Below are positions 1 to 40,962 of a stretch of DNA of 40,962 bases, in pieces. A program made the position numbers and the translations under genes. Below the pieces are notes generated by a model. The model searched no databases. It was not told the DNA's origin and was given only the letters and a program-made list of their open reading frames with translations. Where the stretch lies: positions 1-40,962 of the forward strand of contig CANRPT010000008.1 of NCBI GenBank assembly GCA_947632565.1, written 5' to 3'. Positions within the stretch are counted from its first letter, which is position 1. Each line of letters starts with the position of its first letter. The DNA comes from an uncultured Bacilli bacterium (lineage in GTDB: Bacteria; Bacillota_I; Bacilli_A; RF39; UBA660).

Positions 1-107
1 GTATACTCATTATTATTTAATTTTTTTATATTTTTAATTTTTTTATTTTTATAATAATCTAATCCTCTCCAACATGATGAACCACTGGCACTTGTAATTA
101 CACTCAT
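1..107 (-). CDS. N-terminal fragment of a SWIM zinc-finger-like protein (cut by window edge)
   Basis: An open frame starts at the ATG at 107-105 and runs off the left edge, giving about 35 residues. An AAGGAG sequence lies about 12 bases upstream of the ATG. The visible peptide starts MSVITSASGSSCWRGLDYY and continues with a lysine-rich stretch and NNNEYT. The pattern of a conserved RGxDYY followed by a basic segment and a predicted strand is what I recall from the N-termini of Firmicute SWIM zinc-finger proteins, whose CxCx(n)CxH motif would lie outside the window. The family call rests on that resemblance only. The gene is preceded by copy A of the leader module (197-313). Confidence 0.45.
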   Translation of the reverse strand, partial: MSVITSASGSSCWRGLDYYKNKKIKNIKKLNNNEY

Positions 108-196
108 CCAAAATCACTACTCCTTCATCTTTATAATTCTAACTTTTTATTTTCTTCTAATTGAATAAATTACATTTTTAATTCTTCTTAATTATA

Positions 197-313
197 TCCA
201 AAAATGTAAAATTTTTTTCTAATAGTTTCCTTTATTTATAAGGGTTTGTGATGGTGTTTCCATAAATCGGTATCGCACAATTAATATTTGTTTTATTTTC
301 ATTATTCATTTTT
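197..313. repeat. Leader module, copy A (direct repeat of 1351-1464)
   Basis: About 115 bases align to 1351-1464 in the same orientation with scattered mismatches and small gaps. Shared blocks include CTAATAGTTTCC, GTATCGCACA and TATTTGTTTTATTTTCATTA. Read on the minus strand, the module begins with a mini-frame starting MNNENKTNINCAI. In this copy it runs 25 residues (309-232) before TAA and overlaps the end of the RhuM-like gene. It ends about 90 bases before the start of the partial SWIM-like gene. No function is known to me. Confidence 0.75.
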
Positions 314-1330
314 ATCACCACAACTTTTACTTTCTTCCATTAATAAATCAAAATATGATTTATATAATTTATCTTGTTTAACTCTATATTTTTCAAATTC
401 TGTTAATGCTTTATCACAAGCAATTTCATGTGATATTTTTCCAGCATCTTTTAAAATATCTCTATCATCTGCAAGTAGAAATTTATCAATTCTATTTGCC
501 CAATCTTCCATTGTCATCGGAATATGTCTTCTTGCTCTATTTTCTGCAATTTCTAAAAATGCACTAACTATCCCCTCCAAATCTTTTAACTCATCATTGG
601 ACAAATAATTTTTAGCAATAATAACATCTGATTCCATTATTTTGCCATTAGGATAATTTTTCCATGATGTTAAACCCATATGGTTTTTATTCGCATCAAC
701 TCTATCATATATTATTTCAGCAGCAGTTTGTTTTGAAACAGCATAGTGCATTTTATTTTGAACTTTTTTAAAAAAATCAACAGAAATAGGAGATTTAGGG
801 TCATAGTCAATGCTTGTTGCATATATATATATCTGTTACTTTTTGATAAAATCTTCTTTCAGACAATCGTATTTCTCTTATCTCTTCCAGTAACTTTTCA
901 AAATAATCTTTATCAATAAATGAGCCGTTTTTCATTCTTTCTTTATCTAATACATAACCTTGAATCGTAAAAGTCTTTAAAACACTAGTAGCCCATCTTC
1001 TAAATTGAGTAGCCCTAATTGAATTCACTCTGTATCCTACAGAAATTATTGCATCTAAATTATAATATTCTGTTTGATATTTTTTCCCATCTTCAGCAGT
1101 ATGTTCCATTTTGGAACATACTGTTTTTTATCTAATTCATTTTCATTAAAAATATTATTTAAATGTTTTGTAATAGCTGGTCTTTGAACATAAAAAAGTT
1201 CTGCAATTGCCTTTTGAGTCATCCAAAGAGTTTCATTCTCATATCTTACTTGAATGCCTTTATCTTTTTCTTGTACTTTAAAAGTAATAAACTCTTCAGT
1301 ACTACTTCTTATCATTAAATCTTTTGCCAT
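302..1330 (-). pseudogene. RhuM-family gene broken by two frameshifts
   Basis: Three collinear fragments in different frames together cover a RhuM (Salmonella virulence protein RhuM-type) protein of about 340 residues. The N-terminal part (from the ATG at 1330, after AAAGGAG) carries ENETLWMTQKAIAELF and HLNNIF. The middle part (about 1109-807) has KMEHTAEDGKKY, YNLDAIISVGYRVNS and ATQFRRWATSVL. The C-terminal part (about 751-302) has MHYAVSKQTAAEIIYDRVDA and IPMTMEDWANRIDKFL. The first break is in an A6 run near 1114-1119, where seven A residues would restore the frame. The second is in an (AT)n run near 822-832, where removing one AT unit would restore it. Either both are real decay or slippage, or they are sequencing errors. 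The family is a phage/Fic-like accessory protein of unclear function. Confidence 0.8.
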
Positions 1331-1350
1331 TTCTTCATCTCCTTTACAAT

Positions 1351-1464
1351 TCCAAAATGTAAACACTTTTTCTAATAGTTTCCATTATTTATAAAAGTTT
1401 GTTAAGGGGTTTTAAAATTTCGTATCGCACAGTTGATATTTGTTTTATTTTCATTATTCATTTT
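1351..1464. repeat. Leader module, copy B (direct repeat of 197-313)
   Basis: This is the second copy of the ~115-bp module, placed immediately upstream of the broken RhuM-like gene. The minus-strand mini-frame again opens MNNENKTNINCAI but stops after 19 residues (1461-1402). The remainder of the module reads into the region just before the AAAGGAG of the RhuM-like gene. Both copies precede an accessory gene on the same strand, so a shared 5' leader or mobile leader cassette is a reasonable inference. Confidence 0.75.
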
Positions 1465-1488
1465 AAACGAATTCCATTTTATAGTAAA

Positions 1489-2016
1489 TTAAAGCTTTAT
1501 TTTGTAATAATTACTTTTTAAAGTAACAGTCCATTCATCACTTAATTTTATATTTTCTATATCTGTTTTAAATAAATTTCCTCCATTTTTCTGAATCACT
1601 TTATTTGATCCTAAATTTTTTTCATAACACCCTAATATAACTTCAGACATATTTTTTTCTTTACAAATTTCTAGTGCATAATGAAGTATCTTGGTAGCGT
1701 ATCCTTTTCTTCTTTCACTAGGCCTTACTCCATATCCAATATCTCCATATCTATTTCTAAGTGTATCCGTTAAATCAAATCTTATATTTAATAGGCCTAT
1801 TAATCTATTATTGTCAAACACTAAATATAAATAATATTTTCCCCATTCATCATCAGCAATTTTACTATTTCTATTCACTTTTTCAACCCATTCTTTATAT
1901 TTCATGTTAGTCAAACCATTACTAGCACTTATACTTTTTTCATGATTAGAATAATGTTCAATAACATATTCTTTTAATTTTTCATAATCATCTAATGTAG
2001 GTAATCTATATTCCAT
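1489..2016 (-). CDS. GNAT-family N-acetyltransferase
   Basis: A 175-residue protein with a GNAT fold signature. The acetyl-CoA binding motif A appears as RPSERRKGYATKIL near residues 98-111, preceded by the strand IGLLNIRF and followed by a C-terminal EVILGCYEKNLGSNKVIQKNGG segment typical of motif B. This type resembles the predicted acetyltransferases of the YvbK/COG3981 group, which act on small molecules or protein N-termini. The substrate cannot be read from sequence. An AGAGAGG sequence precedes the ATG. It stands alone between accessory genes, so it is probably part of the variable region rather than the core. Confidence 0.85.
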   Translation of the reverse strand: MEYRLPTLDDYEKLKEYVIEHYSNHEKSISASNGLTNMKYKEWVEKVNRNSKIADDEWGKYYLYLVFDNNRLIGLLNIRFDLTDTLRNRYGDIGYGVRPSERRKGYATKILHYALEICKEKNMSEVILGCYEKNLGSNKVIQKNGGNLFKTDIENIKLSDEWTVTLKSNYYKIKL

Positions 2017-2154
2017 TTATAAAACCTCTCTTTCTTTATCAAGAATATTTCTTTTTTAAATTTCAAAGCAATTTAAATCATTTTTTTATTCAAATTTTTA
2101 TATTTTATTTTCTATTAATTTTTCATCTATATATTCATAATTTAAGCTATTACT

Positions 2155-2955
2155 TTAAGATATAGCAGATTTTTTAGTTTCTTTTTCATATAAATCTTTT
2201 GCCCCTTTGGCAACTCCACCACCACGTTTTGCTACATTTAAATTTTCTTTTAATCCTTTTGGATGTTCTTCTCTTGCAATATCCCTTGTTGCTATTTCAC
2301 CAATATTTGTTAAAGCAACTTCTATATCAGTCATATTGTCTCTTAAAGATTCTTTTCTAAGACCTTTTAATTTTTTATATTCAGAAGCAGTCATATCTGA
2401 CCAACCTTTATATATTTCGTTCGTTAAAAGAGCATACTCTATTGGTTTAGTAATTCCCCCTTCTTTCCATATATCGGTAAGCTTAAATCGATCTACAATT
2501 CCATTTAACCTTGCTTTTATCCATTCATCATGATATCCTTTTTTGCGATAATATTCTACTGCTCTATGAACTGCAATTTCAGGATCAAATACTTCGTCAA
2601 TTCTTTCACTTCCTAAATTTGCTAGCCATAGTTTAAATGGCTCTGCTTTATTTGATGGAACTGATTCAATTAATCTTAAAATTCCCTTAGTGTCTAATAC
2701 ATCCGTATTATAAAATTTTCCATCCTTTGCTTTTAATTTCAGTTGACTACAAAATGTAGTCAACTCGGATCCTTCTTTTTTCAATCTTAACTTTAATACA
2801 GACCAATATTTTCTAGAATTACTACTATCGGTTAATACATTTATAACATCAACAACACTAAAGTAATATTCTTCTTTGTCACTATCCCAAATACTTCTTA
2901 TTTCTTTGCCTTCAAATAATTCAACAATTGTTTCTAATTTGTTTTGATGCACCAT
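2155..2955 (-). CDS. BRO-N domain (phage antirepressor-like) protein
   Basis: The start is placed at the ATG at 2955 because AAGGAG lies 6 bases upstream of it. A longer in-frame start 33 bases earlier has no such site. The 266-residue product begins with a BRO N-terminal domain: an IRSIWDSDKEEYYFSVVDV motif, followed by SRKYWSVLKLRLKKEG and the KAEPFKLWLANLGSERI helix. The C-terminal half contains YRKKGYHDEWIKARLNGI and a conserved LKGLRKESLRDNMTDIE segment. BRO proteins bind DNA and are common in phages and mobile islands. The gene has its own near-consensus promoter (2977-3005) with a possible LexA-like site inside it. Confidence 0.85.
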   Translation of the reverse strand: MVHQNKLETIVELFEGKEIRSIWDSDKEEYYFSVVDVINVLTDSSNSRKYWSVLKLRLKKEGSELTTFCSQLKLKAKDGKFYNTDVLDTKGILRLIESVPSNKAEPFKLWLANLGSERIDEVFDPEIAVHRAVEYYRKKGYHDEWIKARLNGIVDRFKLTDIWKEGGITKPIEYALLTNEIYKGWSDMTASEYKKLKGLRKESLRDNMTDIEVALTNIGEIATRDIAREEHPKGLKENLNVAKRGGGVAKGAKDLYEKETKKSAIS

Positions 2956-2976
2956 TAAAAACTCCTTAATAATCCC

Positions 2977-3005
2977 ATTATACAGCAAGAACGTTTGTTT
3001 GACAA
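2977..3005 (-). promoter_or_regulatory. Promoter of the BRO gene with LexA-like box
   Basis: On the minus strand TTGTCA (3005-3000) and TATAAT (2982-2977) are separated by 17 bases. On the plus strand the spacer contains GAACGTTTGTTT (2989-3000), which partly matches the Gram-positive LexA consensus CGAACRNRYGTTYC. The promoter is clear from sequence; LexA control is inference. Confidence 0.65.
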
Positions 3006-3144
3006 TATTGGTTCTTTATTTATCAATATACAATGCATAGAAAGAAACAAGTGAAATATTAAATAAGAAAAAATAACCTTTTTTCCTTTTCGTCAGATTA
3101 GTCATTATGGTTATTTTGTTCTCATTTTTTATTACAGTTAAATA

Positions 3145-3174
3145 GTATAAAAAGCAAAGAGTTTGTCCTTGCTT
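3145..3174 (-). terminator. Intrinsic terminator after lepB
   Basis: Minus-strand hairpin with arms AAGCAAGGA and TCTTTGCTT (one mismatch), loop CAAAC, followed by TTT. It lies just after the lepB stop. Confidence 0.7.
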
Positions 3175-3185
3175 CTATGATCTCA

Positions 3186-3683
3186 TTACTTTTTACCAAT
3201 TCGATTGAATGGATAAATAATGAAAGTGGCTTTTCCCAAAATATCACTTTTCGGAATAAAACCTAAAATTCTACTATCGACAGAATCCGTTCGATTATCC
3301 CCTAACACATAGTAAGTATTCTCTGGAATTTTTTGTTCCGGAATATCATAAGTAATATCACTTCCATATGTATCCTTTATCTTTTTATGATTGATATAAA
3401 GTTGATTCTCTTTGTATTCAATCGTTTCACCGGGAAGTCCTATAATTCTTTTAATAATTTTAGTATTTCCCGTTTGAATTACAACAATATCAAATCTCTC
3501 GATTCCTTTTACCTTTGCACTCACTTTATCTAAAATCATAATATCATGATCATGTAAAGTATTCATCATACTTTTTCCATTCACAATTACTGGGGTAAAA
3601 ATATAAGTTTTCACAACTATCACGATAAGGATTACGAGAAAATAAGGATAAATTTCTTTGATTATTTTTTTTATTTTGTCCAT
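3186..3683 (-). CDS. lepB: Signal peptidase I
   Basis: A 165-residue membrane serine protease of the SipS/LepB type, which removes signal peptides from exported preproteins at the outer face of the membrane. One N-terminal membrane segment spans about residues 11-29. Catalytic Ser38 is in GKSMMNTL, and the general base Lys78 is in the KRIIGLPGE box. The C-terminal box GDNRTDSVDSR is intact. Length is normal for Gram-positive signal peptidases. It follows rplS after a terminator hairpin by only about 35 bases, so it is probably expressed by read-through, and it has its own AGGAGTG site. The surface proteins in this window with signal peptides are likely clients. Confidence 0.95.
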   Translation of the reverse strand: MDKIKKIIKEIYPYFLVILIVIVVKTYIFTPVIVNGKSMMNTLHDHDIMILDKVSAKVKGIERFDIVVIQTGNTKIIKRIIGLPGETIEYKENQLYINHKKIKDTYGSDITYDIPEQKIPENTYYVLGDNRTDSVDSRILGFIPKSDILGKATFIIYPFNRIGKK

Positions 3684-3701
3684 TTTTCACTCCTAAAAAA
3701 G

Positions 3702-3724
3702 AAAAAATAAGGCTTGGCCTTATT
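3702..3724 (-). terminator. Terminator overlapping the rplS stop
   Basis: Minus-strand hairpin AATAAGGC-CAA-GCCTTATT followed by four T residues. The first arm includes the rplS TAA stop, so the gene ends inside the terminator. Confidence 0.85.
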
Positions 3725-4067
3725 TATCTCTTCTTTCTTTGATACGGTATCCGCCAACTAAATCTCTTAAGAATGTTAATTTAGCACGTCTTACTTTACC
3801 TTTTCTAACTACTGTAATCTTTGCAATTTTTGGAGAATGTAATGGGAAAATTCTTTCTACTCCTACTCCTGCAGAAATTTTTCTAACTGTAAAAGTTTCA
3901 CTAATTCCTCCACCTTTACGAGCGATGACAATTCCTTCAAAAGCTTGGATTCTTTCTTTGTTTCCCTCGATAATTTTTACATCCACTCTAACAGTGTCCC
4001 CTACACGAAATTCAGGAACGTTTGGATTTAATTGCTTTGCAGTAATTTTATCTACTACATTTGCCAT
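3720..4067 (-). CDS. rplS: 50S ribosomal protein L19
   Basis: L19 is part of the large subunit at the 30S-50S interface. The start is set at the ATG at 4067 ([13 protein letters not shown]), preceded by AGGGAGAG, giving 115 residues, the usual length. The longer upstream frame is leader. Family features include [13 protein letters not shown], a [16 protein letters not shown] block, [11 protein letters not shown] and the basic C-terminus [20 protein letters not shown]. The gene has its own promoter and a leader hairpin (4093-4130). It is separated here from rpsP, whereas many Bacilli have rpsP-rimM-trmD-rplS together. Confidence 0.97.
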
Positions 4068-4092
4068 ACGATATCTCTCCCTTCTGTTTTTT

Positions 4093-4130
4093 CCAGTAAT
4101 CATATCAAATCACTAACATCGGATTACTAA
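4093..4130 (-). promoter_or_regulatory. rplS leader hairpin (candidate L19 leader)
   Basis: In the minus-strand 5' UTR, TTAGTAATC and GATTACTGG can pair as a 9-bp stem including two G-U pairs, with a 20-base loop. It begins at the predicted transcription start and ends about 25 bases before the rplS ATG. Ribosomal protein leaders upstream of rplS are known in Firmicutes; whether this is that family is inferred from position and the stem alone. Confidence 0.5.
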
Positions 4131-4138
4131 CGACTCTA

Positions 4139-4167
4139 ATTATAGCATAAGTTATTTTGAAATGCAA
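4139..4167 (-). promoter_or_regulatory. Promoter of rplS
   Basis: TTGCAT (4167-4162) and TATAAT (4144-4139) are separated by 17 bases on the minus strand, placing the start near 4131. Confidence 0.8.
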
Positions 4168-4171
4168 ATAC

Positions 4172-4194
4172 TTTTTCCGATAAGAATCATTATT
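4172..4194. repeat. 23-bp direct repeat, rplS-proximal copy
   Basis: A perfect 23-base match to 4868-4890, with core CCGATAAGAATCATTATT. It lies directly upstream of the rplS -35 element. The two copies bound a 673-bp segment carrying two small genes. Confidence 0.85.
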
Positions 4195-4200
4195 CTAAAT

Positions 4201-4437
4201 TTAGGAATTTCTTTTTATTTCTTGTTTACTTATCAGAAGTAATAGCTCTGTTAAAATAGAATCATTAGAAACAGGAAAAATTTTATCATCTATATATTCT
4301 ACAAAACATAAATCATGACCATTTATTGGATTTAGCTTACTAATATATAAATAACATCTGCCCTTTAATTTTATTTTATCTATTATATAATACTCATCAT
4401 TATTTTCTAATTCTATAATTTTCCCTTTTTCAATCAT
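4201..4437 (-). CDS. Small hypothetical protein
   Basis: A 78-residue acidic soluble protein starting MIEKGKIIELENNDEYYIID. The short beta-rich pattern is loosely like DUF1292-type small Firmicute proteins, but I do not claim membership. A GGAGC site before the ATG overlaps the end of the upstream membrane gene, so the two are likely co-transcribed. It lies inside the 23-bp repeat-bounded islet between rplS and typA. Confidence 0.7.
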   Translation of the reverse strand: MIEKGKIIELENNDEYYIIDKIKLKGRCYLYISKLNPINGHDLCFVEYIDDKIFPVSNDSILTELLLLISKQEIKRNS

Positions 4438-4438
4438 T

Positions 4439-4786
4439 TTATTTTGCTCCTTTTATACTAGGATGAATTTTATAAAGAAGTCCAACAATAGTCTCTGCAA
4501 TTATACTTATTAAAAATGAAACTGGCACACCTTCAAATTTATTTACCATATAATCTCTTCCATAAATAGTTTCAAATAGTTTAATGATTAAGTCATTTTC
4601 TGCTGCTGTTGTCGTTGAAGCAATCTTTCCAGTCAAGTACATACTTTCTCCTATATCCTTATAATGAAAGGTCATTAAGTATACCACCCCTGTCATAATA
4701 GCTGTAATTACCCCAAAATAGATTAATTTTGGAATAATGTTTTTCTTTTCTTCTTCATTTGGATTTCTGACATTTTTTATTTGCAT
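4439..4786 (-). CDS. Small membrane protein of unknown function
   Basis: Start set at the ATG at 4786, seven bases after AGAAGG; a GTG two codons upstream is too close to that site. The 115-residue product has a basic, charged N-terminus, a membrane segment at about 22-42 (IYFGVITAIMTGVVYLMTF), an intervening region of about 45 residues rich in T, A and charged residues, and a second hydrophobic segment (VSFLISIIAETIVGLLY). I do not recognise the family. It precedes the 78-aa gene with almost no gap and shares the islet with it. Confidence 0.75.
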   Translation of the reverse strand: MQIKNVRNPNEEEKKNIIPKLIYFGVITAIMTGVVYLMTFHYKDIGESMYLTGKIASTTTAAENDLIIKLFETIYGRDYMVNKFEGVPVSFLISIIAETIVGLLYKIHPSIKGAK

Positions 4787-4867
4787 ATACACACCTTCTT
4801 AAATATCTCTATTGCATCAAATTATTTATGAAAAATCTATACATTTATACTTTTGAGCAGGATAAAA

Positions 4868-4890
4868 TTTTTCCGATAAGAATCATTATT
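4868..4890. repeat. 23-bp direct repeat, typA-proximal copy
   Basis: Perfect 23-base match to 4172-4194. This copy contains the TAA stop of typA, so the repeat core originates from, or was copied from, the typA 3' end. Confidence 0.85.
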
Positions 4891-6694
4891 TTCTAGCATC
4901 AAATTTTTTTCTTGTCTCCGTATCTAGTATTCTTTTACGAAGTCTAATATGAAGTGGCGTTACTTCCACTAATTCATCACTATTAATATAATCAAGGGCA
5001 CCTTCTAAGGTAATTGGTCTAGGTCTTTTTAAAACCACTGTTTTATCGGCACTAGCAGCACGCATATTCGTTAACTGTTTTCCTTTTACTACATTTACTG
5101 CTAAATCGTTCTCACGATTACACTCTCCTATAATCATTCCTTCATAAACTTCTGTTCCCGGTTCAATAAACATAATTCCACGATCTTCTAATTGTCCTAA
5201 AGAATAAGCTGTACTTTTTCCATTATCATTGGATACTAAAACTCCTAATTTTCTTTCTCCAATATTAACATTTTCCATTTTACGATATTCTTTAAAAGTA
5301 TGATTAATAATTCCATAACCCTTGGTCATTGTCATAAATTCTGTAGAAAAACCAATTAAGCCACGAGAAGGAATTACATAATGAAGTCGTACTTGATTTT
5401 CAAAATGCACCATGTTTTCCATGATTCCTCCACGAGTACCTAATTGTTCAATGACAGCTCCCATCGATTCTTCTGGTACTTCAATCTGTAAATCTTCGAA
5501 AGGTTCCATTTTGATTCCATCGATTTCTTTTTCAATAACTTGAGGTTTGGATACTTGTAGTTCATAACCTTCACGACGCATATTTTCAATTAGAATGGAT
5601 AAATGCAATTCTCCTCTACCAGAAACCAAAAAGCTTTCTCCATCTAATGGTTCTACTCTTAAACTGACATCTCTTTGTAATTCACGATTTAAGCGATCTT
5701 CAATTTGTCTTGCGGTTAATAATTTTCCATCTTGTCCAACAAAAGGAGAAGTATTTGTACCAAAAGTCATTTGTAGTGTTGGTTCATCAATGTGTAAAAT
5801 TGGTAAAGGGAAATGTTCTCCTTGGTTACAAATTGTTTCTCCTACAGAAATATCAGCAAGTCCACTAATGGCAACAATATCACCAGCTTCTGCTTCTTCT
5901 ACTTCAATTCTTTTTAACCCTAGAAAACCAAATAGTTTTTGAATTCTAAAGTTTTTTACACTTCCATCTAAACGAATACAAGATACCATTTGTCCTACCT
6001 TGATTTTTCCATTATGTACTCTACCAATTCCAATTCTTCCTACAAATTCATTATAATCTAGTAATGCTGGTTGAAATTGAAGATTGCCATCGGGATTTCC
6101 ACCAGGTGCTGGAATTTCGGAAATAATTAAATCCAATAATTCCTGGAATCCAGGAGTTTGTGTACGAATATCGGGATCTAGACTACACGTTCCATTGATG
6201 GCAGAAGCATAAACTACTTTAAAATCTAATTGATCATCATCTGCACCTAATTCAATAAATAAATCTAAAACTTCATCTACTACTTGCTCTACTCTAGCAC
6301 TTGGTTTATCTACTTTATTAATGACTACTAATGGTTTTACTCCTGCATCTAAAGCTTTTTTTAATACAAATCTAGTTTGTGGCATGGTTCCTTCATAAGC
6401 ATCCACTACTAAAAGAACTCCATCTACCATATTCATAATACGTTCTACTTCTCCACCAAAGTCAGCATGTCCTGGAGTATCCAAAATATTAATACGATAA
6501 TCTTGATAATTAATAGCAGTAGTCTTTGCTAGAATGGTAATTCCTCTTTCTTTTTCTAATTGATTAGAATCCATGGATAAATCAGAAACATCTTCATTTT
6601 CACGAAAAGTTCCACTTGATTTTAAAATTTGATCTACTAAAGTTGTTTTTCCATGGTCTACATGGGCTATAATTGCTACATTTCTCTTTTTCAT
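4886..6694 (-). CDS. typA: Translational GTPase BipA/TypA
   Basis: A 602-residue ribosome-associated GTPase of the EF-G/LepA superfamily, involved in 50S assembly and stress adaptation. G1 is HVDHGKTT (residues 11-18), the G2 region is ERGITI, G3 is DTPGH (72-76) and G4 is NKVD (126-129). The EF-G-like domains follow, with [20 protein letters not shown], then the BipA-specific C-terminal domain with [19 protein letters not shown]. Length is normal. The ATG is preceded by GGGAGTG. It is monocistronic, with an extended -10 promoter upstream and the islet and rplS downstream. Confidence 0.97.
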
Positions 6695-6723
6695 TTTTTT
6701 TCACTCCCTAAACAAACACTGGA

Positions 6724-6732
6724 ATTATACCA
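6724..6732 (-). promoter_or_regulatory. Extended -10 promoter of typA
   Basis: TGGTATAAT on the minus strand about 30 bases before the typA ATG. No good -35 is seen, consistent with an extended -10 element. Confidence 0.6.
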
Positions 6733-6741
6733 TAAATTCAT

Positions 6742-6772
6742 AGAAAAAGAAAGTACTTTTCTATACTTTCTT
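6742..6772 (-). terminator. Terminator after the XRE regulator gene
   Basis: Perfect 9-bp minus-strand hairpin, AAGAAAGTA and TACTTTCTT with an 8-base loop, followed by TTTTTC. Confidence 0.8.
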
Positions 6773-6805
6773 GATTTTCCACTTTGCATTTTCAATATGA
6801 TCCTA

Positions 6806-7054
6806 CTATTTTTTTACTATCTTTAATTTATATCCCATAGCATTTAATATTTTTAATGTTGTTGTTAAAGTTGCTGTGTGAATATTTTTCTCAAAACGTG
6901 CAATGTTAGGCTGAGAAATTCCAGTTCTCTCTTCTAAATCTTTTTGGCTCATTTTAGATTTATTTCGTATTTGGATAATTTGACAAATTAACTCAAATTC
7001 TTCATTGGAAACGGTTTCTTGATCTACAAATTTTTTTAGATTATTTTTTTTCAT
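6806..7054 (-). CDS. Small XRE-family HTH regulator (HigA-like)
   Basis: An 82-residue protein with a single helix-turn-helix of the Cro/C1 type at about residues 27-80. The recognition part is KMSQKDLEERTGISQPNIARFE, followed by the third helix ATLTTTLKILNAMGYKLKIV. This size and shape match antitoxins of HigBA/RelBE-type systems, but no toxin gene adjoins it: upstream is a terminator and downstream is typA. It is therefore an orphan regulator or a solitary antitoxin. AGAGGAG precedes the ATG, and the gene ends before its own terminator. Confidence 0.85.
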   Translation of the reverse strand: MKKNNLKKFVDQETVSNEEFELICQIIQIRNKSKMSQKDLEERTGISQPNIARFEKNIHTATLTTTLKILNAMGYKLKIVKK

Positions 7055-7130
7055 ACGAATACTCCTCTTATTTCTGTTTTATCATATCATATTTTAGACA
7101 AATTGGATAGTTTTTTCTAGAAACCATTAC

Positions 7131-7153
7131 AAAAAGTGTTAGAAAACTAACAC
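7131..7153 (-). terminator. Terminator after the rhodanese gene
   Basis: Minus-strand hairpin GTGTTAG-TTTT-CTAACAC followed by TTTTTG, just after the stop of the gene at 7161. Confidence 0.85.
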
Positions 7154-7160
7154 AATTCAT

Positions 7161-7457
7161 TTATTTTTTTTGATAATTTTGATATCCTCCAATTAAATCT
7201 ACCGTATGATACCCTAAACTATTTAAAAAAAGGCATAATTTTCTACTTTTGCTACCACTTTCACAATAAATATAATAAGTAACATCCATTTCTAAATAAT
7301 TTTCTGGCATTAAGGCCAAATAACTATAAGGAATATTCTTAGAATTTGGAATACTTCCTAATATATATTCATATTTATCACGAATATCAATTAAGGCATT
7401 TTGATTTGATGTGAAATGAATATGATCTATCTCGTTGATATCAATAGAATCATACAT
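7161..7457 (-). CDS. Single-domain rhodanese-like sulfurtransferase
   Basis: A 98-residue single rhodanese domain. The active-site loop is CESGSKS with Cys65, preceded by a strand YYIY. LIDIRDKYEYILGSIPNSKNIPY matches the conserved D-x-R and H/G-I-P-x-A-x-N-I-P region, with S35 and N38 in place of the common His and Ala. The C-terminal LIGGYQNY matches the family GG-x-x-x-W end. Such proteins carry persulfide sulfur in thiol metabolism or detoxification. It follows the T4SS operon terminator and has its own GGAGC site. Confidence 0.88.
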   Translation of the reverse strand: MYDSIDINEIDHIHFTSNQNALIDIRDKYEYILGSIPNSKNIPYSYLALMPENYLEMDVTYYIYCESGSKSRKLCLFLNSLGYHTVDLIGGYQNYQKK

Positions 7458-7522
7458 ATCATCAGCTCCATTATATTATATGTCAAAGGAAAAAAAGAAT
7501 GAAAGCTATAGATACAGTTAAA

Positions 7523-7549
7523 AAGAAAAAATGTTCAAAAAGAACATTT
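7523..7549 (-). terminator. Terminator of the T4SS operon
   Basis: Minus-strand hairpin AAATGTTC-TTTTT-GAACATTT followed by T residues. It overlaps the stop codon of the coupling-protein gene. Confidence 0.85.
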
Positions 7550-9902
7550 AATCGTCAAAGAAATCATCAAAGAATTGATCATCACTAATACTTGATTCTT
7601 TCGATGGAATATTTTCCTCATGAATAATAGGTTTTTCTTGTTGCTTTTCTACTTGTATTGGTTCTTGTTCTAAAACAGGAGATTCTTCTATTTTTGCATC
7701 TCTTATTGGTTCTTCTTTTTTTGTACTAGAAGACTTTAACAAATCATCAATTGTTAGATTTGGTTTAGATTTTAAAGGTTCCACAATAGGTTTATCAAAA
7801 GTAGATTCCATGATAGGATCTATCTTAGGTAGTTCTTCTTTTACTGTCTTTTCTTCCTCTATTGTTTCTACTTTAGGATTCTGCTCTGTTTCTTGTTTCT
7901 GTTTCTTTTCTTCTTCTTCAATTTCTGCAATTTTAGCATCAATTTTCTTAATAATATCATCTACATTAATTCCAGAAGATCCTCCAAATGGCGCATTTTC
8001 ACTTGAACTAGGCATTGCCACTGGTCTTTCTTGATTTCCGAATCCACTCATTGGATTAGGAAAAACATTTGGGATTCCAGAATTTCCCCTAGGCATTCCC
8101 CCAAACATTCCTCCAGGCATTCCAGGAAAGCTAGAACCACCGGACATCATTCCACCAACAGCACTTGGATCATTCATCATTTCTTTTAATTTTTCTTTTT
8201 TCTTTTCTTTTACAAATTCCCTTAAATCAAAAGTATGTACTTCTTGCTTCTCACGCTCAGGATATTCCGCTTTCGCATATTTCTTTCCAAACTGCATTTG
8301 GTAGTATGGCACAAACTTCGTTTTAAATGGATTTTTCCTCATACGCATGATAATTACTTCAAATTGTTTCATACGCTGTAAATCACTAATTGTTACCAAT
8401 GGAGTAGATGCTGTTTTATCATCTTTCTTTGATTTCACTTCTCCACACATTTTAGAAATTTCTTCTAAGGCTTTTAATTCTGTTGTAATTAAGTAAATAA
8501 TATTTCCACAGTTTCCTTTAATTGTTTCTGCATTTTCTTTTCCATATACTTGATCCAATTGAGCAAAGTTCTGAATAATCATCGTAAAACGAATTTGTCT
8601 AGAACGAGCTGCTGTAATCATAGTTGTAATATCTTTTAAAGGTGGCATATTAGCAAACTCATCTAGTAAAAAGTTAGTTCTTACCGGTAATTTTCCACCA
8701 TGTTTTTGTGCAGTAGCAATCAATGTTTCATAACATTGTTTCAAAAGAATGGTTACTAAAGGGTGATAAGTTTTCTTTTCATCTTGAATAACGATATATA
8801 AAGCAGTTGGTCTTTCTCCAATCGTTTCTAAATCAAAATCACTATGACTTAACATTTCTGATAAGTTCTCACGAGATGCAAATAACTTAATTTTTTGTTT
8901 AAATACCGAAATAATACTTCCTTTTGTCTCACTAGGAGCCATAATGGTACCACTTGCATTGGTATAAGCAGCACCAGCAGGATCTTTCATATTAAAATAT
9001 TCTTTAATATAAGTAGATCCTCCAAATTTTTCTTCTCCTACCGTTGTCATTAAACTAATACTATTTAAGTTTACTTGATCTTCTTCCGTATCTTCAAATA
9101 ATCCTAAAGCAAGCCCTGCAAAATAATCGGCAGAGGTTTTCTCCCAGAATGGGTCTGCATTTCCTGATTTTTCTTCATAAAGAATATTTGCAGCTAAGTC
9201 ATCTAGTAACTCAATTGCTTTATCTTGATTTCCACTTCGATACATTCGATATGGTAAAGATAAGGGATTCCATGCACTACCATTTTGTGGATCACGGAAA
9301 TTTAAAATTAAAACATCATATCCCTTTTCTCTTAACATATTGGAAGTTTGTTCATAAATCTCCCCTTTTGGATCAGTAATAATCATAGATTCTTTTTTCT
9401 TTGCTAAAACTTCTACCATCGGGAAAATAACAGTTTGAGTTTTACCAGATCCCGTAGCACCAATTACTAAAGAATGATATTCTCCATTATCTACCCATAC
9501 TTCATCCTTTTTAATAATTAAAGGAATTCCTGCTGCATCACTATTTTCTGCACTAGGTCTAACCATAGCCATTCCCTTATCTTCTTTAATTTCTTTTTCT
9601 TTTGCCCAATGGCTATATCCTTTAGATGATTTTTCGGTAGAAAAACCAAAACCACTTTCTCTTTCAAAAAAGTAACTAGATACAGACATAAAGATTGCCC
9701 CTAAAAATAGAAAATAAAATACTAAGGTAGTAAGAAGTTTATCTGAAGCTAAAGCAGGAAGTGGATTTAATCCATAAAATCTTCCATTTACTGCTAATTC
9801 TGGAAAATTTAAAATTCCTAAACAAACAACATAAAATAAGAAGATAGCAAATATAATAAATATTAAGACATCTGTAGCATCCGCTTTAAACTTTAATTTC
9901 AT
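7548..9902 (-). CDS. virD4: VirD4/TraG-type T4SS coupling ATPase
   Basis: Start set at the ATG at 9902, eight bases after GGGGAG; an ATG three codons upstream is too close to that site. The 784-residue protein has two N-terminal membrane segments (about residues 11-32 and 55-78), then a TraG/VirD4 ATPase domain. Walker A is GATGSGKT (148-155) and Walker B is LLDEFANM (about 412-419). IITDPKGEIYEQT and the AARSRQIRFTMIIQNFAQL motif are also family-typical. Coupling proteins bring DNA or protein substrates to the T4SS channel. After about residue 560 comes a Gly/Met/Pro-rich linker, then a Glu/Lys-rich tail ending in DDQFFDDFFDD, which is longer than usual. It is the last gene of the T4SS operon. 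No relaxase gene is nearby. Confidence 0.93.
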   Translation of the reverse strand: MKLKFKADATDVLIFIIFAIFLFYVVCLGILNFPELAVNGRFYGLNPLPALASDKLLTTLVFYFLFLGAIFMSVSSYFFERESGFGFSTEKSSKGYSHWAKEKEIKEDKGMAMVRPSAENSDAAGIPLIIKKDEVWVDNGEYHSLVIGATGSGKTQTVIFPMVEVLAKKKESMIITDPKGEIYEQTSNMLREKGYDVLILNFRDPQNGSAWNPLSLPYRMYRSGNQDKAIELLDDLAANILYEEKSGNADPFWEKTSADYFAGLALGLFEDTEEDQVNLNSISLMTTVGEEKFGGSTYIKEYFNMKDPAGAAYTNASGTIMAPSETKGSIISVFKQKIKLFASRENLSEMLSHSDFDLETIGERPTALYIVIQDEKKTYHPLVTILLKQCYETLIATAQKHGGKLPVRTNFLLDEFANMPPLKDITTMITAARSRQIRFTMIIQNFAQLDQVYGKENAETIKGNCGNIIYLITTELKALEEISKMCGEVKSKKDDKTASTPLVTISDLQRMKQFEVIIMRMRKNPFKTKFVPYYQMQFGKKYAKAEYPEREKQEVHTFDLREFVKEKKKEKLKEMMNDPSAVGGMMSGGSSFPGMPGGMFGGMPRGNSGIPNVFPNPMSGFGNQERPVAMPSSSENAPFGGSSGINVDDIIKKIDAKIAEIEEEEKKQKQETEQNPKVETIEEEKTVKEELPKIDPIMESTFDKPIVEPLKSKPNLTIDDLLKSSSTKKEEPIRDAKIEESPVLEQEPIQVEKQQEKPIIHEENIPSKESSISDDQFFDDFFDD

Positions 9903-9917
9903 ATCATTCACTCCCCA

Positions 9918-10652
9918 TTATATTTCATTGACATGATTTCTTTTTCTTTGGAAAATTACATAAGTAACTCCTCCAACACTTAGTATTATACCAATTATTA
10001 CTGCAATGTAAATCATTTTTTTCATAAATTCATTTTCGTAATTGAAAACATATTCATCCTTTTTCAAAGTGATACTAATAGGAGAATTCTCTTGATTTTC
10101 TCGTTTGATATTCCAAGTATAATGATAACCATTTACTTGATTGGCATTATGATTTACGACTTTATGATTTGTTTTCAAATGAATCGTAATTTCATCTAGA
10201 AGAGGATATTCTTGAAAACATAAGTTTTTTAAAGAAGTAGAGATTCTAATTTGTTCTTCTTCTTCCGAAACTTGAAAATATTGATAGCATTTTCGAACAA
10301 GCGAAGAAGAGGAAAAGTTCGTTAACGTAAAATTAGGATAAGATAATCTTTGTCCTAACTGATAAGGATCTGATATTAAAGTATTATCATAATATTCTAC
10401 TCCGTCCAAATAAATACGATCATTTTCATCTACTATCGTATCATAAAAGACAGGATATGGATATTCTCTCGATGCTAATAGTAAATCTCGATAAGATAGT
10501 CCATATTGTACCGTACTATCCCATTTCGTAGAATCGAATTCTAAAAAATTCATTTCTTCTTTTACGGTATCATTATAGATTTCTATATCATAAGTAGCAC
10601 TACATCCAGTCACAAGAAATGATAGAACAAGGAATATGACTAATTTTTTCAT
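9918..10652 (-). CDS. Membrane-anchored lipoprotein of the T4SS operon
   Basis: A 244-residue protein with a lipoprotein signal peptide (lipobox VTGC, Cys17). A beta-rich extracellular region of about 190 residues follows, containing a Cys pair (Cys about 122 and 145). Near the C-terminus is a membrane segment (about 214-234, YIAVIIGIILSVGGVTYVIF) with a basic tail. The VNHNANQVNGYHYTWNI segment resembles LppM-like Firmicute lipoproteins, but the match is weak. Its place between the wall hydrolase and the coupling ATPase suggests a structural or stabilising part of the envelope-spanning complex. GGAGGAG precedes the ATG. Confidence 0.8.
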   Translation of the reverse strand: MKKLVIFLVLSFLVTGCSATYDIEIYNDTVKEEMNFLEFDSTKWDSTVQYGLSYRDLLLASREYPYPVFYDTIVDENDRIYLDGVEYYDNTLISDPYQLGQRLSYPNFTLTNFSSSSLVRKCYQYFQVSEEEEQIRISTSLKNLCFQEYPLLDEITIHLKTNHKVVNHNANQVNGYHYTWNIKRENQENSPISITLKKDEYVFNYENEFMKKMIYIAVIIGIILSVGGVTYVIFQRKRNHVNEI

Positions 10653-10661
10653 TTGCTCCTC

Positions 10662-13319
10662 CTATTCTGGATAATCGGTAACTCTTGGATGATTTTGATA
10701 ATACTCAGACATATCAACTAAATATAAAGATCCTGTACTTTTGAAAGTAATTTCTGTAATACGAACTCCGTTTTTTCCACTACTAGCTTCTGCTACGAGG
10801 TATCCAGTATCCGTTAGTCCAATAATCATTCGGATATGACCAGTCGTACCATTATTGCTGGATGGTTTATTATAAATTAAATCCCCTGGTTGTGCAGTTT
10901 GATCAACGGTACCATAACTCCATGGTCGAGATCTTCCACTATTTCCCCAACCTTGAGCACTATTCGTTTCGTATTGATATCCACCATTATGAATTGCCCA
11001 AGAAACGAAACCAGAACAATCTAATCCATTTAATGGATAATCACTTCGATTGGTAAAAGTACCCCAAACTGGATCTACTCCATAACCCGTGTATTTTCCA
11101 CTAGGATATAATTCGTATGGTAATTTTAGTCCTGTTTCAGAATAGAATCCGGATACTAAAGCAGTAGCTGCTGCAACCACTCCTTCTCGCGTACCAACTC
11201 CTGCTTTTTTCACTTGAGAAAAGATTAATTGGTTGAAAGTATTGGTATCTATATAATTGGTAACAGGTCCCGTAATAATAGAAGCACCTTCGGTTGTGAT
11301 AGGAGACAATACCACACTAAGAGTAACACTATCCGAATAGAAATAAGCTAAAATTTCTTGATACGTTTTTCCCTCATCTGCCATTTGGTAAGATACTAAT
11401 TGGCTCATTCCTTTGGCATGACCTTTCCCATGCGTAATTCTTCCATATTGATTTGGATCACTTAGTATAATCGTATGCTTTTCACCGTTGGGCAATTTCG
11501 TATAAGTAGCTAAATAAGTTCCATCGCTATTTCGGATTGTATCCGGACAATCTTCATCATCATAGCAAAAAGAATCATACATGGCAGCAAATACTTTTCC
11601 ATTTTCATCTAAGAGAATTTCTCCTTCCGTTTCTTGTGTTGCTTGTCTTGCCCTGTCATTGATATTTTGATTAAAATTTTGAGTTGCTGAACTGTTTTGA
11701 ATCGATTTCTGACAGTAATTGGTGGCATTTAAAGCATATGTTCTAGCTGCAACGGCTTGGGCTTTTAAAGCCTCCATTCCTGCCGTAGAATAAGCTTCTC
11801 CTGATACCACTCCAGCAACGTAATCTTCAAAAGGAACAATAAAATTTCCATTTTCATTTTCTACTGTAATTCCGTTTGGACACAAATTAGATGGTCCTTG
11901 ATAGGCAATACTACAAGTTTGACTTGGACCAAGATCTTTATAATATAAATAAATTTGATCTGCCATTTCTTTTATTTTCTCGGTTCTTTCTGGTTCATTT
12001 TTTGGTAAATATTCATCATAATAATCCCCAATAAAAGAATTCACTAAATTCCAATAATAAACAGATTCCTCTTTATTACTGTTATTCCCGATACTTAATG
12101 ACATTTCACTTTCTGGTAACATACTTTTGGCATAATCGTCACTACAAGTGCCATCTTCTGCAAATTGCGGATAATATAGATAGTAACTATAATTTTTTTC
12201 TTCTCCAGATTTTTTCGTAAAAAACGAACCAATAGCTCCCATATCATTTCCTGCAATTAATTCTGGCGTCGAACTATCAAGGTTAGAGCTCTCTGTTAAC
12301 CACCAAAAACTTCTTTCAAATTGGCTTTGATTATCGGCATTGACAGGGATTTCTTGGATTTCATTACTACAGTAACTTCCCGTAGCATTTTTATGTGATT
12401 TATCCAAACTATATTTCTTATTAGTAATTTGCATATTGGCTAAAAGTCTAATTTGCTTCTCCATTTTGGAATAAGGTAATTCTTCTTGGTTTTCTGTTTC
12501 TTCCTCTCCCTTATCAATGGTATCGGTTACAGTCTCCTCATTTCCTGCTAATAAATCATCAATGGAAGAGTTAAAAGTTAAAGTTGCCGTGATTAAATTC
12601 ACATCAATACAAACTTTACCACCACTTTTTCTATTGAGTTCTGTTTGTATTTCTTTTAATTTATTGCGGTAAGATTGTTCTGCTTCTTGTTGGTCAACAG
12701 TAAAGAAATCTACGACTCCATCTACTACTCCGCTAAAGAAATTAATAATTCCACTGGCAAATCCTAATACAATAATAATAATTAAAAAGATAGGAAATAA
12801 AAACATTCCAAAAGAGCATCCAATACTACTCATGAGTGGAATATGATTCTTGATAAAAGCAAATATTTTTCCACCAGTACTTAAATTTTTATTATCTTTT
12901 TTCTTTTTTTTGGAAGAAACTTCAGAATCTCCATTTGCTTTTCCCTCTACTTTTCCATTACCTTGTCCTTCTTGTTGGTCTGAAGTTGGGTTATTTTGAG
13001 AAGTTCCCCTTTTATTTTCATCCTCTGGTAATTCACTACCTCCACCTACTGCTTTATCAGCAATATCAAGTGCTCCAGATTTATTAGTAGCATTAGCTAC
13101 TTTACCTATAAAAGGATTAGCTGTGTTTAATGTTTTAGACCCTGCATTTAATAAAGAATCTCCAGCTTTTGTTTTACTAAATAAATCAACAACTTTGCCA
13201 CCAACTAGTCCAGCATATGCATTAGCACCAGTTTTTAAGGCAGTTGTAGCTGCTTTTTTTGTTGCATCTTGTTCATTTTGTTTTTTTGGTTGTTCCTCTA
13301 AATCATTATTATTCACCAC
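10662..13319 (-). CDS. T4SS-linked wall hydrolase: SpoIID plus NlpC/P60
   Basis: An 885-residue protein. The cytoplasmic N-terminus (1-150) is low in complexity and ends in a Lys run. One membrane segment lies at about 168-190, followed by an amphipathic region with repeated GVVD. The ectodomain has Cys residues and two catalytic modules. A SpoIID-type glycan lytic domain spans about 495-665 (DYVAGVVSGEAYS with Glu508, then EALKAQAVAARTYAL and GHGKGHAKGMSQ-like GKGHAKGMSQ). An NlpC/P60 peptidase spans about 715-865 (LDCSGFVSWAI with Cys768, and GHIRMIIG with His828). Known T4SS hydrolases such as VirB1, TcpG or TraG-type open the wall for the channel, and this is presumably the equivalent. 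Two GTG codons follow AGGTGAG, so the start may be 13319 or 13316. Confidence 0.9.
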   Translation of the reverse strand: MVNNNDLEEQPKKQNEQDATKKAATTALKTGANAYAGLVGGKVVDLFSKTKAGDSLLNAGSKTLNTANPFIGKVANATNKSGALDIADKAVGGGSELPEDENKRGTSQNNPTSDQQEGQGNGKVEGKANGDSEVSSKKKKKDNKNLSTGGKIFAFIKNHIPLMSSIGCSFGMFLFPIFLIIIIVLGFASGIINFFSGVVDGVVDFFTVDQQEAEQSYRNKLKEIQTELNRKSGGKVCIDVNLITATLTFNSSIDDLLAGNEETVTDTIDKGEEETENQEELPYSKMEKQIRLLANMQITNKKYSLDKSHKNATGSYCSNEIQEIPVNADNQSQFERSFWWLTESSNLDSSTPELIAGNDMGAIGSFFTKKSGEEKNYSYYLYYPQFAEDGTCSDDYAKSMLPESEMSLSIGNNSNKEESVYYWNLVNSFIGDYYDEYLPKNEPERTEKIKEMADQIYLYYKDLGPSQTCSIAYQGPSNLCPNGITVENENGNFIVPFEDYVAGVVSGEAYSTAGMEALKAQAVAARTYALNATNYCQKSIQNSSATQNFNQNINDRARQATQETEGEILLDENGKVFAAMYDSFCYDDEDCPDTIRNSDGTYLATYTKLPNGEKHTIILSDPNQYGRITHGKGHAKGMSQLVSYQMADEGKTYQEILAYFYSDSVTLSVVLSPITTEGASIITGPVTNYIDTNTFNQLIFSQVKKAGVGTREGVVAAATALVSGFYSETGLKLPYELYPSGKYTGYGVDPVWGTFTNRSDYPLNGLDCSGFVSWAIHNGGYQYETNSAQGWGNSGRSRPWSYGTVDQTAQPGDLIYNKPSSNNGTTGHIRMIIGLTDTGYLVAEASSGKNGVRITEITFKSTGSLYLVDMSEYYQNHPRVTDYPE

Positions 13320-13348
13320 AGCTCACCTGCCTTTACTTCAAAATTATT

Positions 13349-15136
13349 CTATAATCCTCCACCAGATCCAAAAGATTCTAACTCTTCTGGAGTAACAACT
13401 ACATTAATTCTCATACGTCTACTTCCACATACAAACAAAGCTTCTCCTTGAGAATAACGTTTAATACTTTCTTTTTCATTTTCATTTAAATCAATCAATT
13501 TTCCTAAATCATCTACAGCTTGTTTTTTAAGACCCATGACTAGATAATAAGAAGCATTATCAAAGATTGCTTTTCCATGAGTAATTACACCAGGGTCTGC
13601 AAAATCACTTGGTTGTTGAGTAATGATAATAGAACCTGTATTATATTTACGAGCACGTCTTTGTACTTGTGCTAAGAACTCTGCTCCTAAAGCATTACTT
13701 CCAGATAATAACACATGTGCTTCATCCACCATTAATACCGTATTAATCGAAGAATCCAAACATAATCCCCAAGCATATTTTAAGATATTAAAGAATAAAG
13801 CATTTCGAATATTATCAGCAGAATTCATTAATTCTTTGATATTAAAGACGATAAAGTCCGTATTTGGATTTACTGTTGTATGACCATCAAAGTAATATTT
13901 TAATTCTTGCGTTAATGGTCTAATCTTTAGCTCCAATTTTTCCATAATGGTTCTTTCTTGCGTCTTTTCTGTCATCGAAGTAAGTCTTCCACGAATCGTT
14001 GCATAAACATCAGAAAATGTTGGATATTGATTTGCATCATAATTATAAAAGTTACTAGTAAAATCAATTCCAAATCTCTTATAAGTATCTTGTACCACTT
14101 CGCTAAACATAGCTAAAACATCTTCTTCAATCGACGGATCATAATATCTCATAAAACCTTTTAAGAACTGTAAAGTACGAGTTAAAACGGTATATCCTAA
14201 TCCTTCTTTGATTTCTTCTTCATCCGCATCTACTACAATTTGAAGAGGATTTACCATTCCATATTCTCCACCTTTACCAAGGTCAATCGATTCCCCACCA
14301 AAGTTATTAGCCATCTCATGTAATTCATCTTCTGGATCAATGGCTACAATCTGATATCCATTACGAATATGACTTCTTAACAATAATTTTGCAGCTGTTG
14401 ATTTACCACTACCAGAAGTACCTAGCATAATCATATTAGCATTATTTCTGTTATTTTCTTTTTTTACTTGATATAAAAATTGATTAAATAGGATGACTCC
14501 TCCTGAAAAATCTACTCCTAATAAAGTAGAATTACCAGGATCTTTAATACTATCAAAAATAAATGGATACATCGCTGCAAGAGTTGGAGTCGGAATTGGC
14601 GTACCAATTCTATCTTCTACATCTTGCTTTGGAAAAATCGGTACAATTGATTTTAATACTTTTTCTTGTTCAAAACGAAGAGAAACTCCTTTCATTTCCA
14701 TGGCATCTAAATAATTTTTTACATTCATTTTTCTTAACTCTAATTCATCTTTGGTATCAGCTGTTACCATAATATGCATTTGATAATCAAAGATTTTAGA
14801 TTGACTACTAGCAAGCATTGTGATAAAAGATTCTAGCGATTCATAATCCAAACGAATTCTTTCTCGTACAGTATTATCCCTTTCATCCTGATACTTTGTT
14901 CTTAAGTCAGCTATCTGTTTATTAATCATTTTTTGCATGGTAGAAAAAGGAATTGGAATATGCTTTGCAACTACTTTAATTCCAGACATACTGGTTAAAG
15001 AGGATAAATATCCAGGATAAATATATTTTGGATAAGATACAACGGTTAAAATCGTTGCATATTTCCCACTCACCACAAAATCACTTGGATTAAACTGTAA
15101 TCCTTTTGGAGCTACTTCTGATTGAAAAATACTCAT
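13349..15136 (-). CDS. virB4: VirB4-like T4SS ATPase, main (C-terminal) part
   Basis: A 595-residue VirB4/TraE-family ATPase, which energises T4SS assembly and transport at the inner face of the membrane. Walker A is GTSGSGKST (239-247), followed by AIDPEDELHEMANNFGGE. Walker B is LMVDEAHVLLSG (about 468-479), with a later ITQQPSDF arginine-finger-type region. Residues 1-200 correspond to the later half of the VirB4 N-terminal domain. The earlier half is encoded by the preceding gene, whose TGA overlaps this ATG (ATGA at 15133-15136). No separate strong binding site is seen, so translational coupling is likely. Confidence 0.93.
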   Translation of the reverse strand: MSIFQSEVAPKGLQFNPSDFVVSGKYATILTVVSYPKYIYPGYLSSLTSMSGIKVVAKHIPIPFSTMQKMINKQIADLRTKYQDERDNTVRERIRLDYESLESFITMLASSQSKIFDYQMHIMVTADTKDELELRKMNVKNYLDAMEMKGVSLRFEQEKVLKSIVPIFPKQDVEDRIGTPIPTPTLAAMYPFIFDSIKDPGNSTLLGVDFSGGVILFNQFLYQVKKENNRNNANMIMLGTSGSGKSTAAKLLLRSHIRNGYQIVAIDPEDELHEMANNFGGESIDLGKGGEYGMVNPLQIVVDADEEEIKEGLGYTVLTRTLQFLKGFMRYYDPSIEEDVLAMFSEVVQDTYKRFGIDFTSNFYNYDANQYPTFSDVYATIRGRLTSMTEKTQERTIMEKLELKIRPLTQELKYYFDGHTTVNPNTDFIVFNIKELMNSADNIRNALFFNILKYAWGLCLDSSINTVLMVDEAHVLLSGSNALGAEFLAQVQRRARKYNTGSIIITQQPSDFADPGVITHGKAIFDNASYYLVMGLKKQAVDDLGKLIDLNENEKESIKRYSQGEALFVCGSRRMRINVVVTPEELESFGSGGGL

Positions 15137-15678
15137 GAAGGCATCACCGTCCCAAATGTTGTAGTAGACCCACCGTTTAAGAAATTATCTAGAATGATTC
15201 TTAAGTCTTCATTACTAGTTTGACTTGCAATTAGTCCCGCTGTCGAAAGTCCACTAATTAAATTACGTACTTTCTTTTGTAAAAGCTCTACATTTTTTTC
15301 TTTAAAAAGAAGAAAGTACTCCGTATCCACTACGTTATTACTCATAAAATAATTTCCTTTTTGCATATCTTGACTAATTAATTTACGTACTTGTTGATTT
15401 GTTTGATTTTGATAAAGTAATTGTAGATTAGATAGATAAACAGATATATCTACTGGTCTATCTGCCACTACTAACCAAAATTCATAATCAATCGTGTTAT
15501 AAAAATTCTTTAATGCTATCATCACATTTAGCTGTTGATCTTCATCTAAAATAAAGATATTTCTTGGAATAATTTTTACTCCTGATACTTTTTCTTGATT
15601 GGGTAAAATAATCATTCCATTGGTAATGGATTGAATATTAATCCAATCTTCTGTCCATTTACTTATGTTCTGATTCAT
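15133..15678 (-). CDS. VirB4-like protein, N-terminal part (split gene)
   Basis: A 181-residue protein resembling the very N-terminal subdomain of VirB4/TraE-type ATPases. ITNGMIILPNQEKVSGVKIIPRN is followed by a long helix with QQLNVMIALKNFYNTI, then DYEFWLVVADRPVDI. There is no Walker motif. It overlaps the PrgI-like gene by 20 bases at its start and the main ATPase gene by 4 bases at its end. The downstream start has no rival frame linking the two, so this looks like a stable gene split rather than a recent frameshift. An alternative reading is a separate TrsD-like subunit. Confidence 0.78.
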   Translation of the reverse strand: MNQNISKWTEDWINIQSITNGMIILPNQEKVSGVKIIPRNIFILDEDQQLNVMIALKNFYNTIDYEFWLVVADRPVDISVYLSNLQLLYQNQTNQQVRKLISQDMQKGNYFMSNNVVDTEYFLLFKEKNVELLQKKVRNLISGLSTAGLIASQTSNEDLRIILDNFLNGGSTTTFGTVMPS

Positions 15679-15976
15679 CTAGAAAACACCAACCTTTCCA
15701 TATAAATCGATTTCTTCTGGTAAAATACTGGTAGATTTCAGCAATTAATTGTCTCACATTATGATAATAAGCAACTGGTGTTACTAGTAATGCACTAATA
15801 ATACCTGGAGTAATTGCAAGGACTGCAACCCAAGTAATTTGCATTGGCACAACCATTACTAATATTAAGGTAATGGATAACCCTACTACAAAGATAATTA
15901 AATCTAATGGAGTAAAGTATCCAAGTATTAATTGCCCCCTTTTTGTATTTGCTGGAATTAAATAATTTCCATCCAC
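15659..15976 (-). CDS. PrgI/VirB3-like T4SS membrane protein
   Basis: A 105-residue protein with a GTG start at 15976, preceded at some distance by AGGAAAG. Two adjacent membrane segments (about residues 27-45 and 47-68) follow a short N-terminus with the typical PrgI start NYLIPANTKRGQLILGYFTP. The C-terminus is basic and aromatic. PrgI-family proteins are the Gram-positive VirB3 counterparts and lie directly before virB4, as here. Confidence 0.85.
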   Translation of the reverse strand: MDGNYLIPANTKRGQLILGYFTPLDLIIFVVGLSITLILVMVVPMQITWVAVLAITPGIISALLVTPVAYYHNVRQLIAEIYQYFTRRNRFIWKGWCFLDESEHK

Positions 15977-15996
15977 TATCTATCACACTTTCCTTT

Positions 15997-17982
15997 CTAT
16001 TTTCCACTAAATCTATCGTTTTGTTCGTTTCTAGCATTTTCACGTTTAGCAGTAGCAATTTGAACAGATAAATCATCAATTTTTCCGTTAACAGAATCTC
16101 TATTAGTAACTTTTAAGCCAATTGCTTCAGCTTCCGCTATATTGGCAGCTAAAATCTTATCTCCACTGAATATTACATTTCCATTACTATCTTTTACTTC
16201 GCCAAATCCTCTACTAATATAGTCATCTTCGTTTCCCTTCAAGATTAATCCCTGGAATCTTTCAGCATCTTCCATAGTAATTTCTTTAAGTCCTTCGGAA
16301 GTCATAATATTAAAGGATGCTTGACCTGCCGCTGCTGCTGCATTTTTACGTGCCATAAAATCTTTATAATTAATAGAACCTGTAACTCCTTCTCCATAAA
16401 CGTCTTCCATTAAAGCATTGCCATTCTTATCTAATAAGAAAGCTTGAGTCCAGTTTTGCTTAACCATTTCTCCACTCATACGGGATTTAATTGTTTCAAG
16501 AGCACTCTTTTGGGCTTCTAATCCTGCAATATTTCTTTTTCCTGCTGCTGCTGCTGTTTCACCAGCAAATAATCCAGTTAAGGTAGATCCAGTTCTACCA
16601 AAGAAAGTAGAACCTGCTGCTCCTGCAGCTAGTGCCCTAGAATTATATTTTGCCATAGCATCCGTTGATGCCTTTAAAAAATCACCTTTAGCACTAGAGG
16701 CTGCATGAGCTCCAGCAATTCCTGCACCTAATCCTCCAAATAATCCGGCACCAACATTTTTTGCTGTATTAAGAAATCCATGTTTTTTTCCTAATGTCTC
16801 ATCAGCAGCTCTACTAGCTTTATACCCTGCAGCAACTCCTCCAGCAATTCCTAATCCTGCCGCAGCCATACCTAGCATTTTTCCAAAAGAACTAGTATTT
16901 TGTAATCCTAAAGCATCACAGATAAATTTAGGCATCTCCATAGCAAAGAATAATAAAGCTACAATAGTAAAAATCAAGACAATAATTGCTATAAGTGGAT
17001 TTGTCGGTGTAAATCCTCCAAATAAATCTGTCCAAACATCAGTGCTTAGTAACATTTGAATAATAAAAACAACTAAATATACAATTCCTAAGTTAATAAA
17101 CAAACTCAACCAAGTGGAAGTTAGCATCTTTACCCATTTGGAAAATGCCCCATCCTTTGATGATTTAGGATCCACATAACTAAGAATAGCAATAGGTGCA
17201 ATTGCTCTTAGAATCAATAATTTAAAAGAACGAATTGCAACATCAATATTAATACCAATCATCACAATTAACATAATTGCACCTACTACTGCAGAAACAA
17301 TAGGAGTATAATCATATGCATAAATATCTGGGTTTGGTAAACATTTTGTATTCACTTCATTAAGAGCATCATCCATCGATGCAAAAGGATTATCTGCCAA
17401 AGTAGGAGTATCAGTAGAAGTACTTCCTGCAACACAATCTTCTGAATTTCGAAGAAAAGCTCGATAAACACTTACTGCTATATTATCTCCTAGTTTACTA
17501 ATATCCATCGTGGTAGAAGCAGCATTGACATCATCCTCTTTTTCTGTAAAAAAATCTCCTGCTGTTGCCTCTCCAATGATTACTCTTGGTAATACTGGTA
17601 GTAAACGATTTTGCAAATCAGTCATTACTGTAAAAAGTAAAGGTAACCCAAGAAACATTAATAATACGGTTACTATTCTAGTTGCTAATTTACCAACCCC
17701 TTGTTCTTTATCATTTACTTTATCAGGATTTACTAAATAACTCATAAAAGAGATTGTTATTTTAAAAAGCATAAAAATTCCTAAAATAACATAAATTCTA
17801 GTTTGCATCTCTTCATAGAGCTTACTCATTTGAAAATTTGCTAAGTGGAATACAGTTTGAAATGCAATTCCTAATAAAAAGTACACAATTCCATCAAGCA
17901 TTGATAAAAAGGAACGAATTGCATCATTGATAATTGATGTTTTATTCCAAAACAGAAGAAAAGATAAACCACCAAAATTCAT
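15997..17982 (-). CDS. VirB6/TrbL-like polytopic T4SS channel protein
   Basis: The start is set at the ATG at 17982, which overlaps the previous stop as TAATG and follows GGAGG; an upstream in-frame ATG is less likely. The 661-residue product has about six to eight membrane segments in residues 15-375. These include a central LLILRAIAPIAILSYVDP loop between long hydrophobic helices, a feature of VirB6/TrbL/TcpH-type channel subunits. The C-terminal 280 residues are Ala/Gly-rich and helical, and probably cytoplasmic. In conjugation systems this protein lines the inner-membrane channel. It sits between the pilin-fusion gene and the PrgI-like gene. Confidence 0.85.
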   Translation of the reverse strand: MNFGGLSFLLFWNKTSIINDAIRSFLSMLDGIVYFLLGIAFQTVFHLANFQMSKLYEEMQTRIYVILGIFMLFKITISFMSYLVNPDKVNDKEQGVGKLATRIVTVLLMFLGLPLLFTVMTDLQNRLLPVLPRVIIGEATAGDFFTEKEDDVNAASTTMDISKLGDNIAVSVYRAFLRNSEDCVAGSTSTDTPTLADNPFASMDDALNEVNTKCLPNPDIYAYDYTPIVSAVVGAIMLIVMIGINIDVAIRSFKLLILRAIAPIAILSYVDPKSSKDGAFSKWVKMLTSTWLSLFINLGIVYLVVFIIQMLLSTDVWTDLFGGFTPTNPLIAIIVLIFTIVALLFFAMEMPKFICDALGLQNTSSFGKMLGMAAAGLGIAGGVAAGYKASRAADETLGKKHGFLNTAKNVGAGLFGGLGAGIAGAHAASSAKGDFLKASTDAMAKYNSRALAAGAAGSTFFGRTGSTLTGLFAGETAAAAGKRNIAGLEAQKSALETIKSRMSGEMVKQNWTQAFLLDKNGNALMEDVYGEGVTGSINYKDFMARKNAAAAAGQASFNIMTSEGLKEITMEDAERFQGLILKGNEDDYISRGFGEVKDSNGNVIFSGDKILAANIAEAEAIGLKVTNRDSVNGKIDDLSVQIATAKRENARNEQNDRFSGK

Positions 17983-19388
17983 TACTTTACGCCTCCAATT
18001 CCACAAGCACTAATATTACTAACTGATAAATCATTAAATACATTTAATATATATATTAAGATGGTTGGAATGAAAAATATTATTACAGCAATAATACATC
18101 TAGTTGTAAATTTTTTTATTGCTTTTTGTAAAGCATCTTTATCATCTTGTAATACCGCTTGTCCAAAATCTAAACTTCCCAAAACAATCACAATAATAGG
18201 TACTGCAATTCTAATCCATCCAAATATTTTATCCAAATAATCGATTAAATCCTTTCCTATAATTCCATCACAATTAACATTTACTTCTCCACCAAGATTC
18301 ATGTCAACATCAATCTTAAAATTATTCATACGATTGAGATAATCATTTATCCATTCATTTATTTCTTTATTTTTTTCCTGCAATTCTGTTAATAATTGCT
18401 CCTGTTCTTCACTAAAAGTAATTCTCTTAGATGCTTCAACCATATGATTTTCAAAATTTAAACTATATTGGCTAAATAATTTACCATCCTCTGCTTTTTT
18501 TTGTACAAATTCATCCATTGTTTTCTTTAAGTCATTATTGCAAAGATTAATATCAAATTGTTCCTGTTCTATTTCATTTTTTAAATCCATTAATGCATCA
18601 TCATTTTGTTTAAATTTTTCATTTAAATTACTAATATATTCTTGGCCTTTTTTTTCTATATCAGTTAAATTTTCCTGTGTTATTCCAGTAGAAGATAATA
18701 TATTTAAAAGTTCTAAATCACTATCTACATTATAAGAATTCATAATATTTTGTAATTGATTTAATTTTTCATTACATACTGTAGAATAATCATTCCCTAT
18801 AGTACCAGTTATTCCATATTCTTTTATGGTCTCTAATCTTTTTGAAACACCATCTTTATTTATAGTTGGAAAATCAGTAGTAATTCTATTAGGAGTATAT
18901 ATTCCTAAAGACCCAGAAAATGAAAGGGCAAATTTACCAGGCTGTTCTACAAAATATAATTCCTTGCATGATAAACTACCTGTATCATCTACTAAATAAT
19001 CATATAAATCGCTTCCCAAATAAATATACTGTGCTACATCAAATACACCAGCATCATACCACTCAAAACTTTCCACAGAATTAGGAATAGCAGTTTTTAG
19101 AGAACCATCTGGATATAAAAACTTAAGGGATTTCGTAGAAGAGTCATTTAATAAAATATAACTGCTATTACTATAACGATTGCTTATACTATCATTTTCA
19201 GTTCGTAAAACATTTCCGGTATTGTAAACACAGTATTGCATATTACTATATTGATCAGGAATATTATCATAATTAACTCCTGGCCAATTTTTATCAGCAG
19301 CATATACGTTTATATCACTTTTTCCATAACATAACATTAAAGTAATCAAAAATAAAAATAATAAACCTCTATGTTTCCTATTTTTCAT
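17982..19388 (-). CDS. Secreted ectodomain fused to a VirB2-like pilin domain
   Basis: A 468-residue protein with a signal peptide (hydrophobic residues 8-22, cleavage likely near YAA-D). The ectodomain has about five Cys residues at 30-200, followed by a long Glu/Lys/Asn-rich coiled-coil-like region at about 230-365. The last 87 residues (from about 382) have two membrane segments with a VLGSLDFGQAVLQDDKDALQ hinge. This closely parallels VMGSIDLGKAVLSSDDKEI in the separate pilin-like protein at 19484-19825, so the end is a VirB2/TrbC-type pilin domain. The combination suggests a pilus-tip or surface-displayed pilin. It leads the T4SS operon, with AAGGAG before the ATG. Confidence 0.82.
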   Translation of the reverse strand: MKNRKHRGLLFLFLITLMLCYGKSDINVYAADKNWPGVNYDNIPDQYSNMQYCVYNTGNVLRTENDSISNRYSNSSYILLNDSSTKSLKFLYPDGSLKTAIPNSVESFEWYDAGVFDVAQYIYLGSDLYDYLVDDTGSLSCKELYFVEQPGKFALSFSGSLGIYTPNRITTDFPTINKDGVSKRLETIKEYGITGTIGNDYSTVCNEKLNQLQNIMNSYNVDSDLELLNILSSTGITQENLTDIEKKGQEYISNLNEKFKQNDDALMDLKNEIEQEQFDINLCNNDLKKTMDEFVQKKAEDGKLFSQYSLNFENHMVEASKRITFSEEQEQLLTELQEKNKEINEWINDYLNRMNNFKIDVDMNLGGEVNVNCDGIIGKDLIDYLDKIFGWIRIAVPIIVIVLGSLDFGQAVLQDDKDALQKAIKKFTTRCIIAVIIFFIPTILIYILNVFNDLSVSNISACGIGGVK

Positions 19389-19420
19389 AAAACCACTCCT
19401 TGCGATATATACACAAACTC

Positions 19421-19435
19421 ATTATAATTATAACA
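19421..19435 (-). promoter_or_regulatory. Extended -10 promoter of the T4SS operon
   Basis: TGTTATAAT followed by a second overlapping TATAAT on the minus strand, about 35 bases before the ATG at 19388 and just after a strong terminator. Confidence 0.6.
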
Positions 19436-19473
19436 CAAAAAAAATAATAGCAAAATATTATTTTGCTATTATT
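19436..19473 (-). terminator. Strong terminator after the VirB2-like pilin gene
   Basis: Perfect 14-bp minus-strand stem, AATAATAGCAAAAT and ATTTTGCTATTATT with a 3-base loop, followed by eight T residues. It isolates the pilin gene from the T4SS operon behind it. Confidence 0.92.
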
Positions 19474-19483
19474 TCAAATTTAA

Positions 19484-19825
19484 TTATTTTTTATCATATT
19501 CTTCATTCCAACAAGCTCTCCAATCGTTGGCACCAAAAGTATCTGCATCATTATCACCTTTTGCAAATAGTCCCATTAATAGAGTTACAATTGTTGTAAC
19601 AAAGAATACTGCTACAGCAGCAATTGCTCTTTTAACTAATTTACTAGTAGCTCCTTTAATTTCCTTATCATCACTAGATAAAACAGCTTTTCCTAAGTCA
19701 ATAGAACCCATTACAATTAAAATAATTGGAATTCCAATTTGAATAATTGGTAAAATACCATGTTTTAAAAAGGAAATAAGTGGTTTTAAATTTGGATCAC
19801 AAGCTAAAATTTGCACTAAATTCAT
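19484..19825 (-). CDS. VirB2/TrbC-like pilin-domain protein
   Basis: A 113-residue protein with two membrane segments (about residues 24-42 and 67-88) joined by a short charged hinge, GSIDLGKAVLSSDDKEI. This is the layout of VirB2/TrbC-type pilins of Gram-positive and mollicute conjugation systems. The C-terminus is acidic, with a single Cys105 (Cys9 is near the N-terminus). It has its own near-consensus promoter and an unusually strong terminator, so it is a high-output monocistronic gene, as expected for a major structural subunit. AAGGAGG precedes the ATG. Confidence 0.82.
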   Translation of the reverse strand: MNLVQILACDPNLKPLISFLKHGILPIIQIGIPIILIVMGSIDLGKAVLSSDDKEIKGATSKLVKRAIAAVAVFFVTTIVTLLMGLFAKGDNDADTFGANDWRACWNEEYDKK

Positions 19826-19852
19826 ATAAACTTCCTCCTTACATATATCTAA

Positions 19853-19881
19853 ATCATACCTTAAAGTTATAATTTAGTCAA
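19853..19881 (-). promoter_or_regulatory. Promoter of the VirB2-like pilin gene
   Basis: TTGACT (19881-19876) and TATGAT (19858-19853) are 17 bases apart on the minus strand. Confidence 0.8.
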
Positions 19882-19914
19882 TATAATGTTTTTTTGTTGA
19901 CAATATTTTACATA

Positions 19915-20889
19915 TTAATAGTTAAAAATTCCTACTTTGTTTAGTAAATCCTGAAGAATCTCTGTGTTATTTACTCTTTCATCCAGTGGTGGTAGTACCG
20001 CAAATACTTTTAAATTTGCCTCATATTCAAATTGTCTAATATCACTATCAGATAAAAGATTTTGATTCATAATCACCTTTTTACCAGCTAACTTTTCAAA
20101 AGCTTTTCTATCAATCCTCATTAACTTATTTAATTTAAGGGTAGAAGGCTCTACTAAATATAAAACATCTGTACAGATATCTGTTTCATCTGTTCTATTT
20201 AAATCAATTAAAATAACATTAACATCTTTTCTTCTTAGTAATTCATTCGCTAGATTATTTTTATCAATAGAAATCATTTCTTTATCATTGAAATAAACAA
20301 AATCTCTTTTATCTACTTCTATTGCTAAAACACTCTTTCCCATTTCTTTAATAGCATTTTTTAACATATATGTTAGCATGGTAGCTCCAGAATGCTCCGT
20401 TACATTTTTTATTCCCAAGATAAAAGTACTTGTTAAACCATAATTATTAATAATAGAAGTAGCACCTTTATTACTATCAGAATTACTAGCTGGAGCCTGT
20501 GGAACTTCTTCAATTTGATGCAAATGAGCTACATCACGATAAGTATTTGGGTTTGTTAATAAATAATTCACTCCATCTAAATTAGTTGTAAAATTATAAA
20601 TGCCCATAGAAATTAATCTCGATAAAAATTTAGGTGCTAAACATTCCGGAACATCTGGTAGCAACACAATAATCTTTTTTACATCTAAAGACATAGATAA
20701 TTTCTGTAAATTCTTTGCATCTTTATAGTCTTTTAAAGCAGTAAGATCTAAAATCATTCTACCAAAAAAGAAGTTTGAAAACATTTGAACTAATTCATCC
20801 GCTTCAAACACCCCATGAATCGATTTAATAATTTCTATATCTAATTTTGATAATTCATCTTGTCTTTCATTTGATATAATAACGTTCAT
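19915..20889 (-). CDS. tadZ: TadZ/CpaE-like atypical ATPase
   Basis: The ATG at 20889 follows AAAGGAGTGG, giving 324 residues. The N-terminal half (to about 125) has a receiver-like alternating pattern (GRMILDLTAL, KKIIVLLPDVPE). The second half resembles a ParA/MinD-type ATPase: GIKNVTEHSGATMLTYMLKN replaces the usual GGxGKT loop, followed by SVLAIEVDKRDF and VNVILIDLN. The P-loop lysine is missing at its normal place, which is known for some TadZ proteins. TadZ localises the Tad machinery to a cell pole or site. It follows the TadE-like gene and is the last gene of the pilin operon. Confidence 0.78.
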   Translation of the reverse strand: MNVIISNERQDELSKLDIEIIKSIHGVFEADELVQMFSNFFFGRMILDLTALKDYKDAKNLQKLSMSLDVKKIIVLLPDVPECLAPKFLSRLISMGIYNFTTNLDGVNYLLTNPNTYRDVAHLHQIEEVPQAPASNSDSNKGATSIINNYGLTSTFILGIKNVTEHSGATMLTYMLKNAIKEMGKSVLAIEVDKRDFVYFNDKEMISIDKNNLANELLRRKDVNVILIDLNRTDETDICTDVLYLVEPSTLKLNKLMRIDRKAFEKLAGKKVIMNQNLLSDSDIRQFEYEANLKVFAVLPPLDERVNNTEILQDLLNKVGIFNY

Positions 20890-20903
20890 TGTTTTCCACT
20901 CCT

Positions 20904-21422
20904 TTACTTGCAATATTGATCTGCTCTTAAAATAAATTCTCCACTACTACTATGCAAATATGGGGTTTCTCTTGTATAAATTAAAGAAGTTTCCCCTGTT
21001 ACTGTAAATAATCCAGCCGTAAATGGTAATAAATTATTAATAACAGGAATATTAATATCTACAAAAGTATAGATTGTATAATAAGCAGCAATCTCTTCTC
21101 CATCACGAAGCCCATACTTATCAGAAGTAGCTACCTCATAACAGAAAGTACCTGTATCTGTCCTACAAGTATTTAATTGATTTCTTGCACACCATTCGGT
21201 AAACTTATCATTCTGATGATAATTAACTTTCTGCATATATTGAGAAATATCTTCAACGGCTGATTCTGTTAATCCCTCATTCTTCTGAATAATACTTCGA
21301 ATTTCATTTTTTACACGAAATGCTTTTGTATAGTTTACATTCCATGCTAAATATCCATTTAATATTAATAAAAATATGATAATAAACTCTAGGGAAAACA
21401 CTCCACCAATTGCTTCTTTCAT
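20904..21422 (-). CDS. TadE-like pseudopilin
   Basis: A 172-residue protein. Its start, MKEAIGGVFSLEF, looks like a short class-III prepilin leader: cleavage after Gly7 would give V-F-S-L-E with Glu at +5. A hydrophobic helix (residues 10-26) follows. The mature part has Cys78, Cys86, Cys94 and a Cys near the end, and alternates strands, as in TadE/TadF minor pilins. The N-terminal MKEA-x-G is shared with the small pilin encoded just upstream. A prepilin peptidase gene is not in this window. Confidence 0.75.
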   Translation of the reverse strand: MKEAIGGVFSLEFIIIFLLILNGYLAWNVNYTKAFRVKNEIRSIIQKNEGLTESAVEDISQYMQKVNYHQNDKFTEWCARNQLNTCRTDTGTFCYEVATSDKYGLRDGEEIAAYYTIYTFVDINIPVINNLLPFTAGLFTVTGETSLIYTRETPYLHSSSGEFILRADQYCK

Positions 21423-21455
21423 CCAATCACCACTTTTTTATTCTAAGCTCTCTTT

Positions 21456-21629
21456 TTAATCACAATTTCCATCATTATTATTGTCTACACAAGTTTGTCC
21501 AATTGTACCCCATTGGTCTGTAATTACTTTTTGAATCTGTGGCCACATAAACCAGAAAAAGGCAATAATTGCTCCGATAGCGATAATTGTTACAACTGTC
21601 ATATTCATTTCTCCTGTTGCTTCTTTCAT
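21456..21629 (-). CDS. Flp-like small pilin (57 aa)
   Basis: A short gene preceded by GGAGGAG, whose product starts MKEATGEMNMTVVTIIAIGA. After the short charged leader comes a membrane helix (about residues 11-29), then WPQIQKVITDQWGTIGQ and a Cys-containing acidic end, NNNDGNCD. Size, single N-terminal helix and position before a TadE-like gene and tadZ all fit a Tad major pilin. The usual Glu at +5 after the leader Gly is not obvious here, since Glu7 directly follows Gly6, so processing is uncertain. It has its own promoter and so could be expressed highly. Confidence 0.8.
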   Translation of the reverse strand: MKEATGEMNMTVVTIIAIGAIIAFFWFMWPQIQKVITDQWGTIGQTCVDNNNDGNCD

Positions 21630-21660
21630 TGTTTCACTCCTCCTTTATTATTACATTTTT

Positions 21661-21669
21661 ATTATACCA
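21661..21669 (-). promoter_or_regulatory. Extended -10 promoter of the pilin operon
   Basis: TGGTATAAT on the minus strand, 32 bases before the pilin ATG. No clear -35. Confidence 0.6.
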
Positions 21670-21727
21670 TATTTTTAATGGATTACTATCTTTTTTTCAT
21701 CTTTTTACCTTTTTTTACAATTTTTGC

Positions 21728-21751
21728 AAAAAAAAGAAGAAGTTATTCTTC
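21728..21751 (-). terminator. Terminator after the PD-(D/E)XK nuclease gene
   Basis: Minus-strand GAAGAA-TAAC-TTCTTC followed by eight T residues; it contains the stop codon of the nuclease gene. Confidence 0.75.
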
Positions 21752-22690
21752 CATTTTCGCAATTTCTTTGATTTCTTTTAAAGATAATGAGGTATATTGA
21801 GAAATTTTTTGGAAAGAGACATGATCTTCAAGCATTTTTTTGACTAAATTAGTTTTTTCTTGTTTCATACCCTGTTTCATACCTTGTTTCATGCCTTGCT
21901 TCATACCCTGTTTTATACCTTGTTCCATGCCATATTCTTGTCCAACCTCATATCCTTCTTCACGTGCTAAATTATTACGATAGTTTTCTTCAATTAATTC
22001 ATACTCATAAGCCCTTACAATATCTCTTACTCTACTAAAACTGATAATATCCTTTGCTACTTTTTCCAAAATAACATCTCCTTTAGTTAACTCAATTAAT
22101 TCTTCTTCCTTTTCTAACAGTAAGATTAATAAAGCCTTTTCGAATCTACTTAACTTTTCTTTATTATAATACTTATTGTTAACAAAAGCTAGATTTAATT
22201 CTACTTTTATGATATTTTCTTCCCCCACATCTAAATTCTGATCCCATAGTTTCATTTTTACCATTAAACCACTTGTCAATCTTTTGGTTTTATTGATTGC
22301 GATTTGATATAATATCTCATCTAATTCTTTTTTCCCAGGTCTTGTATATTCTTGCCAAATCATTCCTGCAAAATGGGCTTGATTACGAATGAGTAATGCA
22401 TTAGTGATACTACTATTTGCTTCAATATTAATATCATATTTATCTACTTGGAAATATAAATCCATTCTACTAGCTTTCATTTCTATGTGATTTGGTGGTA
22501 ATTCGATATTTTTAAATTCTCCCTTTTCTATCTGTTCTTTTGATAAAGGCAAAATTTTTTCTAAGATTAAAGCTAAATAATCCTTATATCTAAGTAAAAT
22601 ATGTTTAAAGACAATATCTGTAATTCCTGGTAAAACTGTTTTATTTTTTAATAATTCTTCATATAGAGTTAATTCTTTAATATCTGTCAT
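21743..22690 (-). CDS. Rpn/PD-(D/E)XK nuclease-family protein
   Basis: A 315-residue protein of the Rpn-like PD-(D/E)XK nuclease (transposase-associated) family. An early FKHILLRYKD motif is followed by the core RMDLYFQVDKYDINIEAN, with Asp77 and Glu90. Asn92 replaces the Lys or Gln usually seen at the third position. The C-terminus carries six GMxQ units and then a helical end with a resolvase-like LKEIKEIAKMEE. Rpn proteins promote recombination in E. coli. The gene has its own promoter and terminator and separates the Tad motor genes from the pilin genes. It is probably an insertion rather than a machine part. Confidence 0.85.
   Translation of the reverse strand: MTDIKELTLYEELLKNKTVLPGITDIVFKHILLRYKDYLALILEKILPLSKEQIEKGEFKNIELPPNHIEMKASRMDLYFQVDKYDINIEANSSITNALLIRNQAHFAGMIWQEYTRPGKKELDEILYQIAINKTKRLTSGLMVKMKLWDQNLDVGEENIIKVELNLAFVNNKYYNKEKLSRFEKALLILLLEKEEELIELTKGDVILEKVAKDIISFSRVRDIVRAYEYELIEENYRNNLAREEGYEVGQEYGMEQGIKQGMKQGMKQGMKQGMKQEKTNLVKKMLEDHVSFQKISQYTSLSLKEIKEIAKMEE
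21861..21932. repeat. 12-bp tandem repeat (six units) inside the nuclease gene
   Basis: Six imperfect 12-base units of the form TGTTTCATACCT read on the plus strand; they encode GMxQ repeats on the minus strand. Repeat length preserves the frame, so unit number could vary between strains. Confidence 0.9.
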
Positions 22691-22731
22691 TTTTTCTCCT
22701 TATATTTCGCTAGTTATCGACAACTAAAGTC

Positions 22732-22740
22732 ACTATATCA
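22732..22740 (-). promoter_or_regulatory. Extended -10 promoter of the nuclease gene
   Basis: TGATATAGT on the minus strand, about 42 bases before the ATG. Confidence 0.5.
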
Positions 22741-22785
22741 GAAACAAAAAAGAAAGTAAAATGACTATTTTTCTGTTTTTAAAAT

Positions 22786-22843
22786 GGAAAAAAGAGCATT
22801 TTTCAAAATACGTTAATAAAATTTTGAAAAATTACTCTTCTTT
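22786..22843 (-). terminator. Large terminator hairpin ending the Tad motor operon
   Basis: A perfect 12-bp inverted repeat (ATTTTTCAAAAT and ATTTTGAAAAAT, 22798-22809 and 22821-22832) is extended outward by an AAGAG/CTCTT pairing. On the minus strand it is followed by a T-rich tract. It lies 30 bases beyond the tadC stop. Confidence 0.85.
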
Positions 22844-22873
22844 TTTCTTGAAAATAGAAAATAGGTACTTTTT

Positions 22874-23659
22874 TTATAAATTTGTAAACATATACATCAT
22901 TGCAAATAAAATTAAAACCATTACTCCACCACCAGTTGCAAATAGCATAATCATCGTTTGATTTTCCATATGTCCTAATCTTTCTTTATACTTCGTTTCT
23001 CTAGCTTTATTTTGTAGATTGGATACTGTTCTAGAAAACATTAATAATCGTTCTTGTTTCCCTTCTTGACTACCTAAACCCAAACGATATAAAAGTCTCA
23101 TCATTCTCATAGAGTCTCTAACTGGATATTGGTTTGCAAAATCCATATAAGGCTGAATACTAGAATCCCCTGCATCAATCTTTGCAATCATTTCTCTTAA
23201 TCCAGGTTTAAATACTTCTGGTGCATCATCAATACTCTTAGCTAAAGCAACAGGTACTGTATAATGCTGAATTAAAATTTCTAGTCCTTTTAAATAGTAC
23301 GGAAGCATGACATCAATATCATGTAGATGTTTTTTATAATAACTTTTTAAGGAATTATAATTTGATTTAAATACAAGATATCCTACTACGATAGACAACA
23401 CAATATTTAAAACATTTAATTCTGTCAAAAATAAGAATAAGAAAATTACGATTACGAAAAATCCTTGTTTTAATCTTTTTTGAAATAAAACTTCTGGATC
23501 CACCTTTTCTCCATATTTCGCTGCCACTAAAAAATCATAATCACTTTCTTTTAATAGATGAAATAAATCATGATTATCTTCAAAAAATTTTCTTCCACTA
23601 ATTACATTATTATAAAGTAACACACCAATAATGATAACTCCTGCAATAATGACTGGCAT
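22874..23659 (-). CDS. tadC: TadC-like platform protein (T2SF domain)
   Basis: A 261-residue inner-membrane protein with an N-terminal helix, a membrane pair at about 70-95, a cytoplasmic T2SF domain (about 115-230, with MLPYYLKGLEILIQHYTVP and a LYRLGLGSQEG segment) and a final membrane helix. TadB and TadC form the platform on which the TadA ATPase drives pilin polymerisation. The ATG overlaps the tadB stop (TAATG at 23657-23661), and the gene ends the operon before a large terminator. Confidence 0.85.
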   Translation of the reverse strand: MPVIIAGVIIIGVLLYNNVISGRKFFEDNHDLFHLLKESDYDFLVAAKYGEKVDPEVLFQKRLKQGFFVIVIFLFLFLTELNVLNIVLSIVVGYLVFKSNYNSLKSYYKKHLHDIDVMLPYYLKGLEILIQHYTVPVALAKSIDDAPEVFKPGLREMIAKIDAGDSSIQPYMDFANQYPVRDSMRMMRLLYRLGLGSQEGKQERLLMFSRTVSNLQNKARETKYKERLGHMENQTMIMLFATGGGVMVLILFAMMYMFTNL

Positions 23660-24552
23660 TATTCCCCACCTACATTCTCGTTATAATATTTTTCCCCTTT
23701 TAATAGGAAATAACTATTGACTAATAAGATAAAATGTAAAATGATATTGACGATAATATTATCTAATAGTGCCATATAGGTTTCACGACCTAATAAATAT
23801 TGAATTAGCATTGCCATTAAATATAACATAACACCATATCTTAAGAATTTCTTATGGAAACTATCACGATCCATTCGATCACGATATACTCCTTCTACTA
23901 ACATATCGATATCTAATTGCATATTTTCTAAGGATTCTCCAGTATCTCTGGCTCCTTCATTCGTTATCTGTAAAAATAATTGATGCATATTTTTTACCAT
24001 GTAGAAAGGATATTTTTCTGACATATAGGTTAATGACTGATCGATAGAACCATTTTCATAAGCCATAGAAATCATCATATTAACATCTTCTAATACAGGA
24101 TTTTCTAGTACTCCTGATGCTACTACTCCTTCTAGTGATTTTACGAAACTTTGGGTTGTAGCAAACTCCATAATCGTATTGGTTGTATAAACTTGAATCT
24201 GTTCGAAAATAAATTCACTATAAATTCTTTTACATCTTAAAAATGCTAAATAAGGAATAGATAAGTCAATAATAATAATATAAATAATGGAAATAATTAA
24301 GTTATAAAAATACATATAAGAAATAACACCTGCAAAGATGGTAAAAATAATTACCTGTGTTGTATATTGCTTTGCAGTATATTCTTTTCCTAACTCTTTT
24401 GTTTTTTCTCTTACCATTTTAAAAGAATAAGGTGCAAATTTATCATAGACAACTCCTACTTGCTCTGTGATAAATTTGTAAACATTTTGTCCCTTATATA
24501 CTCTATAAAAAGCAACGAATAAGGCAATTGCCATAACGATTAAAAATTCCAT
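23659..24552 (-). CDS. tadB: TadB-like platform protein (T2SF domain)
   Basis: A 297-residue inner-membrane protein with an N-terminal helix (1-17), a membrane pair at about 67-105, a T2SF-type cytoplasmic domain (about 115-235, with TTNTIMEFATTQSFVKSLEGV and YMSEKYPFYMVKNMHQLF) and two C-terminal helices. AGGTGAAG precedes the ATG. It is placed between tadA and tadC with 5-base and 1-base junctions, the usual Tad order. Confidence 0.85.
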   Translation of the reverse strand: MEFLIVMAIALFVAFYRVYKGQNVYKFITEQVGVVYDKFAPYSFKMVREKTKELGKEYTAKQYTTQVIIFTIFAGVISYMYFYNLIISIIYIIIIDLSIPYLAFLRCKRIYSEFIFEQIQVYTTNTIMEFATTQSFVKSLEGVVASGVLENPVLEDVNMMISMAYENGSIDQSLTYMSEKYPFYMVKNMHQLFLQITNEGARDTGESLENMQLDIDMLVEGVYRDRMDRDSFHKKFLRYGVMLYLMAMLIQYLLGRETYMALLDNIIVNIILHFILLVNSYFLLKGEKYYNENVGGE

Positions 24553-24557
24553 TTACT

Positions 24558-25892
24558 TCACCTACCTTCTATTGGATTGGATATAGGATTAACGAATTTA
24601 GGAGCTGGATTCACAGTCGATACTGATGGGTTTCCATTCAAGTTAGGATTTGGATTTACGGGTTGTTGCGAAAGACCTACCTGAGGTTTTATAGGATTGA
24701 CATTAGGTGAAACGGTAGGATTAGGAATAGAAGCTGTTTGTTGGGTTAAATTAGGAATAGGCTTCACTCCTCCTGGATTTCCACTATCAGAAGCAGGATT
24801 GTTACTTTCTTCATTGAGTGTATTGATACTTAATCCTTTATCTGCTTGTAAAGGGGCATCCAAATTAATATTTTGTCCTTCCAAATATTCTCTTAAGTGT
24901 TGACTAGGTTCTTTCTTTTTAATTTCCCCTAACATATTTTTTTGATAAATTATATTATATACTGGTTCATTGTTTTCATTGATATAAAACTCTGTAATTT
25001 CATCAATTTCACGATGAAACTTTCCATATTTTTTACTATAGTATGCTTTAATATGTACCCCTAATTGAATATAACGATAGATTGTATTTAAAAATTGATC
25101 TACATCTAAATCTGTTTCCATTAAAGAATACATTCTGTGTGGAATGGCATTCGCTTTATCTGAGTGAATAGTAGATAAAATATTATGTCCTGAGGAAATA
25201 GAATTACGTACTGCACTTACTGCTTCTGCACTACGTACTTCGGAAAGTAAAATCCATTTTGGATTTTGTCTCATACAGGTTACTAATACATCAGAGTAAG
25301 AAGCAATATTATTGGTCTTCATCGCTACAATATCTCGATGCGGATAAATTTTATCTAAGTGAAGTTCTAGGGTATCTTCGATGGTAATAATTTTTTCATC
25401 TTCTTTGGTATGACTTGCCAAGTATTTCACAAACTCTGTTTTACCACTACCCGTTTCTCCACATACCATAATATTACAGTGTCCTTGTACACATTTGATT
25501 AAAAAATCATGAATATCTTTCGTAATATAATCTTCTTCCAATAAATTTTCTTCTTTTAAACGAATCTTTGCTGGTGTTTTACGAATTACTAAAGCAATTC
25601 CATTCGTTGCAATAGAGTCATGAACAAAGTTCATTCTTAATTCAGGACTCTCTGCATCTAAGAAAGGATTTGCATTATTGAAAGAAGTTCCCATTACATT
25701 CGAACACTGAAAAGCAAGTTTTTCTACTACTGCATTGTTGATTTTCTCATTTTCTACTCTTAAGGAACCTTTTGATAAAGAACGAATCCAAATCTGTCCC
25801 CCATTATCGTAAGAAATATCGGTAATATCATCATCATCGATATATTCTTTAAAAGCACCAAAATCTAATTGTTCGAATAAGCTATCTTTCAT
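24558..25892 (-). CDS. tadA: TadA/CpaF-type secretion ATPase
   Basis: A 444-residue hexameric ATPase of the type II/IV secretion family that powers Tad pilus assembly. Walker A is GETGSGKT (145-152). The Asp box is ITIEDTLELHL, Walker B is WILLSEVRSAEA and the His box is GHNILSTIHSDKA. The N-terminal domain (20-130) is of the CpaF type. Beyond about residue 345 there is an added Pro/Asn-rich tail of about 100 residues, unusual for the family and probably disordered. AGGTGA precedes the ATG. Confidence 0.93.
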   Translation of the reverse strand: MKDSLFEQLDFGAFKEYIDDDDITDISYDNGGQIWIRSLSKGSLRVENEKINNAVVEKLAFQCSNVMGTSFNNANPFLDAESPELRMNFVHDSIATNGIALVIRKTPAKIRLKEENLLEEDYITKDIHDFLIKCVQGHCNIMVCGETGSGKTEFVKYLASHTKEDEKIITIEDTLELHLDKIYPHRDIVAMKTNNIASYSDVLVTCMRQNPKWILLSEVRSAEAVSAVRNSISSGHNILSTIHSDKANAIPHRMYSLMETDLDVDQFLNTIYRYIQLGVHIKAYYSKKYGKFHREIDEITEFYINENNEPVYNIIYQKNMLGEIKKKEPSQHLREYLEGQNINLDAPLQADKGLSINTLNEESNNPASDSGNPGGVKPIPNLTQQTASIPNPTVSPNVNPIKPQVGLSQQPVNPNPNLNGNPSVSTVNPAPKFVNPISNPIEGR

Positions 25893-25899
25893 CGTTCAC

Positions 25900-26733
25900 C
25901 TACTCTATAGCAGATAAATTTCCATCAATTCCTTCACCAGTCCATACAGTAACACGATTGATAAAATTCTTTAATTCTTCACCACTTACTGCTACTGCTC
26001 CTGGAGTTTCTTTTAATGATTCATTGGTTGGAACAGGAACTAATGTTGCGGAATAACTTCTTAAATACATTGCTTTACGAAGTAAAATATGATATTCTTC
26101 TGGAACGGAAAAGATAATTTGAGCTGGTGTTCCAATATTATCTAAGTCTGCAAAAACATCATTTCCACTAGAATCTAATACCGCAAGAACTTTAATATTT
26201 TGAATTAATTTACCAAACATAATACGATCAGTAATCTCACTATTAACATCCTCATCTAGGTTATTTACTATTTTTAAGTAAATATCCATATAGTTTCCTG
26301 GATATAGATTATTTCCATAAGTCGAGCTAGTATTTACATCCATATTAACTAGTACTTCTCCTTCTGGATAATCTAAAATGATAGAACCAGGTAATTCACT
26401 TTGTTGTCCTAAGCTTCTTGCATAGAATAAACTTCCTGCTGGAATGGTAGAATCTACTTGAACATATTTTCCAATAATATCTCTACTATTCATATAAGGA
26501 TTTCCTTTAATCATTGATGGTGGAACTTCTATCGTTCCTATCATATCTGCTGTAATTCTTGTTCCCGCTTTTATCGTGTTGATTGCATAAGGTACTGTCA
26601 CTGGATTAATTTTTGATTTTACTTGATAAGTATATCCAACATAAAGTACCACAAAGGCTAACAAAACCCCCAGAATTGTTACCGTATTCTTGTTCGCCAA
26701 GAATTTTTTGAGTGACATTTGAAAATTTTTCAT
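25900..26733 (-). CDS. cpaB: CpaB/RcpC-like SAF-domain pilus protein
   Basis: The start is set at the ATG at 26733, seven bases after GGGAG; an ATG two codons upstream is too close to that site. The 277-residue product has an N-terminal membrane helix (about 18-38). A SAF domain follows (VPYAINTIKAGTRITADMI and IIGKYVQVDSTIPAGSLFYA), then an RcpC-type second domain with GEVLVNMDV and YPGNYMDIYLKI. CpaB/RcpC proteins are envelope components of Tad systems. It precedes tadA with an 8-base gap. Confidence 0.88.
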   Translation of the reverse strand: MKNFQMSLKKFLANKNTVTILGVLLAFVVLYVGYTYQVKSKINPVTVPYAINTIKAGTRITADMIGTIEVPPSMIKGNPYMNSRDIIGKYVQVDSTIPAGSLFYARSLGQQSELPGSIILDYPEGEVLVNMDVNTSSTYGNNLYPGNYMDIYLKIVNNLDEDVNSEITDRIMFGKLIQNIKVLAVLDSSGNDVFADLDNIGTPAQIIFSVPEEYHILLRKAMYLRSYSATLVPVPTNESLKETPGAVAVSGEELKNFINRVTVWTGEGIDGNLSAIE

Positions 26734-26767
26734 ATTCATTCTCCCTTCTTATTTCTATTTTCAAATA

Positions 26768-28591
26768 TTATTTTTCGTGTAGAACTACTTTTTTTATCGT
26801 TGCACTATAGAAACCAGTAAAATTGTGAGTTGGATCATAACCAACATTTATATTTACATTACCACTGCTACATTGTTGAAAATTTAAAGTTACTGTTTTC
26901 TCTACACCAGTTAATACTTCTTTACTATATCCGTCACCTTTCTTCACATAATTATCCTCTGTTGGATCTCCAGCAAATAATCCTTGATAGTAAAGACCTG
27001 TTCCCCAATACTTGGCATCAAGCAGATGTAATAATCGGGCACTAGCTAAAACTTGATTACCACTTTTTAATTGAATATCTAAATTCATTTCCGCATTACC
27101 AATAGTATTATTCCAAAAATAGAATTGTCCTCCTGGATTTAATACAACTGTAACATCAGCACTACTATATTTAGAACAATCATCTATATAAATAGAGGGA
27201 TCACTTTGACAATTTTGTTGATATAAATAACAAAAGCTTCTTCCCCCACCAATATCTAATTCTATATCCTTTTTTTCTGCTTCTACAGTGATTGATGCGT
27301 TAGCTCTACTTCCCTCATTATCTCTTACAAAAATGTAATAAGTTCCCGGTTGTACAGGATTATTAATAGAACCATAGACAATTGTAGTTTGTTGCATATT
27401 ACCAGTAATATTTGTCCATCCGCTATTTGGTTCGTTAGATGATGTAGTGATTGCATATCTGGATAAATCACCACCACTATCTGTAAAGGTAATTCGGAGT
27501 GCTTTATTAAAGTTATCGTAATTAACAGTAATTGTCGGTGGATGAGGAATTGTTTTTCTAATGGTCAATTTAGCAGGGGCTGATATTTGTCCAGAATTAT
27601 CTTTTGCAAAAATATAATAATCATGTACTCCAACTGGAACACTATCACTACTAGTAAAATTAGTAATATTTACAATTGCTTTATTATAATTTCCAGATTT
27701 TTGATTTTTACCAACATTTATCCAACCACCATATACATAAGCTGCTGTATTATTAGAATCGCTACTATCTACCATAACTAAATATTGAGATATGTTTTCA
27801 TTATCATACATTTCTATCGATAAATTTTTCCCATCTGCACTATATTCTGCATATTTAACAAATGGAGCTGTATCTACTAAAGGAGCATAAGAACTATTTC
27901 CAGCTCTATCATATACAATAACCCATCCATAATATTCATTACTAACGATAGTTGGAATCGTTTCTACTACTTCTCTTTCTCCTAATATATCATTATAACA
28001 GTGGAATCCACCCGTTGCCTTAGCAGCATCATAAGTAAGTTCCTCCTTTGGTAAATATGCAATACAATAGTTATCTAAAGAAACATCATCTCGCATAGTA
28101 ACCTTATTTTGATTATCTTCTACGGCTACTTCTAAAGTAGGAGGATTAATATCCACTACTTCTCCTCTTCCTAATCCTCTAGACATTACTAAATCATCAT
28201 AAATATACTCTAAAATTCCACTTACTTGAGTTTTTAAAACAGCTACTTCTCCATTTACAGAAGCTACTGTGTTCGTAGTAACTTCGATACTAACTTTTGG
28301 GGGAGTTTCATTAAAGTCAATGATTCTAAAATCATAATTACGATTGTTGGTAACGCTTGCGGAAAATCTACGGGCAAAGTTTTCTAAGAACATATCTCGG
28401 TCGATTTTTAATAAACCCGTATCTCGATAGTAGCTATAATCTACAGCATCATACATAGATGCTTCTGTCAACTCTTGGAGTAAATAGTAATCTAACTCAC
28501 TAGTAGTACGTACATCACTCATTAAATTAACGATGACTAACACAATTATTCCAAGTAGGATAATTCCTACTAAATTCATTGCTCTACTCAT
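26768..28591 (-). CDS. Membrane-anchored surface protein with Ig-like repeats
   Basis: A 607-residue protein with one N-terminal membrane helix (about 5-24, MNLVGIILLGIIVLVIVNLM) preceded by only four residues, like a pseudopilin or TadG-type anchor. Residues 40-140 include VSIEVTTNTVASVNGEVAV. Three or four Ig-like segments follow (about 155-445), with repeated patterns such as YYIFAKDNSGQ and YYIFVRDNEGS. A Cys-bearing C-terminal beta region at about 455-607 has FCYLYQQNCQSD. I infer a pilus-associated or surface-displayed adhesin or structural subunit. AGGAGGG precedes the ATG, and the gene is coupled to the 1,100-aa gene upstream. Confidence 0.78.
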   Translation of the reverse strand: MSRAMNLVGIILLGIIVLVIVNLMSDVRTTSELDYYLLQELTEASMYDAVDYSYYRDTGLLKIDRDMFLENFARRFSASVTNNRNYDFRIIDFNETPPKVSIEVTTNTVASVNGEVAVLKTQVSGILEYIYDDLVMSRGLGRGEVVDINPPTLEVAVEDNQNKVTMRDDVSLDNYCIAYLPKEELTYDAAKATGGFHCYNDILGEREVVETIPTIVSNEYYGWVIVYDRAGNSSYAPLVDTAPFVKYAEYSADGKNLSIEMYDNENISQYLVMVDSSDSNNTAAYVYGGWINVGKNQKSGNYNKAIVNITNFTSSDSVPVGVHDYYIFAKDNSGQISAPAKLTIRKTIPHPPTITVNYDNFNKALRITFTDSGGDLSRYAITTSSNEPNSGWTNITGNMQQTTIVYGSINNPVQPGTYYIFVRDNEGSRANASITVEAEKKDIELDIGGGRSFCYLYQQNCQSDPSIYIDDCSKYSSADVTVVLNPGGQFYFWNNTIGNAEMNLDIQLKSGNQVLASARLLHLLDAKYWGTGLYYQGLFAGDPTEDNYVKKGDGYSKEVLTGVEKTVTLNFQQCSSGNVNINVGYDPTHNFTGFYSATIKKVVLHEK

Positions 28592-28593
28592 TT

Positions 28594-31500
28594 TTAATAC
28601 CCTCCTAAGGTGTTATCACAATTATTACCCTTGCTATTATTACATTCCGTAATTGAAGTTGTATCTAATTGTGGTAACCATTCTCTAATTTTCTTTGAAT
28701 AGGTATTTTTTAAACTATTTCCCGCCAACGAGTAATAAAGATATGAGATTCTTCTTCCATCGACCCTACTTCGATTATATCTACGTATATCAGTAATTAA
28801 ATTAGGTGTTAAAGTAAAGGTATAATCATCTTCATCATAACTTGTCCAAATGCTTTCTCCCTTTGCTTCAATTGCTTCTATTAATTTAGTCGGATCAACA
28901 ATATATGAGGGATCCGAATTATTCGCTGCGCCTGTTGTAGTACCATTAGCTAAAATAGTTCCTGTCCAATTCCATCTTGGCCTTCTATCATTTGGAAAAA
29001 CATCGGTTAATTTAATTTCACGGTAATAATAGCGAAGTCCTAAACTTCCATTTCCTTTTTCGGAACCAAAAGGATCTTTTCCTAGGTAATCATAACTAGA
29101 ACCATTATCCCATGGATATGGGCATCCATTCTCTCCTGGAACACATTCATCGTCATCATCAGGAGGAGTAGGATCTTCGCCAGGAGGAATAGGTTGAGGA
29201 CAATCAGGATCACCAATATCGCATGAATCATCATCATCAGTATCTTTTAACCCCGCTGCATAGACACCATAGTAACAATAAAATTCTGCTTCTTGAAAAT
29301 CAGATTGGTCATTTTCAGTAATTCCACCGACTGTTAAATTTACTTTGATGTTATTGTTTAAGTCTACTAAAACATAAATATAAGTATTATCCCCAACTGT
29401 AAGTTTTGCATTGGGAATTTTTGATAGCATAGATTCATCAAATCTTGGATCATTAATACTTACATTATAATTTCCACTATCTATATTTGTATAATACTTT
29501 TGTCTTCCAGGTGAATAGAAAGAAGAATCAAAAGATAAACTATTGAAATTATAATAATTTCTACCATCTCTAGCAGTAGTGTCACTTTCATTATATGTAT
29601 AATATTGGTTTGTACTATTATCTTTAATAGCAATTACTTGTGCATCTCCTACCCGAGAATAGGTAATCGGAAAATCAACAGTATAGATTGTACTAATAGT
29701 TTTACTGACAATTCCATTTACAATATTGCCTTCCCCTATATTAAAATTTGTTTTGTTTTCCACATTTGATTTAATTGCTTTGGATTTTTCTACATCTTTT
29801 TGAATGATTAATCTAGGTTCCCCTGTACTACCACTATCAGTACTAGAACCAGAAAGTGCATATACAAATCCTGTTTCAGAATCTATAATTTCCCAACGAT
29901 AATCTTTTAACTCACTTTCTTCGTTGGCAATTGCTTCATATTTTTGAAGTTCTTGCTTTGCTCTAGATATTTGTGCTTGTAAAGCTGCTTCTGGATCATT
30001 AGAGCACCCAACTGGATAGGTGGTTAAAGTAAAGGAACAAGTAATTTGTTTAGCACCATTAGTTTGAGCCTCTCCAAGATCAGTATTATCGCACGAAGGA
30101 GCATACCCCATTGTTGCTATTTCAGTTCCATCGGGAGCATATAAATGGCAGCTTCCATATCCATCATAAATCTGTGTTGGTGGTCTATGATCGGAAAACC
30201 ATCTACTATCACATACCACATAATATCCATTGGCATCCGGATATGTATGTGTTCCGTAACCAGCAAAAGAGAAAGTATAAGTAAAAGGAGATATACTGGA
30301 ACTTCCAGAATTTATCTGTTTTAAGTTTGAGGTATATTGTAACCTATTATTATATCCTAAATTATTACTATAAAAAGAATATAAATTATGATTTCCTAGT
30401 GAATTAACTTTTCTATTAGAAGAACTATAAGCTTGATGATAACATTTATTAATGCAAGATTGTGTATAAGTACCACCATCACATTCTGTAATACAACTAT
30501 CAAAATCTGCATTTGGTCCACCATTTTCTAATGTTTGAGGTCCATTAGATACATTATTATGTAGACAACTTCTTGATACTGAATTATTACATTTTGGTGG
30601 TTTTGATACTGTTGATACCTGAAAAATAGAACAAGTCTTTTTTACTTCTACAAAATTTTGATAATCCACTCCTTCTCCGGGTCTTACCAAAGAAGGCCAT
30701 CCACCATCTACATAATAAGTTTCTACACAAACTTCTCCAAAGAATTCTCCGATATCCTCATAAACAATCTTAGTTTCAAATGGTTCTGCAGGTGCATAAC
30801 TGCTCGGAATCCCCATTCTTGAATCAGTACATAATAAATTTTTTTCGTTTACTAAATTTTTTACATTTTTATTTCCAGAATAAATATTTCTTAAAGTATT
30901 TAATTTTTGTGTTACAATACTATTTAAATCTCCCAACTGGTAATAGGGAACTTCGCTATCATAACATTCATTAATAAATCCTTTTCGAATATCCTCACTT
31001 GCAGTCGTAAAATTTTTGACTTCTTGGCAAATATTAGAATTCTTAATTGGATTCGTAACCATTACTTCATTCTCCGAAATAATTGTCGTAGGTAAGGTTC
31101 CCAAATATATTCCTTCATTGGCTCCACCACAAGAATCCATATATTTTTGCTTTTCCGTAGCACTTACATTTTCCGAAAAATCAGATTCCGTAATTCCATT
31201 TAAATAGAATTGAATATTAAAAGATGCGTCTATATCTACTTTAGCCGGTGAAATATTAGTAATAGTAATACTTTCATTTCCAACAGTATTATTTACTGTG
31301 ATATTCACTTTTTTTACTCCATTTTCTTCATAAATGACTTCGCCTTGATAAACAATAGAAGATACCCTTAAACGACTCCATTGGTTTTGAATTTTTTTCC
31401 CTTTTACTGGTTTAATTATCAATGTGATTTTCCCAGTATTTTTATCAATTGTTTGATTTTCATAATTTTCTGGATTGGTGGTTTTGGTTTCAAAAATTAT

Positions 31501-31896
31501 ATCATCAACTCTATAACTTTCTCCCCCACAAGTTTTAGACGTATAGGTCTTAGAATCAGCATTTGTGCTTTCTACTACATAACATTTAATAGAGTTTTTA
31601 GGGGAACTATTACTTGGATCCTTTCCTATTGAAACATATCGAAACTCTGTTCCATTTAAGGAAGCTCTATTCCAATTTGGCTCTGTTGCTCCAGAGCTAG
31701 TAAATACAGGAAATAAGTTTAAATCATTTTTATAAAAATCTACTTCATTTATCGAATTATAATTATCAATTAAATAATAATCTCCATCACTACATATTGT
31801 CATCTGTGCTGCTCTTACTTGATTAGGAATTAATATTAATAGAACAGCAAGCAGAAAAATCCAAATATTTTTTTTCTTACTTTTACACAACTTCAT
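28594..31896 (-). CDS. Very large secreted Cys-rich protein (first gene of Tad operon)
   Basis: Start set at the ATG at 31896, followed by MKLCKSKKKNIWIFLLAVLL; an upstream in-frame ATG lacks a good site. The 1,100-residue product has a signal peptide (cleavage near RAA-Q) and no clear C-terminal membrane helix or LPxTG motif. It is rich in Cys and Tyr, with CxxxC-type spacing (such as CITECDGGTYTQSCINKCYH), so it is probably disulfide-bonded. Around residue 900 there is an Asp/Pro-rich segment (DDDDSCDIGDPDCPQPIPPG). A mannose-type or calcium-binding role cannot be claimed. I infer a surface or tip adhesin exported with the Tad system. Confidence 0.78.
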   Translation of the reverse strand: MKLCKSKKKNIWIFLLAVLLILIPNQVRAAQMTICSDGDYYLIDNYNSINEVDFYKNDLNLFPVFTSSGATEPNWNRASLNGTEFRYVSIGKDPSNSSPKNSIKCYVVESTNADSKTYTSKTCGGESYRVDDIIFETKTTNPENYENQTIDKNTGKITLIIKPVKGKKIQNQWSRLRVSSIVYQGEVIYEENGVKKVNITVNNTVGNESITITNISPAKVDIDASFNIQFYLNGITESDFSENVSATEKQKYMDSCGGANEGIYLGTLPTTIISENEVMVTNPIKNSNICQEVKNFTTASEDIRKGFINECYDSEVPYYQLGDLNSIVTQKLNTLRNIYSGNKNVKNLVNEKNLLCTDSRMGIPSSYAPAEPFETKIVYEDIGEFFGEVCVETYYVDGGWPSLVRPGEGVDYQNFVEVKKTCSIFQVSTVSKPPKCNNSVSRSCLHNNVSNGPQTLENGGPNADFDSCITECDGGTYTQSCINKCYHQAYSSSNRKVNSLGNHNLYSFYSNNLGYNNRLQYTSNLKQINSGSSSISPFTYTFSFAGYGTHTYPDANGYYVVCDSRWFSDHRPPTQIYDGYGSCHLYAPDGTEIATMGYAPSCDNTDLGEAQTNGAKQITCSFTLTTYPVGCSNDPEAALQAQISRAKQELQKYEAIANEESELKDYRWEIIDSETGFVYALSGSSTDSGSTGEPRLIIQKDVEKSKAIKSNVENKTNFNIGEGNIVNGIVSKTISTIYTVDFPITYSRVGDAQVIAIKDNSTNQYYTYNESDTTARDGRNYYNFNSLSFDSSFYSPGRQKYYTNIDSGNYNVSINDPRFDESMLSKIPNAKLTVGDNTYIYVLVDLNNNIKVNLTVGGITENDQSDFQEAEFYCYYGVYAAGLKDTDDDDSCDIGDPDCPQPIPPGEDPTPPDDDDECVPGENGCPYPWDNGSSYDYLGKDPFGSEKGNGSLGLRYYYREIKLTDVFPNDRRPRWNWTGTILANGTTTGAANNSDPSYIVDPTKLIEAIEAKGESIWTSYDEDDYTFTLTPNLITDIRRYNRSRVDGRRISYLYYSLAGNSLKNTYSKKIREWLPQLDTTSITECNNSKGNNCDNTLGGY

Positions 31897-31924
31897 ATCA
31901 TCATCACATCCTATCATTACTATT

Positions 31925-31954
31925 AGTATACCATACATTCTATTATTTTGTTAA
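31925..31954 (-). promoter_or_regulatory. Promoter of the Tad motor operon
   Basis: TTAACA (31954-31949) and TATACT (31930-31925) are 18 bases apart on the minus strand, with an added extended -10 TG. It lies about 29 bases upstream of the ATG at 31896. Confidence 0.7.
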
Positions 31955-31961
31955 GTTTTTT

Positions 31962-31998
31962 AAAGAAAAAAAGGAGGAGTTCATATCCTTTTCTTTTT
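31962..31998 (-). terminator. Terminator after the sortase gene
   Basis: Minus-strand hairpin with arms AAAAGGA and TCCTTTT and a 10-base loop, extended by A/T pairing, followed by a T tract. Confidence 0.65.
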
Positions 31999-32013
31999 TA
32001 AGGTAAAATAATA

Positions 32014-32811
32014 CTATAATGCATTATTTCCTTTCGTATAGTAGTCTTTTAGTCCGTATTCCTGATACAGTTTTGTTTTTTTAACTTGATACTTAATAGG
32101 AGTTTCTCCTTCTCTTAACTCTCTAGCATCAATTACAAATTGTTGCTTTTCATTTGCTCCAAAATATCGAGTGCAAGTTTTCACAGTAATGATATTATCA
32201 TTTTCATTTACATCAACATTATAATTATAAATACTATTTTCTTTTACTAAATTGAAATAATTTTTTATTTCTTCTTCTGTATTAAGTCCTTGCGCATTAT
32301 CATAATAATAATCATAAAACCCTATTCCATATATCACAAAAATCTTATCTACTCCATTTTCCGTATAGGATAAATACATATGTTCTTTGGCAAAATTATA
32401 GTAAACAAATGACATTAAATCTTCAAAATCAGTAAGAATTTCATTATTTACCATCGGATTACTAGAAACATTTAAAACGTTATGCCCTACTAAAACTTTT
32501 CTTGTTTTATAACCAACGGAAGATGGGCTAAGCCAACCAAAACTGTAATCAACTTCACCCGAAAAAACTCCTGATATAATTGGCAAGTCGATATTTGTAC
32601 CTTCTACTTGTAACCAGCCATATTTCATAATTCCTTGAGAATCAAAATTAGCTAATTTCTCTACTCTACTGGAAAAGTTTACATTAAATTCTGGTGGTTG
32701 TTTTTTATTCCAATGAAAAATCCAAAGAATTAAAAAAAGAATGATGAAAAATAAAAGGAATCCCAAACACACAACAATACCCTTTTTATTCTTCCATTTT
32801 ATTTTCTTCAT
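32014..32811 (-). CDS. Sortase (class B-like)
   Basis: A 265-residue transpeptidase with an N-terminal membrane anchor (about 12-33). The sortase barrel follows (YGWLQVEGTNIDLPII). Catalytic His110 is in VLVGHN and Cys213 is in ITVKTCTRYF. The Arg normally found about ten residues after the Cys reads Gln224 by simple alignment, while Arg215 and Arg230 are near and could substitute. Sortases link proteins to the wall or polymerise pili. No LPxTG-like substrate is visible in this window, so its target is unknown. AGGAATGG precedes the ATG; it is the last gene of the 36241-32014 unit. Confidence 0.87.
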   Translation of the reverse strand: MKKIKWKNKKGIVVCLGFLLFFIILFLILWIFHWNKKQPPEFNVNFSSRVEKLANFDSQGIMKYGWLQVEGTNIDLPIISGVFSGEVDYSFGWLSPSSVGYKTRKVLVGHNVLNVSSNPMVNNEILTDFEDLMSFVYYNFAKEHMYLSYTENGVDKIFVIYGIGFYDYYYDNAQGLNTEEEIKNYFNLVKENSIYNYNVDVNENDNIITVKTCTRYFGANEKQQFVIDARELREGETPIKYQVKKTKLYQEYGLKDYYTKGNNAL

Positions 32812-32825
32812 ACTTCCATTCCTTT

Positions 32826-34685
32826 CTAACTATTTACGTAATATGGATGATTAATAGTTCCATTTCCACTTCTAATTTTTAAATTTCCTTCTATTGTAAT
32901 GACTGGTTTAAAACAATATGGTCCATAACGATTGATGATATCTTCAAAGACAACTCCATTATTAATATTTACATTAAAAGCATTTTTTTCTTTTAAAGAA
33001 TAATCTAAATATAGATACATTGTACCAGAATTATTTTGTTGAACTGCTGAAAATAAATCATATGTTTTTGGTAGAATCATTTTGGCTTTTATTTTTTCTT
33101 TACTATACTCCTGATAGGTTTTCCCTACTTCATTTGTTGGCATTTCATATTCTGTAGAAATAATTGAATTACTGCTAATATAATCTAAATAGTCGTTATT
33201 CAACAAATAACCTGGATTACTTTCCTCTTTTGTATTAAATTTGTAATTATTAGAATCTGGTATCACTAAATTTAAGAAAAATGTTGATGTAGTGTCACTA
33301 ACATTTCTTTGAAATCCATCAATTGCTATCAATTGTGTATTTCCATCCACTTGATCAATAATGCGAAACACCATTCCAGAATAATTTACATATTCTCCTA
33401 CTAATCTTGTCTTGATTTCATCTTGTTGTTTTCCATAAGAATAATCATTTAACTTATAAGGGCTTGCTTTCGTACCATTTCCAGTTAAGATGACCATATC
33501 TTTTTTTAATGTCATGACTGGTTTAATAGCTACTAAGCTAGAATCATTGTTTTCAAACGTAATAAGACCATTGATTCCACTATTATATGCATTTACATTA
33601 TTACCTGCTAAATAGTTGGATAACGAATAAGTAAAAACATCTGCTAAGAAACTGTTTCCATTTTCAAATGTTTTTTGATATTCATCTACACTTAATAGTG
33701 CTACTTTTCTAGTAATCGTTTTATTGCAGGAGTTACTAATATCCTCTAAACTACTAATTTCACCTACACAATAAGAAGCATCAACAATATTATCTTGACT
33801 ATGTATTCTTGGTAAAAAATAATTCGTTAAAAATTGATCGATATTAGAATTTTCATATTCGCTACTATTAATCCTTAAGTTATTTAAAAGTTCATCGCTA
33901 ATTATTAATACTGTACCATCCTCTTTGATTCCAATAATACGAAACATCATTCCTGAGAATAAAACATAGTTATTATTTACATCTCTTCCTTTATAATAAT
34001 TCGTTGCATCTGTTTGATCAATTACTGTTTCTGCTAAATTGCGAACAACCATTACTGTTCTTGTGATTTTAGTTTGATTATTCAATGTATCTCTTGCTGT
34101 ATAAGTAACTTCATAAGTACCAACTTTATTGGTATTAACACGAGAAGAATCAATGATAACTTTTGATAAATCAAGAGTCCCATCTTTCTTATCCTTTACT
34201 TCTTTTACACCAAGTTCTTCATATTCTCTTCCTAAATTAATATAAACTGTATGATCTCCATTTAAGATAATCTCTGGTCCTTCATGATCAGTTTTTGATT
34301 CATATTTTCCACAAGATAAATATACATGATAGAAATATTCTCCATTATCATTATATACTTTTACCCAGCTATTCTCATCACATAATTTAGTAGATTTTGG
34401 CACTGTAAGTGCATCTAATCTTGCACCTTCATACAAATCTGCTAAAGTAGTAGTTCGAATGAGATTCTCTTTTGGAAGATAAAGAGGATTTTCTACATAA
34501 TACTGCTTTACTGCTTCTAAAAACAATTCCTCATTTTTCTCAAAAATATAAATTTTAGAAAAATAGAAAGACCAAGATAATAAACCAGTTAGAATGAAGA
34601 ATAATCCAACTCCTATGATTATTAAATGAGACTTTTTTAAATTTTTCTTTAAATACTGATAAATAGAAACAATGATATTTTTCAA
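32826..34685 (-). CDS. Surface protein with pilin-like N-terminus and DUF5011-type domain
   Basis: Start taken as the TTG at 34685, about seven bases after AAAGGGGTGA; the GTG at 34694, overlapping the previous TGA, is the alternative. The product is about 619 residues. It has one membrane helix (about 23-48), followed by a helix-rich region ending in VYNDNGEYFYHVYLSCGKY that recalls a pilin fold. Next comes an Ig-like DUF5011-type domain (GPEIILNGDHTVYINLGREY to TRTVMVV). Two related modules follow (VLFSGMMFRIIGIKEDGTVL and VNYSGMVFRIIDQVDGNTQL), each ending in a GNGT motif. Probably a displayed surface subunit handled with the sortase encoded next. Confidence 0.78.
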   Translation of the reverse strand: MKNIIVSIYQYLKKNLKKSHLIIIGVGLFFILTGLLSWSFYFSKIYIFEKNEELFLEAVKQYYVENPLYLPKENLIRTTTLADLYEGARLDALTVPKSTKLCDENSWVKVYNDNGEYFYHVYLSCGKYESKTDHEGPEIILNGDHTVYINLGREYEELGVKEVKDKKDGTLDLSKVIIDSSRVNTNKVGTYEVTYTARDTLNNQTKITRTVMVVRNLAETVIDQTDATNYYKGRDVNNNYVLFSGMMFRIIGIKEDGTVLIISDELLNNLRINSSEYENSNIDQFLTNYFLPRIHSQDNIVDASYCVGEISSLEDISNSCNKTITRKVALLSVDEYQKTFENGNSFLADVFTYSLSNYLAGNNVNAYNSGINGLITFENNDSSLVAIKPVMTLKKDMVILTGNGTKASPYKLNDYSYGKQQDEIKTRLVGEYVNYSGMVFRIIDQVDGNTQLIAIDGFQRNVSDTTSTFFLNLVIPDSNNYKFNTKEESNPGYLLNNDYLDYISSNSIISTEYEMPTNEVGKTYQEYSKEKIKAKMILPKTYDLFSAVQQNNSGTMYLYLDYSLKEKNAFNVNINNGVVFEDIINRYGPYCFKPVITIEGNLKIRSGNGTINHPYYVNS

Positions 34686-34690
34686 AAGAA

Positions 34691-36241
34691 TCACCCCTTT
34701 AAATGATAAGTATATTGATTGGTTCTAATAGTAAATACAAAATCAATAATTTCTGCATTTTGAATACTATTATTTACTTCTAAATATACATAACGTCCAT
34801 GATAATTCGTTACTTTTAGATTTATTTTTTCCAAATATTCTTGTCCATCTATTTGATATCTAACTTTTCCATATTTTTTTAAAAAGGAAAGAAAACTAGA
34901 AGTTGAAATTTCACTATCGAACTTTAAAAATAATAATGTTTTATTACTAGATGCACTTAACGTTTTTTCATAAATTGGACAATTATAATTAGAACAAGAT
35001 TGATAAGTATAACTTTTTTGATTCGTTATTTCATAAGTAGAAAAAGTAAACTCATATTTATTTTTCTCATTCACCGGTACTACTAAAGCATTTGTTAGAG
35101 AAGAAGATTCTCTTTGTTTAAATTGCGTAATATCCAACACTTGTAGTTTTACTCTAATTTCTTTATTGTTTTTGGTTGTAGTTGATTGATATTTTAATAA
35201 AAAATTAGAATCTTTTTTAGGTTTTTCTACTTCATAAATGATAATATATTTTTTTTCTTCTTGCGTAGGAAGATTGATATCTTTGGTAACTGGAACTCCT
35301 AAATCTACAAAGTATTCATTAAATCTTGTCGTTGGGGTGTAATAAATATCATCAATATAAAGTAATAATTTACTGGCATCAAATGTTCGAGTTGTAATTA
35401 AATTTTTTACAGAAACATCTAAAATAATAAAGTAGCGATTACTAGAAGAAATTACATTTCCTGTATAATCTTTATCTGTTAAATAAGTATTTTGTACCAT
35501 AATTTGATAACCATCCGAAGTAAAAGTTTCATTTTTTTCATAAATTTTATTTTCTATATATAAATATTGGTAAAAATAAAAGATAGAAATAAGAAGAATA
35601 ATTCCTAATACCCCCAATACTGGTACTTTATGTTCTAAAAAGAAATACTTACTATAGCGAATTTTATTCTTTAGCAATCGAATATATTTTTCTCTATCAA
35701 ATCCTACCTCTACTTCTACTTCTTCACGGTCTAATTCATTTGAGGATAAAAATTCTTTATCCTGATAAAATCCAAAACTTTTTAAATCAATTCCTAAAAA
35801 ACGAATTAAAAGAATGATTAACACAGGATAATAGAAGAAAGAATCAATTAAGGTTAAATCCCGAATTAATCTAGCAATTTGTCCATTAAAGACTTCTAAT
35901 TCTACAAAGTAATTATGAATATAAATAAACAAAGCAAGAGAAACAAATGACAAAATCATCATGTAAATATAAGAAAGAAATGGTTTTTCTTTTCTTTTCA
36001 ATAAATAAAACAGAATAAAAGAAACAATAATCATTAAAATAAGGGCAAAATAAAGATAAAAATCAATATAATTAGAAATAGGAGATAACGTTTCATTATA
36101 AATTCCAATTACTAAGTATTCTTTTATAAATCGATAAAGGCTTAATACTCGATTTAAACAAAAGAAGGTAGATACAAATAGAAAAAAGTTAATAATTTTA
36201 AAATGTTTAATCAAAAAAGCATAAGGCTTTCTTAATATCAT
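34691..36241 (-). CDS. Multi-helix membrane protein with large ectodomain
   Basis: Start set at the ATG at 36241, after AGGAGG. The 516-residue product has about five membrane segments: four in the N-terminal 160 residues (such as FALILMIIVSFILFYLL and VLIILLIRFLGI) and one at about 210 (VLGVLGIILLISIFYFY). An acidic/basic cytoplasmic loop lies between the fourth and fifth. The last 280 residues form an ectodomain of beta-type segments with a Cys pair (SCSNYNCP). I do not recognise the family. It leads a unit with the pilin-like surface protein and the sortase, so an assembly or anchoring role is likely. Confidence 0.75.
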   Translation of the reverse strand: MILRKPYAFLIKHFKIINFFLFVSTFFCLNRVLSLYRFIKEYLVIGIYNETLSPISNYIDFYLYFALILMIIVSFILFYLLKRKEKPFLSYIYMMILSFVSLALFIYIHNYFVELEVFNGQIARLIRDLTLIDSFFYYPVLIILLIRFLGIDLKSFGFYQDKEFLSSNELDREEVEVEVGFDREKYIRLLKNKIRYSKYFFLEHKVPVLGVLGIILLISIFYFYQYLYIENKIYEKNETFTSDGYQIMVQNTYLTDKDYTGNVISSSNRYFIILDVSVKNLITTRTFDASKLLLYIDDIYYTPTTRFNEYFVDLGVPVTKDINLPTQEEKKYIIIYEVEKPKKDSNFLLKYQSTTTKNNKEIRVKLQVLDITQFKQRESSSLTNALVVPVNEKNKYEFTFSTYEITNQKSYTYQSCSNYNCPIYEKTLSASSNKTLLFLKFDSEISTSSFLSFLKKYGKVRYQIDGQEYLEKINLKVTNYHGRYVYLEVNNSIQNAEIIDFVFTIRTNQYTYHLKG

Positions 36242-36271
36242 ACTAGTACCTCCTATCTTTATTCTAAAAAT

Positions 36272-36280
36272 ATTATAGCA
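36272..36280 (-). promoter_or_regulatory. Extended -10 promoter of the sortase unit
   Basis: TGCTATAAT on the minus strand, about 30 bases before the ATG at 36241. Confidence 0.6.
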
Positions 36281-36318
36281 CATTTTTTAAGAAAAAAAAG
36301 AAAAAAGGGAAGAATTTG

Positions 36319-36327
36319 TGATATACT
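36319..36327 (+). promoter_or_regulatory. Extended -10 promoter of the thioredoxin-like lipoprotein
   Basis: TGATATACT, 19 bases before the plus-strand ATG at 36347, with GAGGTGG as binding site. It diverges from the sortase-unit promoter. Confidence 0.55.
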
Positions 36328-36346
36328 TGTTAAATGAGGTGGCATA

Positions 36347-36775
36347 ATGAAAAAATTAAACAAAATAGCAATCCTTTTTGTTGTTCTTTTCATGATAACA
36401 GGTTGCAAAAAAGAATATATCCATGAAATTGATTATCAGGAATATCATCAATTACTAGATCAAAAAGAAACTTTTATTTTAGAAATCATGAGAACAGATT
36501 GTCCGAATTGTCAAGAATTTAGTCCGAAATTAGAACAAGTAGCGGAACAATATAAAATTGAAATTCAATATATTAATACCGATCATTTAAAAGAGGAAAT
36601 CAAAAATCAATTATATAAAGAAACTGGTATTTCTGGTACTCCTACTGTTATTTTTTATCGTGATGGAATGGAAAACACCATTCAATCTAGAATTAATGGG
36701 AATGTATCGATAGAAAAAATTATCTCTAAAATGAAAGCTAGTGGATTTATTCCAGAAGAAAAGACATCCAATTGA
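36347..36775 (+). CDS. Thioredoxin-like lipoprotein
   Basis: A 142-residue lipoprotein (lipobox MITGC, Cys20) with a thioredoxin fold. The CPNC active site (52-55) follows the strand TFILEIMRTD, and the cis-Pro loop ISGTPTVIFYRDG is present. Extracellular thioredoxin-like proteins form, reduce or isomerise disulfides or protect against oxidants. It is one of two clear plus-strand genes and diverges from the sortase unit. The neighbouring surface proteins are Cys-rich, so a folding role for them is plausible. It ends in a terminator shared with rseP. Confidence 0.88.
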   Translation: MKKLNKIAILFVVLFMITGCKKEYIHEIDYQEYHQLLDQKETFILEIMRTDCPNCQEFSPKLEQVAEQYKIEIQYINTDHLKEEIKNQLYKETGISGTPTVIFYRDGMENTIQSRINGNVSIEKIISKMKASGFIPEEKTSN

Positions 36776-36783
36776 TGTCTTTT
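36759..36783. terminator. Bidirectional terminator between lipoprotein and rseP
   Basis: Perfect 10-bp inverted repeat, AAAAGACATC-CAATT-GATGTCTTTT, between two convergent stops, giving T-rich ends in both directions. Confidence 0.88.
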
Positions 36784-37828
36784 AAAATAACTTTAAAATA
36801 TCATTAAAGGTAATATAAAGCATTAGGGCAAGAAGTAAGATAAAACCAATAGTATGAATTTTATTTTCTGTTTCTGGTTTTACTGGACTTCCTTTTATTT
36901 TTTCAATGATTAAGAATAAGATTCTTCCTCCATCAAAAGCAGGAAAAGGAAGTAGATTAATAAAACCAACATTAATACTTAGTAAAGCAATTAAATAGAG
37001 AATGTTTTCAAATCCAGCACTTGCTTGTGTTCCAACAATGCTATAAATTCCTACTGGCCCACTCAATTGATTAACAGACAATCCCCCTGTAAATAAACCA
37101 CGTAAGGTAATTACCATTTGTCTTAATAAAGCTCCCATTTTGACGAAAGCATAACGGATAGATGGGAAAAATCCTCTTTCTACTTCTCCTTGAGATATAA
37201 TACCAACACGGTAAATAGAACTTCCGTCTATCTCCTCTTTCACAGGAGTTACTTCAAATTCCATTTCTTTGTTATTTCTTCTAACCGTAAAAGTAATTGG
37301 TTTATCTTTATTTTCTACTTGTAAATAAATTGAAACATCATCACTTGTTTTTACTTTATGTCCATTAATTTTTAAAATGTAATCTCCTACTTCTAAACCG
37401 GCTTGTTCTGCTGGATTATTACTCACTAATTCTGAAATAATTGGTTTAGAAGAAGCTGCTCCCCAACCTAATGCTAAAACAAATAAAAGTAAAAAAGCTA
37501 AAATAAAATTATTACCTGCTCCAAAGAACATCACTAAAAATCTTTGCCAAGCTTTTTTAGACTGCAATCTTCTATCTTTTGGAATTTTTTCTAACTCATC
37601 ACTTTCCACATCTTCCCCAGCTAGAGAACAAAATCCTCCAATCGGAATCGCACGAATGGAATATTCCGTTTCCCCTTTTTTACTTTTCCAATGAAATAAT
37701 TTCGGTCCCATTCCAATCGCAAATTCATATACATAAATTCCAAACATCTTAGCAAAGATAAAATGTCCAAACTCATGTACTAAAACAATAATTCCTAAAA
37801 TAATAATAAAATAAATTAAATTTAGCAT
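36782..37828 (-). CDS. rseP: Site-2 membrane metalloprotease RseP/RasP
   Basis: A 348-residue intramembrane zinc protease. HEFGH (18-22) is the zinc-binding site in the first helix. A PDZ domain (about 125-200) has PAEQAGLEVGDYILKINGH. The second metal motif appears as LLPFPAFDGGR (Asp299), and four membrane helices are predicted. It cleaves regulatory membrane proteins such as anti-sigma factors and spent signal peptides. Last gene of the uppS-cdsA-rseP unit, 8 bases after cdsA, with AGGAGG before its ATG. It ends in a bidirectional terminator. Confidence 0.95.
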   Translation of the reverse strand: MLNLIYFIIILGIIVLVHEFGHFIFAKMFGIYVYEFAIGMGPKLFHWKSKKGETEYSIRAIPIGGFCSLAGEDVESDELEKIPKDRRLQSKKAWQRFLVMFFGAGNNFILAFLLLFVLALGWGAASSKPIISELVSNNPAEQAGLEVGDYILKINGHKVKTSDDVSIYLQVENKDKPITFTVRRNNKEMEFEVTPVKEEIDGSSIYRVGIISQGEVERGFFPSIRYAFVKMGALLRQMVITLRGLFTGGLSVNQLSGPVGIYSIVGTQASAGFENILYLIALLSINVGFINLLPFPAFDGGRILFLIIEKIKGSPVKPETENKIHTIGFILLLALMLYITFNDILKLF

Positions 37829-37836
37829 AGTTCCTC

Positions 37837-38637
37837 CTATAATAAATTCATAAATACCACAACTGTAATGGTAGCAAAAATTAAACTATCAAATAAATCT
37901 AATATTCCACCATGTCCTGGTATTAAATTAGAAAAATCTTTTTCTCCATAATAACGTTTAATTTGAGAAAAAATCAAATCCCCAATTTGTCCCATAATGG
38001 ATAAACTCATCGTAATAATCAATATATGTAAAAATTCAATATTTGCATTGATTACAGTTAAATAGTATAATATTCCGGCGAATGTTCCCATGATTAGTCC
38101 GCCTAGAAAACCTTCTACTGTTTTTTGAGGTGAAATATTTTCTGCCAATCTTGTTCTTCCAATTAATTTTCCAGTTGTATAAGCAAAAATATCCGTTACA
38201 CTAGTAATTAATACAAGATAGATAAAATGAGTAATCGAATGATTACGAATTAAAATCATCAAATTAAAACTAAATCCAATAAATAAAACAGACCCCAATA
38301 AATAAACTGCATCCTGTAAATTATATTTCTTATTATTCCCAATTATCACAAGTGGAACTAAGAAAACAAATAATAAGAAAGATAAAATTCGATAATCTAA
38401 CACAATCATTAGTTCTTTACTTTGATAATTATTTAAAATCAAAAAGCCAACTGCAAAATAAGATAAGATTTCTATTAATAAAGACAACTTTCTTTCTTTT
38501 AATTTTAAATTTAATAATTCATGAAAAGCTATAATTCCAGTTACTAACACTAATCCTGCAAAATAAAGATCCCCTTTTAAAATAAAAGGAATAAAAATAA
38601 ATAATAATACAATTGAAGATAAAACTCTGTTTTTCAT
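37837..38637 (-). CDS. cdsA: Phosphatidate cytidylyltransferase
   Basis: A 266-residue membrane enzyme that makes CDP-diacylglycerol from phosphatidic acid and CTP, feeding phospholipid synthesis. About eight membrane helices are predicted. The CdsA signature region is present: SPQKTVEGFLGG, and the C-terminal GQIGDLIFSQIKRYYGEKDF followed by PGHGGILDLFDSLIFA. It starts as ATGA overlapping the uppS stop (38634-38637) and is followed by rseP. Confidence 0.95.
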   Translation of the reverse strand: MKNRVLSSIVLLFIFIPFILKGDLYFAGLVLVTGIIAFHELLNLKLKERKLSLLIEILSYFAVGFLILNNYQSKELMIVLDYRILSFLLFVFLVPLVIIGNNKKYNLQDAVYLLGSVLFIGFSFNLMILIRNHSITHFIYLVLITSVTDIFAYTTGKLIGRTRLAENISPQKTVEGFLGGLIMGTFAGILYYLTVINANIEFLHILIITMSLSIMGQIGDLIFSQIKRYYGEKDFSNLIPGHGGILDLFDSLIFATITVVVFMNLL

Positions 38638-39335
38638 GATTTTACACCTCCATATTTTCTATCTCTTTGGTAATAATTGTCTAGAATCTGATCAAATTCT
38701 TTTTCTGTGAAATCAGGAAACAAAGTATTTGTAAAGTAAAATTCACTATAAGACATTTGCCATAACATAAAATTACTAATACGATACTCCCCACTAGTAC
38801 GAATTAATAAATCAATAGGTGGTAAATCTTGATATAGCATCTTTTCAAATAATTCTTCATTAATCTCTTCTTCTGTAATCTCATGATTCTCAACCATTTG
38901 ACATATTTTTTTGGTAGTATCAATAATTTCGCTATGTCCTCCATAATTTAAACAAATATTTAGTACTAAGTTATGATTCTCTTTGGTCTGTTCTTGAATA
39001 TAAGCCATACTGTCTAAGACATCTTGTCTTAAAGGCTCTTTTCTTCCTGAAAAGATTACTTTTACCCCTTTTTCTTTTAAAATTTGAAACTCTTTCCGAA
39101 ACATTTCAATAAAAAGATCCATTAAATAATCTATTTCTTCTTTACTTCTTTTAAAGTTTTCTGTTGAAAAGGCAAACACAGATAAATAGGAGATGTTTTT
39201 ATCAGCAATATGTAAACAAAGTTTTTTTAAAGTTTTGCTTCCTTCTTTATGCCCCAAACTTCTATTTAATCCTCTTAACTTTGCCCATCTACCATTTCCA
39301 TCCATGATAATTGCAACATGTTTTAATTCTTCCAT
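38634..39335 (-). CDS. uppS: Undecaprenyl diphosphate synthase
   Basis: A 233-residue cis-prenyltransferase that builds the C55 lipid carrier for peptidoglycan and wall polymers. The catalytic Asp12 is in MDGNGRWA, followed by GHKEGSKTL and FAFSTENF. The C-terminal conserved block is RTSGEYRISNFMLWQMSYSE. The ATG follows TTAGGAG, and a near-consensus promoter lies upstream. First gene of a typical uppS-cdsA-rseP unit. Confidence 0.96.
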   Translation of the reverse strand: MEELKHVAIIMDGNGRWAKLRGLNRSLGHKEGSKTLKKLCLHIADKNISYLSVFAFSTENFKRSKEEIDYLMDLFIEMFRKEFQILKEKGVKVIFSGRKEPLRQDVLDSMAYIQEQTKENHNLVLNICLNYGGHSEIIDTTKKICQMVENHEITEEEINEELFEKMLYQDLPPIDLLIRTSGEYRISNFMLWQMSYSEFYFTNTLFPDFTEKEFDQILDNYYQRDRKYGGVKS

Positions 39336-39355
39336 ATTTTTCTCCTAACATCCTA

Positions 39356-39384
39356 ATTATAATACAGATTGCACAATACTTCAA
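39356..39384 (-). promoter_or_regulatory. Promoter of the uppS-cdsA-rseP unit
   Basis: TTGAAG (39384-39379) and TATAAT (39361-39356) are 17 bases apart on the minus strand. Confidence 0.75.
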
Positions 39385-39428
39385 TTATAAACAAAAAATT
39401 TATGGGTAAGATAAAAATGGTGATAACT

Positions 39429-39917
39429 ATGTACTATCTAAATTATTTTTTTCTTTTTTCTATTTTAGGTCACTTGATAGAAACAATCTTTGTATCCCAT
39501 TTTGAAAGTGGAATTTTATATGGATGGTGGACACCTGTTTATGGAATTGGAGTAGTACTTATTCTTTTCATCGGTAAATGGATTCAATCTTTTTCGTTTC
39601 AGAAAAAAAGAATCTTACAAATTTTTTTAACTTATCTTATTTGTATGATTCTTTTATCTTTCATTGAAATGATTGGTGGATATCTCATTGAATGGATTTT
39701 CCATCAAACATTTTGGAATTATGAAAATCATCAATTTCCCATTGGTTCCTATATATCTCTTGATATGGCAAATCTTTGGGGAATTGCTAGTATATTTGTA
39801 CTTTATGTTCTCAAACCATTCTGTGATAAAATAGTAAAAGTGATTCCAAAATGGATTACATTCTTACTTTCTTTTTTATTTTTGATTGATTTAGGAATTA
39901 CATTTCTTAATAAATAG
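39429..39917 (+). CDS. Putative ABC-transporter-permease-like membrane protein
   Basis: Start taken as the ATG at 39429, after GGTGAT; an ATG at 39417 is an alternative. About 162 residues with five membrane helices. The motifs HLIETIF, ILYGWWTPVYGIG and FHQTFWNYENHQFPIGSYIS, with a GYLIEW segment, match the small COG4905 (putative ABC transporter permease, CmpB-like) family common in Firmicutes. Its substrate and partner are unknown, and no ATPase gene is adjacent. It is divergent from uppS. Confidence 0.75.
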   Translation: MYYLNYFFLFSILGHLIETIFVSHFESGILYGWWTPVYGIGVVLILFIGKWIQSFSFQKKRILQIFLTYLICMILLSFIEMIGGYLIEWIFHQTFWNYENHQFPIGSYISLDMANLWGIASIFVLYVLKPFCDKIVKVIPKWITFLLSFLFLIDLGITFLNK

Positions 39918-40295
39918 CCATGAATTTTCTATTCTTCTTACTGTGGCCATATATCCACTTCTTCTATTATTTTCTTCTTTAATCAATCATCTTCTTAATT
40001 ATATTTTTTTATTAACTATATTTTTAAGTATTAAGGGATAAGATTACCTCTTTCATATGAAACGTATTAAAGCTATCTAGGTTAATTAAAAAGGTATAAG
40101 GATATTCTTTGGTTTTAATCGAATTTGATTCTGAAAGAATAAAAAAAGTATAACTGACATTTTTATCAAAAATGGTATCTGTTGGATATTGATTCATTTA
40201 AAAATTTTTTTAAAATATTTTTGTTCGAACGAATTCACTTTATCAGAAAAAATTTAGCTATGAAAAAGAGAAATTTTTCAAAAAAAATATAGATA
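39918..40295. other. 378-bp gene-poor interval
   Basis: AT-rich stretch between the membrane protein and khpA. It holds only a 57-residue minus-strand open frame without a binding site (40197-40024) and the khpA terminator at its right end. I see no RNA gene signature. Confidence 0.6.
40024..40197 (-). CDS. Doubtful small ORF (57 aa)
   Basis: An open frame starting MNQYPTDTIFDKNVSYTFFI. There is no Shine-Dalgarno sequence before the ATG, and no homologue was recognised. It may be a remnant of an older gene. Confidence 0.2.
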   Translation of the reverse strand: MNQYPTDTIFDKNVSYTFFILSESNSIKTKEYPYTFLINLDSFNTFHMKEVILSLNT

Positions 40296-40312
40296 TTAGA
40301 AGCTATCTATAT
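40280..40312 (-). terminator. Terminator of the rpsP-khpA unit
   Basis: Perfect 9-bp minus-strand stem (ATATAGATA and TATCTATAT, 8-base loop) followed by seven T residues. It overlaps the last codons of khpA. Confidence 0.9.
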
Positions 40313-40544
40313 TAATTTTTACTTTTTTATTTTCCTTGGTATAACTACTAGCTTGTACTAAAGTACGAATAGCATTTGCAGTTTTTCCACCTTTTCCAAT
40401 TACTTTTCCCATATCCTCGTTATCTACTAAAACTTGAATTAGGATTACATTTTCTTCATCACTTTCAAATTCTTTCACACTTACATTTTCTTGATTTGAT
40501 ACAAGAGATTTTACTAAAAATTCTGTTAACTCTACTAAACTCAT
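40296..40544 (-). CDS. khpA: KH-domain RNA-binding protein KhpA
   Basis: An 82-residue single type II KH domain protein with the GxxG loop GKGG (50-53) in VIGKGGKTANAIRTLV. KhpA pairs with KhpB/EloR and binds RNA, affecting cell division and elongation in Firmicutes. It follows rpsP by 2 bases, a conserved arrangement. AAGGAAAA precedes the ATG, partly inside the end of rpsP. Confidence 0.93.
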   Translation of the reverse strand: MSLVELTEFLVKSLVSNQENVSVKEFESDEENVILIQVLVDNEDMGKVIGKGGKTANAIRTLVQASSYTKENKKVKINIDSF

Positions 40545-40546
40545 AA

Positions 40547-40813
40547 TTATTTTCCTTGTTTTTCTTCTGCAAACTTCTTCATGATTCCTGCTTTTGATAA
40601 AATGTTTCTAACGGTATCTGATGGTTGTGCACCAGTTCTTAACCATTTTAAAGCAATCTCTTCATCAATTTTTGTTTCATCAGCAATTGGATTATAAGTA
40701 CCAATTAATTCTAGATATTCACCATCTCTTTTTGTTCTAGAATCACTAGCAACAATACGATAACTTGGTCTTTTTTTGGCACCCATTCTTGTAAGTCTTA
40801 ATTTTACTGCCAT
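40547..40813 (-). CDS. rpsP: 30S ribosomal protein S16
   Basis: An 88-residue S16 with family features: [20 protein letters not shown], the [20 protein letters not shown] block, and [31 protein letters not shown] precedes the ATG. It is followed by khpA rather than the rimM-trmD-rplS order seen in many Bacilli, and rplS lies about 36 kb away in this window. Confidence 0.97.
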
Positions 40814-40841
40814 AATATCCCTCCATTTCTAATACACTTAC

Positions 40842-40870
40842 ATTATATAATAGAAAAATTATTCTGTCAA
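40842..40870 (-). promoter_or_regulatory. Consensus promoter of rpsP-khpA
   Basis: TTGACA (40870-40865) and TATAAT (40847-40842) are exactly 17 bases apart on the minus strand, a full consensus pair. Confidence 0.92.
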
Positions 40871-40903
40871 CCATTTTTTATTAACATGTTAATCCTTTTT
40901 TAA

Positions 40904-40920
40904 AATGATACCTTATCATT
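40904..40920 (-). terminator. Weak possible terminator of the gene beyond the right edge
   Basis: Minus-strand AATGATA-AGG-TATCATT stem followed by a short TT and A-rich run. The stem is all A/T apart from one pair, so it is weak. Confidence 0.3.
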
Positions 40921-40962
40921 AGTTAAAAGGATACCTCTATAATGGAGTATAATATCTCTTTG

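What the first reader, a model, noticed from the sequence alone, without database searches (positions are those of the whole stretch)
17982..19388. VirB2-like pilin domain fused to a secreted coiled-coil ectodomain
The C-terminal 87 residues mirror the separate pilin-like protein (GSLDFGQAVL against GSIDLGKAVL, same two-helix layout). The remaining 380 residues are a signal peptide, Cys-bearing region and long helical region. A pilin-domain protein carrying its own large exposed part would make a natural tip or adhesive subunit, and I know of no described example.
Basis: partly seen in the sequence, partly recalled or inferred. Interest (0 to 1): 0.7.

Follow-up and report, generated by a model that had tools for sequence, protein, structure and literature searches.

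The report
Pilin-like hairpin carrying surface domain
In a group of uncultured gut bacteria, a small protein resembling the building block of type IV secretion pili comes with a sister protein in which the same block carries a large, fast-changing outer part, so the secretion machine probably shows swappable surface parts to its surroundings.

Summary
The 468-aa protein (17982-19388, minus strand) has a signal peptide, a small beta-rich domain, a helical region and a C-terminal two-helix hairpin homologous to the neighbouring 113-aa pilin-like protein. A profile built only from short forms finds it at E=1.3e-20. Profile-profile probability is 99.8%, against 0.3-0.4% for another two-TM family as control. 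The gene lies in a chromosomal type IV secretion (T4SS) locus with Tad-like genes and no PF03432 relaxase in the genome. The order short pilin, second pilin, TrbL recurs in 58 of 80 named gut Bacilli loci. Within the genus VirB4 is 83-97% identical, while the ectodomain falls to 17-36% or cannot be aligned; the hairpin stays recognisable. 136 of 146 genomes of the order carry the domain. In some genomes it is fused to NlpC/P60, CHAP, C39, VanY, M23, S11, YkuD or GDSL enzymes, on either side of the hairpin. Best reading: a modular minor pilin of a T4SS displaying a variable ectodomain, perhaps at a filament tip in a VirB5-like role. Membership of a filament is not shown. Modular type 4 pilins are known; I found no description of modular T4SS pilins.

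The parts
17982..19388 (-). large pilin-domain protein P0001, 468 aa
   Evidence: ORF; AAGGAG upstream; conserved position in 58 of 80 loci
19299..19388 (-). signal peptide, residues 1-30 (basic n-region, hydrophobic 9-21, V-Y-A before the likely cut)
   Evidence: sequence; N-terminal hydrophobic signal-like stretch in 95 of 96 N-extended forms against 9 of 127 short forms; AF2 helix 6-20
18897..19238 (-). beta-rich ectodomain, residues 51-164
   Evidence: AF2 strands, block pLDDT up to 88 but uneven; homologous by sequence only in three sister genomes
18324..18857 (-). helical part of the ectodomain, residues 178-355
   Evidence: AF2 helices, block pLDDT roughly 40-86; only generic three-helix matches in the PDB
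18003..18272 (-). pilin-like hairpin, residues 373-462, with flanking C373 and C462
   Evidence: Cys on both flanks in 280 of 283 proteins, about 66 expected from composition
19484..19825 (-). short pilin-like protein P0002, 113 aa, probable major pilin
   Evidence: PF18895 E=0.0014, 19.1 bits, below the cut-off of 26.6
19434..19474 (-). 15-bp stem followed by a T run between short and large pilin genes: terminator-like
   Evidence: similar element (<= -7 kcal/mol) in 29 of 52 loci with a measurable spacer; mean -7.3 against -1.1 in shuffles
15997..18006 (-). TrbL/VirB6-like membrane protein; likely true start ATG at 17980-17982
   Evidence: PF19597 TrbL_4 E=2.2e-7; stop-start overlap TAATG seen
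15659..15976 (-). PrgI/VirB3-like two-TM protein (position and layout only)
   Evidence: conserved synteny; no Pfam family
13349..15678 (-). VirB4 as two genes, 181 aa and 595 aa
   Evidence: NF045975 E=2.4e-105 for the 595-aa part; orthologue in 126 of 146 genomes of the order
10662..13319 (-). VirB1-like SpoIID plus NlpC/P60 protein, 885 aa
   Evidence: PF08486 and PF00877
9918..10652 (-). lipoprotein whose relatives also follow pilin-enzyme fusions in another genus
7548..9911 (-). VirD4-like coupling protein
   Evidence: PF02534 E=2.6e-61; NF045973
19915..26739 (-). Tad-like genes: CpaF-type ATPase, two membrane proteins in TadB/TadC position, CpaB-like SAF protein, CpaE-position protein
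   Evidence: PF00437 and PF08666/RcpC; synteny; TadB/TadC/CpaE by position only

Best explanation
The protein is a modular minor pilin of a chromosomal T4SS. Sec exports the N-terminal ectodomain; the C-terminal hairpin stays in the membrane with both ends outside, a cytoplasmic basic loop, and probably a disulfide closing the hairpin ends. The hairpin shares the packing surface of the short major pilin, so it can enter the same assembly on the VirB6/TrbL-like platform and carry its ectodomain to the outside. It probably does so as the first, tip subunit, a role that VirB5 has in Gram-negative systems. Lower expression than the major pilin is suggested by the terminator-like hairpin between the genes. 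The ectodomain evolves fast or is exchanged because it contacts a changing target (another bacterium, host surface or phage). Shown by computation: homology, predicted topology, locus, conservation, ectodomain variability. Inferred: entry into a filament, tip position, binding.
For: Hairpin homology with a two-TM control and the same predicted fold. Conserved polar and proline positions, not just hydrophobicity: D407, R430 and P441 are 90% or more invariant in 100 long forms, with C373 and C462. Topology: signal peptide in 95 of 96 N-extended forms and 9 of 127 short ones; loop K/R about 5.6-6.0 against 0.6-1.6 in the flanks. Conserved slot between short pilin and TrbL, 58 of 80 loci. Pilin and VirB4 orthologue occur together (Fisher p=2.4e-8). 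VirB4 83-97% identical in the genus, hairpin 37-60%, ectodomain 17-36% or not alignable. The closest hairpin belongs to a sister, G014, whose ectodomain does not align, so hairpin and ectodomain evolve separately. Short and large hairpin distances correlate after removing VirB4 distance (partial r=0.52, permutation p=0.0005). PF18895 T4SS_pilin is the main family hit, in 23 of 100 long and 26 of 74 short forms at E<=0.001, best 8.2e-10. VirB5 nucleates the pilus on VirB6 (review PMC12857230).
Against: No filament is known in this order. The two window proteins score below the PF18895 cut-off, no member hit TrbC/VirB2 PF04956, and PDB searches gave only generic hairpins. The mirror-tree permutation does not correct for phylogeny, and the TrbL correlation is similar (0.46). 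In some genomes hairpin fusions lie far from the T4SS locus, which suits a general anchor as well. A number of loci have a second pilin with almost no ectodomain (116-170 aa), so a large ectodomain is not required.
Confidence: 0.5

Rival explanations
1. The hairpin is a T4SS-derived membrane anchor. The large proteins are surface proteins or envelope enzymes held in the membrane near the T4SS and never enter a filament.
For: Pilin-domain enzymes (S11, VanY, M23, C39, CHAP, YkuD) lie at scattered chromosomal sites in G064, G020, G076 and others; these are ordinary wall-remodelling enzymes. No filament is known.
Against: A plain anchor should not keep D, R, P and the Cys pair so strictly, nor stay in the slot beside the short pilin and TrbL.
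Confidence: 0.27
2. Short and large hairpins form a membrane ring, pore or pseudopilus that is part of the T4SS channel rather than an extracellular pilus; the ectodomain bridges the cell wall or gates the channel.
For: Gram-positive T4SS are reported not to make pili (PMC12857230); the order is monoderm; the ectodomain may span the wall.
Against: A structural bridge would be expected to be conserved, but the ectodomain is the fastest-changing part of the locus and its length varies from almost nothing to 575 aa.
Confidence: 0.14
3. The pilin hairpin is a tag for delivery: fused enzymes are cargo that the T4SS delivers to neighbouring cells, with the downstream membrane protein or lipoprotein as immunity or adaptor.
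For: Peptidoglycan-active and hydrolase domains fused to the hairpin. Many such genes are followed within about 50 bp by a 200-250 aa lipoprotein or membrane-anchored protein; three in G064 are related to the T4SS-locus lipoprotein.
Against: The window protein has no enzyme domain. About 40% of 150-300 aa ORFs in those loci also have a hydrophobic N terminus, and not every fusion has such a partner. No toxicity or delivery data.
Confidence: 0.09

Closest known systems
Modular type IV pilins, e.g. PilB and PilC of Streptococcus sanguinis (PMC8179133)
   Same: A functional module grafted on a pilin module, probably for display by the filament, often adhesive; many different modules.
   Different: Those have a class III signal peptide and an N-terminal pilin module; here the pilin module is a C-terminal (sometimes N-terminal) two-TM hairpin of T4SS type with a Sec-type signal peptide.
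VirB2-like pilins of Patescibacteria, Pfam T4SS_pilin PF18895 (PMC12102498)
   Same: Two-TM pilin-like proteins in arrays beside MPF-FATA type VirB4, mostly without relaxase, in monoderms.
   Different: The passages I read there describe pilin arrays of small proteins and mention no fusion to large ectodomains; here the host is an order of Bacilli, and one slot carries a large variable N-terminal part.
VirB5 tip protein of Gram-negative T4SS
   Same: Secreted, exposed, works with VirB6, predicted contact role.
   Different: No VirB5 family match in Pfam scans; here the ectodomain is covalently joined to a pilin hairpin.
LPxTG adhesins of Gram-positive conjugation such as PrgB
   Same: Surface contact protein of a Gram-positive T4SS locus.
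   Different: No LPxTG sorting signal; anchored by the pilin-like hairpin.

Membership tests
T4SS pilin (VirB2-like, PF18895) | two TM helices as a hairpin, both termini outside, basic cytoplasmic loop | tested here: met
   by prediction: AF2 hairpins, loop charge and signal peptide
T4SS pilin (VirB2-like, PF18895) | match to PF18895 above its gathering score | tested here: inconclusive
   window proteins 11.9 and 19.1 bits against 26.6; long-form relative L111:4604-5875 39.1 bits; 23 of 100 long and 26 of 74 short forms at E<=0.001
T4SS pilin (VirB2-like, PF18895) | encoded with VirB4, VirB6-like and VirD4-like genes | tested here: met
T4SS pilin (VirB2-like, PF18895) | polymerises into an extracellular filament | not testable with these tools
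   needs microscopy or fractionation
TrbC/VirB2 family PF04956 | sequence match to the family | tested here: not met
   not among hits
VirB5 tip protein | sequence match to the VirB5 Pfam family | tested here: not met
   no such family; functional analogy only
[quoted passage not shown]
   Sec-type signal peptide by sequence; no N-methylation family hit; pilin module at the C terminus
LPxTG adhesin | C-terminal LPxTG sorting signal | tested here: not met
   C terminus reads SNISACGIGGVK

The most novel reading that the evidence does not exclude
A T4SS of a whole order of gut Bacilli uses its pilin hairpin as a universal carrier module. One resident minor pilin per locus carries a hypervariable receptor-binding part, and scattered genes carry the same hairpin joined to wall-degrading and other enzymes with partner lipoproteins, so that the system displays or delivers a swappable set of tools against neighbouring cells.
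Probability: 0.2. Interest if true: 0.88.

Novelty: new variant of a known kind. Interest (0 to 1): 0.68.

Why it matters
A 2025 review states that Gram-positive T4SS have no VirB2 or VirB5, Patescibacteria excepted (PMC12857230). This order of gut Bacilli appears to be a second exception, and it joins pilin-like and VirB5-like roles in one protein. If true, modular pilins arose independently in T4SS, a conserved chromosomal T4SS with variable surface parts exists in common gut bacteria, and the question of what Gram-positive T4SS use to touch targets becomes testable.

Tried and rejected
A giant 22,853-aa frame ending in the pilin domain (G016 contig 42) is an artefact of withheld bases reading N. 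The PF18895 hit on contig 5 of the own genome lies in the membrane part of a sulfatase-like 706-aa protein and was set aside as chance. PDB sequence and fold searches of the hairpin gave only generic two-helix matches and did not list VirB2; this is inconclusive. The viral fold library gave nothing. Plasmids and viral contigs gave no relative, so a mobile-element origin found no support. Phylum and class searches found no credible member outside the order; marginal hits in five small genomes of another family (f15) are weak, partial and most contain stops. A match to transposase NF033559 was taken as coiled-coil noise. The first genome-contig query with A1 failed because its columns were too variable.

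Full report
What is there. The finding is one intact ORF on the minus strand, 17982-19388, 468 aa, with AAGGAG upstream of its ATG. Its TAA stop overlaps the start of the downstream TrbL-like gene (TAATG), which suggests translational coupling. The neighbouring 113-aa pilin-like gene is 19484-19825. Between them is a 15-bp stem followed by a T run (19434-19474). A similar element (<= -7 kcal/mol) is present in 29 of 52 relatives with a measurable spacer, mean -7.3 against -1.1 kcal/mol in shuffles. The consensus scan did not list it, probably because it asks for three G-C pairs. I read it as a sign that the short pilin is made in excess; that is inference.

Is the resemblance real? Yes. BLASTP gives 40% over 50 aa, E=4e-11. 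A profile of short forms alone finds the large protein at 1.3e-20, and the best decoy in reversed sequences is 0.003. Profile-profile comparison gives 99.8%, whereas the same profiles against the two-TM PrgI-like family of the same operons give 0.3-0.4%, so shared hydrophobicity does not explain it. AlphaFold2 predicts the same long hairpin in both. The full-length model is weak (mean pLDDT 67.7, pTM 0.34): a beta-rich region at 51-164 and helices at 201-355 are indicated, their arrangement is not reliable.

Topology. In 283 unique proteins with the domain, N-extended forms carry a signal-peptide-like N terminus (95 of 96), short ones rarely do (9 of 127). The loop between the helices holds 5.6-6.0 K/R on average against 0.6-1.6 in the flanks. 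Cysteines sit on both flanks in 280 of 283, about 66 expected from composition. Both termini outside and a disulfide closing the hairpin is the simple reading. Extensions occur mainly before the hairpin (96 proteins) or after it (30), sometimes on both sides, which fits termini that are both outside.

Surroundings. The genes are VirD4-like, lipoprotein, SpoIID-NlpC/P60, VirB4 in two pieces, PrgI-like, TrbL-like, large pilin, short pilin, then Tad-like genes including a CpaF-type ATPase and a CpaB-like protein. Housekeeping genes flank the locus on both sides (typA and rplS-like on one side, rseP, cdsA and uppS-like on the other; read from the ORF translations without a family search), and no PF03432 relaxase was found in the genome, so I take it as a resident chromosomal system rather than an ICE. 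Named relatives are uncultured gut Bacilli, among them Candidatus Scybalousia and Candidatus Faecimonas. The order short pilin, second pilin, TrbL is kept in 58 of 80 loci; 15 of the rest show one pilin and no TrbL in the locus held (contig edge or separate location). The domain is in 136 of 146 genomes of the order, tracks the VirB4 orthologue (Fisher p=2.4e-8), and has no credible member elsewhere in the class or phylum samples.

Variability. Against the window, sister genomes keep VirB4 at 83-97%, the short pilin at 55-79%, the large hairpin at 37-60%, and the ectodomain at 17-36% where it aligns over a useful length. The closest hairpin is that of G014, whose ectodomain does not align; in G011 VirB4 is 97% identical and the ectodomain does not align either. 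Ninety ectodomains fall into 50 phmmer clusters. That number overstates the diversity: the alignment of 100 long forms keeps a C-x-Y and a later C-P motif, so many may be remote relatives of one fast-evolving beta domain. Lengths before the hairpin run from almost none to 575 aa.

Enzyme fusions. Beyond the T4SS locus, several genomes join the hairpin to NlpC/P60 (L055), YkuD with Big_2 (L067), GDSL (L137), C39 (L098, L103, L109, L111), S11 (L101), alpha/beta hydrolase (L102), CHAP (L104, L115), VanY (L105, L107) and M23 (L119). A weak GDSL match in L083 lies before the hairpin. In G064 three such genes are followed within 10-48 bp by relatives of the T4SS-locus lipoprotein of the window. This ties the scattered fusions to the T4SS locus, but whether the lipoprotein is immunity, inhibitor or adaptor is open.

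What it most likely does. I favour a modular minor pilin that carries its ectodomain outward, possibly as a tip subunit in VirB5's place (confidence 0.5). The conserved polar, proline and Cys positions of the hairpin, the fixed slot next to TrbL, and the distance correlation with the short pilin (partial r=0.52) speak for shared assembly; that test does not correct for phylogeny. The chief rival is a membrane anchor that never enters a filament (0.27).

Known or new. Modular pilins are known for type 4 filaments (PMC8179133). VirB2-like arrays are known for Patescibacteria (PMC12102498). The 2025 review states that other Gram-positive T4SS lack VirB2 and VirB5 (PMC12857230). I found no paper on T4SS pilins fused to large ectodomains, but the library holds open-licence papers only. 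I rate it a new variant of a known kind.

Noticed in passing
window 13349-15678: VirB4 is split into a 181-aa and a 595-aa gene, and the split is kept across the order.
   Followed up: partly
window 19915-28591: Tad-like genes (CpaF-type ATPase, CpaB-like, membrane proteins, DUF5411) are joined to the T4SS genes in one conserved locus; the CpaF-type ATPase also scores as VirB11, so it may serve as the missing VirB11.
   Followed up: partly
window 28594-32811: A 1114-aa protein with a signal-peptide-like N terminus and no Pfam family lies next to a sortase-domain gene upstream of the Tad-like genes.
   Followed up: no
window 21743-22690: A 315-aa protein with a repeated GMKQ stretch near its C terminus sits between the Tad-like and CpaE-position genes; no Pfam family.
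   Followed up: no
L103:5848-6483, L104:5770-6441, L107:5651-6244: Relatives of the T4SS-locus lipoprotein (window 9918-10652) lie just downstream of pilin-enzyme fusions in G064.
   Followed up: partly
L098:5255-10936: Four tandem genes share a signal peptide and hairpin but carry different C-terminal domains, as if the hairpin were a reusable cassette.
   Followed up: partly
G016 contig 42 (L039, L086-L089): Withheld bases read N and give false giant open frames in genome search output.
   Followed up: yes
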